Below, piece after piece: positions 1 to 64,000 of a stretch of 64,000 nt of DNA (position 1 is its first letter; every line of letters starts with the position of its first letter). Below the pieces are notes generated by a model. It was not told the origin of the DNA. It did no database searches and saw only the letters and a program-made list of their open reading frames with translations. The position numbers were made by a program, and so were the translations under genes. The DNA is taken from the NCBI GenBank assembly GCA_018607135.1, contig JABBCA010000082.1, forward strand, positions 1 through 64,000, written 5' to 3'. The stretch is from Opitutales bacterium. GTDB lineage: Bacteria > Verrucomicrobiota > Verrucomicrobiia > Opitutales > Coraliomargaritaceae.

Positions 1-192
1 ATGCCCAAGCGTCTCAACAGTTTCATCGAAACCCTGGAAGCTATTCACTCCCCTCAGACGCCAGCCATTGGCAAACTGGACTTATTGCTCAAGCTTACCG
101 CGGAACAAAAGCAACTCAGCGAAAGTGATCTCGCCAGTTTGAAAGACTCTAACAATCCAGCAGTGAAAGACTGGCTGGAAATGCAAAATTAA
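1..192 (+). CDS. Small hypothetical protein, possibly the C-terminal end of a longer one
   Basis: The 63-residue reading frame begins exactly at the window edge, so the ATG at base 1 may be internal to a longer gene. The product is soluble and charged, with predicted helices, no signal peptide and no motif I recognise. The stop codon lies three bases from the stop of the convergent gene on the minus strand, so the two genes end tail to tail. Function unknown. Confidence 0.5.
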   Translation: MPKRLNSFIETLEAIHSPQTPAIGKLDLLLKLTAEQKQLSESDLASLKDSNNPAVKDWLEMQN

Positions 193-194
193 TT

Positions 195-419
195 TTAGCT
201 GCGATTCGAGTAAAAGAATAAACCTGTGCCAATGAGTGCGATTAGAAAGCCACTATTTCGGTAACGCACCGCCTTTTCAGTGTGCTGAACTACGCCTTCA
301 ATATCGCCATCTAAAGCGGCATCAGCATAGCTTAAGGCTTGAAGCATCTCATTAATATAAGCCCCAAGACACATCAATGCGATGAACAGCGACAACCATA
401 GTATTTTCTTATATTTCAT
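195..419 (-). CDS. Small two-helix membrane protein, function unknown
   Basis: A protein of about 74 residues with two hydrophobic segments, ILWLSLFIALMCLGAYI near the N-terminus and GFLIALIGTGLFFYS at the C-terminus, joined by a polar loop of about 30 residues (ALSYADAALDGDIEGVV). This suggests an inner-membrane hairpin protein. I chose the ATG at 419 (MKYKKILW) over the upstream TTG at 434 because it puts the Lys-rich start directly before the first helix. It lies downstream of the SNF2 gene on the same strand. I recognise no family. Confidence 0.6.
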   Translation of the reverse strand: MKYKKILWLSLFIALMCLGAYINEMLQALSYADAALDGDIEGVVQHTEKAVRYRNSGFLIALIGTGLFFYSNRS

Positions 420-453
420 ACACTCTGAGTTCAATCAATGCATCTAAAGCTCA

Positions 454-3444
<2,991 letters not shown>

Positions 3445-3446
3445 CA

Positions 3447-5756
3447 CTAAGTCCGTGTCTTCATTTTCGGATCAACGATATCGCGCATGACATCCCCGAG
3501 CACATTGTATGCGATCACAGTGACAAAGATCGCAAGGCCAGGAGTTAACATCCACCAAAAATTCATAAAGAAGACGATCATGTTTCCTTGTGACTGTTTC
3601 AACATCAGGCCCCAAGATGCAGAAGGCTCTGAGATTCCGAGACCGAGAAACGACAACGCAGCTTCCGCTAGAATATATCCAGGAATCGCGAGTGTAGCTG
3701 CGACCAAGAGATAACTAGCAAGATTAGGTAGTATGTGTTTTACCAAAATAAGTGGCACTGATTGCCCCATGCTTTCTGCTGCTGTCACAAATGGACGATT
3801 TCGAATCGACAAGGTCATCCCACGAATAATACGTGCCGTTCCCGCCCAGCCAATCACCGATAGTATCACTATGATGACAATAAAGACCTGTGCGGAGGAA
3901 AAGTCTGGGCTGATTAGCGCAGAACGAAGCGCGAGCAATAAGTAGAGCGCGGGCACAGACATCAGTAATTCGACCATACGCATCGCAATAAAGTCGACCG
4001 CACCACCGTAATAGCCAGCCATAGCGCCCACTAAAAAACCAATAATCAAGGTGATAGAGATACCGATAAAACCTATCGAAAGTGAGATTTGAGCACCGTG
4101 CAGTAAACGACTAAATATGTCGCGTCCTGTATCATCCGAGCCCAATAAATAAATCCGAGCTTTCGCATCCACAGTATCAAGTTGAAACAATTTACGCTCC
4201 ATTGGGATCAGTCCAAAGAGCTTATACGGTTCCCCTTTCGCGAACAACTGCACTGGAATCAACTCGCCTGACTGCTCTTCATACACAGCAGATCCGACCT
4301 CTTTCTTTTCGTATGCCTTTACATGTAGTGCGCCGTCTCTGTATGTGAGCGCAGTTGGTGGATGATAGGGCTTTTCCAAGTTTTGCTTACTGATCGGATA
4401 CGGCGCGAGGAAGGGAGCAAACAATGCACCGCCGTATAAAATCATCAATACGATGAGTGCGGCGAGTCCCATCGGTCGACGAATCACTTGGCCCAATAGA
4501 TTCTTAAATAAGGTAAAAACAATATACCCAACGAGTGCAATACATGCGATCGCAAGCGCTGTAACCAAGGCAATACCGAGATACTTCAAAATCACACCAA
4601 TTGTCGACAACACGGACGGTGCAAACGCCTCCAATAGGATCTCCAAAAAGATTAAGCCAATTAGGCCCATCCAAATGAATGTAATCTTACTGCGCGTGGT
4701 AGCTGTTTCATTACCAGTAGACTCGACACGAATCCGCGGGTCTGTCCAAGCCAAGAGCATGTCAGCAAGCAGGTTTCCAAAAACCAACATGATCACCCCC
4801 ATCAAGACACCGGCCATAACTACGTATTGATCTTCACGCACGATCGCATCGTAAATCAATTGTCCAAGGCCTGGATAATTCATCACGTTTTCAACTAGCA
4901 GAGCACCTGAGAGTAAGCCTGCAAACGAGTAGCCAAACGAAGTAATAAGCGGATTAATCGCGTTGCGCAGCACATGCTTAAACATGATCACACGTTCTTT
5001 CAGCCCTTTTGCACGTGCGGTCGTCGCAAACTCCGCCTGCATATAATCGATGAAATTGGCACGCATAATACGCATCATTCCAGCGACACTGCCGATACCA
5101 AGCACTATGGTCGGCAAAATCAAGTGATACACGTAATCTGCAAACTGAAGAGCCACAGGGTAAAACTCACTTTCGACAGAGGAACGCCCACCAACAGGAA
5201 ACCACCCGGTAACGGACGCGACATAAACAGCCAAAATTGCTAGAAAAAACTCTGGAATCGAAAGTGCCGCATAAGCTAATAGCGCGGCCATTCGGTCAAA
5301 GATAGAATCTTTGTAAATAGCCGCCAGCACGCCCAAAGGAATGGCGATCATCCAAGCAAAAGTGATCGAAGTTAAAGAAAGCAAAAATGTCGCCGGCACA
5401 CGTTGAGCCAAGAGCTCTGTCACCTTCACCTTATAGCCAAAGGATTCGCCTAAATAGGGCGCACCGATGGAAACCCCAGCTTCTTGATCGCCTGTCCATG
5501 GGCCATACTTAATGGGTGACACATTCGCCAACCAATGACCATAACGAACATACCATGCAGTCGGATTCCCCTCATCATCCACCAGCCCCAATTGTCGCTC
5601 TTGCTGAGCAATCACTTCAGGCGCGATGTCCTTTGCCGCACGGGACTGAGTTAAGAAGTCTCCAGGCGAAACATACATCAAAATAGACACTAGCATACTG
5701 ACTCCGAACAAAAGCGGAATCAATGAAAGCAAACGTCTAACAATAAAAGTAAACAT
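3447..5756 (-). CDS. Fused OppB-OppC type ABC transporter permease
   Basis: Inner-membrane permease of a peptide/nickel-type ABC importer, 769 residues, about twice the size of one subunit. Residues 1-330 are OppB/DppB-like ([19 protein letters not shown] start, [25 protein letters not shown]-loop region). About 100 residues with extra hydrophobic helices follow ([19 protein letters not shown] onward). From about residue 430 an OppC/DppC-like half begins ([57 protein letters not shown]). So both halves of the heterodimer are on one chain. It follows the binding-protein gene by 3 bp. No OppD/OppF ATPase is encoded nearby, so ATPases must come from elsewhere. Confidence 0.93.
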
Positions 5757-5759
5757 AAT

Positions 5760-7607
5760 CTATAGCTCTGTGTCAGCGGTCCACACTTCATCTAAATTCC
5801 ACAAAATAGAACCTGTCGGCGGAATATAAATGTTCTCCCACTTGTTCTGCACGCCGACATACCCATACCCGCTAAAAATATATAGCAACGGTAGTTGTTC
5901 GGCTAAAATAGCCTGAATCTCATGTATGTTTGCAATGCGCTTTTCCATATCCAAAGTGCTCTCTTGTTCGAGGAAGAGTTCATCAATACGAGCTTCCCAA
6001 TCCGTTGCAGGTGACTCTTGCTCAGGATACCACTGATGAAAAATACCGCTACTTAAATACAAAGCTTTGCTACCTCCCGGGTCATAACCAGCGCTACTGG
6101 AACCCCAGGATAAAAAAGTTAAATCATAATCGAAGGTCTCGTCAGTCTTCGCAAGTAAGGTAACAAAATCGACTTTCGCGAGTTTAACCGTCATTCCGAT
6201 TTCCTTCATGTTTTCGACAAACGTCACGGCAATCGTATCCGCTGAAGCCACTCCATCGACTGCGAGCAATTCAATTTCAACATAAACTCCCTGACTATCT
6301 TGCAACTTACCATTTACATCCCATGTGTAACCTGCACCAGCGAGAATCTCACGGGCTCGCTCCGGATCATACTCATACGTCGGTAGGTCTGGATTGTGCC
6401 ATTTACCACGCGAAGATGGTATGATGCTATTTAAAGGCTCTCCTTTACCAAATAGTAAGGCATCGATAATGCCTTTTCGATTAAACGCAGTCTGCACTGC
6501 TTGCCGAAAACGCTTATCCGTGAACCAGCGTTTCTTATGAGGCGATAAATAAGGCACTCCATCCTCATTTGAACCGAGGTGTTGATTGAACCAGAAAAAG
6601 CTTACATTGGTAGACAAGCCTTTCTCATAAACGGTGAAATCGTAGACCTCTTCACCCTTTTTGATCCAATCCAAATCTGCAGCGGATATACCCGAGGCGT
6701 CACTTTGGCCAGTGGCAAAATGCACGGTTCCAGTGTTTGACTCAGCAACAAATTTATACACTAAATAATCGATATAGGGCAGTCGTTGGCCTTCAGCATC
6801 GATCCGCCAGAAGTGCGGATTTGGAGTCATGACCAAACGCTCCCCTGGGCGGTAAGAATCGACAACAAAAGGTCCTAGGCTCACAATTTCTTCTGGAGTC
6901 TTGATTGCTGTTTGCGTCGACCATTGTTTAAAGAATGTGCGATCTTTTAAGGTAGCGCCGAGCTTGTGCTTTGGCAAAATTAGCACATTTTCCATAGATA
7001 ATAGAAAAGGAGCAAAGACTGTCGGAAGGCTGACTTCGAAAGTAAGTCCATCGACCATTCGATAGCTGGGCTTCTCACCATTAACCTTCATCTCCTCATA
7101 AAAGCGTGAAGGAAACAAGGGGCGCACCTTGCCTGATTCTTTATCAACCTCATCGGCGAAGATCAGATCAAAGGTAAATTTCACATCTTCAGCACTAAAC
7201 GGCTCTCCATCACTCCATCGAACTCCTTCACGCAAATGAAAGGTAAAGGTCTGGCTATCTTCACTCACGTCCCACGACTTCGCTAGATAAGGCCCGACGG
7301 CCTGCGTGCGAGGATTGTATTTCACCAGTGGAGCTGAAAACTTCTCCTGTATGGAACGTGTGTTTAGATTTCCTGGCACCAAAAAATTAAATGTCTTCGG
7401 CGGAGATGTATCGTTTAGAATAAAAATACCCCCATATTGCCCAGGTTCGACGTCCGCAATGGAAACATCTTTCGGCAAAGGATTCTCACTGCGCTCGACA
7501 ACGGGAGCTTGAGTGCAAGCACTCGCAAACAGTAAAAAAATTACACACACCATTAGTGTGCAGATACAGTATTTTTGCTGATAAGTTTGCTTCCGTGACA
7601 TGAACAT
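5760..7607 (-). CDS. Peptide/nickel-type ABC transporter substrate-binding lipoprotein (SBP family 5)
   Basis: A 615-residue periplasmic binding protein anchored as a lipoprotein: hydrophobic signal CTLMVCVIFLLFASAC with the lipobox cysteine. Family 5 hallmarks are visible, including the region KSWDVSEDSQTFTFHLREGVRWSDGEPF, then FRQAVQTAFNRKGI and YDPERAREILAGAGY. It presumably captures oligopeptides or a similar solute and delivers it to the fused permease encoded 3 bp downstream. Substrate cannot be told from sequence. First gene of the importer operon as seen here. Confidence 0.93.
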   Translation of the reverse strand: MFMSRKQTYQQKYCICTLMVCVIFLLFASACTQAPVVERSENPLPKDVSIADVEPGQYGGIFILNDTSPPKTFNFLVPGNLNTRSIQEKFSAPLVKYNPRTQAVGPYLAKSWDVSEDSQTFTFHLREGVRWSDGEPFSAEDVKFTFDLIFADEVDKESGKVRPLFPSRFYEEMKVNGEKPSYRMVDGLTFEVSLPTVFAPFLLSMENVLILPKHKLGATLKDRTFFKQWSTQTAIKTPEEIVSLGPFVVDSYRPGERLVMTPNPHFWRIDAEGQRLPYIDYLVYKFVAESNTGTVHFATGQSDASGISAADLDWIKKGEEVYDFTVYEKGLSTNVSFFWFNQHLGSNEDGVPYLSPHKKRWFTDKRFRQAVQTAFNRKGIIDALLFGKGEPLNSIIPSSRGKWHNPDLPTYEYDPERAREILAGAGYTWDVNGKLQDSQGVYVEIELLAVDGVASADTIAVTFVENMKEIGMTVKLAKVDFVTLLAKTDETFDYDLTFLSWGSSSAGYDPGGSKALYLSSGIFHQWYPEQESPATDWEARIDELFLEQESTLDMEKRIANIHEIQAILAEQLPLLYIFSGYGYVGVQNKWENIYIPPTGSILWNLDEVWTADTEL

Positions 7608-7669
7608 TTTTACGAAACCGCCCTCTCAGCTTTGTTCAACCTAAATTAGCGAAATTAAGAGGCAAGAAA

Positions 7670-7747
7670 CGCTGGCCGAAAGCAACGCGTGCTTCCGCGA
7701 CTAAATTCCAGTGCGGTCGCGGAACTAGGAACTAGTTTCGGCCAGCG
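7670..7747. repeat. Nested inverted repeat overlapping the 3' end of the EEP gene
   Basis: An outer perfect 12-bp inverted repeat (CGCTGGCCGAAA at 7670, TTTCGGCCAGCG at 7736) encloses an inner 9-bp one (TTCCGCGAC at 7693, GTCGCGGAA at 7716) and the word GAACTAGGAACTAG. The right outer arm encodes the last residues of the EEP protein (GAGRN) and reaches past its stop codon. It could fold as a transcript-end structure for that gene; there is no clean T-run, so I do not call it a simple terminator. Confidence 0.6.
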
Positions 7748-9273
7748 CCCATGAGCAGTGCTTCCACCACAAACTGACGCTTTCCCTTCCAAATACCTAA
7801 TTCAACGACTAAGCGCAATTCTGGAAGATTGTTTTCCAAACCACTCGCTTTCAACTGCTCTAGAATAGAAACATCATGAGAATAAATCGACCAAAGAGTG
7901 CCGCCTATGTTTACTTGCAAAGGCTTTAGACGCGCAACGGTTCCGTCCACCGTATACATCTTACCGATGTAGGGACCGAGTTCGGCATCTTCGACTTCAT
8001 TTAGAAAAGCGCCATCCTCTAGCTGAATGCTGGAATCTGACAAATAACCTAAGGGCATTTCGTAATCGAGCGCATCGGTGCCCTCACTAGGGTTGTCTAA
8101 ATCCAAATAGTCGCCCTGCTCACCATCACTCACAGAGAAGCGTGCATACACGGGCAAGTGATCCGTCACTCCGCCGCCCGTGGCGCCCGCGAAGTTCCAT
8201 GCTAAAGGTCGCCCTACTTTATCCGCATTGAGGCCAGTTAATAAAAGTTTATCGAAACTTCCATCCACATACTGCACTCCACTCGTATCGTAGAGCCCGC
8301 GCGTGATCAGCAGATGCATCAATGTGCCACGACGACCGCGCCAAACTTCCGAGTAACGCGCTTCGGGTGGGATTTCATACCAGAGATTATAAAGATCTGG
8401 GCCTTTATCCTCGCGAATCGCCATCTCATTGCCCTGAGACCCCAGCACATCGTTGATACCTGTCTCGATATCTGGATACAAAATGGAGTGATTGTAGTGT
8501 GAATTTAAGTCACCTCCAATAATGATGTCCGCTAAGGGATCTTCAGCAAGCCGTGCATCAATCAACGAGCGCAGCACATTCGCATTTTGCACACGAATCG
8601 GCTCTCGCTCTGGATTTGAAGCACCCGACTTCCAATGGTTCACATAGACCCACAGCGAATGCCCATGCACATCGAGCTCGACTTCTAAAATATCACGAGC
8701 CTGCTCGAGTTCGTGCGCGACTGAGCTGACAATCGGAAACTTAGAAAACACCGCATTCGCATGCGCGATCCCTGAATCCAAGCCTTTCGAAGGCACCGTT
8801 ACCACGGAATAGCCATGCAGACCCGAGTCCGACATTGCTTTTAATAACCACGCTTTCGAGGACAGCCCTGCATACTCCGCTTTCCAAGCGTCACCAAGCA
8901 TCTCAACGACGCTGGTTTCCGCATAGTTTGCTAAAAACTGATCCAGCTCATCTGTGCTTTCTGGAGAAAAATCAGCCTCAAACTCTTGAAAAAGAATCAC
9001 CTCAGGCCCTGCGCCGGCGTTAAAAGTCTTTAGAACCGCAGTATGGTTCTGCAATTTAGTCAGCAGTTTTGCACGAGTGTAGGTAAACGGATCGTCCGCC
9101 TCATCTTGTTTATAATCGCGAAACATCGCGATACCATCCACGTCGAATAGATTCTCCACGTTGTAAGCAACCACCGTAAACTCAGTCGCTGCCTTCTCAG
9201 CACAACCGATCAAAGGCAGAGCAGATAAGCTCAACAGGCAGCCGAACCACTTCTTAATCTTACTCTTAATCAT
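7732..9273 (-). CDS. Endonuclease/exonuclease/phosphatase (EEP) family lipoprotein
   Basis: About 513 residues from the chosen start. A signal peptide ends in lipobox LPLIGC, so the enzyme is secreted and lipid-anchored. EEP-fold motifs follow: VAYNVENLFDVDG near the mature N-terminus, VILFQEFEAD (catalytic Glu), IIIGGDLNSHYNHSI (Asp/Asn), and TDHLPVYARF (terminal Asp-His). The last ~100 residues form a beta-rich extension (SIQLEDGAFLNEVED onward, resembling OB-fold domains fused to such enzymes). Likely an extracellular nuclease or phosphoesterase. The ORF-track start at 9402 overlaps menB; ATG 9273 gives MIKSKIKKWFG directly before the signal core. Those first codons come from a repeated DNA word array (see separate entry). 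Confidence 0.85.
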   Translation of the reverse strand: MIKSKIKKWFGCLLSLSALPLIGCAEKAATEFTVVAYNVENLFDVDGIAMFRDYKQDEADDPFTYTRAKLLTKLQNHTAVLKTFNAGAGPEVILFQEFEADFSPESTDELDQFLANYAETSVVEMLGDAWKAEYAGLSSKAWLLKAMSDSGLHGYSVVTVPSKGLDSGIAHANAVFSKFPIVSSVAHELEQARDILEVELDVHGHSLWVYVNHWKSGASNPEREPIRVQNANVLRSLIDARLAEDPLADIIIGGDLNSHYNHSILYPDIETGINDVLGSQGNEMAIREDKGPDLYNLWYEIPPEARYSEVWRGRRGTLMHLLITRGLYDTSGVQYVDGSFDKLLLTGLNADKVGRPLAWNFAGATGGGVTDHLPVYARFSVSDGEQGDYLDLDNPSEGTDALDYEMPLGYLSDSSIQLEDGAFLNEVEDAELGPYIGKMYTVDGTVARLKPLQVNIGGTLWSIYSHDVSILEQLKASGLENNLPELRLVVELGIWKGKRQFVVEALLMGAGRN

Positions 9274-9283
9274 AATCTTAATC
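9251..9283. repeat. GATTA/AGATT word array forming the 5' end of the EEP gene
   Basis: On the minus strand the bases are built from repeated words (GATTAAGATTATGATTAAGA and so on) that resemble the arrays at 16884-17009, 18228-18304 and 54069-54095. The start codon and first eight codons of the EEP lipoprotein lie inside the array. Confidence 0.55.
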
Positions 9284-9331
9284 GCCTTTTCGTGATAAAG
9301 CCCATAAGTGGATTCATATTTAGACAAAGCA

Positions 9332-10165
9332 CTAAGGTAACCACGGATATTTGTTAAACTCTGGTGCGCGTTTTTCGTTCCAAGCCTTCCGTCCTTCTTC
9401 ACCCTCTTCAGTTAGGTAATAGAGTAAGGTCGCGTTGCCCGCCAACTCTTGAAGTCCTTGTTGACCATCCACATCGGCATTGAAAGCAGCTTTTAAACAA
9501 CGAATAGAGAGCGGGCTATGTTGCAAGATTTCACTCGCCCACTGCACCCCTTCAGCTTCGAGGTCTTCGTAAGGAACGACTTTATTGACTAAGCCCATGT
9601 CCATTGCCTCTTGAGCAGTGTATTGGCGGCATAGATACCAAATTTCTCGTGCTTTTTTATGTCCGACAATTCGCGCTAAATAGCTCGATCCGAACCCACC
9701 ATCAAAGCTCCCCACCTTCGGGCCCGTTTGACCAAAGACTGCATTGTCTGCCGCAATCGTCAGGTCGCACACTACATGTAACACATGGCCACCACCGATC
9801 GCGTAACCCGCAACGAGAGCGATCACCACCTTCGGCATCGAGCGAATGAGCTTTTGTAGATCTAAGACATTCAAACGAGGCACACCGTCCTTACCGATAT
9901 AACCACCCTTCTTGTGGCCACGGATCTTTTGATCACCACCAGCGCAAAAGGCAAATTTACCATCCGTCTGCGGATTGAACCCAGTAAGCAGCACCACACC
10001 GATCGAGGTATCTTCACGGGCATCGGTAAACGCTTCGATCAGTTCTGTCACCGTATCAGGCGTAAATGCATTACGACGATGGGGACGATTGATCGTTACT
10101 TTAGCGATTCCATCGCACTTCTCGTAAATGATCTCTTCAAATTCGCGGACCTTGTTCCAATTCAT
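9332..10165 (-). CDS. menB: 1,4-dihydroxy-2-naphthoyl-CoA synthase (menaquinone biosynthesis)
   Basis: Crotonase-fold enzyme that closes the second ring of menaquinone, converting o-succinylbenzoyl-CoA to 1,4-dihydroxy-2-naphthoyl-CoA in the cytoplasm. The 277 residues are typical of MenB. Visible features: [15 protein letters not shown], the oxyanion-hole and substrate segment [52 protein letters not shown] and the C-terminal [11 protein letters not shown] typical of MenB. Start ATG 10165 ([12 protein letters not shown]) was chosen over the longer ORF because upstream residues do not match the family. No other men genes are in the window. Confidence 0.95.
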
Positions 10166-10224
10166 AAGCCCACAACAGAAAGGATTCTTACGCCAAAAGC
10201 AACGCTGAGGACAGGAAAGTGAAA

Positions 10225-10929
10225 CTAATCGCCACCACAACCACCGCAGCCAGAATCGCTACCGCAGCTACCGCCACAACCACCAGGGCCACCAGGCCCC
10301 CCCTTCTTGTTCTTCTTGATGAGAATACAGATAGCCACAATTAGAAGAACACCTACAAAGATCACCCCAAATGGAATCGTAGAACTGGCGACAGCAATCA
10401 TACCGCAACCAGCTAGTCCCAAAGACAGCGTAATCGCGGTGACAGCCGCGACCAGCCGACTCTTCGAAAGCACTAGGTTCTTCGATGTATCCACCCGCTG
10501 AAAAGATTTCTTCTGCAAATACACCTCTATTGTAGGCCATAAATCATGCGCTGGTGTTTCTCCAAACACCACTAGGTATGAGCTCAAAGTCTGAGTATAC
10601 CAGTCCGTGAACTTTTCAGTTTCGTCTCTACCACCGCGAGTCGGACCATGGTGAATTTTTTGCCCCAATGTCTCGTTACAAAGTCGTATCCAATAAGACC
10701 GTGTATAGCACAGATGCAAATGCCAGACTTGATCCACCACATCCGAGGGCGCACAGGGATGACCTGCCTCACAACAAAGGTATACATAGCGCCGATACTC
10801 TTCGATTGCTCTTTCAGTAAAAAACTCCGTCCAGCCATTTTCGCGCGCGAGACGTGCCTTAAATGTAAACTCGTCGCCCTCCTCGTCGAACGAGAATGTT
10901 GCTAGAGCATTCCACAGTGTAGTGTTCAT
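10225..10929 (-). CDS. WHLH-motif domain protein with one membrane helix and Gly/Cys-rich tail
   Basis: A 234-residue protein in three parts. Residues 1-130 form a soluble domain with the line [16 protein letters not shown] and [13 protein letters not shown], resembling the N-terminal domain of glycine-rich-domain (GRDP/DUF1399-like) proteins. Then come two hydrophobic stretches around 160-205 ([43 protein letters not shown]), followed by a short basic KKNKK and a tail rich in Gly and Cys ([19 protein letters not shown]). The histidine pairs and Cys tail suggest metal binding, but this is inference. Neighbours menB and the cyclophilin give no functional clue. Confidence 0.7.
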
Positions 10930-10938
10930 CGGTGGAGC

Positions 10939-11586
10939 CTAAAATCCATTCGATTCAAGCACTGTATTCCACTGCGCGATACGCGCTTTTTGCTCTTCAA
11001 ACAAAACATCGGTATTGGTGAGCACTTTGATTTCTTTGATCTTATCGCCTTTGCGAACTGAGTTCACCACGAATTTACCTTTGGTAGCTTTGCCGAAGAC
11101 TGTGTGCTTACCGTCCAACCATGCAGTTTCACCATGGGTGATAAAGAACTGACTCCCGTTGGTGCCTGGCCCCGAGTTGGCCATCGAAAGGATGCCCCAG
11201 TTGTTGTGACGCAGCGCAGGGTGGATTTCGTTTTCAAACTTATAGCCAGGACCACCAGTGCCATTCCCCACTGGGTCACCCCCTTGAATCATAAAGTCTT
11301 CAATCACACGGTGAAACGTGAGCCCATTATAGTAGCCACGCTTGGCTAGATTTAGAAAGCTTGCCGCAGTCACCGGAGTCTTCGTCGCAAACACAGTAGC
11401 TTCAATATCACCACGATCGGTGACGATCACGATTTGAACATCACGAACATAATCGGGGCGTTCGACAGTGCCCAGTGGCTCAGCCGCTGGAGTCGACGTG
11501 GACGACACAGACGGCCCGGACGAGCTACAAGCAGCTAAGAAAAATAATGGAAGAAGGGCAAGGATCGATAGACGATGTAGGTGCAT
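10939..11586 (-). CDS. Cyclophilin-type peptidyl-prolyl cis-trans isomerase, lipoprotein
   Basis: Folding catalyst for Xaa-Pro bonds, predicted to act in the periplasm as a lipoprotein: signal [17 protein letters not shown], then a Ser/Pro/Ala linker. The cyclophilin core is clear: [60 protein letters not shown] and [10 protein letters not shown]. Most catalytic-site residues of bacterial cyclophilins are present (FHR, QGGDP, NGSQFFI). ATG 11586 is preceded by a GGAG ribosome site at good spacing, so it is preferred to the ORF-track start 18 bp upstream. Confidence 0.93.
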
Positions 11587-11712
11587 GTCTCCGATCTTCC
11601 GCATGTGTTAAGCAATGACAAGTATCGACTGAAAAATTACACCCGTATACATGATGTTGTAAAAGCACCTGTGGATGCAGACCATACAGAGCGATCGAAG
11701 CGTGTTTGTAGC

Positions 11713-12279
11713 TTAATCGATACCCAGCTTTTCACGACCAGCGGGCGAAATCATATGCGGTGTCCATGGCGGATCCCATACAATATCTACTTGTGCACCT
11801 GAAACAGCCTCCAAGGCCTCAATATTTTGCTTGGCATCATCTGCAATAACCGGGCCCATGCCGCAACCTTGAGCGGTAAGCGTCATCTTGACGTTGACCA
11901 AATGCTTACCTGCCTCATCAGGCTCTCCAATTTGCAGATCGTAGATCAAACCCAAGTCTACGATGTTTACTGGTATCTCAGGGTCGAAGCAGTGTTTCAT
12001 CGCTTCCCAAACCAACTCTTCGCTGAACGGGGAATTGCTATGGTCGGGCTCGGCCGCATTTGCGGCCGAGCTTAGTTCCGCCGCAGCCACATCGCCCAAT
12101 GCATCCCAGTCCTTACTCGCCAGTCGAAATAAACCTGAATCCGTGCGAATCGTCACCGTGCCGCCCAATGCCTGAGAAATCACGGCACGGGTGCCCGCTT
12201 TCAGGGTATGCTCTTCACCAGCAGGTATAATGGTCGCCACTGTATCTCTAGCAAGCGTCAGTTCTTCATTAAAACTCAT
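11713..12279 (-). CDS. sufT: Putative Fe-S cluster assembly protein SufT (MIP18 family)
   Basis: A 188-residue protein: an N-terminal segment typical of SufT (EELTLARDTVATIIPAGEEHTLKAGT, GGTVTIRTDSGLFRL), then a MIP18/DUF59 domain (VWEAMKHCFDPEIPVNIVDLGLIYD, MTLTAQGCGMGPVIADD, WDPPWTPHMISPAGREKLGI). SufT takes part in Fe-S cluster maturation or delivery in the cytoplasm. The start at ATG 12279 is chosen because the family begins MSFNEE-like. The remaining suf genes are not in the window. The gene faces a divergent exported-protein gene. Confidence 0.9.
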   Translation of the reverse strand: MSFNEELTLARDTVATIIPAGEEHTLKAGTRAVISQALGGTVTIRTDSGLFRLASKDWDALGDVAAAELSSAANAAEPDHSNSPFSEELVWEAMKHCFDPEIPVNIVDLGLIYDLQIGEPDEAGKHLVNVKMTLTAQGCGMGPVIADDAKQNIEALEAVSGAQVDIVWDPPWTPHMISPAGREKLGID

Positions 12280-12454
12280 GCTTCTGAAACAGAGTGAATA
12301 AAGACATACTGTCAATCCAGCTCGACGAGATTCTACTTCTAGCAAGCTGCAAGTGTCTAATACACGACCCTACTACGAAAAATGTCTTGGCACAGATGTA
12401 TCAATTTCTCAACTTAGATTTCCCCTCACTTCGTTAGCAATAACAAGATTCCCT

Positions 12455-13720
12455 ATGCTCAATCATTCCCCCAGAACTTGCCTCAAAGGCATCTTATTTA
12501 CCGCTGCTTTGATGCTAGCACTCTGCTGCCACGGTGCACCACACAACCAAGAGCCTTTAGATTTAAGCATACTTGAGGAACGAAATACACTCAGGCAAAC
12601 CATGAACGCCAGTCAGCGCGTCACCCTACTCAAACTTGAAGCTGCAGTCGAGAAGGCTGCGTCTGACATACAATCTGCAGACTACCTTATACAAACCAAG
12701 ATCAGTGCATTTAGGGATCAAAAAGAGGTGCAAGAGATGGTCAAGCAAGGCGAAGCACAAAAGAAAATCGCAGAAATCGAACTCGATACCGCACAGCGCG
12801 AACTAGTCGCATTCCTAACAAACTTCAACTCAGAGCGTGACGCTCAGCTGGCCGTCGCTGCGAAAAAGTTTAATTTCACTTTAGAATCCACGACTTACGA
12901 AAAAGCATTCACTCAGTCGACAAAATCACTCCTAGCCTTCGCTCGCACTAAAGGATACAGCACAGTTCTGTTTGACCATATCTTTATTAGTGACCGCGAC
13001 GGCACAAAAAGAATCTCAGCTCAGGCACGCAACCAAGCATATGATACCATCGTTGATATTGACGGCACTCACTTTACGGTGAGCGTCCCACAAAACCTCA
13101 AACTCAATGAATCCTCAGAGCTCACTTTCGATGGGGCGCAAAGCTACGAGGGCAAAAAGCTAGCGCTTCTCGCGATCGAGCTCATTGACGCGACCGCAGA
13201 GCAAGGCCTGCTCTTCATGCGCCTTTTAGACATACAGTCTCATGAAATTATCAATCACACGCTCATTCCGGTGAGTGCGATTACTCCACTTGCAAATACG
13301 GAAGATGAGGAAGGAAGCGAAGAAGTCACAATGGCTGTCGAAACCGAAAAGGCCAGCGAGGACCCTCTCGCACTCACACAAGCAGCACCGCTACCGATTG
13401 GCGCTCAAATTCTAGACACCTCAATGTGGATCGACCGTCTGGCGCTTCTACCCTACTCCTTTCAAATTGTTTCAGCGACGTCAGAATCTCTCGTGCCACA
13501 AATCTACCTTGCTCACGCAGTCACCACCAACACAGACATGCGGATTGCAGACGATGGATTTCTACAACGCGCCTACGGCGACACCGAACAAACATTCACA
13601 AGCCAAGCAAGTGCCGAACTTAAACTCAGCGCACATGGCGAAGCGCACGCACTCAGTGCACTTTCTTACAATAATGATCGAGTCATTGCGATAGGCACCT
13701 TCAGCCTAGTCAACGAGTAG
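12455..13720 (+). CDS. Exported hypothetical protein with N-terminal coiled coil
   Basis: About 421 residues from ATG 12455, which places a signal peptide at the very start (LKGILFTAALMLALCCHGA). The mature N-terminal third is strongly helical and charged (RVTLLKLEAAVEKAASDIQ, VQEMVKQGEAQKKIAEIEL), likely coiled coil. The rest is beta-rich, with the passage VSVPQNLKLNESSELTFDG and an acidic stretch EDEEGSEE near residue 290. I recognise no family. The ORF-track start (GTG 12353) would place 34 non-signal residues in front and is unlikely. Probably envelope-located. Confidence 0.7.
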   Translation: MLNHSPRTCLKGILFTAALMLALCCHGAPHNQEPLDLSILEERNTLRQTMNASQRVTLLKLEAAVEKAASDIQSADYLIQTKISAFRDQKEVQEMVKQGEAQKKIAEIELDTAQRELVAFLTNFNSERDAQLAVAAKKFNFTLESTTYEKAFTQSTKSLLAFARTKGYSTVLFDHIFISDRDGTKRISAQARNQAYDTIVDIDGTHFTVSVPQNLKLNESSELTFDGAQSYEGKKLALLAIELIDATAEQGLLFMRLLDIQSHEIINHTLIPVSAITPLANTEDEEGSEEVTMAVETEKASEDPLALTQAAPLPIGAQILDTSMWIDRLALLPYSFQIVSATSESLVPQIYLAHAVTTNTDMRIADDGFLQRAYGDTEQTFTSQASAELKLSAHGEAHALSALSYNNDRVIAIGTFSLVNE

Positions 13721-14048
13721 TCAGCGGTCTTCATTTGCAGTATCGAAGACAGGGAAGGAGCTCCGAGCGTCGAAGAGTAAAGTCCAGACACGTAGCTCAG
13801 ACATTCCTGTCTGGCTCTCCCAGAGCAAGCCCCTACAGAAAGTCCTGATTTCCATTAGCTAACTGTAGCTGAAATCATAAGATTTTGGACGAACGGCCGC
13901 TCAGCTTCGCACACTCCAAAACGTTGCCGCATCGGCTGTGTATACTCAGCGCAAACTGCCTTAGCTGGTGGAACACGCGCAACGCATCTCAGATTCCATA
14001 TATTGTCGCTTTGACAACTCAAGCGCTCGGCGCGATACCTTTAGTCTG
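13721..14048 (+). other. Intergenic region upstream of moaC, containing repeat copy A
   Basis: 328 bp without a credible gene. It carries one copy of a ~140 bp repeat (13761-13900) whose second copy lies after moaD. Within the copy a hairpin CCAGACA/TGTCTGG is visible. The remaining ~150 bp before moaC show no motif I recognise; I looked for a Moco riboswitch and could not support one. Confidence 0.5.
13761..13900 (+). repeat. Dispersed ~140 bp repeat, copy A (before moaC)
   Basis: Aligns by eye at roughly 75 percent with 15405-15545. Shared blocks include CAGACATTCC, CCCAGAGCA, GATTTCCA, TAACTGTAGC, GAAATC and AGATTTTG in the same order and spacing. It is in direct orientation relative to the second copy, and together they bracket moaC-mobA-moaD. 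Confidence 0.7.
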
Positions 14049-14519
14049 ATGGAATTTACACATATCGATAAAGATCAACGTCCCACCATGGTGGATGTCT
14101 CTCAAAAAGCCCCTTCTGAGCGTATCGCAATCGCTGAAGGCTTCGTTTACCTCGGCACCGAACTTATGCAGGCATTTACCGATGCAGGTTGGAGCTCAAA
14201 GAAAGGTCCGATACTTGACACCGCAATTATCGCAGGAACGATGGCAGCCAAGAAAACCTCAGAGCTGATCCCCTTCTGCCACCCCCTGAATTTAAAATCG
14301 GTAAAGATCGACATCGCCCCAGCAGATGAGGCGCGCCTACGCATCGAAGCTCGTGTTAAAGTCCTCGATCAAACAGGAGTCGAGATGGAAGCCCTTACTG
14401 CAGTCAGTGGTGCTGCACTCACAATTTACGATATGTGCAAAGCCGCTTCCAAAGACATCGTCATTGAGTCCACTCGATTGGTTAAAAAAACGGGCGGTAA
14501 GTCCGACTACTCGCGATGA
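14049..14519 (+). CDS. moaC: Cyclic pyranopterin monophosphate synthase MoaC
   Basis: Second step of molybdenum cofactor synthesis: turns the MoaA product 3',8-cyclo-GTP into cyclic pyranopterin monophosphate. The 156 residues match the family length. Hallmarks: MVDVSQKAPSERIAIAEG, KKTSELIPFCHPL, and GVEMEALTAVSGAALTIYDM. ATG 14049 (MEFTHIDKDQRPTMVDVS) is chosen; the ORF-track extension upstream lacks family similarity. The stop overlaps the mobA start (ATGA), so the genes are translationally coupled. Confidence 0.96.
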   Translation: MEFTHIDKDQRPTMVDVSQKAPSERIAIAEGFVYLGTELMQAFTDAGWSSKKGPILDTAIIAGTMAAKKTSELIPFCHPLNLKSVKIDIAPADEARLRIEARVKVLDQTGVEMEALTAVSGAALTIYDMCKAASKDIVIESTRLVKKTGGKSDYSR

Positions 14520-15106
14520 GCCATGGTATTTACGGACTCGTCTTGGTTGGCGGCAAGAGCGAGCGTATGGGCAGTGACAAAGCGCTGCTGACATACGGCA
14601 GCCAAGACACTCAACTCGAACGCACCGCAACGCTACTCCACACCGTTTGTGAACGCGTGTATGTTTCTCAGCGCAAAGAACAGAACTTTGAATGCCCTCA
14701 AATCGCTGAACCGATTTACGATTCGATCCAAGGCATCCACGGCCCACTTTGTGGAATTTTATCCGCAATGGCCACTCACCCAAACGCTCATTGGCTCGTG
14801 CTCGCATGTGACCTCCCATTCATCACACAAGCAACGCTCGAAAAACTCATTGCACACTTTCGAGCCACTCAGCCAAAACTCACCGCCTATCAAAGCACTT
14901 ACGACGGCTTACCCGAACCACTCTGCGCTCTCTACCCTAGTGGCAGTGATCAAGGGCTCATCGAACTCTCCAAAGAGCTGGGCAAAAGCTGCCCTCGAAA
15001 GCTACTCATCGTTCAACAAGCACAACTCGTCCAACAAGACGATCCTCGCAGCTTAGATAATATCAATACCGCAGAAGAATACGCACGAACCATCGAGACT
15101 ATTTAA
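14516..15106 (+). CDS. mobA: Molybdenum cofactor guanylyltransferase MobA
   Basis: Nucleotidyltransferase that attaches GMP to molybdopterin, giving the bis-MGD-type cofactor used by DMSO-reductase-family enzymes. The 196-residue protein has the family signature LVGGKSERMGSDKALL at the N-terminus (GTP binding), IHGPLCGILSAM and the metal-binding LACDLPFI. Overlaps moaC by 4 bp and precedes moaD by 5 bp. Could be a MobA-like paralogue acting on another nucleotide, but the operon favours the Moco role. Confidence 0.9.
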   Translation: MSHGIYGLVLVGGKSERMGSDKALLTYGSQDTQLERTATLLHTVCERVYVSQRKEQNFECPQIAEPIYDSIQGIHGPLCGILSAMATHPNAHWLVLACDLPFITQATLEKLIAHFRATQPKLTAYQSTYDGLPEPLCALYPSGSDQGLIELSKELGKSCPRKLLIVQQAQLVQQDDPRSLDNINTAEEYARTIETI

Positions 15107-15111
15107 CTCTT

Positions 15112-15351
15112 ATGCAGATCAAGATTCTCTACTTCGCCCAACTTGCTGACCTAGCAGGTAAAACAGTCGAAACACGCAAACTCAGTAGCCACTCTCCAGC
15201 AGACTTATACGCCGAACTCAAAGCTGCCTATCGTTTCCCACACGACTTCAAGCAACTGCAAGTCGCCATCAACCACGAGCTCTCCGCACACGAAGCCGAG
15301 CTCAAAGACGGCGACGAAGTTGCCTTCCTCCCGCCAATGACTGGCGGCTAA
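15112..15351 (+). CDS. moaD: Molybdopterin synthase sulfur carrier subunit MoaD
   Basis: A 79-residue ubiquitin-fold protein ending in the required Gly-Gly (LPPMTGG), whose thiocarboxylate donates sulfur to cyclic pyranopterin monophosphate. Start MQIKILYFAQLADLAGK is typical for MoaD, as is the C-terminal DGDEVAFLPP. Last gene of the moaC-mobA-moaD operon. The partner moaE, as well as moaA and moeA, are not in the window. Confidence 0.93.
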   Translation: MQIKILYFAQLADLAGKTVETRKLSSHSPADLYAELKAAYRFPHDFKQLQVAINHELSAHEAELKDGDEVAFLPPMTGG

Positions 15352-15404
15352 GCCAACTAGAAGTGAACATACAAAAGTCATACACAGAGGAACCGACAGC
15401 GGAA

Positions 15405-15545
15405 CGTCCAAGGTCAAATTCTGAAGTCTGGATGCGTAGATGAGACATTCCAGTCTGACGTTCCCAGAGCAGCCCGCCCTAGAGTGTCCCGATTTCCACG
15501 GGTTAACTGTAGCCGAAATCGTGAGATTTTGAACCAAAGACCGCC
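15405..15545 (+). repeat. Dispersed ~140 bp repeat, copy B (after moaD)
   Basis: Second copy of the repeat at 13761-13900, same orientation, about 75 percent identical by eye (CGTAGATGAGACATTCC, TTCCCAGAGCAG, TAACTGTAGCCGAAATCGTG). The spurious minus-strand ORF 15205-15537 runs through it. Confidence 0.7.
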
Positions 15546-15882
15546 GTGTGTCCCCCTTCCCAGCCGCAGGTTTTACACTACGACACGCTCAAGGCAGACA
15601 GGTGGAGCCTCGACTCCCTGAAACTGACAACGCTGTAATGACGCGCAGGGCCCAGTCTTCGTAATCGCTTCGACTTGACAGGCATACACCGCCATCAAGA
15701 AACAATTATCTAAATTGGAAGCGCGGACCTCCGTGTCGGCATCCGTTTGATTTGCGACCTTCCCATAGCGCACTGGTGTCCGGACCTAGTCGGACGCTCT
15801 CGCCTGGAGGGTTAAGACGGAACCCCCACAGACTTGACTTAATTGCGCCCTACGCCGATTCTCGTCGCTTCATTTTTTCACT
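15546..15882 (+). other. Intergenic region upstream of nadA with small hairpins
   Basis: About 340 bp without a credible gene. Contains REP-like hairpin-forming segments: CAGGTGGAGCCTCGACTCCCTG near 15599 and a region around 15720-15800 with GGACCTCCGTGTC and GTCCGGACCTAGTCGGAC. A TTGACT box near 15834 could be part of a nadA promoter, but a convincing -10 is not visible. The short ORFs here (for example 15573-15773) have no coding character. Confidence 0.45.
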
Positions 15883-16866
15883 ATGGCTACTGAGACACTC
15901 AACTACGAACCTATGGTATTTAATCCTCGCACAGAGGAGACACCGCTTTCTGCGATTCAGGAGGAAGTGCTGAAGCTTAAAAAAGAGCGAAATGCCGTCA
16001 TCTTGGCGCATAACTACCAAGTAGACGAGATCCAGCGTGTTGCAGACTATGTAGGTGATTCCCTTGGGCTCGCCTACCAAGCGGCAGAAGCCGAGCAAGA
16101 CAGTATCGTATTCTGCGGAGTGCACTTTATGGCAGAAACTGCCAAGATCGTGAATCCTTCCAAGACCGTGCTCCTTCCTGATATGGAAGCGGGTTGCTCG
16201 CTCGCCGACTCCTGCCCTGCCGAAAAGCTGGCTGCCTACAAGGAGGCGAATCCAAATGTTTATGTGGTCGCCTACATCAATTGCTCGGCAGCGGTGAAAG
16301 CACTTTGTGATGTGATCTGCACTAGCGGCAACGCGAAGAAGATCATCGAAAACGTGCCAGCCGACCGCGATATTCTCTTCGTGCCGGATCAAAATCTAGG
16401 TCAATGGGTGTCCAAGCAGACCGGCCGCGAAATGCAACTCTGGCCAGGCTCGTGCTACGCGCACGTGCTGTTCACACAGCAAGCGATTGAAAAGATTAAA
16501 TTGAAGTTTCCAGAAGCCCTTGTGGTCGCCCACCCTGAATGCGTGGAAACCGTGCGCGATAATGCCGACGAAGTCTGCAGCACCGAGAAGATGATTGGTT
16601 TCTGTAAAGACAGCGACGCCGAGCAATTCATCGTGGTCACCGAGCCAGGCATGATCCACCGCCTCCAACGCGAAGTGCCCAGCAAGACGTTCATCGCCGG
16701 CCCAACCGATACCTGCGCCTGCAACGAGTGCCGCTTCATGAAGATGAACACCATCGAGAAGCTCCGCAATTGTCTCCGCGACATGACCCCAGCAATCGAG
16801 ATGGAAGAATCGATGCGTGAAAAAGCCTTCGTGCCCTTGAAGCGCATGTTGGACTGGAGCCGCTAG
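15883..16866 (+). CDS. nadA: Quinolinate synthase NadA
   Basis: [4Fe-4S] enzyme condensing iminoaspartate with dihydroxyacetone phosphate to quinolinate in de novo NAD synthesis. 327 residues. Family features: AVILAHNYQVDEIQ near residue 40, DSLGLAYQAAE, FCGVHFMAETAKI, a cysteine in MEAGCSLADSCPA, the segment HPECVE, and a C-terminal CACNECRFMKMNT cysteine cluster for the cluster ligand. nadB and nadC are not in the window. Ends before a word-array repeat. Confidence 0.96.
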   Translation: MATETLNYEPMVFNPRTEETPLSAIQEEVLKLKKERNAVILAHNYQVDEIQRVADYVGDSLGLAYQAAEAEQDSIVFCGVHFMAETAKIVNPSKTVLLPDMEAGCSLADSCPAEKLAAYKEANPNVYVVAYINCSAAVKALCDVICTSGNAKKIIENVPADRDILFVPDQNLGQWVSKQTGREMQLWPGSCYAHVLFTQQAIEKIKLKFPEALVVAHPECVETVRDNADEVCSTEKMIGFCKDSDAEQFIVVTEPGMIHRLQREVPSKTFIAGPTDTCACNECRFMKMNTIEKLRNCLRDMTPAIEMEESMREKAFVPLKRMLDWSR

Positions 16867-16883
16867 GCCCCGCCTTCATCTCA

Positions 16884-17009
16884 CTCCTAATCGTAATCTT
16901 AATCCTCTCTGGATGACGTTCGCTCAGTGATTGAGATTAGCAAGTGTCAGTCTTTCCGACTGTGCACGCCACCTCTGCGCCATTGAGATTACGATTAGGA
17001 GGAAGATTG
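16884..17009. repeat. Inverted word-array pair between nadA and the MFS gene
   Basis: Left arm CTCCTAATCGTAATCT (16884-16899) is an exact 16-bp inverted match to right arm AGATTACGATTAGGAG (16986-17001). Both arms continue with further GATTA-type words (TTAATCC on the left, GAAGATTGA on the right). The 86-nt middle shows no gene. The right arm ends 13 bp before the MFS start codon and contains its only AGGAGG. Confidence 0.75.
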
Positions 17010-17022
17010 AAACTTTATCACC

Positions 17023-18213
17023 ATGGATTCCAACGCCGAACAAACGTATCGCTACGATAAGCTGCGGGCACCGTTTTATGGTATCCTTGAGGCTGGGTGG
17101 AGCGCGTTTGCTTTGGTCATCGCGATCCGCTATTTTGAAGCGCCTGAGAAGTTCAAGGCTTTGATCGCGGGTGCGTGGTCGATGGGGTTCTTACTGACTC
17201 CGGTCACGCTCTACTTAGTCGCAAAACTACGTAAAGAGCCGCACCTCGCGTGTGCATTGATGTTTGGCACCTCTGCGGTGCTGATGATCGGTGCGACGCT
17301 CGCGCAAAGCCTTGTTCTGTATACCCTGTTGATCATGCTCGCTCAGATCGCGACCGCACAACAAGGGCCGCTCATGCTACAGATCTACGCAGAGAACTAT
17401 TCAGCCAAGGAACGCGGCAGTCGAATGACGGTGCCGTTTATTTTGACGGCGATTTGTGCGGTGCCATTCTCCTACTTTGGAGGTCTGCTACTCGACCTCT
17501 CGATTGAGTATTATCGAATCCTCTTCGTGATCATCATGTTGGCTGCGGTCGCTGCGGCATTCGCGGTCTACCGGATGCCAAGTCAGCCGATGTCGACTGA
17601 GCACATCGGCAATCCTTGGCAGAATTTTAGCCTGATATGGGAGGATCGCTTATTTGGATTTCTATGTGGTAGTTGGATGTTGCTCGGCTTTGGCAATTTG
17701 ATCACCCTCCCCATTCGTATCGAGTATCTGGCCAATCCACTGTATGGGATCAACGCCGACAACACCACGATTGGCTTGCTTATCGTCGTCGTGCCAGCCA
17801 TTGCACGCATCCTCGGCACAAAGCTGTGGGGGCGCTTGTTTGATAACATGCACCTAATCAGCACGCGCAACCTGCTGAACATTTTCTTTATACTCAGTAT
17901 CGGTTTCTTCTTTTTCTCCACCAACATCATCATGCTCACCGTCGGCATGGCGTTCCTAGGGTTTGCTATGGGCGGTGGTAAAATCATCTGGAGCCTCTGG
18001 GTGACGAAGATTGCGCCCGATCATAAGGCATCATCCTATATGAGCATCCACATGGCACTCACCGGCCTACGCGGATCCGTGGCACCGTTTATCGGCTATT
18101 GGATCTTAAGCCAATCCGCGCCGATCTATGTCGCGATGGCAGGCATGATGTTGATCCTTGTATCCATGGCGCTGTTTGAAGTCGTGCGAAGCCATCCCCG
18201 ATTTAACGCGTAG
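17023..18213 (+). CDS. Major facilitator superfamily (MFS) transporter
   Basis: Inner-membrane protein of 396 residues with around 11-12 hydrophobic segments, for example WSAFALVIAI, MGFLLTPVTLYLVA, TLLIMLAQIATAQQGPLM, FVIIMLAAVAAAFAVY, NIIMLTVGMAFLGFAMGGG and VAMAGMMLILVSMALFEVV. A cytoplasmic-loop motif (NYSAKERGSRMTVP) matches the MFS pattern in which a new helix follows ERG-R. Substrate is unknown. It lies alone between two inverted word arrays; the arms upstream supply the AGGAGG but at an unusually long distance from the ATG. Confidence 0.85.
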   Translation: MDSNAEQTYRYDKLRAPFYGILEAGWSAFALVIAIRYFEAPEKFKALIAGAWSMGFLLTPVTLYLVAKLRKEPHLACALMFGTSAVLMIGATLAQSLVLYTLLIMLAQIATAQQGPLMLQIYAENYSAKERGSRMTVPFILTAICAVPFSYFGGLLLDLSIEYYRILFVIIMLAAVAAAFAVYRMPSQPMSTEHIGNPWQNFSLIWEDRLFGFLCGSWMLLGFGNLITLPIRIEYLANPLYGINADNTTIGLLIVVVPAIARILGTKLWGRLFDNMHLISTRNLLNIFFILSIGFFFFSTNIIMLTVGMAFLGFAMGGGKIIWSLWVTKIAPDHKASSYMSIHMALTGLRGSVAPFIGYWILSQSAPIYVAMAGMMLILVSMALFEVVRSHPRFNA

Positions 18214-18227
18214 TGAAGTCTAATCAT

Positions 18228-18304
18228 AATCTGACTCTTCATCCGAATCTCCACGGCTCAGCTGGAACACAGAGCGGGAATGGATTAGGATGAGGAGTCA
18301 GATT
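18228..18304. repeat. Inverted word-array pair between MFS and DUF3500 genes
   Basis: Left arm AATCTGACTCTTCATCC (18228-18244) pairs with right arm GGATGAGGAGTCAGATT (18288-18304), 16 of 17 positions, separated by 43 nt. Neighbouring words TAATCATAAT and GGATTA belong to the same word family as at 16884. It lies between the 3' ends of two convergent genes and could act as a bidirectional transcript end. Confidence 0.7.
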
Positions 18305-18314
18305 AAGACGGGCA

Positions 18315-19328
18315 CTAATGTGACTCTTCAATGTGCCGCTTCAAAGCATCGTAGCCAAAATCATTTTCAAAATCGCGCCAGACCGAGTGCGAGTGGTTTC
18401 CTTCATTCTGCACGTTGGCATACTCCAAAAGAAAGGTGGGCCCTTGAACTCGGTAATACATCGGCTTACTCTGCTCTTTTGAGCCTGCCCAAGTAAACGT
18501 GATCTTTTCAAAACCTGCAGCATCGATCTTCCCCATGTCATCATCTGCGATGAGTGTTTTGTAGCGAGCTACGTATTCAAGAATCAATACTCGCAACTGA
18601 TCCACTTGCTCCCGAGTCATCTCCGCAGCTAATAAGCCCGACGGGGCAAAGGCTGCGACTTTGCGATCTCCACGGGTAATTATCTCACGGATCGGATCCT
18701 CGGAGATTTTCGCTTTTGATAATTGCTCCGTATTGAGCATCGCGATCAATTTCAATGCTTGATCCGCTTCAGCCGCTAAAGGTCTTTTCTGCATAGATTC
18801 ATTGTGTGTATAACGATCCGGATTGGAGCCCATGAAGGAGGGTGTCACAAAAACCTCATGCCCATCGACCACTGTCAGATTGATCGAAAGATGGTGTCCT
18901 TCAATCGCCACGCCCCATGACTTGGTTGTGCTCGGCTCTCCAAATACTGTAATAAAATAATTCTCTGGGTTCCGATACTTCGACCTTCCTGAGCGCTCCC
19001 ACAGCACATGCTCTGCACCGATCACACCTTTGGCTTTGTCATGCCCCGACTCACTGAAAACGATCACGAAGACCTGTTTCGATAAATGCTTCTGCTCTGG
19101 CGTCATCGCCGCCCAGGGCAAGCCTTTGCGCTGTTTCGGCACATAGTGCCAATCACTGCGTTGCTGCGATGTGAACGGAACCCGTGTTTGCTTCAATTGT
19201 GCTCCATCAAGCGAGTCGAGATAGGCGGTCACTGCTGCGGCCATGGGTTCGATCAGGTCGCTCTCATGGGCGTGTGTCGTAGCAGGTAAATAAAGAGCAA
19301 GAATGAGTAGAAGCTGATAGAGGCGCAT
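18315..19328 (-). CDS. DUF3500 family exported protein
   Basis: 337 residues with a cleavable signal peptide (MRLYQLLLILALYLPATTHA). The mature protein matches the DUF3500 pattern: RVPFTSQQRSDWHYVPKQRKGLPWAAMTPEQK, then YFITVFGEPSTTKSWGVAIEGHHLSINLTVVDG, and near the end ITFTWAGS...YYRVQGPTFLLEYAN with HSHSVWRDFENDFG. The family is exported and widespread in Verrucomicrobiota and Planctomycetota; its biochemical role is not established. Repeated His residues and the HLSINLTV strand suggest a metal-dependent fold (inference). Adjacent to the sugar-conversion cluster. Confidence 0.88.
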   Translation of the reverse strand: MRLYQLLLILALYLPATTHAHESDLIEPMAAAVTAYLDSLDGAQLKQTRVPFTSQQRSDWHYVPKQRKGLPWAAMTPEQKHLSKQVFVIVFSESGHDKAKGVIGAEHVLWERSGRSKYRNPENYFITVFGEPSTTKSWGVAIEGHHLSINLTVVDGHEVFVTPSFMGSNPDRYTHNESMQKRPLAAEADQALKLIAMLNTEQLSKAKISEDPIREIITRGDRKVAAFAPSGLLAAEMTREQVDQLRVLILEYVARYKTLIADDDMGKIDAAGFEKITFTWAGSKEQSKPMYYRVQGPTFLLEYANVQNEGNHSHSVWRDFENDFGYDALKRHIEESH

Positions 19329-19336
19329 ATCGGAAA

Positions 19337-19424
19337 GGAGTTAGCAGGTAGCATTTAGGAGTTAGCTCTGCTCGGCAATTGTTTCTGGAATCTCTGGTCT
19401 ACATAGGCTAACTGCTAATTGATT
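19337..19424. repeat. GTTAGC word array upstream of the DUF3500 gene
   Basis: GGAGTTAGCAGGTAGCATTT followed by AGGAGTTAGC (19337-19366) and an opposing arm GGCTAACTGCTAATTGATTA (19405-19424) form an imperfect inverted repeat (TTAGCAGGTAGC against GCTAACTGCTAA, 11 of 12). The arm nearest the gene ends about 8 bp from its start codon. Confidence 0.6.
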
Positions 19425-19441
19425 ATTTATAGCTGCTGAAT

Positions 19442-20239
19442 CTAGGAACTAGATAATCCTTGATACGCTTGGCGCAATGCTGCGATTGCATCGCCTTTCG
19501 GCATGAACTCGTGGCCGACATATAAATCGTAGCCCGTGGCACGAATCGCCTTTGCAAGTGCGGGATAGTTAATCTCCTGTGCATCATCCAAATCATTACG
19601 CCCGGGCACACCAGCGGTATGGTAATGGCCTATCCATTGAGCGGCGCGCTGTATATTGGAAATCAAATTCCCTTCCATGATCTGCATGTGGTAAATATCG
19701 TAGAGAATCTTACAACGTGGACTATTGACCCTTTCACACAAGCTCACTGCCCAGTCAGTGTGATCACAGAGATAATATGGGTGATCGACAGTGGAATTGA
19801 GCAGCTCCATGTTTAGGTTCACACCCTTCTCTTCAGCATAGGGCGCAATCCGCTTCAGACCCTCCGCACAGATTTCTAAGGCCTCAGTATCACTCTCACC
19901 AGAGTTGCGATGTCCGCTCAAAGTGATCAGTCCCGGGATCTCATACTTCGACGCGAGATCAATGGATTCGCGAAGCTCTGCGACGAGGCGTTCATGATTG
20001 GCACGACGCGAAAAACCTTCTGCATGCGAACCATCGGTCGGTGATTCATGGCCGTGGCCGACAAAGGAAACAACTCGTAAGCCTCTCGAAAGCGCCGCAT
20101 CAATCAGTTCCTCAAACTGAGGCTCCGGACTCCAGAACTCAACTGCAGAAAATCCAACGGATTTCACTTCATCTAAAAAATCACCCAGTGAATCCGTTTC
20201 TGGTTTCATCATGGGAACGACTACGGATTGTTTAAACAT
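19442..20239 (-). CDS. Hydroxypyruvate isomerase-like TIM-barrel protein
   Basis: A 265-residue AP-endonuclease-2/xylose-isomerase-like TIM barrel. Key residues seen: GFSAVEFWSPE, NMELLNSTVDHP (metal-binding Glu), KILYDIYHMQIMEGNL (Asp-His pair characteristic of the Hyi group), IGHYHTAGVPGRNDL and YDLYVGHEFMPKGD. Likely interconverts hydroxypyruvate with tartronate semialdehyde or a related ketose. ATG 20239 is chosen (MFKQSVVVPMMKP); an AGGAGG lies 15-20 bp upstream. Separated from the Gfo/Idh gene by a terminator, so probably transcribed on its own. Confidence 0.85.
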   Translation of the reverse strand: MFKQSVVVPMMKPETDSLGDFLDEVKSVGFSAVEFWSPEPQFEELIDAALSRGLRVVSFVGHGHESPTDGSHAEGFSRRANHERLVAELRESIDLASKYEIPGLITLSGHRNSGESDTEALEICAEGLKRIAPYAEEKGVNLNMELLNSTVDHPYYLCDHTDWAVSLCERVNSPRCKILYDIYHMQIMEGNLISNIQRAAQWIGHYHTAGVPGRNDLDDAQEINYPALAKAIRATGYDLYVGHEFMPKGDAIAALRQAYQGLSSS

Positions 20240-20362
20240 CGTGACTTTGGATCCTTTCCTCCTGTCTGCTCTTGGCAATTGTTCAAATCTTGAAATAGAT
20301 ATTCAGTAAAATCCAACGCGACCGCTTCGAAAAGTTTCATCGATAACTCTAATACAATAAAA

Positions 20363-20393
20363 GGCCACGCATCCCTAACCTAGATGCGTGGCC
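20363..20393 (-). terminator. Intrinsic terminator after the Gfo/Idh gene
   Basis: Perfect 11-bp stem GGCCACGCATC/GATGCGTGGCC with a 9-nt loop. Read on the minus strand it is followed by TTTTATTGTATT. It lies about 115 bp past the stop of the 20507-21799 gene and before the isomerase start. Confidence 0.8.
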
Positions 20394-20506
20394 ACCCTAC
20401 ACAACTAGACGAACCACTATTAACCATCATAAATCGAAGCCACACTCAGAAATCACGACGCTGTAGATATATTTTCATATAGGAATTCAGGTTTCAAAGA
20501 TTCGGC

Positions 20507-21799
20507 TTAATACTCTTTCCAGTCTTTTGCTTCACCAGGAACTGCAGGCAGTTCATTTGGCATCTCGACTTCGCCGTTTTCAAAATCAAGAGCTGCAGGT
20601 GAGAGCGTAAAGTTGTAGTAAGGTGATTTCACATTTTCTGAAACGTCGACCCAACGTATCAATTTACCAGTATAAGCTGCCATACGGCCGGCAATCGCAC
20701 ACAGAGTCGCATCGGCAACCTCGCGAGAACGATTCATTGGTTCACCTTTACCACGCACACTCTTCAACAAGTCTACGTGCTCTTGAATAATACCTGAAGT
20801 ATGCGCGACAATAATTGGATCAATCTTCACCTCTTTACCAGAGACTTTCACACCGTTGATAAATCCCTTAGTGCCACGGAAGCTCTCGCCAACACGATTG
20901 TAGCAACCTGCGATTTGACGGCACTGACTGTGAATGTGAATGCCGTCCCCGTAATCCATATCGACGCTGAAGAAATCAAACTGATTGCCCCCCGCGACTT
21001 CGCGGCGCGCACAGCCTCCGTAACCGATGAAGGCCTTCGGCATACGTCCCATCAACCAATTCGTTACGTCTAACTGGTGGACGTGTTGCTCAACAATGTG
21101 GTCTCCCGACATCTCAGTAAAATTCAGCCAATTACGCGTAAGAAAGTCTGCATTACTCATTCCAGGCGTGCGAGTCGCCTTCCACAAGGTGCCCATATTC
21201 CATGAGATTGAGCCGCCCACAATGTCGCCAATCGCACCTGCGGCGACCTTAGCAGCCATTTCTAGATAGCTTTGTCGATGTCGACGCTGCGTGCCTGCAA
21301 CCACTGTTAACCCCTTTGATTTAGCGAGCTCACCGACTGCGATGACCTTACGTGCTCCGACTGGATCGACTGCAACAGGCTTCTCGATGAAACAATGCTT
21401 ACCTGCTTTCACGCAAGCTTCAAAATGAACAGGACGAAATGCCGGCGGTGTCGCCATCAACACCACTTCAGCATCGGAATTTGCTACCTTGTGATAGGCA
21501 TCGAAACCATAATGAACTTTAGAAGTATCCAGTTTATACCCACTCGCGACTTTCTCGACCCTATCTTGAAACGCATCGGCCAGTGCAACGACCTCGACTT
21601 CAATACCAAGAAGCCCTGCCGCTTCATGGAAGTTCCTCAATGCACCCCCACCACGGCCACCACATCCAATCAGCCCCACCTTAATCTTACTGGTATGGAT
21701 ACCACTCGCAGTTTGCGCTCCGAGTATATTAAATGAGGAAAGCGCGGCTGAGGATACCGCAGCGGCTTTAACAAAATCGCGTCGTGTTACGTTGTTCAT
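20507..21799 (-). CDS. Gfo/Idh/MocA family oxidoreductase, Tat-exported
   Basis: NAD(P)-dependent sugar dehydrogenase-type protein, 430 residues. A twin-arginine signal leads (NVTRRDFVKAAAVSSAALSS), then the Rossmann motif VGLIGCGGRGGGALRNF, and the family sequence GKHCFIEKPVAVDP with the catalytic-type EKP lysine. The C-terminal domain holds MSGDHIVEQHVHQLDVTNWL. Such Tat-exported versions are common in PVC bacteria and are linked to oxidation of sugars or glycosides. First gene after the two ThuA genes in the same direction; the four genes probably form one catabolic unit. Confidence 0.93.
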   Translation of the reverse strand: MNNVTRRDFVKAAAVSSAALSSFNILGAQTASGIHTSKIKVGLIGCGGRGGGALRNFHEAAGLLGIEVEVVALADAFQDRVEKVASGYKLDTSKVHYGFDAYHKVANSDAEVVLMATPPAFRPVHFEACVKAGKHCFIEKPVAVDPVGARKVIAVGELAKSKGLTVVAGTQRRHRQSYLEMAAKVAAGAIGDIVGGSISWNMGTLWKATRTPGMSNADFLTRNWLNFTEMSGDHIVEQHVHQLDVTNWLMGRMPKAFIGYGGCARREVAGGNQFDFFSVDMDYGDGIHIHSQCRQIAGCYNRVGESFRGTKGFINGVKVSGKEVKIDPIIVAHTSGIIQEHVDLLKSVRGKGEPMNRSREVADATLCAIAGRMAAYTGKLIRWVDVSENVKSPYYNFTLSPAALDFENGEVEMPNELPAVPGEAKDWKEY

Positions 21800-21820
21800 T
21801 TTGAATGTATTGGGGATTAA

Positions 21821-22627
21821 TTACTTAGAGGTTTTTAGATTCTCAGCTACAGGCCGACCTGCTGCCCAGAGGAAGCCACGAGTGAGCATCTGCATGTAGT
21901 TGGCCTCCATCATCGTTTCGTTGTGATGACCAATCGTGGTCGCAAATACACGTGTCTTATTTGGACCATAGTAACTCACCCAGATGTTCGGATGCAGGAC
22001 CCCATCTTTTTCAGATTTAGATTTCGCTAACACAGTCGTCTGAGGAAAGACCTTTTCAATAAAGTAGAGCTCTCCATTTGGAGTCGTCCAATTTTCCAAG
22101 CCCTTCATGACCTCATGCTCAGGCAATTCGATCTGCACTTCGAACGGATGCTTAGGGCCGTGCCGAGGTGTATGCACTCCACAGAACTCATACCAATCCT
22201 CGGCATTCGCCCCTTCACGGTAACTATGCATCGAGCAATGCACTAACACCGCTGGCACACCATCTAAATGAGGTTGAAGTATGCCAGCAATGTAATCCTC
22301 ATCACCAATCTGCGCAAAGCATTCATTATGGACGACGACATCGTAGCCCTTGGCCCAATCTGGGTTCTTGTAGAAATCCAAGAGGACATTCCCCGCCTTG
22401 GTGCGCTGATGTAAAAGGGTCCACTGCACACGCAGCCCAGTATGCGTATCAATCATCGCGGGGATCAACTCACGCTGTGTATCATAATCATGGCAGCAGC
22501 CCCCAGTAATCAACAAGGCCTTGATCTCTGGCTTAGGGGAACGTTTAGGCTTTGCCGAAAGACTTGCCGTAAGGACTGCAGTGATCCCTGCTAGAAGCAA
22601 AAAACGAGGCATTCGTAGAAACTTCAT
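21821..22627 (-). CDS. ThuA domain protein, exported (copy 1)
   Basis: 268 residues with an N-terminal signal segment ([17 protein letters not shown]). ThuA-like (type 1 glutamine amidotransferase-like fold) features: [21 protein letters not shown] at the start of the domain, [26 protein letters not shown] with the nucleophile-elbow-position Cys, and a C-terminal [14 protein letters not shown]. ThuA proteins in Rhizobium act on 3-keto-disaccharides; here it probably works with the oxidoreductase on a keto-sugar (inference from context). Lies 7 bp from the second ThuA gene. Confidence 0.9.
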
Positions 22628-22634
22628 AGTGGGG

Positions 22635-23549
22635 CTATTTCTGTTTAGGTTTGGGATAGTCTTGATTCAGTTCGAGGTCGGCATCAGTTGGCGTGCTTGA
22701 GGGCACACCCTTTTCGGGTATGTCTAGATGTGCGGTCCAGGCGATCGCATTGAGGACTGTTTTTCTAAAGTCATCTTGCTGCCAGTTCTTATGAAAGTGC
22801 CCACCTGTAAAACCAAAGCTACGTCCACCGTTCTCACGTTCGTAGGCCCAAGCCACTACTTGCTCTTTACCTGCTTTGACCTCCGCAAGAACCGTCGGAT
22901 TACTGACTCGGCCTGGATTATTGTCTTTGCGCTCTGTTAACGTTTCGAGCGGAGGTAGAGCCGATAGTATGGGGGTCACGCCTTTCATTTCTGGCTGAAA
23001 ACGCATGTGATAATACCACTCGTCGAGAATGCTAAACGGCTTTACACCATTTGCAATTGGGTGATCTGGAAAGACCGAGAACTCGGCGGTCCAATGTGGA
23101 TTGACCGACCACCCTACGGCAAAGTAACCGCCCAACCATTCAAGGAATTGCTCTCCCATCACTTCAGGTTCAACTTCAACTGCGAAGTGTAAGCATGAAA
23201 CGCCAACACCTTGATCGACCCAGTCCTGTATAGTTGCTTGGTGCGCTTTCGCCATGTGGTTCTTATACCCGTCACAATACATCACTATGGCGTCGGGCAT
23301 CGCATCCTCATCAACGATTTCGGGCCATGCGCCCTCAGTCACCACGGTTGCGTTCACTCCAAGGCCGCTCTCGTTCAGGCACTTGGCAAGTAGCATGGAG
23401 CCAGCACGGTGCTCATGTGCACCATAGCCATGGCTCTTCTTACCAGCTAAGAAGATAACCTCCTTGGTATCGTCCGAAGACTCTAAATGTAGTCCACAAC
23501 CACTGCTAAGGACTATGAAACAAAGAATCGCGGTTGATGAAGCTTTCAT
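22635..23549 (-). CDS. ThuA domain lipoprotein (copy 2)
   Basis: 304 residues, lipoprotein signal [14 protein letters not shown]. ThuA-type domain: [62 protein letters not shown] (Cys-His position), [36 protein letters not shown] near the end. Clearly diverged from the copy next to it, so the pair is probably an old duplication or two independently recruited members. Same strand and 7 bp from copy 1. Role inferred as periplasmic sugar processing. Confidence 0.9.
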
Positions 23550-23579
23550 GAGTAACTGATTTTATTAACGATTAAAGTG

Positions 23580-24431
23580 TTATAATGATTTCCACGTTTC
23601 TTGCAGAAATTGAATACCCTCTACTGAGATCTGTCTTGGGCTGTCATAGAGCTTACGCCAGATTGAGGTCGCTTTAGCAAGCACCTCATTATCCGAAGTA
23701 AAGCTCTCTATCACGATATCTCCTTGATAGTGGATCGCTTTTAACGCAGCGAGCACACTCGACCAATCGACTTGGTCCTCACCGATCAATCCACGGTGAC
23801 TGGCGCTAGCATGAACATGCCCAATGTGATCCGCCGCCGCCATAATGGCCGCCGCAGAGTCCGCTTCCTCGATATTCATATGAAACGTGTCCACGTGTAT
23901 TTTCAACGCAGGACTTCCGACTCGCTCGATTAGATCAGTCGCTTGTGCGAGTGTGTTAATACAATCCGTCTCAAATCGATTTAAAGGCTCAATTGCGATA
24001 ATGAGGCCCGCGGCTTCCGCTTGTTTGCACAGGGGCTTCAAGTTTTCAGTAATTAGATTGAGTTGCGCCTCTCTTTCTTCTGCTGAGTAGCGATCCGCGT
24101 GCCCAGTCTCTGAATAAAAAGGACCACATACCACCTTCGAACCCAGTTGCTCCGCAAGCACGATCAACTCACTGATAAACTGAATAGAGTGTTGCTGCTC
24201 CTCGGCAGTGCCACGCAAGTCTCGGCCTGGAACCATCGCGCCACAAACGATGGGCCGTTCCATATTTGCAGTCTTTAGGGCGTCCACGACCTTGGATGCT
24301 GTGATACCGCTGACATCGACAATTGCCAATTCGATGACGTCCGCACCGTAAGACTTGAATTCTTGAATCAAGGGTATGTCCGCATCGGAAAAACCAGTGC
24401 TCACGAGAAATGTGTTGAGGCCGAATCGCAT
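23580..24431 (-). CDS. Sugar phosphate isomerase/epimerase (D-tagatose/psicose 3-epimerase-like)
   Basis: A 283-residue TIM-barrel enzyme. The four metal-ligand positions of the ketose 3-epimerase group can be seen: IAIEPLNRFETDCIN (Glu), IHVDTFHMNIEE (Asp, His), IGHVHASASHRG (His) and DIVIESFT (Glu). The N-terminal MRFGLNTFLVSTGFSDADI fits the family. Likely epimerises a free ketose. First gene of the leftward sugar cluster, 99 bp from the divergent PAS-AraC regulator, which presumably controls it. Confidence 0.9.
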   Translation of the reverse strand: MRFGLNTFLVSTGFSDADIPLIQEFKSYGADVIELAIVDVSGITASKVVDALKTANMERPIVCGAMVPGRDLRGTAEEQQHSIQFISELIVLAEQLGSKVVCGPFYSETGHADRYSAEEREAQLNLITENLKPLCKQAEAAGLIIAIEPLNRFETDCINTLAQATDLIERVGSPALKIHVDTFHMNIEEADSAAAIMAAADHIGHVHASASHRGLIGEDQVDWSSVLAALKAIHYQGDIVIESFTSDNEVLAKATSIWRKLYDSPRQISVEGIQFLQETWKSL

Positions 24432-24530
24432 GGGGTAAAATCAGTAGTCAGCTAAAATAACATATTTACAGCTTTGAACCTTGGAAATAATCAGCATTTT
24501 TGTGTATAAAATCGGCATCACATACAAATT
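24432..24530. promoter_or_regulatory. Divergent promoter region of the sugar cluster and its AraC regulator
   Basis: 99 bp, AT-rich, between two divergent start codons. TGTATAAAAT near 24501 and AAATAACATATT near 24450 are plausible -10-type elements for opposite directions. A CAGCATTTT...ATCGGCATC pair could be the half-sites of an operator. I cannot fix the sites by eye. Confidence 0.4.
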
Positions 24531-25274
24531 ATGGCTAACTCAGTGACTCAGGCTCCCAATCGTGAAGACATCGACCCCAATAGTATCCTCGCACTCTTTT
24601 CAGGCTTGGGTGACATTTATTTCTTCATGAAAGATACCACAGGCCGCTTTCTTGGAGGCAATCAACTACAACTCAAAAAACTCGGCTTAAATTCAGAGCA
24701 GGAACTCATCGGTAAGACGGATTTCGACTTTTTTCCCAGCTATATGATCAGTCACTATGCCGAAGACGATGCGCAGGTGATACAAACTGAGACACCGATC
24801 CTTCGTCGTGTTGAATTGGTCGCAAATACCGACGGCTCCGTTTCCTGGTATATCACCAGTAAATTCCCACTCTACAATCGCAAGGGCGATTGCATCGGTA
24901 TCGTTGGCTACATGCGTGACTTCGAGCAAAGTGACGATGCGTGGCAGCCCTACCGCAGAATGAATGCAGCCGTTGAGTATATCAATCAGCACTACAGCGA
25001 AGCCATCGAAATTGAGCAGCTCGCCAAAGTCGCGAGCCTATCAATCAGTCAATTTGAACGTCGATTCCGCAAGGTGTTTGAACAAACCCCAACACGGTTC
25101 CTCATCCGCTACCGACTCACACGAGCCAGTCAGATACTGATGCATAGTGATGAGTCCATCAGTCAAATCGCTCAAAACGTAGGCTTCTACGACCACAGTC
25201 ATTTCACCCGTGAGTTTCGAAAGCTATTTGGTTTAGCGCCAGGACGCTACCGCCGAGAACACCAGCAAAAATAA
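24531..25274 (+). CDS. PAS domain AraC-family transcriptional regulator
   Basis: 247 residues. Residues 15-130 are a PAS sensor (DIYFFMKDTTGRFLGGNQ, ELIGKTDFDFFP, WYITSKFPLYNRKGDCIGIVGYMRD). Residues 140-245 are an AraC DNA-binding pair of helix-turn-helices (IEQLAKVASLSISQFERRFRK and ISQIAQNVGFYDHSHFTREF, ending FGLAPGRYR). Position divergent to the epimerase-ThuA-Gfo/Idh genes suggests it responds to a sugar-related signal and activates them. The PAS ligand cannot be inferred. Confidence 0.93.
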   Translation: MANSVTQAPNREDIDPNSILALFSGLGDIYFFMKDTTGRFLGGNQLQLKKLGLNSEQELIGKTDFDFFPSYMISHYAEDDAQVIQTETPILRRVELVANTDGSVSWYITSKFPLYNRKGDCIGIVGYMRDFEQSDDAWQPYRRMNAAVEYINQHYSEAIEIEQLAKVASLSISQFERRFRKVFEQTPTRFLIRYRLTRASQILMHSDESISQIAQNVGFYDHSHFTREFRKLFGLAPGRYRREHQQK

Positions 25275-25406
25275 GAGCTGATGTCGATTCAAGTGACGCA
25301 GAGCCTCAAAGAAGCAAGAACGTTCCTGTCCTTGTCGCGACAAGTGTATCCTAAACCCGACGAACAAAAATGTCCGCCCCCCCTAATCCTACTCTGACCA
25401 GCAGCC

Positions 25407-26204
25407 CTATGTGTCCGCAAGAGGAGTGACCAAATAGTGCATGCCATGCAAACGCTTACGAATGCGTAACACCCCTGCCAGCATCCCCCAAGCATCTCGT
25501 AATGGATGCACTTTTCCACCTGGCATTTCTGACCACGTAATCGGCACTTCTTGTATATGGACATGATTGGCAGCCAGTGCGACCAATAGTTCGACATCAA
25601 AGACAAAGCCTCGCTCATAAAGCTTGTCGGCTACCGCTCGATAACTGGCAGCAGGCACCACCTTCAAGCCACACTGTGTATCTAAAAGTTTAATACCTAG
25701 TAAGCTGCGGACCATTGATGTAAACAAGGTAAAAGAAACCGCACGCCCGAGCGGCCTCCGCACAGGGTTTTGCGAGGAGTTTTTACGCACCCCAATCACA
25801 GCGCCCTCACGTTCACTGGACTGCGCTTCGCGCAACAGGTGTATCACAGTAGCCGCATTGATCGCACCGTCCGCATCCACGAAGGCAAACCACTTAGCAT
25901 CTGCATTTCGATCCCATGCTTGATAGATCGCGCCACCTTTCCGATAGCGTTGCGAACACGTAATCAATTCGAGATCAGCATACCGTGTAGAGAATTGAGC
26001 CACCAGTTCTTTGAGTTGACTCACCTCTTCCTGCGCAGACCCATCATCAGCAATGACCCAACGAACTGATAGATCCGAATCTGCTAAGGCCTGCGCCATC
26101 TGTGGCCCAAACTGCCTTAAACGAGACGCATCGTTCCATACTGGAGTGACTAATAAAATGCTGGGGGATGTGGACACACGATGAATAAATAGCGCCTGAC
26201 TCAT
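25407..26204 (-). CDS. Family 2 glycosyltransferase (dolichyl-phosphate-sugar synthase-like)
   Basis: 265 residues from ATG 26204 (a GTG at 26234 is an alternative). GT2 fold: SILLVTPVWNDASRLRQF, VRWVIADDGSAQEE (nucleotide-binding Asp), FAFVDADGAIN (DxD metal site), LDTQCGLKVVPA and the C-terminal EVPITWSEMPGGKVHPLRD motif typical of polyprenyl-phosphate sugar transferases. It presumably makes a lipid-linked sugar. Divergent partner is the TIGR03663-like membrane transferase, which would use such a donor. Confidence 0.88.
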   Translation of the reverse strand: MSQALFIHRVSTSPSILLVTPVWNDASRLRQFGPQMAQALADSDLSVRWVIADDGSAQEEVSQLKELVAQFSTRYADLELITCSQRYRKGGAIYQAWDRNADAKWFAFVDADGAINAATVIHLLREAQSSEREGAVIGVRKNSSQNPVRRPLGRAVSFTLFTSMVRSLLGIKLLDTQCGLKVVPAASYRAVADKLYERGFVFDVELLVALAANHVHIQEVPITWSEMPGGKVHPLRDAWGMLAGVLRIRKRLHGMHYLVTPLADT

Positions 26205-26264
26205 CTCATCAACGGCAAAGAAGGTTGCAGCCACCTAAAAAGCATTATCCACTAATGCACACTG

Positions 26265-27782
26265 ATGCTTCGACGCCCCCACATCCTCTGCGTATGGCTT
26301 GGAATCGTAATCCTAGCAGCCTATCTACGTCTGAACGACTTAGGGCAAAGGCCAATGCACGCCGACGAGGCCACAGGTGCGCGAATTTTATCTCAACGGA
26401 TTGAGAATAATCATTACGAGTTCAACCCGCAGCACTTCCACGGCCCACTGCTCAGCTTAAGCTCTCAAGCCATTAGTCAGATCGCAGGCGAGAGCAGTTG
26501 GCAAACCCTCAGCAAGCAAACGCTACGCATGGGTCCTGCACTTACGGGCATTCTACTGGTGCTCACCCCACTGCTTTGGCAGCGCAAAATTGGAGCGCCT
26601 GCCGCGCTCACCACTGCGGCACTGTTAGCCACCTCTCCGCTTTTCGTGTATTACAATCGAATGTATATCCATGAGAGCCTACTCTTGCTGCTCGCTATGC
26701 TGACCCTGCCTGCAGTATTTAAGCTCGTCGAAAAGCCCCACTGGCGAACCGCCACACTCACTGGACTGGGTATGGGATTAATGTTCGCGACCAAGGAGAC
26801 CTTTGCCATCTCAATCGTGGCATGGCTTATCGCCACAGCCGTATACTTAGTAGTCAGGCAATGCCAATGGATTGAGCCAAAGAACACTTCGCTCCCCATC
26901 AAAGAGTATCTCATTTCTGCGCTGATTATTAGTTTCGTCGCAGCAGTGAGCTCGAGCTTCTTTTACAGCAACGGCTTTCGTTCGTTCGATGGCGTTGTCG
27001 ACGCAATTCGAACTTACTTCATTTACGAAACCACGGCAGGGCACGAAAAAGCACTCAACTACTACTTACACTTCCTCATCTGGCCCAAGCACCTCATGGG
27101 TAATTGGTGGAGTGAAGGGTTCATTGCCCTACTCGCAATCGTCAGTGCAGCCATTTGTATTCGCTGCCGTGCGCAGCGCGGAGTGATCCTCTACATCGTT
27201 ATCGCGACCGTAGCACACTTCATTATATACAGTCTGATCAGCTACAAGACCCCCTGGCTAATGCTAGTCCCTTGGGCACATGCTTGCTTACTCGCAGGGC
27301 TCGCAGCTCGGTCATTTATCGGCCACAAGGTCGCGACCAGCATCTTTACACTGATCTTACTACTAGGCTTAAGCTATCAAACCCAACAGAGCCTCCAAGC
27401 CAGCGGCCGCCTCGCAAACGACAGTCGCAACCCCTACGCTTATGTGCCTACCAGTAATGATATGGAAAGCTTACAGGAATGGCTCAAACAACTTTCACCA
27501 CAGACACAAACACTAGAACCCATCACCGTCATCGGCAGTGACTACTGGCCACTGCCCTGGTATCTCAAGAATTTCGCAAGCATTGGCTACTGGCCGGAAT
27601 GGGATGAGGCGACCATGAACGCTCCACTGGTGTTTGCGATGCCAGCTCAGATGAGTGCGGTAGAGCTCGCATTACAAGAGACGCACGTGGCCTTACCACG
27701 CTCCCTACGTGCGAATGTCTCGATCACACTTTTCCTACGCAACGACATTTGGGATCAATGGACACAGACCGAGCATGACTGA
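26265..27782 (+). CDS. TIGR03663-like membrane glycosyltransferase (PMT/ArnT type)
   Basis: 505-residue multispanning protein. The acidic DE motif of GT-C enzymes appears at the first periplasmic loop (RPMHADEATGARIL), followed by FHGPLLSL, and about 9-11 hydrophobic helices. FVYYNRMYIHESLLLLLAML and YKTPWLMLVPWAHACLLAG match the TIGR03663 (flippase-associated Agl23-like) pattern. It probably transfers a sugar from a polyprenyl carrier outside the cytoplasm. The apbE start overlaps its last codons. Confidence 0.85.
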   Translation: MLRRPHILCVWLGIVILAAYLRLNDLGQRPMHADEATGARILSQRIENNHYEFNPQHFHGPLLSLSSQAISQIAGESSWQTLSKQTLRMGPALTGILLVLTPLLWQRKIGAPAALTTAALLATSPLFVYYNRMYIHESLLLLLAMLTLPAVFKLVEKPHWRTATLTGLGMGLMFATKETFAISIVAWLIATAVYLVVRQCQWIEPKNTSLPIKEYLISALIISFVAAVSSSFFYSNGFRSFDGVVDAIRTYFIYETTAGHEKALNYYLHFLIWPKHLMGNWWSEGFIALLAIVSAAICIRCRAQRGVILYIVIATVAHFIIYSLISYKTPWLMLVPWAHACLLAGLAARSFIGHKVATSIFTLILLLGLSYQTQQSLQASGRLANDSRNPYAYVPTSNDMESLQEWLKQLSPQTQTLEPITVIGSDYWPLPWYLKNFASIGYWPEWDEATMNAPLVFAMPAQMSAVELALQETHVALPRSLRANVSITLFLRNDIWDQWTQTEHD

Positions 27783-28590
27783 ACCACACACATTTAAACA
27801 TGAAGCGATGAAAACCATCTTCACGTTTCGAATACTGTGCGAAGATATACAACTCGCTCAAGATGTAGCCCACGCAAGTATCGCACTCCTAGACGAAATT
27901 GAAAATACCTTAAGCCGTTACATTGAAGGTAACGATATCTGGCTCATCAACCATATGCAGGCTAACGAGACTCGACTCTTGAGCGAGCATTGCTATGAGT
28001 GCTTACGACTCGCGCTGGAAGCTTATGTTCAAACGGCAGGACTCTTCGACATCACTTTAGGGCAGCAAATCGAACATCAAAAAAATGCGCTTGAAGGTCC
28101 GCCCCCCGCACTGAGCGGACAACTCATGGTCGATCCAGACAAGCCTGCGGTCCACTGCGTTGAAGCAGGCCGCGAAATTGACCTAGGTGGTATTGGCAAA
28201 GGCTACGCCCTCGATCAAGTCAAAGACTTGATGCAAGAATGGGGCATTGAGTCTGCCCTTCTTTCTGCGGGTAGCAGCACCCAACTCGCCTTTGGTCCTA
28301 CTGGCTGGAATATCGAGCTTCAAGGCGACCACAGTGCCCTTAATTTTGAACTCAAGAACCAAGCACTCTCTGCATCTGGAACGGGCATTCAAGGCAGTCA
28401 CATCGTCTCACCGCGCGAAGTAACTACCGATTACCAATACAAGCGCATCTGGTGCCTCGAAGCGAACGCTACCTTTGCCGATGCTTGGTCCACCGCGATT
28501 ATGCTAATGGACAAAAAAGAGCTCCATTCGCTATCAACAAATGGAGCCCTTATCTTTGTAGAGAAAAATCAGAAAATTACTAAATTATAG
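27775..28590 (+). CDS. apbE: FAD:protein FMN transferase (ApbE family)
   Basis: 271 residues. ApbE enzymes attach FMN through a phosphodiester to Ser/Thr of target flavoproteins such as NqrB/C and RnfG. Seen: an FTFRILCEDIQLAQDVAHAS start, NTLSRYIEGNDIWLIN, the central DLGGIGKGYALDQVKDL motif, the SALLSAGSSTQLAFG segment and the C-terminal TFADAWSTAIML. No lipoprotein signal is visible, unlike many ApbE, suggesting a cytoplasmic form or another export route. Start ATG 27775 overlaps the upstream gene by 8 bp. Confidence 0.9.
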   Translation: MTEPHTFKHEAMKTIFTFRILCEDIQLAQDVAHASIALLDEIENTLSRYIEGNDIWLINHMQANETRLLSEHCYECLRLALEAYVQTAGLFDITLGQQIEHQKNALEGPPPALSGQLMVDPDKPAVHCVEAGREIDLGGIGKGYALDQVKDLMQEWGIESALLSAGSSTQLAFGPTGWNIELQGDHSALNFELKNQALSASGTGIQGSHIVSPREVTTDYQYKRIWCLEANATFADAWSTAIMLMDKKELHSLSTNGALIFVEKNQKITKL

Positions 28591-28595
28591 GGGGC

Positions 28596-30125
28596 TTAGT
28601 AAGCGGATAGATCCCAAGGCTTCGTATCATTGGTCTCACCAGTCATTTCCAACCAACTAGTAATCGTATAATTACCGCCGCCAAGTTGAATGCTAGCTAA
28701 AGCTTCGTCGTAGTGAAAGTTACCATTACCAGTCATTGTCGCGGTGAATCCTACGACACCTCCCATGACTTCGCCTGCTCTACCTCCACCTTTCACTTCT
28801 ACATCTGCATTGGGAGCATACACTGCTGAATAAAGCTCCCCATTACCAGAGATTTTGATGGTTTGTGAAGCGACTTCATCGTCACCGCTATACGAATCAG
28901 CAGCAGTGCCAAACACCTTGAAATTTTCAGGTAAACCACTGGGATTAGAAACTCCGTTACCTGCAATCGTGACATCGTCTGCAGTATAAATGGTAGCAGC
29001 GCTATCGCCGTTCCAACTAGTCAGTGCCGCTCGCTCCGTAGCTGATAACGCATTAAACATATCAGCAGTAATACTACCTCCAGCGTAAGTATCTCTACGA
29101 CCCAAATCGCCCACTGGAACCGCGTAGCCAGTATTATCATCCATCAAAAAGATACCTCCACTAAGCGAAAGGTCACCACTCATTTGAATCTCTACATTAC
29201 CTACGATGTAGAGCGCATCTGTATTACCAGTTAATCGAATCGAATCAATTGATACCACTTTTGCAGGTAGACTAGGATCCGTCTCACCGATAATTATAGT
29301 TCCATTAGTAATCGCCCCGAGTGAGACATCCACAGAATTAGTGGTGTCTACGATTGGAAAATCTGCATAAAAATCATCGCGGGTGGTTTGCCCATTACCA
29401 TAGATATCCGTAATCGAGCCCTGCGCTCCGACATTAATCGTGTTACCTTCACTCACATTTGCATTACCAGTGATATCACCGTTTCCAATGTTAATCACAG
29501 CACCTACCGCGGTATTTATGTTATCACTGGAAGCGACGATATTATCACTCCGATTGATATTCGCATTCGCCACACCATAATCATCCGGAACAGTAACTGG
29601 GTTATACTCATTATACGCACCATAGTTCGAATTGTAGCTATCCAAAGTAACATTGTTGCCATTAAAAACAATACCATTAACAGCGGCAAAACCACTTTCA
29701 AAAGGAAAAAAGCCAGCCTTAATGTCCACGCGAACTTGCTTAACGACATCCCCACCGGGGTGCCCTGAGATCACACCTTCGGCGTAGATAGTAGGCGTGC
29801 TGGAACTCGGATTCAATACGATTGCTTTAATGTCTCCAGAGTAGGCTTCGTCGACAAGATAGTTGGATACGGAAACCACGCCCGTGCTCGCCCCTGAGAT
29901 GGTCCCATCGGAAAGTTGTTGGATGCAAATCTCTACCCCAGATTCCGCCAAATTCAAAGTCGACGAATACAAGGTTGAACGGACTGCTGCCTTATACTCA
30001 TTACTTGCTAGTTTCAGAAAAGTAACTGCAAATGCCCCAATCATAAACGAAAAGATGACTGCTGTAATTAAAGCAGACCCTCTTTCGGAACTCCTACCAT
30101 ATATATGTGTTCTGTGTTTTCTCAT
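28596..30125 (-). CDS. PilX-like pilus assembly protein with large C-terminal domain (cassette 1)
   Basis: 509 residues. N-terminus has a basic leader then RGSALITAVIFSFMIGAFAVTFLKLA, the PilX-N type membrane helix without a classical G-FTLxE site. The rest is low-complexity, beta-rich and rich in Asn, Gly, Thr and Val (INIGNGDITGNANVSEG, TIKISGNGELYSAVYAPNADV), probably a surface-exposed beta-helical domain. Third gene of a V-W-X like pseudopilin cassette. Likely a minor pilin or tip component; adhesion is inference. Confidence 0.8.
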   Translation of the reverse strand: MRKHRTHIYGRSSERGSALITAVIFSFMIGAFAVTFLKLASNEYKAAVRSTLYSSTLNLAESGVEICIQQLSDGTISGASTGVVSVSNYLVDEAYSGDIKAIVLNPSSSTPTIYAEGVISGHPGGDVVKQVRVDIKAGFFPFESGFAAVNGIVFNGNNVTLDSYNSNYGAYNEYNPVTVPDDYGVANANINRSDNIVASSDNINTAVGAVINIGNGDITGNANVSEGNTINVGAQGSITDIYGNGQTTRDDFYADFPIVDTTNSVDVSLGAITNGTIIIGETDPSLPAKVVSIDSIRLTGNTDALYIVGNVEIQMSGDLSLSGGIFLMDDNTGYAVPVGDLGRRDTYAGGSITADMFNALSATERAALTSWNGDSAATIYTADDVTIAGNGVSNPSGLPENFKVFGTAADSYSGDDEVASQTIKISGNGELYSAVYAPNADVEVKGGGRAGEVMGGVVGFTATMTGNGNFHYDEALASIQLGGGNYTITSWLEMTGETNDTKPWDLSAY

Positions 30126-30155
30126 ATTTCCTCCTTAGTTCTTTATAAATAGTTC

Positions 30156-30737
30156 TTAGGTGCCGTTGTAGTTACGCATCATAAAACGTGCCGAAATGAT
30201 ATAGTCTGTATTTTCTTGAGCGATTGCAGTCTTCACTAGGCGCGCCTTCACCAACACACTCTTGCCCTCTGCAATCACGTTGGCTTGTAAATTAGCATCG
30301 TTAGCAATGAGGTTATCGAGGCGGTCATAATACAACATTTCAAGCTCCACTAGATTAGTGAAAAGCACCTGTGAAGTGGAAGTGCCATCTGTCTGAGTCA
30401 CTTTCCGAGTCAGCTCTTCCTTCGCACTGTCATAAGAATACTCGACGGTGACCCCACCAGCCAAAGCTGGCATCACAATGACGAGAGCAGTTGCTGTCGC
30501 AGTCGTCACATCAACCGCACCATGCAAATCACGCCCAAAGCGCTCCAAGCCATAGCGACTGGCAGAACTCATACTCACATAATGCCCCAAACTCACGGAG
30601 CTCTTGGTGAAAAAGTTGAAGGTTGTGATCACCGTCGCCATCACGATGGCGAGAATCGCAACCGTAACCATCACCTCGACCAAGGTGAATCCGCTGTTCC
30701 TGCGAGCCTTAAAAGTTTTATTACTGGATATAATCAT
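30156..30737 (-). CDS. Prepilin-type PilW/GspJ-like minor pseudopilin (cassette 1)
   Basis: 193 residues with a prepilin peptidase site and helix NSGFTLVEVMVTVAILAIVMATV near residue 14. Downstream YGLERFGRDLHGAVDVTTAT and VLFTNLVELEMLYYDRLD resemble PilW/PulJ proteins. Its start overlaps the upstream pseudopilin stop by 17 bp. Predicted to be processed and assembled into a pilus or pseudopilus tip. Confidence 0.85.
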   Translation of the reverse strand: MIISSNKTFKARRNSGFTLVEVMVTVAILAIVMATVITTFNFFTKSSVSLGHYVSMSSASRYGLERFGRDLHGAVDVTTATATALVIVMPALAGGVTVEYSYDSAKEELTRKVTQTDGTSTSQVLFTNLVELEMLYYDRLDNLIANDANLQANVIAEGKSVLVKARLVKTAIAQENTDYIISARFMMRNYNGT

Positions 30738-31137
30738 ACAATCCTCCCTTAGTGTAGTGAGTCACATAGATGCGGGACTTCGTTTTACCGTTGATATCCG
30801 TCCATGTCGCCACCAGTTCAACCTTCTTTGAATTTCCCGCAGCTGCAGTGATCGTGCGCTTCACCTCGTAAGCCGCATAATTGCTATTTTGCGTAAAATT
30901 AGCATCTAAGGTCACGGTCGTCTCAGCCTCATTCAGCGCGTTAAAAATCGCCCATGGCATCGAACGGATCTTCTCGATCTCACTCTGCATAATCTGAGCG
31001 GCACGAGTGTGATGACGTGAATTGTCCACCATACCCATTCCCATTTTTAAGCATGCAAAGCCACTGGTTATGACGATTGCGAAAATGAAGATCGCGATCA
31101 TGACCTCGACAAGCGTAAAACCGCTCTTATTAGGCAT
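30721..31137 (-). CDS. Prepilin-type PilV/GspI-like minor pseudopilin (cassette 1)
   Basis: 139 residues from ATG 31137, which has AGGGG upstream and places the prepilin site KSGFTLVEVMIAIFIFAIV five residues in. The ORF-track start at 31263 overlaps the divergent xth promoter area and is rejected. After the helix come AAQIMQSEIEKIRSMPW and beta strands, as in PilV/GspI. First gene of cassette 1. Confidence 0.85.
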   Translation of the reverse strand: MPNKSGFTLVEVMIAIFIFAIVITSGFACLKMGMGMVDNSRHHTRAAQIMQSEIEKIRSMPWAIFNALNEAETTVTLDANFTQNSNYAAYEVKRTITAAAGNSKKVELVATWTDINGKTKSRIYVTHYTKGGLYDYIQ

Positions 31138-31327
31138 ATTTCCCCTAGTATGCTGCACCATATTTCTATAATAGAGAATTATAACACAAATTAGCAATCT
31201 CTTATTAAGTATATCCAGAGCGGGATCAGTGCCTAAACCATTATTTAACACTAATTTACACATTCAGAAATGCTTACGTGTAAATTCATTCGCAATTCAA
31301 AGGGAAAACCGCACAAATTGGTCCACA

Positions 31328-32113
31328 ATGTCACCTAAAAATCTCATCTCCTGGAACGTAAATGGACTGCGCGCAGTCCTCAAAAAAGGCTTTAATGATT
31401 TCTTGAGTGAAGCGTCCCCGGACGTGATCTGCCTACAAGAAACTAAGATCTCAGACGACCTTACATCTGGCTTTGAATTTGACGGCTACCCCTATGCTTA
31501 CTGGAACTGCGCCGAAAAGAAGGGCTACTCCAGCACGGCAATCCTCAGTAAAATAGAGCCGCTCTCCGTTCAATATGGCTTGGGTATCGACAAACATGAC
31601 CATGAAGGGCGAGTCATCACTGCTGAATTCGAAGACTACTATTTGACAACGGTTTACACGCCCAACTCACAGAACCACGACGAAAATAAGCGCCCGAAAC
31701 GGCTGGACTACCGCACTCAGGAGTGGGACGTCGACTTCTTGGCCTTCGTCAACGCGCTCGAAATGAACAAGCCTGTGATTTTTTGTGGTGATTTAAACGT
31801 CGCTCACACAGAGGTCGACCTCGCAAACCCGAAAACCAACCGCAAAAACGCGGGTTTCACCGACGAGGAACGTGCCGGCTTCGATGCAATGGTAAGTGCA
31901 GGCTTTATTGATAGTTTCCGCCAAATCCACCCAAATGAGACTGAACGCTACAGTTGGTGGTCGTATCGAGCCGCAGCGCGTCAGCGGAATATCGGTTGGC
32001 GCATCGATTACTTTTGCGTTTCAAGCACTCTAGAAGGTGAAATCGCTGATGCGGACATTTTGCCCGAAGTATTGGGTTCAGACCACTGCCCTGTTTCCCT
32101 AAAACTTAAATGA
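31328..32113 (+). CDS. xth: Exodeoxyribonuclease III (AP endonuclease)
   Basis: Cuts DNA at abasic sites and removes 3' blocking groups in base excision repair. 261 residues from ATG 31328. EEP-fold motifs: [28 protein letters not shown] (catalytic Glu), [27 protein letters not shown] (Asp/Asn), [20 protein letters not shown] and [10 protein letters not shown] (Asp-His). Inserted between two pseudopilin cassettes on the opposite strand. Confidence 0.95.
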
Positions 32114-32251
32114 CACCTAAATCGTCTCTGAACAGAGGATCGTGAAAACCCAAATGACGTTTTCCTTGATCTATAAAGAAAAGAATTCAGGCAGAATGAG
32201 GGCAACAGTCTGCAGCTGAACTGACCACCACCTGACTTCTAAATGTTTTGA

Positions 32252-34486
32252 TCAATGCCCCCGACTGCTGCTACCGGCATCGAAGCCGACAATCTCACTA
32301 AGAGCAGTGTTATACTCGGTTTGCGTTAAATATCTAAAGTCGGTGCGCTTGTAATCGCGGACGATCGGTGTCGCTGGAGGGTATATGCCATTTCGAAATA
32401 GGTCGCTGTAGCCCCAATTCCGCTTGGGAGGTGAATACCATGCAGAATGACCATTGGTCATGGCACTGGTGCCTGCTTCACTTTCATAAAGGGCGACCAA
32501 TGAGCCGCGATAGCGAAACTCAACACCGCCCCAATCTTCAAGGAAACGAGGCAAGTTATGCGCACCACCACTTTGATTCGTGCCACCGGGATCAGTCGGC
32601 ACTAAACCGGTGACTAAAGCAGCACTTACTTCAGTGAATTCCGCATCTCTTGAGCTGGGTGAACGCTTTGATTTAGCATCATCAAAAGCATCCGATAAGA
32701 TGGTTATAGAATCTGCATAAAAAGCCACACTGGCCTCGTCGCTGCTATAAGTTTCACCATCATCGGTCGATGATGCACTACCAGTATTCGGATCCCCGTC
32801 GGCGTTAATGTCACCTTTTAAATAGAGTTGTCCGTTCGTCGCTAGCGTGAAGCCCTCATCATAACCCGCCCCCTTAGCAAAGTCTGGATTGGGCACCTCA
32901 CTGCCGTTGACGACTCGAAGCACTACATTGGAGTAAGCTGGCATGACTTTATCCGCACGACTGGTGCCAGATGAATGAAAGGGCATTTCAACATAAACTA
33001 GACCGTTCCAATCAATCGCGTTACCCGGGTTTAAATGGTATTGTCCGTTCCATGGATCATTATTTCCTCCATTGGCCTCTCCGTTATTAATAATATCAGC
33101 GAGCACACTTAGATCGAGCTCAATAACGTCCATTGTCTGATCTTGGCGCCGATCATAAAAACCAGATACAGGCACTCCTGTCTCGTCTTCAGCATATTTC
33201 GCAGAAGTGACTAGCGGTTTCCCTTTAGTCGCCTCCACTTTGTCCAAGGATAAACTACTTTTCTTGAGTGTGCCATTATTATTGGTTTTGGGGGCACTCA
33301 TTGGGTCCAGTTGGCTTTCACGGTTATAATTATAAGCACTCAATTCATAATCATATCCACCCTGCGCATCAGGGTCATAAACTCGCGCCACTTCAATGAT
33401 CAGTCCAGCTTGATAGGACATCTGTTCTTCACGAATGGTATCTCCCTTGTAGTTTGGATGACTTGGAGACACCTGTGGCTCGATCATCGCATAGGCATGA
33501 TTTTCTTTCTCATTGACTACGGTCGACGGATCATCTGGCACGTAGTCTTCCATACCTATCGTGTTCAGTTTAGGCACTTCGTGGTCCTTGGATCCCACAT
33601 TCCCGTCCCAGCGCTCCGTAGCAGTCTCACGCCAGTCATCTCCAATCCGACTGTCGACGTAACTAGCATCGTCAGTCGGGCTACCTCCGTCGTAAAAATC
33701 GATCCAATCCCCGTCGCTATTCTTAACGAGAACTTCGCCAAATTGAGTGTGTGTGCCTGTCGATTTAAAGCCATGAAAGATATCTCCGTTCGACATTAAG
33801 GTTGAGTAAAAACGCAATCGATCGACCGCTTGAACATAGATATCTCCATTGGCATGAACTGGCCCTAGCATATCCATCTTTGGCCCAGGGTGAAACTCCA
33901 GGTCCATATTATAAAAAATGGCGTGTGTGAACAGTGGCGCATCCCTAACCGACAAAACTTGAGAACAGTAGACCGTTTTCAGCCCGAATGCCTTATGGTC
34001 AACCACCGCCTTACCGTAGACATTGACATTCCGCATGAAGACATTTTTACCACGCTGCGGGTCCGACTGATTAGATGGCACATCAGGATCGATGTATACC
34101 CATTCGCCATCAGGGACATTGCCCCCGACCAGTTCAAAATCAGCATATCTAATCGAAGTATCTTTGTAAAAGTCGACAACTGTCGAAGGGATCTTCAATG
34201 GATTTGAAATTAACTCATTCGCGGTAAATGAAGTTTGCCTCACCCAGCGAGTTCGGAGTTCAGCAAATCCATATTCAATGATGGATTCAGCGGCATTGCT
34301 CGCTTCCTGATGTAAGAAATGACTTTTATTCAAGCGCATCTCAGTCGCACCGTAGCGCAACAGCGATGCTGCAATAACACCAAGAACTGCCGCAAATAAG
34401 ATAGCGATAGCGAAGGCTGAGCCTCTCTCTGGATCCATTCCTTGACGACTGAGCCGTCGGCTTATAGTTGTTTTTTGCTTATCCAC
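32252..34486 (-). CDS. Large PilX-like pilus assembly protein (cassette 2)
   Basis: About 745 residues. The helix ERGSAFAIAILFAAVLGVIAASLL after a basic leader is PilX-N like and parallels the 28596-30125 protein; it is followed by HQEASNAAESIIEYGFAEL. The large remainder has repeated DP- and G-rich loops and Asp-rich Ca-binding-like stretches (DINADGDPNTGSASSTDDG). The long ORF-track N-terminus overlaps the upstream gene; GTG 34486 (8-bp overlap with the upstream stop) or ATG 34438 are the likely starts. Predicted exported pilus-associated protein. Confidence 0.7.
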   Translation of the reverse strand: MDKQKTTISRRLSRQGMDPERGSAFAIAILFAAVLGVIAASLLRYGATEMRLNKSHFLHQEASNAAESIIEYGFAELRTRWVRQTSFTANELISNPLKIPSTVVDFYKDTSIRYADFELVGGNVPDGEWVYIDPDVPSNQSDPQRGKNVFMRNVNVYGKAVVDHKAFGLKTVYCSQVLSVRDAPLFTHAIFYNMDLEFHPGPKMDMLGPVHANGDIYVQAVDRLRFYSTLMSNGDIFHGFKSTGTHTQFGEVLVKNSDGDWIDFYDGGSPTDDASYVDSRIGDDWRETATERWDGNVGSKDHEVPKLNTIGMEDYVPDDPSTVVNEKENHAYAMIEPQVSPSHPNYKGDTIREEQMSYQAGLIIEVARVYDPDAQGGYDYELSAYNYNRESQLDPMSAPKTNNNGTLKKSSLSLDKVEATKGKPLVTSAKYAEDETGVPVSGFYDRRQDQTMDVIELDLSVLADIINNGEANGGNNDPWNGQYHLNPGNAIDWNGLVYVEMPFHSSGTSRADKVMPAYSNVVLRVVNGSEVPNPDFAKGAGYDEGFTLATNGQLYLKGDINADGDPNTGSASSTDDGETYSSDEASVAFYADSITILSDAFDDAKSKRSPSSRDAEFTEVSAALVTGLVPTDPGGTNQSGGAHNLPRFLEDWGGVEFRYRGSLVALYESEAGTSAMTNGHSAWYSPPKRNWGYSDLFRNGIYPPATPIVRDYKRTDFRYLTQTEYNTALSEIVGFDAGSSSRGH

Positions 34487-35147
34487 GAGGCGAGATCGAG
34501 TAGTTATAGGTTTCAGTAACACGTTTCGCATTGTTACCATGAAAAATCTGGCCATTGAGCATGATGGTTTTGCCCAAGAAATTGTAGAACAAATGCCCTT
34601 CTGAAAGTCCCTTTGAAAGTTCCACAACCATATCTTGATTCGGCAGTAAATCTTGATCGGGGATTAGCTGCTCAACTGGTAAATCACTTGCAGGATTGAA
34701 AGTTACAGTAAATCGCAACAAAGGCCCAAGTGCATCTGCGTCGGCAGAATCTGCGAGTCGATAATAACCCACTATCTGCTCTGTTAATTGCCCAGTTGAA
34801 TCTGCATTGTAGGTAAGTATCAATAAATCGCCCGACGAGCCATCGAGCCTACGATCTGCAGGTGTATCTCGATCTGAATTCGCAATCGAATTGTATATAA
34901 AAAAGTCGTTCGCTTGCTTGCCTGCACGTGTTAGCTCAGAAGTCAGTTGTCGGATATCGCGATTAATCCGATTCCTCTGTTCGTTAACAAAGCCAATCTT
35001 ATAGAACTGTATGTAAAACGAAAGCACACTCGTGACCAGTATCAGACTGATGGTCATAGTGATGATGATTTCGACGAGTGTCATGCCAGACTTGCTGGAC
35101 TTCGCATGCGAACGACTTAGAGATCTCATGGTAATAATAGCGCTCAT
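34479..35147 (-). CDS. Prepilin-type PilW/GspJ-like minor pseudopilin (cassette 2)
   Basis: 222 residues with prepilin site and helix KSGMTLVEIIITMTISLILVTSV near residue 20; the residue after the cleaved Gly is Met rather than Phe. NEQRNRINRDIRQLTSELTRAGKQ follows, as in PilW-like proteins that have a long post-helix coil. Gene sits 5 bp after the PilV-like gene and overlaps the PilX-like start. An ATG six codons in (35129) is an alternative start. Confidence 0.82.
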   Translation of the reverse strand: MSAIITMRSLSRSHAKSSKSGMTLVEIIITMTISLILVTSVLSFYIQFYKIGFVNEQRNRINRDIRQLTSELTRAGKQANDFFIYNSIANSDRDTPADRRLDGSSGDLLILTYNADSTGQLTEQIVGYYRLADSADADALGPLLRFTVTFNPASDLPVEQLIPDQDLLPNQDMVVELSKGLSEGHLFYNFLGKTIMLNGQIFHGNNAKRVTETYNYSISPRG

Positions 35148-35152
35148 ATAAA

Positions 35153-35698
35153 TTAATATTCAGTCACGTCTGTTTTTAATAACTTAATCGAATCAACGTT
35201 TGTTTTGGTAAAGCCCGACATCACTAATTCCCATTCAAAATTTAAGGTGATCTCGATGGCCTTCAATCCTTCCGGAGCACTCCTCAAATCCCGAGCAGTT
35301 GGCGTGATCCACATGTTCATCACTCGTTGATTCAATGAACCGTCAGCACGTTCTTCGACGTCGATGACGATTTTTTTCAAACTCCGCTCATTGAATCGTA
35401 GAGGGTCATCGATTTCGGCCGTTTGCCCTGCACCTAGGCTGAGGCTCTTGGTGGGTATGGTATTAAGCGTTGGATTTTCAAGCGCAGATGTGATCGCAAA
35501 ATAAGAAATGCTTTTTATTTGCTCTGCGTATCCCTGCGCTGCGGTAAAGGCCGTATTTCTATAAATATTCGAATACGCAATTCGACTTGCTTGCAAGGAT
35601 GCCGACGCGACGCCAACGGCCACGATCGAAAAGATCGCTAACCCTATCATTACTTCTATTAATGAAAAAGCCGACTTGCGATGTGTTGAAATAATCAT
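35153..35698 (-). CDS. Prepilin-type PilV/GspI-like minor pseudopilin (cassette 2)
   Basis: 181 residues. Prepilin-like site and helix KSAFSLIEVMIGLAIFSIVAVGV; the residue before the cleavage point is Ala rather than Gly, which still occurs among prepilins. NTAFTAAQGYAEQIKSISY after the helix resembles the counterpart in cassette 1 (AAQIMQSEIEKIRSMPW). First gene of cassette 2; an AT-rich upstream region likely holds the promoter. Confidence 0.82.
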   Translation of the reverse strand: MIISTHRKSAFSLIEVMIGLAIFSIVAVGVASASLQASRIAYSNIYRNTAFTAAQGYAEQIKSISYFAITSALENPTLNTIPTKSLSLGAGQTAEIDDPLRFNERSLKKIVIDVEERADGSLNQRVMNMWITPTARDLRSAPEGLKAIEITLNFEWELVMSGFTKTNVDSIKLLKTDVTEY

Positions 35699-36403
35699 AA
35701 ATCACTAACGTATACTTTTTTTATAAATTTAACATAGCCAATAAAACGTATTTGCATCAAAAAAGATACCGTATACGTCTTAAGGTTAATGCTTTAAACG
35801 ATGAGGAGTATACTTCAAAGACCAAAGACTATCGCTAATAAAATTAACCAATTAGACTTACTTCTAACACTATATGCTTAGGCTAATAGTCAAGTTTGCT
35901 AATATAATAATTTAAGGGAGAAGGGAAAATTGAGAGACTATCGACAGGCTCCCCCAGGTCGGTCGACCTAGAGCGAGTGCGTTCTAAGTAGGTTAATAGC
36001 ATCACACTATCCCAGACTTCTTATTGCCATTTCAGCTGCGATCGAGTGCACTTTTTTCATGTCAATTAAGAAGAATGACCTAAATAGCGCTAACTTAGGG
36101 AAAGAACGCAGTGATCGCGTAGGGCCTTTGCTTGCAAAGTGCCGTCGTAATCAAGTCCATGCGTGGCTAGACTCGTCGCGACGGCTTACACGCAAGAGCC
36201 CTGCGTTCAGCTGCGAGCAGAATGAATACCATTCTTCGATATATGCGCTTAAGCTAGCACGATCCAAGAACGACCCCCAACAGAGTGGCGCGTTTTACCC
36301 ACTAGGTATGACCACTCGAATTCATCGTGCCCTGACGACGACTCAAGCACGAAGCCCGCGCTAATGACATCAATCAAAATCACACCCAGTGAAAGTCTTG
36401 CAA
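35699..36403. other. Intergenic region without a supported gene
   Basis: 705 bp between divergent genes. The first ~230 bp are AT-rich and probably hold the promoter of pseudopilin cassette 2. The rest includes a palindrome GGTCGGTCGACC near 35957 and a 101-codon ORF (36059-36364) with no coding character: no signal, no domain, Arg/Ser/Thr-rich. I see no RNA gene. Confidence 0.5.
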
Positions 36404-37378
36404 ATGATGTTTACTAAAAACAATCAAAATGCTGTTTCTGCAATCGGCGAACAGGCACTTATCCAGCGCATAAATTCATGGCTACAATCTGTTACTCTAC
36501 CGCCCCCCCAAGGAATCGGTGATGATTGTGCCGTCATTCATCACAAGACAGCAGGTTCTCAGATCATCACCACCGACAGTTTAACCTACGGCCAGCATTT
36601 CGACGCCTCGGTTTGCGCCCAAGATGCTGGATCTAAGCTCATCAAACGTAATCTCAGCGATATCGCGGCAATGGGAGGCGCGCCCGACCATGCAGTGCTC
36701 GCCCTACTCTGCGGACCAGACCTCGCCATCGATTGGCTTGAAGCCTTCTTCTGCGGCATTCGTGCCTGCTGTGAGACCTATGCTGTCAAAATAGTTGGTG
36801 GCGATGTCAGCGGATTGGCCCCTGGTCATTTTTCCGCAGTGCTCACACTGATAGGTTCAGTGGAAACCACTAAGCTGCGCACAGGTGCCGCCATAGGCGA
36901 CTGGATTTACGTAACTGGCAGTCTAGGTGGCAGCATTCTAGAAAAACATATTCACTTCACGCCACGCCTCAAAGAAGGCCAGTGGCTTGCAAAACAACCG
37001 GATTGTAGCGCACTCATGGATCTCACCGATGGACTGGCCAAAGACCTAGAAGCGCTGCTGCCACACCAGAGCTGCGCGCGCATCGATATACAACAAATAC
37101 CAATCGCCGAGGATGCGCTGAAACGAGCTAATTCCTCAGGTCGCATGCCTATGGAGCACGCTTTTTGCGATGGTGAGGACTACGAACTGCTTTTCACTAT
37201 CAACGCATCGAGCAGCCCTGCCGACTTTGCACGACGCTGGCAACACAGCTTCCCTCACCTTCGCTTGAGCCTAATTGGTCAGTTGGCTGAGGCTTCAGAC
37301 AAGGGTGCCACCTACATAGATCAAGCTAGTAATGAAGCCTTGCCATGGGTCCATGGTTTTGAGCATTTGAAAGAATAA
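36404..37378 (+). CDS. thiL: Thiamine-monophosphate kinase ThiL
   Basis: Phosphorylates thiamine monophosphate to the active cofactor thiamine pyrophosphate. About 325 residues, PurM/AIRS-kinase fold. Seen: [33 protein letters not shown], the metal-binding [36 protein letters not shown] and [11 protein letters not shown]. Starts at ATG 36404 or 36407; the GTG at 36389 is less likely. Its stop overlaps the tsaE start (TAATG). Confidence 0.93.
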
Positions 37379-37815
37379 TGCAGTCACTTTTAGAACAATT
37401 ATTCGCCGGCATCACCACAAAATCTGCCGAAGAAACCGAACGAATCGCCCGCGCTTTTGCGATGCTGGTGCCAGTCGACACGACCCTAGCGTTTCACGGC
37501 GACCTCGGAGCCGGCAAAACGACTTTCATACGCGGACTGGCGCGCGCTTGGGACATCGTAGAGCCAGTCACGAGTCCAACTTTCAATCTTTACACCCTAT
37601 ACGAAGGCAGTCGCCAACTCGTGCACTTAGATGCCTATCGTTTAGACTCTGGAGCCGATTTAGACAGCCTCATGATTGACGACTTCATTCGCTCACCGTG
37701 GTGCATGGCAATCGAGTGGCCCGAGCGTATTGCCGACAGTTTGCCCGAAGAAACATGGCACTTATATTTAGGAATCAACGACCAACAAACCCACACGATC
37801 CGACTTAGACTCTAG
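37378..37815 (+). CDS. tsaE: tRNA threonylcarbamoyladenosine biosynthesis ATPase TsaE
   Basis: Small ATPase that works with TsaB/TsaD to make t6A at position 37 of ANN-decoding tRNAs. 145 residues with Walker [16 protein letters not shown], switch-like [12 protein letters not shown] and [11 protein letters not shown], and [12 protein letters not shown]. Overlaps thiL by one base, so probably translationally coupled. tsaB and tsaD are not in the window. Confidence 0.95.
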
Positions 37816-37989
37816 CCTTAGCCCAGTCTGAACTGAGGTTAATTTCGGGGACTGAATTCCCCTGTTGCGTGCAGCTTTAGCAAACGAACTGAGGCGCAGT
37901 GCTTACAAAATGAACGTTTCTGAAGCGGCACGCTACGCGACTCTGAACTGCCTTTCAGAATCACAAAACAGAATGCACGTGTATGTAAA

Positions 37990-40197
37990 TCACGATTGAG
38001 ACTTTCGCAGCGCCTTTCGGGCTCGCTCAAAGACTTCCTTCGCTTTAGTGCGTTTAACCGGTGGCCCAAAGCGCATCGCCATGAGTTCATCTACAATTTC
38101 GCCATCAACCTGCTTTGTCCTCATTTTTCGCAGGTAGCGTCTGGCTTGCAATCGAATCGGATCGAGTGCCTTCGGTCGCCGTAGAATACGATACAAGCAG
38201 CCTAGTAAAGTATATCGAGAACGCCAGAAGCCCCATACCATCAAAGCACTACAGAACAGAACAACAAATCGAACGATTCCTTCGCTGCTGAATGGCTGCT
38301 GCCACCACTTCTGCAAAGATGCACCAATCGACTTCACCTTTTCGCTAAATCGTTCCGAAAAACGATCCCACCAAGTTTTCGCAGATATCGCCATATCGAT
38401 CTGATCGCTTTGGTCGAAATTCACAACTCGTCGATACCATTGAATCCGTAAACTGTCGATCCAAGCATTCACTCCCGATTCGAAGCTCGGCACATTTGAG
38501 GTGATAATATCTGGATCACTTGAACCATTCCCGGGCGTGGGGTCGACGCGTAACCACTCTCTAGATTTCGCATCGTAAATTTCGACCCATGCATGTGCAT
38601 CATCATTACGAACCACAAAATATTCCTCCACTACGTTCCAGGATCCGCCCGCAAAGCCCACAACCATTCGCGCAGGATAACCGGCCTCACGAGCTAAGAG
38701 TATATAGGCAGCTGCAAAATACTCACAATGGCCTGACTTGGCATTTTGCATCCAGCGGACAATGGCGTCTTCCGCATTACCTGAAAGGTTTGGCGAAACT
38801 GAATAACTATAGTTCTTCCACAAATAATCAGTCACTAACTTACTATATGCCCCGACATCATCTACAGCCTGGCCACCAACAATTTGCTCATTTAAATCGG
38901 CAAGATAAGCACGTTCCTCAGAAACTAAATTGAGCTCCAAGTTGGTCATTGGATATTTCACGTCCTCGGACTCAAATTGCATCGGCACTGCGGAAAATGC
39001 ATCGACTTCGATCTGCATCGCTGGGAAGCGATGCGTCCAATCCAAATCTTCGATCTGGTATGAAAAGACGCGTTGTTGAACCGATCGTAAACCAACATGA
39101 TGCTGCCCAGGCATGAGCACAAGGTCTTGCAACCCTTCAAAGCGCATCGAATAAAACATGCCAGGAAGTGGTAAAAACTGGCTCGTATTACCTTCCAAAT
39201 AGAGCGTCCACTTATAAGAAGACTTCCGTTCTCGAGGTGTCGAGTCGCTAAGCAGCTCTCGCCCCATCAATTCTCTAATTTTCAAATAGGAGCGATACGG
39301 ACGATCTCGCAGGTCATTTGACAGTCTAAAATAACCTTGGTCGTATTTATCTAAAGCTAGGATACGCCAATAAGGCGTGCCATCAATCGCCTCATACGAA
39401 GGCACATCAATCCTCAGTGCCACAGAGTTATCGCTTTGTATATCCGTGACAGCGCCTAACTTCACATTCTCACTAAACCCTGCGCGTGTCTGAGTTTTAA
39501 TCTGCAAATAGGGAATCGCCTGATCTAAATCAATACGCGGTGTTAAAATAAATAGTAGTGTCGAAATGAATACAACAAAACCAAACATTACCGCACCTAA
39601 AAAGAGCACACGGTAATCAACGACACGTAGCACCTTTCCAAGCAATCGAGCATATTGAAAACGTTCCCAATCGACTGATCGCACACGGCTCTCTGACCCA
39701 CGATCAAGCAGACAGATCATAAAGAGCATACCCATTGCCACTGGTGTAAAAATTAAAATTTGCAGTGCAAAGAGTAACGAGACGGTCAGCACACCCGAGA
39801 TCACTAAGCAAAAAAGGCAGAGCACTGTAATCTGCAGATCATCCCTTCGCTTACGAGGGGCCAATGTCTTAAACAGCAATAGCAAGATCACCATCCGCAA
39901 AAGTGGCGGCATAAACTCGGGGAGATGCAGCGCAAAATCAACGATTACTATCAGCAGCACCACAAAACCGATGGGCCGCCACAATTTGCTAGGAATGCGA
40001 GAAACTATACGAGGGCTGACAATCGAAAGCAGCACTACGCCAGCGGCAACAAGCACAACTGAGCTGCTTTGCATCTCTAGCGAAGACAACGCCCATAGAG
40101 CAAGCAAGCTTAAGCAACTGCCGACTAGCCACTTCAACTGCTGTAGCTCTTCAGCCCTCAGCTTCACCCGTTTTTTGCTCATCGACATAGATTGCAA
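37990..40197 (-). CDS. Transglutaminase-like membrane protein (TgpA/DUF3488 type)
   Basis: 735 residues. The N-terminal ~230 residues hold several hydrophobic helices (ISPRIVSRIPSKLWRPIGFVVLLIVIV, LQITVLCLFCLVISGVLTVSLLFALQI). The periplasmic part carries the transglutaminase triad: Cys in SGHCEYFAAAYILLAREAGYPARM, His in NDDAHAWVEIYD and Asp in WLRVDPTPGN. A last helix near residue 620 precedes a basic cytoplasmic tail. TgpA-like proteins occur with MoxR and DUF58 partners, as here, but their substrates are not firmly known. Its 5' end overlaps the DUF58 gene by 47 bp; ATGs at 40188 or 40182 are possible starts. Confidence 0.9.
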   Translation of the reverse strand: MQSMSMSKKRVKLRAEELQQLKWLVGSCLSLLALWALSSLEMQSSSVVLVAAGVVLLSIVSPRIVSRIPSKLWRPIGFVVLLIVIVDFALHLPEFMPPLLRMVILLLLFKTLAPRKRRDDLQITVLCLFCLVISGVLTVSLLFALQILIFTPVAMGMLFMICLLDRGSESRVRSVDWERFQYARLLGKVLRVVDYRVLFLGAVMFGFVVFISTLLFILTPRIDLDQAIPYLQIKTQTRAGFSENVKLGAVTDIQSDNSVALRIDVPSYEAIDGTPYWRILALDKYDQGYFRLSNDLRDRPYRSYLKIRELMGRELLSDSTPRERKSSYKWTLYLEGNTSQFLPLPGMFYSMRFEGLQDLVLMPGQHHVGLRSVQQRVFSYQIEDLDWTHRFPAMQIEVDAFSAVPMQFESEDVKYPMTNLELNLVSEERAYLADLNEQIVGGQAVDDVGAYSKLVTDYLWKNYSYSVSPNLSGNAEDAIVRWMQNAKSGHCEYFAAAYILLAREAGYPARMVVGFAGGSWNVVEEYFVVRNDDAHAWVEIYDAKSREWLRVDPTPGNGSSDPDIITSNVPSFESGVNAWIDSLRIQWYRRVVNFDQSDQIDMAISAKTWWDRFSERFSEKVKSIGASLQKWWQQPFSSEGIVRFVVLFCSALMVWGFWRSRYTLLGCLYRILRRPKALDPIRLQARRYLRKMRTKQVDGEIVDELMAMRFGPPVKRTKAKEVFERARKALRKSQS

Positions 40198-41302
40198 CTC
40201 CCCGCTCCCCTAACGGCCTAAATGTAATTCGGTTTTTCATTTTCACAGACACTTCATGTGAAGCTGAAGGCTTCCTTTCGACCATTGCGAGGGCATCGTA
40301 AAAATCATGCAGATCTCTAAGACTTTTAACCGCTAAAGTCATTTGCCCTGAGATGCTCACGGTCTCTAAACGTCCCGCATGAAACAAGTCATCTGCAAGG
40401 GAACACGTAACTGAGCACAATGTTTCAAAATTCACTTCGCCCCAACTGGTAGCATCCGCATCTAAAATGAGGTGAAACCCTGCCTCACCCTCTTGAGCCA
40501 GTTGACGTATCATCAGTTTTCCAAGTCGCGCGGTTGCCTTCCAGTGCACCAGCCTTGGCGGGTCACCTGCCTGATAAGGCCGCAGGTTTAATAAATCATT
40601 ACCCAAGCCTGGGTTTCGTTTGGTAATCCCCGAGATAAACCGTTGACCACTGCTAATTGGTTTAAACGAATACTCGATTTGAGCAGGCCACACTAAGACC
40701 GTTTCCCTGACTTCGTGCCCCATTACTTTCTCTAAGAAACCAAATGGAAATTGCGAGGTGACCCCAGACAGGTATACATCACAGCGCCCACGCTGTTGTG
40801 GAATGAAAGTCCACTCCAATTTGCCAGCAGCCCCTGCCGCAAGCGTGTTTTTTAAATATAAGCGTTCATCCTCTCTAGTCGCGGAACTACCCACAGTAAA
40901 ACAGATGCTCATTGTGGGGAAAATAGATTTTTCATTAACGATACTCACTTCAGCCATTCCAACTTCGTCAACCTGCAAGTGCTCAGGCGCACACAAGTCC
41001 CATTTGAGGCGCTTAAAATTAATTAGTGATAAAATACCGCTCAGCACCAGCGTGCTCAGCAGTAGGGACAGCGTCATAAATAATATATTACTCGATGTGT
41101 TATACGCAGCAGAACCAATCCCCATCGCTACTAGAATTAGTATCCAGCCGATTAAGGTAAGCCTCGTTTTCTGAAAGCGTATCGGCAGTAACTGCCTAAA
41201 AAATAAAGGTAGTATACGAGACTCCCGCCCCTTCTTTGGCTGAAAGAAATCCGGGTGGGTCCAATCATGCCAGCTCTTCAGCTCTTGATTGAGGTTCGGC
41301 AT
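40151..41302 (-). CDS. DUF58 domain protein
   Basis: 383 residues. Two hydrophobic helices (LTLIGWILILVAMGIGSAAY and ILFMTLSLLLSTLVLSGILSLI) precede the DUF58 core, recognised by NLRPYQAGDPPRLVHWKATARLGKLMIRQLAQE, a von Willebrand-like segment (FHLILDADATSW). DUF58 proteins accompany MoxR ATPases. Middle gene of the MoxR-DUF58-transglutaminase operon, 15 bp after the MoxR stop. Confidence 0.93.
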   Translation of the reverse strand: MPNLNQELKSWHDWTHPDFFQPKKGRESRILPLFFRQLLPIRFQKTRLTLIGWILILVAMGIGSAAYNTSSNILFMTLSLLLSTLVLSGILSLINFKRLKWDLCAPEHLQVDEVGMAEVSIVNEKSIFPTMSICFTVGSSATREDERLYLKNTLAAGAAGKLEWTFIPQQRGRCDVYLSGVTSQFPFGFLEKVMGHEVRETVLVWPAQIEYSFKPISSGQRFISGITKRNPGLGNDLLNLRPYQAGDPPRLVHWKATARLGKLMIRQLAQEGEAGFHLILDADATSWGEVNFETLCSVTCSLADDLFHAGRLETVSISGQMTLAVKSLRDLHDFYDALAMVERKPSASHEVSVKMKNRITFRPLGERGVAIYVDEQKTGEAEG

Positions 41303-41317
41303 TGAAGCTAAATTCGC

Positions 41318-42286
41318 TTAACTGGGTTCAGGTGTAGCTTCAACGATCTGTTGCAAAAGCCCTTCCACGGATCGACGCTCTTCCATCGGGTCCGACATAG
41401 GCTTCTGAAGCACCAATCGATGCCCAAAGACGGGCAACACTAACAAGCTCACATCGTCAGGGATGACAAATGCGCGCCCCTGTGCCAAGGCCCGAGCCTG
41501 CGCTGCTGCCTTTAATGAAAGCGTGCCGCGAGGACTCACTCCAGAGCGAAACTCGACTTTCTCGCGAGTCGCTGCAACCAGCTTCACAATGTATTCAAGA
41601 ACCGTATCTTCGACATAGACTTCTCTGACATAGGTCTGAAGCTCTACGATGTCGTTCTTAGATACGACTGGCGTAGCCACCAGGTGGTCGTAGTGCAAAT
41701 GACCATCTTTTAATATATCCAATTCATTTTTAAAATCAGGATAGCCCATCTCCATACGCATCAAAAAGCGGTCCATCTGACTTTCTGGTAGCGGAAAGGT
41801 GCCCTCATAATCGACGGGATTTTGTGTCGCAATGACCATAAATGGCGGTGGCACCGTGTAGGTCTGGCCATCCACAGAGATCTTAGCTCGCCCCATCACT
41901 TCCAGCAAACTTGATTGAGTCTTCGGCGTCGTGCGATTGATCTCATCGGCCAAGACGATGTTGGCAAAGATCGGACCACGCTTGAAAGTAAACTCACGCT
42001 CACGTTCGTCATAAATGGAGACTCCAATGATGTCAGATGGAAGCATGTCACTGGTAAATTGTATTCGTGAAAAGCTACAATCAATCGAACGCGCTAGGCA
42101 ATAAGCTAGGGTTGTCTTACCAAGACCAGGAAGATCCTCGATCAAAATATGCCCACCAGCCAGCAGACAAATGATCACCTTGTCCACAGCCTCGGTTTTA
42201 CCACGAATCGTTCGTTCAATATTTTTACGCAGACGCTCGACCGTTTCAAAGGCTCGCGGAGCGGGGATCACTGACTTAGAACTCAT
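41318..42286 (-). CDS. MoxR family AAA+ ATPase
   Basis: 322 residues. Walker [16 protein letters not shown], Walker [22 protein letters not shown], sensor 1 [23 protein letters not shown] and sensor 2 region [16 protein letters not shown]. MoxR ATPases act as chaperone-like remodelers of partner complexes, commonly with DUF58 and transglutaminase proteins. It leads this three-gene operon, presumably acting on membrane-protein assembly (inference). Confidence 0.95.
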
Positions 42287-42529
42287 AACTCGTAGACTAT
42301 GAACAAATCACTCAATAAGCAATAAGAAGCAGGTATAATTTCTGCAATTTCAGCAGCCATTCACAAGAGTTTAACAACTTTTAAATTACTGATTTTCACT
42401 CGAAAACGACCTGAAAAACCCTCGACAGGATGAAAAGGTAGAAACTTACTAGTGAAATAGACCATTTAGCCTAAATCCATGGCACAAAGCTTCCATACCC
42501 CAGTCTATTTTGATTCCTTTGTATACACT

Positions 42530-42988
42530 ATGAACTCTTACACAATGCGCCTTCCATCCGCTAAAAACAACGCACGCAAAAGTGGTTTCAGTTTAATTGA
42601 AATCCTTTTCGTTATCGGCCTCATTGCCTTATTACTCACATTAGTAGTGGGTAACATCGGAGGCATCTTTGGCGGGCAACAAGAAAAGATCGCTAAGGCG
42701 TTCGTCACCAGCAGTATTGAACTCGCAGTCGTGCCCTACCGGCTCGACATGGGAAGCTACCCGAGCAGTGAACAAGGTCTTCAAGCGCTGATAAAAGCTC
42801 CAGCGGGGAAAGAGACTCGTTGGAAAGGCCCCTACCTTAAAGAGGCACAGGTGCCACTCGATCCATGGGGTAACGAATATAAATATAAATACCCAGGCAC
42901 TAAAAATATTAACGGCGCCAAAGGCTACGACGTATGGTCGCTAGGCGAAGACGGGGTTGAAAGCGCCGATGATATCGGCAACTGGTAA
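42530..42988 (+). CDS. gspG: Type II secretion major pseudopilin GspG
   Basis: Main subunit of the type II secretion pseudopilus. About 153 residues from ATG 42530. Prepilin site [27 protein letters not shown], then the GspG hallmarks [11 protein letters not shown] and [26 protein letters not shown], and the terminal [13 protein letters not shown] (calcium-site loop). First gene of the gspGHIJKLMD operon. The ORF-track start at 42479 adds an unlikely N-terminus; ATG 42545 is also possible. Confidence 0.95.
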
Positions 42989-43481
42989 ACCGAGACGCCG
43001 CAATCGCGGCTTCACCATCTTAGAGATCGTGCTGGTGCTCGGCCTCGTCGCTTTAGCTGGCTCTCTAATGATCGCTAACTTCACCAGCATGGCCGATCGC
43101 GGCGGTGAGCTCAATACTGAGGAAACGCTGCAAGCTGCGATTCGCAAAGCACGCTTCGATGCTGCCCGTGATCGAACCAACGTCACCTTAAATTTTGATC
43201 CAGAGTCTGGCTCTCTCATGCTCTCATCCGGAGAAAGCTTTCCGCTCGGTGAAGCATTCACGCAAGCGGGCCGCGGCAAGGTTGTTTTTTACATGGTTCC
43301 ACCCGCCGCAGGACTCAGCCCCTTCAATGATCCAGAGAAAACGAGACTTCAAACACCTGAGATCATTTTTGCTCCAGATCGTAGCTCGACTCCATTTGTC
43401 GTCGACATCGAACGTCCCAATACAGTCACGGAGCGCTTCACCTTTGACAGCTTTTCAAGTCTAAGGAGGAAAGTCGAATGA
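42969..43481 (+). CDS. gspH: Type II secretion minor pseudopilin GspH
   Basis: About 170 residues from ATG 42969, overlapping the gspG end by 20 bp. Prepilin site [25 protein letters not shown], and the H-type [26 protein letters not shown] after the helix, followed by a beta-rich C-terminal domain. Typical position between gspG and gspI. TTG 42957 is an alternative start. Confidence 0.87.
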
Positions 43482-43936
43482 GTCGTCAGCAGCGTGGATT
43501 TACACTTATTGAGGTCGTAGTCGCCGTGGCACTTTTTGCCATGGCAGCGACCATCCTGAGCTCTACCTTCGTCAATACCCTCCTCCTGCGTGAACGCGTG
43601 CAAAGTAACGACGTCCGGGACGCAGACATACGGGCGGTGCGCATGCAACTCCTCCTAGAACCAGACTTTGAGGCAGCTGAAGATGGGGAAGACTTTGAAA
43701 CACTCAATAATGGCCGAGCCACATGGCGAGCAAGCATTGAACCCATGGAAGTCGTTGATCTCTTTATGGTGAATTTCGAAATCGAGTTTTCTGAGCCGCA
43801 AGAAGAGCAAGCGTCCAAATACTCTGAAACCCTATATTTACTACGCCCAACGTGGTCTGAAAGCGACGAACGCTCCGACCTACTCCAAGAGAAGAAAGCA
43901 GTGCTCCTAGAATCCCGAGACTTCGACAATTTTTAG
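43478..43936 (+). CDS. gspI: Type II secretion minor pseudopilin GspI
   Basis: 152 residues, prepilin site QRGFTLIEVVVAVALFAMAATIL seven residues from the start, then a short beta domain. The 4-bp overlap with gspH and order G-H-I-J-K identify it as GspI, part of the pseudopilus tip complex I-J-K. The sequence C-terminal to the helix is weakly conserved, so identity rests on position. Confidence 0.85.
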   Translation: MSRQQRGFTLIEVVVAVALFAMAATILSSTFVNTLLLRERVQSNDVRDADIRAVRMQLLLEPDFEAAEDGEDFETLNNGRATWRASIEPMEVVDLFMVNFEIEFSEPQEEQASKYSETLYLLRPTWSESDERSDLLQEKKAVLLESRDFDNF

Positions 43937-43938
43937 TG

Positions 43939-44814
43939 ATGCTAGACACGACCACAGCACCAAGCAAGAAGGCATCAAAATATGCCTATGCAGCCGAAAG
44001 CAGCACCACCCGCTCCTACGGCTTCACGCTCCTTGAAGTCATCTTGGCAATTGCGATCACTGGATTTCTACTCGCTGGAGCCACAGCCTTTGTCATCTCT
44101 GTCAGCAATATCTGGGTCGACCGCGAAGAACGGAATTTCTTTGAAGACCATGTTGATGGTGTTAGTGAATTCTTACGTGCAAGCTTTTCCAATGCTGGGA
44201 TGGAAATCGCATTGGACGATCGCAGTGAAGACACTTCAACTACCACCAATAATGAGCCGTCAGGCAACGGCCCCGTAGAGATCAATGTCATCGAGGTGAA
44301 TACACCCGATGAAGCGTCCACAAGCCCAAATACAAACGGTAGCACATCATCCAGCAACGGCGGTCTCCTCAGAGCCTCCGAAGAACCCGTCGGCTGGGCA
44401 AACCCTCCAGGGTTTGCAGAATATAAAGACCCGCTACTCAATTTTAAACTCACCTCCACGCCTCCCCTACTCATCAACATTGACAATGCACCTACTATTG
44501 GAATCGATGCTTTTCTTTATTTTGAACCAAATGAAGGCCTCAGCCTGCTGTGGTATTCCTTATTACAAGAAGAGGTCGAAGATACTGAAGACATGCGTCG
44601 AACCGAGATCAGCCCGCTGGTGACTGGCATCAAATATATCTACTGGGATGAACGCTTTGAAAAATGGGAAGAAGAGGAGGAGCCGATGCAAGGTGATGGC
44701 AATGACGAGTTCCTGCTTCCACGCTTTATTAAACTTACTTTCGAGTATGAAGATGAAACAAAGGAGCGCACCCTCGCGATACCTGTTCCTTCAACCAACA
44801 TATTGTTATTCTAA
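43939..44814 (+). CDS. gspJ: Type II secretion minor pseudopilin GspJ
   Basis: About 291 residues, long for GspJ. A 28-residue leader precedes the prepilin site SYGFTLLEVILAIAITGFLLAGATAF. A Ser/Thr/Asn-rich insert (TTTNNEPSGNGPVEIN, STSPNTNGSTSSSN) occupies about residues 95-145. The C-terminal part ITGIKYIYWDERFEKWEEEEE-like segment matches the strand pair common at the GspJ end. Starts at ATG 43939; a GTG overlaps the gspI stop. Confidence 0.82.
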   Translation: MLDTTTAPSKKASKYAYAAESSTTRSYGFTLLEVILAIAITGFLLAGATAFVISVSNIWVDREERNFFEDHVDGVSEFLRASFSNAGMEIALDDRSEDTSTTTNNEPSGNGPVEINVIEVNTPDEASTSPNTNGSTSSSNGGLLRASEEPVGWANPPGFAEYKDPLLNFKLTSTPPLLINIDNAPTIGIDAFLYFEPNEGLSLLWYSLLQEEVEDTEDMRRTEISPLVTGIKYIYWDERFEKWEEEEEPMQGDGNDEFLLPRFIKLTFEYEDETKERTLAIPVPSTNILLF

Positions 44815-44816
44815 GA

Positions 44817-46037
44817 ATGGAGAAAACAGAAGACCGAAGACAGTATTCAGGAAACACTGCTCCATCAGTGGCGTCTTCGCTTGCGAAGGCCCCGCCAATG
44901 CAAAGCGCTGCCCACAGTCCACTACCCACTACTCACTGCTCTCCACTCACCACTCCCCACTCACGCCAACGACGCGAAGGCTCAGTCTTAGTGGCCGTGT
45001 TAGCGATCATACTTCTACTCACGTTTATGATCACTCGCTTCATGCAGGAAGCAGTCGATGATTTAGAATATCGCGCCCTCTTCAACGAACCGTCTGACGT
45101 TCGCTCCTTCGCCTACAGTATGCTTGAGGTGGCACTGGCCAACGTGCAAGAAGTCGCACTGATCGACGAGGGTAAACTACACGCACCCGAGCAAGGATGG
45201 AGCGATCCAATTGCCTACGCTGGCATTAATGTTCCGAACGGCTGGGAAGTCTCAATCCAAATTACTGACGAGGGCGGCAAGTTCCCGCTCAACACGATGT
45301 CCGAGGAGCTGCTGAACCGTCTGCTTGAAGAAGAACTCGACATGGATTTTGGCACCGCACGCGAATTGAGCAGCACTCTACTCGATTGGATCGATGCAGA
45401 CGATTCCCGACGCCTGAATGGGGCCGAATCTGAAGACTACTTGAGCCGCGACCCAGCTTATAAAGCAGCCAACGGGCCACTGCAAACGCTCGAAGAGCTT
45501 CGCTACCTACAAACATGGGAAGACGAATTCTTCGATGAAGATGGCCGTCCCAACGAGCTCTACAACCAATTTTCTAATTTTGTCTCGGTGATGAATACGG
45601 GTAAGGTCAATCTCAATGCCGCACCTCAAGAAGTTATTGAAGTGCTCGCGCTTGAAGACGGGTTTGAAGAAAACAGTATCTTCGACGGTTTGGATGAACC
45701 CTATTTAAAAACAGCTCCTGGGAACGCACAAAGTGGTGGCGTCGATGTCGGGCTACTCCGCGTGACGGTGCAACTGTATCGTGGCGATGCCCCCTTCACC
45801 CTATCCGCTCTGGTTGAACCCAATTTTAGCGAAGACGCCAATTCAGGTGCCCGTGGTGGCAATGCGCCTGGCAGTTCCTCAGACGATGCCCCCAAAACCG
45901 GCGTCAAAAGCGAACAAGAAGCCATGAATTATCCCTTTAAAATATTACATATCAGTGAATACACTCAAGGTAATGTAAATAGCACACCAGCGCGCTATTC
46001 CGCTATGGACATTGGTGAAGAAGCCGATTCATTCTAG
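44817..46037 (+). CDS. gspK: Type II secretion minor pseudopilin GspK with unusual long leader
   Basis: 406 residues, pseudopilus tip protein. The membrane helix REGSVLVAVLAIILLLTFMI begins only at about residue 53. The preceding ~50 residues (SPLPTTHCSPLTTPHS and others) are translated from a repeated DNA word array. After the helix the GspK domain is normal: ITDEGGKFPLNTMSEELLNRLL, LLDWIDADDSRRLNGAE, LQTLEELRYL and the helix-hairpin segment GKVNLNAAPQEVIEVL. No closer in-frame start is visible except ATG 44898. Confidence 0.9.
   Translation: MEKTEDRRQYSGNTAPSVASSLAKAPPMQSAAHSPLPTTHCSPLTTPHSRQRREGSVLVAVLAIILLLTFMITRFMQEAVDDLEYRALFNEPSDVRSFAYSMLEVALANVQEVALIDEGKLHAPEQGWSDPIAYAGINVPNGWEVSIQITDEGGKFPLNTMSEELLNRLLEEELDMDFGTARELSSTLLDWIDADDSRRLNGAESEDYLSRDPAYKAANGPLQTLEELRYLQTWEDEFFDEDGRPNELYNQFSNFVSVMNTGKVNLNAAPQEVIEVLALEDGFEENSIFDGLDEPYLKTAPGNAQSGGVDVGLLRVTVQLYRGDAPFTLSALVEPNFSEDANSGARGGNAPGSSSDDAPKTGVKSEQEAMNYPFKILHISEYTQGNVNSTPARYSAMDIGEEADSF
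44821..44964. repeat. Word arrays within the gspK leader codons
   Basis: 44821-44843 is built of AGAAGACC/GAAGACAG words; 44911-44964 of CCACTACC/CACTACTCACT/CCACTCACC words. The 14-mer TCCACTACCCACTA (44918-44931) recurs exactly at 55288-55301, upstream of polA. The arrays lie inside the coding sequence of gspK. Confidence 0.65.
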
Positions 46038-46043
46038 ACGATT

Positions 46044-47432
46044 GTGAACGACGTTACGATAGAATCAACTACTACGCCCGACATCGTTGAGGCGGAGCAA
46101 GTGCTGACCCTTCCGGGGCACTTATTTTTTGTCGAATCTGTCGAACTTCCAACAGCACTGGAAGCCAACGAAATTGCTGACTTTGCGGAACTCACAGTTG
46201 AATCCATTGCGCCCTTTCCGTTGGAGCAGATTCACTGGGGCTTTCTTCATGCTCCAGATGCAACCCATCTCTTAATTTATGCTGCCCATCGTGATCGCCT
46301 GAAAAAGCATTCCGATGCCACTCTAGATGCCTATGCATGGGTGCTACCCGACTTCGCACATCTGCAAGGTGCTCACTTCCCAGAAGCGACCGAGGTAACG
46401 CTGCTCTCTGAGAGCTGCGTCACACTATTACATTTCGAAAGCGAAGCGGAGGTGCCCTGCGCGGCGGCTTCCCTCCCTCTCGGCAGCAAGACCATCGCCA
46501 GTGTGATCGCGACGCTCCGAAAAGAAACCGAAGGGAATGACCATTTCGCTCGAAAACGGTCACTCCGTTTAATCGACACCACAGTTAGCGAACAAGGCCT
46601 TCCCACGTTTTACCATGTTGAAGATGGCGCCGACAACGGCAGCGCTTACGGCAATTGGTCTGAACTTAACCCCAGTGAGAAACTACTTTGGCAAGCCGAC
46701 ATACGCAGTGGCGAATTTAAGGAATCGGAGCGTAGTGCACGCCGCACCAGTGCACTCATCGCTAAAATAACTGCTTGGGCTGCACTCTTTGCACTCCTAC
46801 TAGTTGGCTTGGAAATCTTACTCATGGCTGGCAACGCATGGCTCGGAACGAAGACCAATCTGATCGCCCAACAAAGGCCCGGAGTGGAACGTATACAAGG
46901 CAAGGAAGCCTTCATCAACAAAGTGGAGACCTTTGCCCCTGAGAACGAACTGCGACCTATTGCCATACTGGAAGCACTCAACACCACACGCCCCAAAGGC
47001 ATTTACTTTACCAGCACCGAAGCCAGTGGCGAAAATCAAATCAAGGTCGATGGCATCGCCAGCACGATCAACGAATTCAATCGTTATACTGAGAGCCTGA
47101 GCAATTCTGGTATATTCAGTCTTCTCGGCAACCCTAAGCAGCTCACGCGCTCGGGCAAGACCACCTTTACCGTAGAATTGGACTATCATCATCGCCAAGC
47201 CGCCGTCGCGACACCCAAGCCAGCGCCAACGGCGAGCCCAAAGCCGACTGCCGATGAAACAAATAATCCAGAAGCCACAAACGATGATAGCCCGAATGTT
47301 GATGAGGCCAAAGCGGTCATCGTAGAAGCCGAAGCAATGGTGCAAGACGAACCTGTGGCGAACCCACGACGCAATCAACTCGTCAAACCAGAGGTGGCTC
47401 GAAAAGTAGAAACGGAGGAATCCAGCGAATGA
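46044..47432 (+). CDS. Type II secretion GspL-like protein
   Basis: 462 residues starting with GTG. An N-terminal cytoplasmic domain (LTLPGHLFFVESVELP, FAELTVESIAPFPLEQIHWGF) resembles the actin-like part of GspL/PilM. A single membrane helix lies near residue 240 (IAKITAWAALFALLLVGLEILLMAG), then a periplasmic ferredoxin-like PilN region (IAILEALNTTRPKGIYFTS, INEFNRYTESLSNSG), and a Pro/Thr/Ala-rich and acidic tail. Links the secretion ATPase to the pseudopilus platform. Diverged from proteobacterial GspL; position gives the call. Confidence 0.8.
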   Translation: MNDVTIESTTTPDIVEAEQVLTLPGHLFFVESVELPTALEANEIADFAELTVESIAPFPLEQIHWGFLHAPDATHLLIYAAHRDRLKKHSDATLDAYAWVLPDFAHLQGAHFPEATEVTLLSESCVTLLHFESEAEVPCAAASLPLGSKTIASVIATLRKETEGNDHFARKRSLRLIDTTVSEQGLPTFYHVEDGADNGSAYGNWSELNPSEKLLWQADIRSGEFKESERSARRTSALIAKITAWAALFALLLVGLEILLMAGNAWLGTKTNLIAQQRPGVERIQGKEAFINKVETFAPENELRPIAILEALNTTRPKGIYFTSTEASGENQIKVDGIASTINEFNRYTESLSNSGIFSLLGNPKQLTRSGKTTFTVELDYHHRQAAVATPKPAPTASPKPTADETNNPEATNDDSPNVDEAKAVIVEAEAMVQDEPVANPRRNQLVKPEVARKVETEESSE

Positions 47433-47992
47433 ATCCAGCCCTCCGAAAGTTAAAACGTATCTACAAGCGTATGAGCGTGCGCGAAAAGTTGCTATGCCTA
47501 CTCTTCTGTCTAGTCTTCATCTTTATTTGGGCCGACAACTGGTTAGACCGCACCAAAGCTTGGAACGACTCTCGTAAGCGCGCGGCCGTTCAGCTCACCA
47601 CTCAGTCACAATGGCTAGAACGTAGCGATTTTTATGCGCAAGGTCTCGAACAAGCACTCGAACGAGTCGATCCCGCCAAAACCTACTCAGCCACGCAGCT
47701 TTCTGGTAAAATTGACAACTTATTGCGTCAAGCAAGTCTCGCTCAGCAGGCCGACATGGACCCCGTTCGCACGACCGAAGGTGAGATTTTTAACGACTAC
47801 AACCTACGTGTCCGTCTGAGCCGAATTTCCATTGCTCAACTCATTAGCATCAACAAGCTCCTCAAAGCAGAAGCCCCTTACATAAATATCCAAAGCGTCC
47901 GTCTCAGTGCTAGCCGTAAAAACCCGGAAGAACTCGATGCACGTATGGAAATCAACTCTTTCGATTTAAAAGACGAAACCATCCAGAACTAG
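47429..47992 (+). CDS. Type II secretion GspM-like protein
   Basis: 187 residues with one membrane helix near the N-terminus (EKLLCLLFCLVFIFIWADNWL) after a basic cytoplasmic stretch, then a periplasmic coil (AVQLTTQSQWLERSDFYAQGLEQAL) and ferredoxin-like region. This is the GspM/PilO layout. Overlaps the GspL-like gene by 4 bp, supporting the GspL-GspM pair. Sequence alone is not decisive. Confidence 0.75.
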   Translation: MNPALRKLKRIYKRMSVREKLLCLLFCLVFIFIWADNWLDRTKAWNDSRKRAAVQLTTQSQWLERSDFYAQGLEQALERVDPAKTYSATQLSGKIDNLLRQASLAQQADMDPVRTTEGEIFNDYNLRVRLSRISIAQLISINKLLKAEAPYINIQSVRLSASRKNPEELDARMEINSFDLKDETIQN

Positions 47993-48024
47993 TCTTGTCC
48001 TTAATTTCACTCTACCGCTTCGAT

Positions 48025-50172
48025 ATGCACATTCTACGAAGATTTTTCTACATCCCACTCTTTCTATGCGCAGCGCTCTTTTCCAGCGCACAAGACGAGA
48101 CTGTCGACCTGCTCACTGAAGCTGGAGATGATTCTGTCGCGCCAGTTATCGTCCCCGTTGAGCCCGAAAGTTCAGCTCCCGAAAAAATGCTCGGCACCCT
48201 AGTGCTTATCGATGATACCGCGCTACAAGTGCTCGACCTACTCGAGCAAATGACGGGCAAGATCATCCTACGTCGGCAGGACATCTCGCCTGCGAAGATC
48301 AACTTCAACTCAAACGGCCCCATCTCACAAAAAGAAGCCGTTCTCGCCCTTGAAAGTTTGCTCACACTCAACGGCATCATGCTCGCCGATATGGGAGGCC
48401 GCTTCATGAAAGCAGTGCCTGCCACCAACGTTAATAGCCATGTCCCAGAAATGATCGCAGGCAGCACGCTCGAACTCGCAGCCAGCCAACAAATCTACGC
48501 AAAGCTCTTCAAGTTTGATTACCTCAACGCAGAACTCATCAGCGGCACACTGGTGCAACCCTTGCTCTCGCAAAACTCTAGCATGATTCCTTTTGCCAAA
48601 TCCAACGCATTACTCGTCACCGATGCATTGGTCAACTTACAACGTATTGAGACAATCCTCAGCGATGCCGATCGCCCACAATCGGTCCGAGAAGAAATAA
48701 AATTCATCAAACTCGACTTCGTGCAAGCTCCCGAGATGCAAGAGCGCCTCGAAGGTCTCATCGAAGGTCCGCTAAAGAGCTATCTCGAAGGCAACACCAG
48801 CATCACTGCCGATGAGCGCACCAATCAACTCATCGTCATCACACACCCAGGCAATCTAGGCCCAATCATGGATGTGATCGAAAAAGTCGATGTCGACGCT
48901 GCACCCCTTACCGGCAGTGAGGTGTTTCAACTGCGCCAAGCCAAAGCCGAAGAAGTCGTGCCCATCATCGAAGACATCATCTCTGGACAAAAAGAAGGCC
49001 GTGAAGAAGACGCGAAAGTCGCCAAGGAAAACGAAACTGCGGGCAACAATAACAACCGTAGAAACAACAATAACCCATTGGCCAACGCGGGTAACAATAA
49101 CGAGCCAGCACCTACAGCCTCATCTTCTACCAGCACCGAGGCCAACAGCTCACTTCAATTTTCTAATTTCGTCGGCCTCTCTGCAGACGAACGCACCAAC
49201 TCGATCGTCGCCTACGGAACCAAACAAGACCTCAAGACACTTCAAGAGCTCATCGAGAAAATCGATATCCCACTGCCACAAGTATTGATCGAAGCGATTA
49301 TTACTCAGGTAACTCTCAATGAAAAACAAACCAGCGGATTGGGTAGCTTCTCATTCATGTATAATGGAGCGCTGAGAGAGTTTAGTGAAATTGCAGCAGG
49401 AACAGCGGGCGGTATTAATTTTTCTGGAGGTAAAATTTCGTTAGACAATCCAAGTGCCTTTGAACTGACCACGGGGATCACACCAACCAACACTGATAGT
49501 GATACGCGAGTGCTCTCAGCTCCACGTATTGTCGTCAGCCATAATGAAGAGGGAATCATTAACGTAAGCCGCTCGCAACCAATCATCACAGCATCCACAA
49601 CATCTGGGGTTAGCGATAGTCTCAATTCACGTAGCAGCGTCGAGTATCGTGATATTGGCATTAAATTGACGGTCACCCCTCTCATTGGAGCCGACGGCAC
49701 TGTGCAAATGGTTATTGAGCAAACCGTTGAAAATGTCATCGAAAATATTCAAATTGATAACAATGATCAACCGATCATCGGAGTCCGTGAAGCAACCTCG
49801 ACAATAAGCGTAAAAGACGGCGAAATAATTGTCTTAGGGGGCCTGCAAGAAAACACAGGAACAGACAGTAACAACTACTTCCCAATCATTGGCAGACTAC
49901 CTGGTGTTCGTCATATATTTGGCGGATCAACCGACGACTACGAACGCACTGAGATCATTATTTTTATACGTCCAACCGTTCTCGAAAATCCTGGACAAGC
50001 AGGTGCCCTTTCAGACGAGTATATTGAGAGTGCAGCAGAGAAAGAAGCAATCGAAACCTACCTAGAGGATCGCACCACGGGAGACATCTACCTTAAGGGC
50101 AGTAGCTTCGAAGAGAAAGAACCCGTCGAAATTAATTCAACTCAACCACGCTCCGCCACACGCACTCGTTAA
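48025..50172 (+). CDS. gspD: Type II secretion secretin GspD
   Basis: About 715 residues from ATG 48025, which places the signal peptide FFYIPLFLCAALFSSA at the start. N-domains follow (VLDLLEQMTGKIILRRQDI, FKFDYLNAELISGTLVQPLL, DERTNQLIVITHP), then an Asn-rich linker (NNNNRRNNNNPLANAGNNN, near residue 350). The secretin core has LPQVLIEAIITQVTLNE, VLSAPRIVVSHNEE, SRSQPI and DGEIIVLGGLQ, ending with RTEIIIFIRPTVL. Forms the outer-membrane channel of type II secretion. Confidence 0.95.
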   Translation: MHILRRFFYIPLFLCAALFSSAQDETVDLLTEAGDDSVAPVIVPVEPESSAPEKMLGTLVLIDDTALQVLDLLEQMTGKIILRRQDISPAKINFNSNGPISQKEAVLALESLLTLNGIMLADMGGRFMKAVPATNVNSHVPEMIAGSTLELAASQQIYAKLFKFDYLNAELISGTLVQPLLSQNSSMIPFAKSNALLVTDALVNLQRIETILSDADRPQSVREEIKFIKLDFVQAPEMQERLEGLIEGPLKSYLEGNTSITADERTNQLIVITHPGNLGPIMDVIEKVDVDAAPLTGSEVFQLRQAKAEEVVPIIEDIISGQKEGREEDAKVAKENETAGNNNNRRNNNNPLANAGNNNEPAPTASSSTSTEANSSLQFSNFVGLSADERTNSIVAYGTKQDLKTLQELIEKIDIPLPQVLIEAIITQVTLNEKQTSGLGSFSFMYNGALREFSEIAAGTAGGINFSGGKISLDNPSAFELTTGITPTNTDSDTRVLSAPRIVVSHNEEGIINVSRSQPIITASTTSGVSDSLNSRSSVEYRDIGIKLTVTPLIGADGTVQMVIEQTVENVIENIQIDNNDQPIIGVREATSTISVKDGEIIVLGGLQENTGTDSNNYFPIIGRLPGVRHIFGGSTDDYERTEIIIFIRPTVLENPGQAGALSDEYIESAAEKEAIETYLEDRTTGDIYLKGSSFEEKEPVEINSTQPRSATRTR

Positions 50173-50178
50173 CTTCTA

Positions 50179-50802
50179 ATGTTCAAGAAAACCACAGATT
50201 GGACACTGAACGTAGGACAGGGTTTATCCCCAAGCACTCCTGCTTGGCGCTCTTTAGGTCGAGGCATAAAGCCACTCCTACAATTGGCGCTGGCAACATT
50301 GGCTCTAGCAACTCCGTTAAGTGCAAACTCCGCACTCGAAGATAACAGCCCGTTCCTTCCACCCGATCACAATAAGAAGCCAGTCGTCGCGCCCAAACCC
50401 GTTCAATCCAGCGGCCCTATTTCACGCGAAATTGAGTTCCGCGGTGTCGTTCAAATGAACAATGCCTACCAAGTCAGCGTTTTCGACAAAACCAATCTAA
50501 AGGGATATTGGATCCCTGTTGGGCAGGAAAAAGAAGGCATTAAAGTCTCCGCCTTCGATCCAAAATCCATGGGGGTGACCATTAATAAAAACGGCCGTAG
50601 CGAAAAACTTAGCATGATGGAGTCAACCGATAGTCCACTTCCAGTAGCCATATCGGCACCGCCTCCCAATCCAAATGCAAGTGCAAATAACGCAGCGCAG
50701 CCACAGCTTCCTGCAGGTCTACAAAACGCGACTAGGACCAACAATACCAACACCAACAAACGCATCATCCCAAGGCGTCGAGTCATTTTACCTAAGAAGT
50801 AA
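50179..50802 (+). CDS. GspC/PilP-like type II secretion protein
   Basis: 207 residues. A hydrophobic segment (LLQLALATLALATPLSA) precedes a Pro-rich linker, then a short beta domain REIEFRGVVQMNNAYQVSVFDKTN...GYWIPVGQEKEGIKV that resembles the HR/PilP domain of GspC. The tail is Asn/Thr-rich with a basic end. Located 6 bp after gspD, as the last gene of the operon, so an inner-membrane or periplasmic coupling role is likely, but the family assignment is inference. Confidence 0.65.
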   Translation: MFKKTTDWTLNVGQGLSPSTPAWRSLGRGIKPLLQLALATLALATPLSANSALEDNSPFLPPDHNKKPVVAPKPVQSSGPISREIEFRGVVQMNNAYQVSVFDKTNLKGYWIPVGQEKEGIKVSAFDPKSMGVTINKNGRSEKLSMMESTDSPLPVAISAPPPNPNASANNAAQPQLPAGLQNATRTNNTNTNKRIIPRRRVILPKK

Positions 50803-50829
50803 AGTCGAAGATGATTCAGCCCTTCGAAT

Positions 50830-51334
50830 CTAACGGCGGACAGGGCAGAGCATGTCGCTCCAACATGACACAAGACCATGGAGGGTCAGCCTCCCGGCCT
50901 GACCGCAGCGCACCTGAAGAATCGAATCGAAACTAAGCTAACGGCGGACATGGCAGAGCATGTCCCTCCAATATAACACGATACAATGGAGGGTCAGCCT
51001 CCGGCCTGACTGCAGTGCACCTGAAGAATCGAATCGAAACTAAGCTAACGGCGGACATGGCGGAGCATGTCCCTCCAATATGACACGATACAATGGAGGG
51101 TCAGCCTCCGGCCTGACCGCAGTGCACTCGAAGAGTCGAATCTAATCTGACGGCGGACATGGCGGAGCATGTCCCTCCAATATGACACTAAACCATGGAG
51201 GGTCAGCCTCCGGCCTGACCGCAGTGCACCTGAAGAGTCGAATCGAAACTAAGCTAACGGCGGACAGGGCAGAGCATGTCCCTCCAACATGACACGATAC
51301 AATGGAGGGTCAGCCTCCGGCCTGACCGCAGTGC
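50830..51334 (+). repeat. Five tandem ~107 bp BIME-like REP units
   Basis: Units begin near 50830, 50938, 51045, 51148 and 51255 with CTAACGGCGGACA (CTGACGG in unit 4). Each has hairpin 1 GGACATGGCRGAGCATGTCC, then CTCCA, a spacer of about 17-20 nt, then GGAGGGTCAGCCTCCGGCCTGACCGC (hairpin 2), and a linker ending GAATCGAAACTAAG. Hairpin 2 is preceded by GGAG; on the other strand hairpin 1 is also preceded by GGAG. So each unit holds two REPs in opposite orientation, with GGAG feet facing each other. Unit-to-unit identity is high, with a few changes. Confidence 0.92.
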
Positions 51335-51346
51335 CATAGGTCAACA

Positions 51347-51823
51347 TTAAGCATCATGCCACCATAGTGGCTCAAGCTCTCCTTGATACGCCCACTCATT
51401 AGAACGATCCACCAAGCCTGCTCTCACTGGATTCTCCCGCACATATTGCCACTTAGCAGAATAACTTTCACCTCTGCGTAGTTGAGTATCCCACACATCC
51501 CGTTGCCAAAAACCACGAACTCCAGAATTTTTAACAATACGATTCTTCCAGAAGCCCACCCATTTCCTAAACGGATGAGTTGGATAACTACCAGGCGAAC
51601 AAAAGAAATGAATATGGTCGGACATGATTACATATCGCCCAACTTTCCAAAACTCAGCGGTCTTCCACGCATCGACAATGTGCTCATGCATTTCAGGTGT
51701 AGCTAAAAGCTTAGCCCGAGCTTTCGTGCAAACCGTAGCAAATACTATAACTGATTGATTACCCTTCTCATGAGAAACCCAATGCGCAGGTCGCTTACGT
51801 TTCGGAAGTGAATCCATTGCCAT
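51347..51823 (-). CDS. REP-associated tyrosine transposase (RAYT, Y1_Tnp family)
   Basis: Single-strand DNA endonuclease related to IS200/IS605 TnpA, about 159 residues from ATG 51823 (51817 also possible). HUH motif in VGRYVIMSDHIHFFCSPG, conserved FRKWVGFWKNRI, and the catalytic tyrosine region SAKWQYVRENPVRAGLV, the most recognisable RAYT signature. WQRDVWDTQLRRGE precedes it. RAYTs are thought to be domesticated and to mobilise REP elements. It is flanked by seven REP-pair units, five downstream on its coding strand and two upstream. The ORF-track start extends through a repeat unit and is rejected. Confidence 0.92.
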   Translation of the reverse strand: MAMDSLPKRKRPAHWVSHEKGNQSVIVFATVCTKARAKLLATPEMHEHIVDAWKTAEFWKVGRYVIMSDHIHFFCSPGSYPTHPFRKWVGFWKNRIVKNSGVRGFWQRDVWDTQLRRGESYSAKWQYVRENPVRAGLVDRSNEWAYQGELEPLWWHDA

Positions 51824-51871
51824 AAGATGTAGCTTAAAATGGATTCCATCAAGGTGAATCCCTAGCACCCT

Positions 51872-52043
51872 GTGGTCAGGGCAGAGCATGCCCCTCCAAT
51901 CAGACCACCGATCAAAGGAGGGGCAGCCTCCGGCCTGACCGCGGTGCCATACTAGCCCTCGCCACCAAACGGCGGACAGGGCGAAGCATGTCCCTCTAGG
52001 CAACTAAAAATGGAGGGGCAGCGACCGCTGCCTGATCACCGCC
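51872..52043 (+). repeat. Two diverged REP-pair units upstream of the RAYT
   Basis: Unit 6 (51872-51948): GTGGTCAGGGCAGAGCATGCC...GGAGGGGCAGCCTCCGGCCTGACC. Unit 7 (51968-52043): AACGGCGGACAGGGCGAAGCATGTCCCT...GGAGGGGCAGCGACCGCTGCC. Same overall design as the tandem array but more divergent; unit 7's second hairpin has a changed stem. They flank the RAYT on the side of its start. Confidence 0.85.
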
Positions 52044-52061
52044 AATCCAAAGTCATCAAAC

Positions 52062-52097
52062 AAAAAAAAAGCCCCGCAGTTTCCTGCGGGACTTTTG
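52062..52097 (-). terminator. Intrinsic terminator after rpsA
   Basis: CCCGCAG/CTGCGGG 7-bp stem with a 4-nt loop, flanked by an A-run on the left and ACTTTT on the right. On the minus strand, the stem is followed by the T-run (nine A on the plus strand). It lies about 25 bp after the rpsA stop. Confidence 0.85.
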
Positions 52098-52120
52098 TAT
52101 AATGATTTGGTAAACGAGGT

Positions 52121-53779
<1,659 letters not shown>

Positions 53780-53954
53780 TGTATGTAATGTGCTGGCGCC
53801 GAAGCGACAGCTGGGTTGGATGTTCTTGTTGATTCCCCATGTCAGAATGACACGTCCAGAGACATCTATCACTGGGAGGAACGCGGGAAACTAGGTCAAC
53901 GCCCCCATCCTGCAAGCCTAAAATGCTGATAATACGGGGGTTTGCAGCCCATCC

Positions 53955-54095
53955 ATCTGAATCTGACTCTGGATCAAAACGTCGTTTATGTCCCTTTTCT
54001 CTAAATAAGCGGGCGGATCTCCGTATCCCCACAAGTCAGTCGAGAACAAGCGTCCCATCCCAGGTTTCAGATTACGATTAGGAGTCAGATTGAGC
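53955..54095. repeat. Word-array pair between rpsA and trmL
   Basis: Right part CAGATTACGATTAGGAGTCA...GATT (54069-54091) combines the exact arm words seen at 16986 (AGATTACGATTAGGAG) and 18295 (GAGTCAGATT). Left part CATCTGAATCTGACTCTGG (53955-53973) contains AATCTGACTC, an inverted match to GAGTCAGATT. Separation about 112 nt. Lies in the region upstream of rpsA and downstream of trmL. Confidence 0.7.
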
Positions 54096-54109
54096 CCGCC
54101 CTCTGAAAA

Positions 54110-54571
54110 CTATACACTCAACTCAATCTGCCGAATCGCCTCATACGCGGCAATCCCCACCGATGTCGCCAAATTCAAGGAACGCATCTCGGTGTTTTTA
54201 TGCGGAATGGTCAATCGCTGGCCATCAAGTTGCGCATGGAGCCAATCTGGCACACCATGGCCTTCACTACCAAACACCAGTCCGTCGCCATCGGCAAATT
54301 CCACATCCCAATAAACATGATTCGCCTTGGTAGTGAAAAGCCACAGGCGTTCTGGACGATGCTCACTAGCCAAAAAAGCATCCCAATCATCATGATGATG
54401 CACGTCCAAAGAATGCCAATAGTCCATACCGCTACGTTTTAAATGCTTATCAGTGATAGTAAACCCAAGCGGGTGAATCAAATGCAAGCGCGATTCCGTA
54501 ATCGCACAAAGACGACCAATATTTCCCGTGTTTTGCGGAATTTCTGGATTGAATAAAACGATATGAAGCAT
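54110..54571 (-). CDS. trmL: tRNA (cytidine(34)-2'-O)-methyltransferase TrmL
   Basis: SPOUT-class methyltransferase that 2'-O-methylates the wobble base of tRNA-Leu isoacceptors. 153 residues, family length. N-terminal MLHIVLFNPEIPQNTGNIGRLCA, HPLGFTITDKHLKRSGMDYW, then GLVFGSEGHGVP (knot/SAM loop) and IPHKNTEMRSLNLATSVGIAAYEA. A word array begins 8 bp upstream of its start codon, occupying the usual ribosome-site position. Confidence 0.95.
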   Translation of the reverse strand: MLHIVLFNPEIPQNTGNIGRLCAITESRLHLIHPLGFTITDKHLKRSGMDYWHSLDVHHHDDWDAFLASEHRPERLWLFTTKANHVYWDVEFADGDGLVFGSEGHGVPDWLHAQLDGQRLTIPHKNTEMRSLNLATSVGIAAYEAIRQIELSV

Positions 54572-54578
54572 TGCGGAA

Positions 54579-54740
54579 AACGTTGAACATCCAACTTAGA
54601 ACGTCCAACTCAGAATGAGATTAATGACTAGAAAACGTAAGGTGCCTTCTTCAAGAGCTGCGATTTACCATGTCCTGGTCGCACCCAAGACACCCACAAA
54701 ATTCACCATTCGATGTTGGACGTTGACCGTTCGACGTTCC
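54579..54740. repeat. Inverted word-array pair between trmL and dgkA
   Basis: Left arm AACGTTGAACATCCAACTTA...GAACGTCCAACTCAGAATG (54579-54616). Right arm TTCACCATTCGATGTTGGAC...GTTGACCGTTCGACGTTC (54702-54739). Core inverted match AACGTCCAAC (54600-54609) to GTTGGACGTT (54715-54724). Words AACGTT, GAACAT and CCAAC recur with small changes. The middle ~85 nt shows no gene. Confidence 0.75.
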
Positions 54741-54749
54741 CCCGCCCGC

Positions 54750-55151
54750 CTACCCGAACCACTGGCCCCAATTCACCACGATCACCGATACCCAGCAAAT
54801 CAGGCAGTTCAATAAACTGACTAAGACCGCCGCACTGCCAGCATCTTTCGCACGCTTAGCAAGTGGGCGATTTCGTAACGAAATATCATCCACAACAGCT
54901 TCAATTGCCGAATTCAACAACTCCACTATGAGCACCAGTAAGATACTAGCCACTAAGATGACGTGTTGCACTAAAGGCACGTTGAGAAAAAAGGAAGCGG
55001 GCACTAAGACTGCTGCAAGTATCGTCTCCTGGCGAAACGCCGCTTCGTGCTTCAAGGTCGCAAAAATGCCCTCCATTGAGTAGAAAAAGGACTTATAGAC
55101 GCGCTTGATGCCTCTATTCTTATGAACTGTCGGATCTGGCTCGGTCTCCAT
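54750..55151 (-). CDS. dgkA: Diacylglycerol kinase (DgkA family)
   Basis: 133 residues with three membrane helices (ILAAVLVPASFFLNVP, HVILVASILLVLIVELLNSAIE, GSAAVLVSLLNCLICWVSVIVV). The active-site signature ELLNSAIEAVVDD and KDAGSAAVLVS mark the small integral-membrane DGK/undecaprenol kinase family. It phosphorylates diacylglycerol (or undecaprenol) for recycling of lipid carriers. Ends 10 bp before a word array. Confidence 0.95.
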   Translation of the reverse strand: METEPDPTVHKNRGIKRVYKSFFYSMEGIFATLKHEAAFRQETILAAVLVPASFFLNVPLVQHVILVASILLVLIVELLNSAIEAVVDDISLRNRPLAKRAKDAGSAAVLVSLLNCLICWVSVIVVNWGQWFG

Positions 55152-55212
55152 AATAAACTACACGGTTGATAACTGTGCCAATGGTGCGAAATGTCGAACC
55201 TCGTTTTGTAAT

Positions 55213-55335
55213 AATTAGGAGAAGTCGGTAGTGAGGAGTGGGTAGTGAACAGTTACTACCATAATACATACACACATCATCAATCTATCCACTACCCACT
55301 ATTTACTTTCCACTCCTTAGTGTTCAACGTTCTCC
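55213..55335. repeat. Inverted word-array pair upstream of polA
   Basis: Left arm TTAGGAGAAGTCGGTAGTGA...GGAGTGGGTAGTGAACAG (55216-55252). Right arm TCCACTACCCACTATTTACT...CCACTCCTTAGTGTTCAACG...CTCC (55288-55334). Core match GTGGGTAGTG (55238-55247) to CACTACCCAC (55290-55299). The right arm also ends in GTTCAACGTT words, as at 54579. It ends 4 bp before the polA start codon. Confidence 0.75.
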
Positions 55336-55338
55336 TAT

Positions 55339-58134
55339 ATGTCAAAAAAGCTCTATCTACTCGACGGCATGGCACTCGCCTATCGAGCACACTTTGCACT
55401 CATCCGTAGCCCGATTTATACCTCAAAGGGGTTCAACACTTCGGCTATTTTCGGCTTCACCAGCACGCTGATCGAACTGATCAGCAATCAAAAGCCGAGC
55501 CACTTAGCTGTTGTGTTTGACACCTCTGCACCCACAGAACGGCACCGCATTTTCCCCGAATACAAAGCACAGCGCGAGGCCATGCCGGAAGACCTCTCGG
55601 CAGCGATGCCACACCTCGACCGCGTCGCTAAGGCTTTTGGTATTCCTGTAATCAAGATGGACGGCTACGAGGCAGACGACATTATTGGCACCCTCGCCCA
55701 CCGCGCTGAGGCTGACGGGTTTGACGAGATCTTCATGGTCACCCCTGACAAAGACTTTGGCCAGCTGGTCACAGAAAAGATCAAAATGTATCGCCCTTCC
55801 CGCAAGGGTGATGGCGCTGAAATCTGGGGTGTTTCCGAAATCAAAGAAAAATGGGGCATCGCCCGCGTCGATCAAGTGATCGATATGCTCGGCCTCTGTG
55901 GCGACGTTTCGGACAACATTCCGGGCGTGCCTGGCATCGGCCCAAAGACTGCCGAAAAGCTACTTGCCGCTTACGACACCGTCGAAGGTATCCTCGAAAA
56001 TACCGATAAACTGAAAGGTAAGCAACAGGAGCGCATGATTGAGCACGCAGACAATGCGCGGCTCTCCAAGAAGCTCGCCACCATTCAACTTGATGTGCCG
56101 ATTAAAGCTGACTGGGACAGCATCCAACTCGACGCACCCGACCCAGAAAAGCTCGTGCCGATCTTTGCCGAATTTGAATTCCGCACACTTGGTAAGCGTA
56201 TCTTTGGTAACGATTTCTCAGTCCAAGAAGCCGCAACGGATCTCGTGCTCATGCGCGAAGACGACGAAAAATCGAATACGGGCAAAGCAGCTGAATCCGA
56301 TCAGCTCGACCTCATTCCCCAGGTCAGTTTCAAAAAACTTAGCGACGTGAAAGTAAACTACCGTATCGCACACGATACCGACTCGCTCGTCACACTCATC
56401 AGTGAACTCAAAGCCGCTGGCATCTTTGCCTTCGACACCGAGACCACCTCGCTGAACCCACGCCGAGCAGAGCTGGTCGGTATCTCTTTCAGCACCAAGC
56501 CAAAGACAGGTTGGTTCGTGCCCACTCAAAACGATGTCACGCCTATTGAGGCACTGCGCCCCATCTTTGCAGACACGGCACTCACCAAGATTGGGCATAA
56601 CTTGAAGTTCGACCTCTCTATACTTGCCGAGCAAAACGTGCCCGTCGCAGGCACCTGCTACGATACCATGATCGCACATGCGCTCATTGACCCCGAGCAG
56701 CGTCACAACCTCGACACACTTTCCGAAGACTACCTTCACTATTCACCCATTCGATATACCGAGCTACTGCCCGACGCAAAGAAAGGCGAAGATATCGACT
56801 ATTCCAACGTGGAGCCCAAAGCACTCGCGAATTACGCCACAGAGGACGCCGACATTGCCCTACAGCTTTGGCAGACCTTCGAACCCAAACTCGAAGAAAG
56901 CGGCCAAGCCAAAGTTTTCTATGAAATCGAAACACCACTGCTCCCCGTTCTTGCAACCATCGAACGCGAGGGCATCCGCATGGACGAATCCGTGCTCGCG
57001 GAAACGGGCGCCTACCTCGTCGATCACATTGAGAAATTACACGCCTCAATTTCAAAAACCGCAGGGCGCGAATTCAACCTCAATTCTCCCAAGCAACTCG
57101 GCGAAGTGCTTTTCGACGAACTTAAACTCATCGAGAAACCAAAGAAAACCAAAACCGGTCAATATGCAACTAACGAGCAAGTGCTCTCATCGCTCGCACC
57201 GAAGCACCCGATCGTCGCCAACATCTTAGAGTATCGTCAACTGACCAAACTTAAGAGCACTTACATCGACGCTCTTCCCAATTCAGTCGATCCAAAAACA
57301 GGACGCGTGCATACCCACTATGGCCAAGTGCAAACATCCACAGGCCGACTTTCATCCAACGATCCGAACTTGCAGAACATTCCCGTCCGCAGCGAACAAG
57401 GTCGCCAAATTCGCAAAGCCTTTGTGCCGCGCGAAGGTTGGAAACTCCTTGCCGCGGACTACTCGCAAATCGAGCTACGTATACTCGCTGCACTCACAAA
57501 CGACGAAGGCTTATTAACTGCTTTCCAAGAGGGCCGCGACATCCACACTGCCACCGCTGCAAAAATCTTTGATGTAGAACTCGACGCAGTCGACCGCAAC
57601 CAACGTAGCACTGCCAAGATGGTCAACTTTGGTATTCCATATGGTATTTCTGCCTTTGGTCTCGCGCAACGCCTCGGCACCATCTCACGCACCGAAGCCC
57701 AAGAAATCATCGATAGCTATTTTGCGCAGTTCCCAGGCATTCCAGGATACATGGAACGCATGAAAGAAGGTGCTAAAGAGAAAGGCTATGTGGAAACGAT
57801 TACTGGGCGCCGCCGATATTTGAATGACATCCATTCACGTAATGGCACCATACGCGCAGGCGCGGAGCGAAATGCCATAAATATGCCAATCCAAGGCACC
57901 GCAGCAGACATGATAAAGATCGCCATGGTGCGTATCCAAAAATCAATTACAGAAAAGAATCTCAACACTCGCATGCTGTTACAAGTGCATGACGAGCTCG
58001 TCTTCGACCTAGACCCTTCAGAAGAGGCCATCGTCCGCGAGCTCATCACTGAAGGTATGCAAAATGCCCTTAAACTCGACGCACCGATTGAAATTGAGAT
58101 CGGCACCGGCAATAACTGGCTAGAAGCCCACTAA
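55339..58134 (+). CDS. polA: DNA polymerase I
   Basis: 931 residues, full-length enzyme for replication gap filling and repair. 5' nuclease at the N-terminus (LLDGMALAYRAHFAL, AVVFDTSAPTERH, DNIPGVPGIGPKTAEKLL). The 3'-5' exonuclease appears intact near residue 370-500: FDTETTSLNP, GHNLKFDLS, YATEDADIA. Polymerase motifs: A AADYSQIELRILA, B RNQRSTAKMVNFGIPYGISA, C LLQVHDELVFDLD. All catalytic residues are visible. The start lies directly after a word array with no Shine-Dalgarno. Confidence 0.97.
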   Translation: MSKKLYLLDGMALAYRAHFALIRSPIYTSKGFNTSAIFGFTSTLIELISNQKPSHLAVVFDTSAPTERHRIFPEYKAQREAMPEDLSAAMPHLDRVAKAFGIPVIKMDGYEADDIIGTLAHRAEADGFDEIFMVTPDKDFGQLVTEKIKMYRPSRKGDGAEIWGVSEIKEKWGIARVDQVIDMLGLCGDVSDNIPGVPGIGPKTAEKLLAAYDTVEGILENTDKLKGKQQERMIEHADNARLSKKLATIQLDVPIKADWDSIQLDAPDPEKLVPIFAEFEFRTLGKRIFGNDFSVQEAATDLVLMREDDEKSNTGKAAESDQLDLIPQVSFKKLSDVKVNYRIAHDTDSLVTLISELKAAGIFAFDTETTSLNPRRAELVGISFSTKPKTGWFVPTQNDVTPIEALRPIFADTALTKIGHNLKFDLSILAEQNVPVAGTCYDTMIAHALIDPEQRHNLDTLSEDYLHYSPIRYTELLPDAKKGEDIDYSNVEPKALANYATEDADIALQLWQTFEPKLEESGQAKVFYEIETPLLPVLATIEREGIRMDESVLAETGAYLVDHIEKLHASISKTAGREFNLNSPKQLGEVLFDELKLIEKPKKTKTGQYATNEQVLSSLAPKHPIVANILEYRQLTKLKSTYIDALPNSVDPKTGRVHTHYGQVQTSTGRLSSNDPNLQNIPVRSEQGRQIRKAFVPREGWKLLAADYSQIELRILAALTNDEGLLTAFQEGRDIHTATAAKIFDVELDAVDRNQRSTAKMVNFGIPYGISAFGLAQRLGTISRTEAQEIIDSYFAQFPGIPGYMERMKEGAKEKGYVETITGRRRYLNDIHSRNGTIRAGAERNAINMPIQGTAADMIKIAMVRIQKSITEKNLNTRMLLQVHDELVFDLDPSEEAIVRELITEGMQNALKLDAPIEIEIGTGNNWLEAH

Positions 58135-58135
58135 G

Positions 58136-58438
58136 ATGAACGAACTACGCACTAAAGCATGGATCGGCGACGCAGTGCTCGCCCTCTTCGCCCGTGAGTG
58201 GATTTTAAAACAGTCCGATATCACCTCCGAGAGACGGGCCGAGGTGTTTATTCAAATGACTTCAAACAAATTTCTATCCTCACTTGGAGAACCCACAGCT
58301 ATGGAGGCTGAAATTGGCACGCGCTATGAAGCCGAAGGGCTCGATGCCGCATTCGAATTTATTGAGAAAAAATTCATCCCTATTTTTCAGAAACAACGTA
58401 AGAATCAGCGTAAGCCCGGTAGTTATCGAAGAAAGTAA
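58136..58438 (+). CDS. RNase III-domain (Mini-III-like) protein
   Basis: 100 residues, one base after the polA stop. WIGDAVLALFAREWILKQ matches the catalytic-helix signature of RNase III (LGDAVLEL) as in Mini-ribonuclease III, which trims 23S rRNA in Firmicutes. Mini-III usually starts with LAYLGDAV preceded by more sequence; here the motif lies at residue 10, so it may be a shortened version. SNKFLSSLGEPTAM is compatible with the second helix. A basic tail ends it. Role in rRNA processing is inference. Confidence 0.75.
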   Translation: MNELRTKAWIGDAVLALFAREWILKQSDITSERRAEVFIQMTSNKFLSSLGEPTAMEAEIGTRYEAEGLDAAFEFIEKKFIPIFQKQRKNQRKPGSYRRK

Positions 58439-58599
58439 TCAGCTTAATTTTGTAGTAGCGACACTCATAGCCAGCCGTCATTCTACATTCTAGGGATCTC
58501 AATGAGAAGAACCTTGTCTACATCGCACCGAAACCAGCGACACTACCTTTAGCCCAATCCAACTTGACCCTCACCAGCTAGCACCGACACTCTGTTACC

Positions 58600-60720
58600 A
58601 TGTTACTTTTTTCTCAACGCGGGGCTTCCTTAGCACTCCTCACTCTGCTCGCAGGTAGCCTTCTAACTAGCTGTAGTGACTCCGAACCTAAGGGCTATGA
58701 GGCAACCAAGACTACCGTCGAAAAAAGCACAAACATCTTTCCTGTCTCACACGATCCAGAGCGACTCGCACAAATCAGCCCTGAGAATTGCGTAGAATGC
58801 CACGCAGAGGAAGTGGCTCAATGGAAAACCAGTCACCATGCCAAAGCCAATCGACCCGTTTCAATGGAACAGGATGCACGTGCCTTCACGCCTGCAAGAC
58901 GCATCGAAGAGTCTGGTGTCACGTATGAACTTGGCCTCAAAGGCACAGAGTTTGAACTACGTGTTCTTGACCCTGATGGCCCCAATCTTACCTACAAACT
59001 CGTAGGCGTCATCGGAGAAACCCCACTGCGACAATACCTTGCCTTACTCCCAGGTAACAAATTCCAAACAATCAGCGCTACCTATGACGTAGAAGGAGAT
59101 CGATGGGTCGACGTTTTCGCGGGCGAAGATCGCATCCCCGGCGAATGGGGGCACTGGACAGGGCAAGGCATGAACTGGAATGCCAATTGCGCCTACTGCC
59201 ACACAACCGAATTTCAAAAGAACTTTAATTTTGAAGCCAACAGCTATCACACCACTTGGGTCCAACAAGGCTTGTCTTGCATTGAATGCCACAGTGGCAT
59301 CGAAGAACACCTTATAGCCGCCAAGCAACCCAACTACACGACGAGTCTGAAGCAGCTAGATAAGATACAAACGAAAGACAATTGCTTCACCTGCCACTCG
59401 CGGCGCGACCAATTGACCGCAGATGCATTCGAGGTCGGAGATGACTATTACGACCACTTCGACGTCTCCTTACCCGATCAGCCGGGCCTTTATTATGCTG
59501 ATGGCCAAATACGCGACGAAGTATACGTGCATGCATCCTTCGAAATGAGTCGTATGGCCCACGCAGGTGTGACCTGTATGGATTGCCACAATCCGCACAC
59601 GCTCGAACACATACTCCCGCCCGATAACAACATGCTTTGCATGCGCTGTCACGAAGCAGGTGGCACCTTAAACGCACCGATTATTAATCCCGTGCAACAT
59701 AGCTTCCACAGGGAAGGAAGCACTGGTAACAAATGCGTCGAGTGTCACATGCCCCAGACGACCTATATGCAAGTCGACCCACGAGCGGACCACGGCTTTC
59801 ATTCGCCTGACCCACTGATGACTAAGGAGTTCGGTATTCCCAATGCCTGCAGTAAATGCCACACCGATCAAACCCTGGACTGGGCAGTCGAGCATGCTGA
59901 AAACTGGTATGGCGAACGACTCGCGAAGAGCCGTCAGCGTGCCCGCGCAAAAGCAATCACCGCCGCTTACCAGTATCAACCAGAGGGTATGGAGCAGTTA
60001 CTCGAACTTGCAGCCAACGAAGAAATTGACGCATGGCAAGCAACCTATACTGGCCTACTAGCAAACTACTTACCAAATCCTAGAGTTATCGAACACCTAA
60101 AATCACTTGCCGAACATCAGAGCCCAATGGTGCGTAGTCGCGTAGTTCGAGGCCTATCCATGCTGGAACAGATCGATACAATAGTCTTCGACAAGCTCAA
60201 AGACTCTCACCGAAATGTCCGCCTTATGGCTGCCCGCTCAATTGCATCCAGAAATCAAACGATTACCGACTCACAGGCTGCTTCTGAATGGGAGACTTAC
60301 CAAGACTTCAACTCTGACCGCCCGCAGAGTGTTTTATTGAAGGCCAATAAAGCAGCCATTGAGAATCGACCTGCCGAGGTGCAAAAATACGTCGCCCGCG
60401 CACTGCTCATGGATTCCAAAAATCCAGAAATGTATCACCAAGCGGCCATTCTTCTTAGCACGGCTGGTCTAAACGAAGTTGCGGTGCGCTACCTAAACTC
60501 AGGCTGGGAAATGGCACCAAGCAATGCCATGTTCCCTTACTCCCTGGGACTCCTCGCAGCTGAGTCAGGCGATCTAAATAAAGCAGTCGGCTACTTGGAA
60601 GAAACCGTAGCAATGCAGCCCGAATTCTATCGGGCTTGGTATAATCTATCACTGGCCTACCAACGTCTCAATAAACCCGAGGATGCAGAGCGTGCGAGAC
60701 GCAAATCACAAGGACAATAG
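58600..60720 (+). CDS. Octaheme c-type cytochrome lipoprotein with HEAT/TPR repeats
   Basis: 706 residues. Lipoprotein signal ALLTLLAGSLLTSC. Eight heme-binding CXXCH sites follow in order: CVECH, CAYCH, CIECH, CFTCH, CMDCH, CMRCH, CVECH, CSKCH, all within residues 55-430. The C-terminal ~250 residues are helical repeats: HEAT-like (VRSRVVRGLSMLEQIDTIV) then TPR (NPEMYHQAAILLSTAGLNEVAVRYL, FYRAWYNLSLAYQRLNKPEDAERA). Such fusions occur in PVC bacteria; likely periplasmic electron transfer with a partner-binding platform. Substrate unknown. Confidence 0.92.
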   Translation: MLLFSQRGASLALLTLLAGSLLTSCSDSEPKGYEATKTTVEKSTNIFPVSHDPERLAQISPENCVECHAEEVAQWKTSHHAKANRPVSMEQDARAFTPARRIEESGVTYELGLKGTEFELRVLDPDGPNLTYKLVGVIGETPLRQYLALLPGNKFQTISATYDVEGDRWVDVFAGEDRIPGEWGHWTGQGMNWNANCAYCHTTEFQKNFNFEANSYHTTWVQQGLSCIECHSGIEEHLIAAKQPNYTTSLKQLDKIQTKDNCFTCHSRRDQLTADAFEVGDDYYDHFDVSLPDQPGLYYADGQIRDEVYVHASFEMSRMAHAGVTCMDCHNPHTLEHILPPDNNMLCMRCHEAGGTLNAPIINPVQHSFHREGSTGNKCVECHMPQTTYMQVDPRADHGFHSPDPLMTKEFGIPNACSKCHTDQTLDWAVEHAENWYGERLAKSRQRARAKAITAAYQYQPEGMEQLLELAANEEIDAWQATYTGLLANYLPNPRVIEHLKSLAEHQSPMVRSRVVRGLSMLEQIDTIVFDKLKDSHRNVRLMAARSIASRNQTITDSQAASEWETYQDFNSDRPQSVLLKANKAAIENRPAEVQKYVARALLMDSKNPEMYHQAAILLSTAGLNEVAVRYLNSGWEMAPSNAMFPYSLGLLAAESGDLNKAVGYLEETVAMQPEFYRAWYNLSLAYQRLNKPEDAERARRKSQGQ

Positions 60721-61135
60721 CTGCAAAATTCTCTCTACCGCTGACTTCAGTGAGGAAGAGTGCCATCACTTAAACAGGCTTAAAGCAATGTATCCATTGC
60801 CATAAACAAGGCATCGCTTACGGTAAAGTTTGAGAGCTTTAACCCAAACTATGCAAAGGCGTTTCCCGAACAAGATTTTAGCTTCCGCAATTACTGGTCA
60901 ATCAGGCACATTTCTAATGAATCGCATTAGAAATATGCTCACCTGACGGGTGTCCGTGAAACGCTTAGGCGACCAGCGCACATCGCTGCCTGTCAGCCCT
61001 GCAGTCACGTATGTTCATACGCTCCCTTGCGCTTCAGTTGCGGAGCACACTTCTCATCCTAATGCATAATCTGGGTTGAAGCGACCGAAGAAAAGGCAAG
61101 CGATGTTCAGAACCTTAAGCATTTGAACAAGCCAT
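60721..61135. other. Intergenic region with a stable hairpin, no gene
   Basis: About 415 bp between the cytochrome stop and the mscS terminator. The only striking object is the hairpin listed separately at 60902-60946. Several short word pairs (for example GCGACCAGCGCACATCGCTG) suggest more secondary structure. No ORF with coding character. Confidence 0.5.
60902..60946. other. Perfect 10-bp hairpin with outer stem
   Basis: ATTTCTAATG (60910-60919) and CATTAGAAAT (60925-60934) pair perfectly around a 5-nt loop AATCG. TCAGG (60902) and CCTGA (60942) can extend the stem after an internal loop. No T-run follows on either strand, so not a standard terminator. Could be part of a structured RNA or a protein-binding site. 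Confidence 0.5.
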
Positions 61136-61168
61136 AAAAAAACCGCCGAGTGGCCTCGGCGGTTTTGT
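61136..61168 (-). terminator. Intrinsic terminator after mscS
   Basis: CCGCCGAG/CTCGGCGG 8-bp GC-rich stem with a 4-nt loop TGGC, flanked by A-run on the left and TTTTGT on the right, about 25 bp past the mscS stop. On the minus strand the stem is followed by a long T-run; it might also work weakly on the plus strand. Confidence 0.88.
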
Positions 61169-61192
61169 AAAATCGATTCAATCGAAGGCCAA

Positions 61193-62065
61193 TTAAGCTT
61201 CTTCCTTGAACAAGTGCACATCCCGTTGAGGGAACGGGATGCTAATACCCTCCTTATCAAAGGCCTCTTTAACCGCCTTAGTGAAGTCAAACTTAACTGC
61301 CCAGTAGTCCGCAGCGTTCACCCATGGGCGAACCACGAAATCAACGCTACTGTCACCAAGATTGGAGACAGCAATCGTCACTGCAGGATCTTTTAATACT
61401 CGCTCGTCCGCAGCAAGAAGGTCTTCCATGACTTGCTTTGCTTTATTCAAATCATCGCCGTATCCAACACCTACCACCATATCCACACGACGTGTTGGGT
61501 GCGCAGAAATATTAGTGATCGAACCTCCCATAATAGAAGAGTTTGGCATGATGATTTTAACATTATCAGGGGTCTTCAGCTCTGTAGTGAGCAAGCCAAC
61601 TTCAACTACGGAACCAATTTCACCACCAGCCTTGATTACATTACCAGCAACAAATGGCTTGAAGAGGATCAATAACACACCCGACGCGAAGTTGGAAAGC
61701 GAACCCTGCAATGCAAGGCCAATGGCCAAGCCAGCAGCCGCAATCACCGCGGCAAAGGATGTCGTTTGCACTCCAAGTTTACCGATTGCAGCAATGACAA
61801 CAAAGACAGCAATTGCACCGTAGAGCATACTCGAAAAGAATCCAACCAATGTCGCATCTACTTCTTTCTTAGTGAGTGCACTGGCAAAGAGGGTTTTAAC
61901 TTTTTTAGCTAGCCAGAGACCAATAACGAGAATCACCAGTGCGGCCAATGCACTAATTGCAAAAGATGTGAGCGACTCAATAATTTGATCCACTGTGTTC
62001 GATTGTGCCACCGCAGGCTCTGCGGCAGCAACTGCTTCAGCAGCTGTTTTTACTTCTTCTTCCAT
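61193..62065 (-). CDS. Small-conductance mechanosensitive channel (MscS family)
   Basis: 290 residues. Three membrane helices: ISALAALVILVIGLWLAKKV, LYGAIAVFVVIAAIGKLGVQ, then the pore-lining AAGLAIGLALQGSLSNFASGVLLILFKPF with the A/G pattern of TM3. The cytoplasmic beta domain follows (GSVVEVGLLTTELKTPDNVKIIMPNS), then the alpha-beta part ending FPQRDVHLF. It releases solutes during hypo-osmotic shock. A 290-residue length matches E. coli MscS. The N-terminal 20 residues are Ala/Glu-rich. Confidence 0.95.
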   Translation of the reverse strand: MEEEVKTAAEAVAAAEPAVAQSNTVDQIIESLTSFAISALAALVILVIGLWLAKKVKTLFASALTKKEVDATLVGFFSSMLYGAIAVFVVIAAIGKLGVQTTSFAAVIAAAGLAIGLALQGSLSNFASGVLLILFKPFVAGNVIKAGGEIGSVVEVGLLTTELKTPDNVKIIMPNSSIMGGSITNISAHPTRRVDMVVGVGYGDDLNKAKQVMEDLLAADERVLKDPAVTIAVSNLGDSSVDFVVRPWVNAADYWAVKFDFTKAVKEAFDKEGISIPFPQRDVHLFKEEA

Positions 62066-62265
62066 AATATAGGTTAGTTTGTATGAATAGGTTACGAGAA
62101 TTGTGAAAAGCCCGTAAATTAAGCGTTCAATAGAAACTTACAATCCGTAATTTCAAGCTAGATGCGCATTTTTAGAAGAGGGAGACCTCACGCCATTTAC
62201 AGTTCAATGAACTGACCAGGATAAAACTGTCGTTGCTCCAGATGATAATAGGCAACCACACAAAA

Positions 62266-62289
62266 AAGCGCCCTCCGAAGAAGGCGCTT
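62266..62289 (-). terminator. Likely terminator after ahcY
   Basis: AAGCGCC/GGCGCTT 7-bp stem with a 10-nt loop, preceded on the plus strand by CAAAAA and followed by TGAAAG. Read on the minus strand the stem is followed by TTTTG. It lies about 25 bp after the ahcY stop. Confidence 0.7.
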
Positions 62290-62313
62290 TGAAAGATTCA
62301 AATCGTCGATCGA

Positions 62314-63759
<1,446 letters not shown>

Positions 63760-63761
63760 AG

Positions 63762-63796
63762 TTAAAAGTAATTAGAAAATAGTATTCAGAAGTTAG
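63762..63796. repeat. Short word array between metK and ahcY
   Basis: ATAGTTAAAAGTAATTAGAA...AATAGTATTCAGAAGTTAGC: words GTTA/AATTAG/AATAG/AGTTAG recur with small changes. On the minus strand it occupies the leader just before the ahcY ATG. No second arm is visible within the window. Confidence 0.45.
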
Positions 63797-63798
63797 CT

Positions 63799-64000
63799 TT
63801 ATAATGCCGCCTTAAGTTCGTCTGCCTTTGAAGTCGATTCCCATGGAAGGTTTTCTTTCGCAAAATGACCGTAATGCGTGGACTCGCGGTAAATCGGGCG
63901 TAGCAAATCGAGTTGCTGAACGATGTCAGCTGGCTTGAAGCTGAAGACCTTTTGTGCGGCCTCTGCGATCTTCGCATCCGCTACAGTGCCTGTCCCAAAG
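63799..64000 (-). CDS. metK: S-adenosylmethionine synthetase MetK, C-terminal part
   Basis: Not in the ORF track because its start lies beyond the window. Read from the right edge on the minus strand, the frame [21 protein letters not shown] continues with [25 protein letters not shown] and ends [18 protein letters not shown] before TAA. The segment [17 protein letters not shown] and PWE are the conserved C-terminal end of MetK. It makes SAM from methionine and ATP; ahcY follows 40 bp downstream on the same strand. 67 codons are visible. Confidence 0.93.

Follow-up and report, generated by a model that had tools for sequence, protein, structure and literature searches.

Intervening sequences of 23S rRNA that encode S23p carry a PF05635/TIGR02436 gene between inverted repeats, and these repeats can fold into a stem of about 28 bp (PMC4990558). 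In Coxiella, RNase III cuts the 28-bp terminal stem of the intervening sequence, and both the function and the origin of such sequences have been described as unclear (PMC4990558). Degenerate words in hairpin-forming arrays are known from cyanobacteria, where the STRR are hairpin-forming repeats of 7 bp whose function is not known (PMC2670836), and where the P6b region of the Nostoc trnL intron contains degenerate heptamer stems of the types TDNGATT and NNTGAGT (PMC4476775). PF05635 has furthermore been described as Avd-like, after the Avd protein of diversity-generating retroelements, and structural homology has been noted between 4DWL and 2GSC (PMC10053308). In REPIN/RAYT systems, many gene-less palindromes coexist with one or few cognate genes that are flanked by the same palindromes. 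TRAP, an oligomeric ring protein, binds repeats of (G/U)AG triplets with free spacer bases between them, and pairing is not needed for this binding.

Here, we describe a locus in a 64,000-nt stretch of DNA from an Opitutales bacterium (the whole stretch is called the window below) that resembles several of these systems in part. As in the 23S rRNA intervening sequences, its ends can form a long stem (a 20-bp helix). Unlike these sequences, GATTA elements lie outside rRNA and mostly between protein genes (nadA and an MFS gene in the present case), their arms are built of degenerate words in arrays, most copies are gene-less, conservation of pairing is not seen, and the 75-nt loop at this locus holds no S23p/PF05635 ORF. 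The degenerate words recall STRR and the trnL P6b heptamers, but they are hexamers and occur in Verrucomicrobiota rather than cyanobacteria; the literature searched does not connect STRR with four-helix-bundle genes. The genomic layout is that of REPIN/RAYT, whereas the cognate gene encodes a four-helix bundle instead of a Y1 transposase, and the GTAG/CGTC tag is absent from the consensus of the GATTA arms. MITEs differ in that the GATTA elements have no conserved internal sequence, with loops of 3–405 nt that vary also between orthologous sites, while a subset does share a longer context. TRAP offers an analogy only, binding by S23 proteins being a prediction. Word arrays that bracket dispersed four-helix-bundle genes are not described in the literature searched, which included few subscription papers and makes the novelty provisional.

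The element between nadA and the MFS gene

The element lies between two genes in tandem, nadA for quinolinate synthetase A (15883–16866, plus strand; Pfam PF02445, E=9.7e-119) and a gene for an MFS transporter (17023–18213, plus strand; PF07690, E=2.7e-14). Its left arm (16874–16906) consists of five GATTA-type words on the minus strand, AGGATTAAGATTACGATTAGGAGTGAGATGAAG, and is followed by a loop of 75 nt (16907–16981) without an ORF and by a right arm on the plus strand (16982–17008; ATTGAGATTACGATTAGGAGGAAGATT), the end of which is 13–14 nt before the ATG of the MFS gene. The arm borders were set by a hexamer-array detector, for which the six arms detected in the window score at least 16 and the reversed window has none scoring 14 or more. 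Within the arms, the 16-bp word AGATTACGATTAGGAG is found exactly at 16884–16899 (minus) and 16986–17001 (plus), with 86 nt between, and a third exact match lies at 54069–54084 (plus). When up to three mismatches are allowed, the window contains six matches against 0.41 expected, a number that none of 100 shuffles reached. These results bear out the first-pass annotation, which had described the inverted 16-bp word, its extension on both sides into GATTA-like words, the end of the right arm 13 bp before the start codon, and further words near 9251, 18228 and 54069. They also supply the excess of words over controls that it had asked for, both in the window and genome-wide (45 places against none).

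The same annotation had called the element a leader and had pointed to an AGGAGG in the right arm. The motif is indeed present (16997–17002), but it lies 20 nt from the ATG of the MFS gene, and the bias towards gene starts that had been proposed as a check is absent among 42 palindromes (see below); a role as leader or ribosome-binding site was therefore rejected. The view that the element is not a terminator holds, as 16840–17040 contains no terminator-like site and the combination of GC-rich stem and T-run of an intrinsic terminator is missing. A promoter-like site was not found at the element, nor was any Rfam match in 8500–26000. The element folds at -53.4 kcal/mol (z=-5.16) with a 20-bp helix.

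GATTA arrays in the window, the genome and related species

Beyond the arms at 16874–16906 and 16982–17008, the detector locates arms at 9252–9283, 18221–18249, 18283–18308 and 54062–54091. A second, complete palindrome (18221–18308) sits between the convergent MFS and DUF3500 genes, with its left arm at 18221–18249 (minus) and its right arm at 18283–18308 (plus). A third has a right arm at 54062–54091 (plus), supported by the detector and the match to AGATTACGATTAGGAG, and a degenerate left arm at 53954–53975 (minus; CATCTGAATCTGACTCTGGATC), which is under the detector threshold and was assigned by eye. The arm at 9252–9283 (minus; GATTAAGATTATGATTAAGAGTAAGATTAAGA) is a single orphan. It provides an in-frame ATG (9273–9271) and codes for MIKSKIKKWFGCLLSLSALPLIGCAEK (frame checked by hand). 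In this way it makes up the lysine-rich beginning of a plausible lipoprotein signal peptide in a protein of the endonuclease/phosphatase family; apparently, a repeat arm has here been taken into coding sequence. Two further word families are represented in the window. A palindrome of GAACNTC heptamers (54585–54739) uses the word that brackets a four-helix-bundle gene on another contig of the same genome (C91) and belongs to a second family of dispersed words, found at 190 places genome-wide compared to 3 for the reversed control. The palindrome at 55220–55317 is built of AGTGGGTAGTG words and resembles the arms of the four-helix-bundle gene at locus L287.

In the complete assembly (3.53 Mb, 106 contigs), AGATTACGATTAGGAG occurs with up to two mismatches at 45 places, and the pattern read backwards at none. 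Reading of 30 of the 45 places revealed pairs in inverted orientation, with GTCTTAATC...GATTAAGAC at the outer ends and loops that vary. The anatomy of the arms was derived from three genomes of the genus, which supplied 46 paired elements, with 86 of 92 arms aligned on the outer end. The consensus is GATTAA GATTAA GA(T/G)TA(A/G) GA(T/G)TAN GATTAA followed by GA(C), so that a typical arm is five times GATTAN plus GA(C), with sharp borders and an information content of about zero outside. Five words per arm is the mode (53 of 92 arms), and 21 arms have four. Position six of each word is almost unconstrained, the outermost word excepted, in agreement with the earlier description of the element as degenerate and self-similar. 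The palindromes at L011, L015, L018 and L020 are nested in a longer common context ending CTGTCTCAAAAA/TTTTTGAGACAG, perhaps a MITE that has captured an array.

The gene context of the palindromes was determined with simple codon-based gene calls. The gaps that hold the 42 palindromes with called neighbours are tandem in 28 cases, divergent in nine and convergent in five, and overlap with a gene never exceeds a few bases. Palindromes in tandem gaps lie at a median of about 38 nt from the following start codon and about 25 nt from the preceding stop, and thus there is no start bias.

The stem at the nadA–MFS junction could act at the RNA level, as in the 23S rRNA intervening sequences: the arms would pair in the transcript and be cut by RNase III, by which the flanking messages (nadA and MFS) would be separated or adjusted, and pairing would matter rather than the word. 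The homologous S23 gene between inverted repeats, the RNase III-cut 28-bp terminal stem in Coxiella (PMC4990558) and the fold of the element (z=-5.2) all speak for such a role, as do complete elements that are often found between seemingly co-transcribed genes (gltB-gltD, cysD-cysN). However, an arm pairs with its partner no better than with an arm swapped in from another element (16.4 vs. 16.9), for which reason an exact palindrome was rejected as the functional unit. In addition, free positions match between partner arms at chance rate (0.28 vs. 0.27 for example), changes tolerated by G-U wobble in the sense orientation are not enriched (22 vs. 18), and the neighbours of 14 of the 42 copies are convergent or divergent. 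The missing covariation weighs against the RNase III model, the main alternative, which we regard as unlikely though worth keeping in mind. Since free positions do not covary between arms, the constraint appears to act on the words one by one and not on the pairing of the stem.

An element is present at the nadA–MFS junction in each of the three genomes of the genus, with unrelated loops of 75, 150 and 353 nt, the longest of which contains a nested pair. One genome of a sister genus (L064) has no element at this junction. In G010, a genome of the sister genus (L065), the junction beside the MFS gene has a different word family, GAGACTTGAGAGCTGA with its inverse. In the sister species G001 (L237), a repeated segment near 1700–2000, cggtcctggagggttgcgctctgtcgcaac, is inserted in the nadA–MFS element and recurs downstream of the MFS gene. 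Comparison of about 20 loci from two sister species revealed at least 10 sites of the own genome with an element at the orthologous place, and many copies are therefore old. At orthologous sites the word cores are conserved at 0.74 compared to 0.46 for the free base, and some arms are misregistered.

The junction between a coaBC-like gene and a gene for a PAS sensor kinase (names assigned from sequence) has the order arm-gene-arm in G000, G002, G010, G018 and G021 and is plain in G004, G005, G008, G011 and G014. In G001, the kinase of which is 92% identical to that of G000, the same junction contains the gene-less palindrome TCTTAATTATACTCTTACT-tcaatacctc-TAAAATTAAGATTAAGA. Among 38 genomes, the six with at least 22 arrays are those with the gene or, for G001, its remnant; the remaining 32 have at most nine arrays and no homologue of at least 60% identity. 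G001 has 28 arrays without the four-helix-bundle gene, and arrays may therefore persist in the absence of the protein. Loci L230 and L231 in G002 were considered as a recent duplication of a complete element, but they are identical over 4,834 bp including all flanks and are therefore an assembly duplicate, of no use for locating the ends of the element. Filled and empty sites similar enough in sequence to reveal a target-site duplication were not found.

Many dispersed intergenic copies, in complete and in gene-less form, of which some are nested in larger repeats ending CTGTCTCAAAAA/TTTTTGAGACAG, would also be expected of ordinary selfish foldback or MITE-like repeats that are spread by an unrelated transposase or by retron machinery, with the four-helix-bundle gene as a passenger. 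The arrays, however, do not track Y1 transposases (33 arrays in G002, where PF01797 has no match) or reverse transcriptases (none found in G002, G018 and G021), and the palindrome loops vary from 3 to 405 nt. A passenger gene would moreover not predict words that match the type of the four-helix-bundle protein. Selfish spread of this sort is, in our judgement, quite improbable. As Y1 genes do not follow the arrays, identity with REP/RAYT was rejected, in line with the first-pass annotation, which had denied that the element is a REP, and so was a link to diversity-generating retroelements, as reverse transcriptases do not follow the arrays.

Word arrays around four-helix-bundle genes

In its own genome, the GATTA word brackets a gene on contig C87 (L224:2485-2883), with arms 12 nt before the ATG and at the stop. 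The gene type is TIGR02436, four helix bundle protein (NCBIfam), and PF05635 (S23 family). PF05635 was searched in 38 relatives and the loci were fetched. GATTA arms bracket only one PF05635 type, 47–79% identical to the L224 copy, and no GATTA arm was found at PF05635 types with 27–46% identity to it. Complete relatives with an S23p/PF05635 ORF between the arms are L224, L230, L232, L241 and L242. The dispersed palindromes and the arms of this one four-helix-bundle type are thus the same arrays, and the element at nadA–MFS consists of two inverted GATTAN arms like those around the gene.

Outside the relatives, a pattern scan found arrays, among the matches listed, in records from Verrucomicrobia, Planctomycetes, Kiritimatiellae, Kuenenia, Desulfobacteraceae, Ignavibacteria/Melioribacter and SAR324, and several of these cross-phylum arrays, again among the matches listed, have a four-helix-bundle gene between the arms. 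Because these loci had been picked by array, the reverse search started from the protein only and covered 388 genomes of the phylum. Of the homologues with at least 50% identity (L313–L337), nearly all have arms, made of GATTA-type words or of drifted hexamers, and a pseudogene copy (L339) has none. Where drift occurred, the arm words changed jointly on both sides, to GAGAAC, GAGAAA or GAGCAC in one family and to GACAAA in two other genomes. A non-functional origin by slippage, with low-complexity repeats arising anywhere in intergenic DNA, would be in keeping with words that are short, degenerate and tandem and with the long simple arrays of some genomes. It is very improbable in view of the strict bracketing of one gene type, the sharp borders after five units, the reversed control with 0 matches, and the conservation of cores over the free base (0.74 vs. 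0.46) at orthologous sites where some arms are imperfectly registered.

Other S23 gene types have words of their own. Inverted arrays of AGAAGTTAG occur at gltB-gltD, of AGAAGTCAGGAG at cysD-cysN and of TAGTTCGAGT near rfb genes (neighbours named from sequence), and further words that flank four-helix-bundle genes include GGCACAAA and AATGATG, among others. On inspection, inverted word arms flank each of the seven four-helix-bundle genes in the own genome. In a sample of 52 four-helix-bundle loci, mainly the strongest Pfam matches per genome, inverted similarity of the flanks exceeds the 99% point of shuffles at 39 loci, compared to 2.7% for swapped flanks and 3.8% for 479 control ORFs (odds ratio 77, p=5e-34), among which several four-helix-bundle genes are present; the other 13 loci failed this test. 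Most of these statistics come from fetched samples rather than from all copies. Of 63 arms on each side, 49 upstream and 52 downstream are significantly periodic, with 5% expected. The period is mostly 6–8 nt and is equal in both arms in 38 of 42 cases, and the median length of 34 nt corresponds to 4.9 units. Words are shared by at most 1% of locus pairs below 50% protein identity, by 27% at 50–60%, by 76% at 60–80% and by 100% above, kinship being ignored in these counts. Word similarity tracks protein similarity, a correlation to which the common descent of entire loci could have contributed in part.

Eight four-helix-bundle loci on cyanobacterial plasmids were chosen as top matches of a protein search, regardless of their flanks. 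Strong inverted arrays are present at five (scores 23–31.5); a sixth is borderline (11.0), and the arrays of the remaining two are direct. The arm words (GGGAGTA, GGGAACA, GGGTGTA) resemble STRR heptamers and call to mind the heptamers of trnL P6b. In two cyanobacterial plasmids (L361 and L362), a four-helix-bundle gene with word arrays lies between cas6 and cas4 of a CRISPR locus.

S23 proteins and their predicted words

We consider it fairly likely that the element at 16874–17008 is a gene-less derivative of an element with the order array, S23/PF05635 gene, array, and that its arms are recognition sites of the cognate protein. Together, the data point to an undescribed pairing between the S23 proteins, a poorly understood family, and short repeated DNA words. 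Each four-helix-bundle protein would recognize its own word, and the arms would be the cis sites of a cognate S23 protein that is probably pentameric. Among PDB sequences, the only match is 2GSC (E=2.9e-10, five chains), for which five four-helix bundles have been described (Lin et al., 2006, as cited in PMC10053308). By the description given there, one subunit per word is plausible, with five words per arm. The protein is probably a pentamer by analogy with this one distant homologue. Gene-less copies such as that at nadA–MFS may be bound or mobilized in trans by the product of the gene on contig C87. The net charge of GATTA-type proteins, however, is 0 to -6 and does not speak for binding to nucleic acids.

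A wider proposal, which we put forward tentatively and hold to be possible but somewhat doubtful, is that S23-type proteins are a large unrecognized class of word-specific nucleic-acid-binding rings, each subfamily with its own degenerate word of 6–8 nt repeated about five times. S23 arms, gene-less palindromes, STRR heptamers and possibly the rRNA intervening sequences would then be one system, in which protein and word co-evolve. If each S23 subfamily has its own word, the questions about the intervening sequences and STRR share one testable answer. A large share of the unexplained intergenic repeats in several phyla would, if this is true, gain an identity and a cognate gene, and the natural pairs of word and protein would be a good system in which to study the evolution of recognition specificity.
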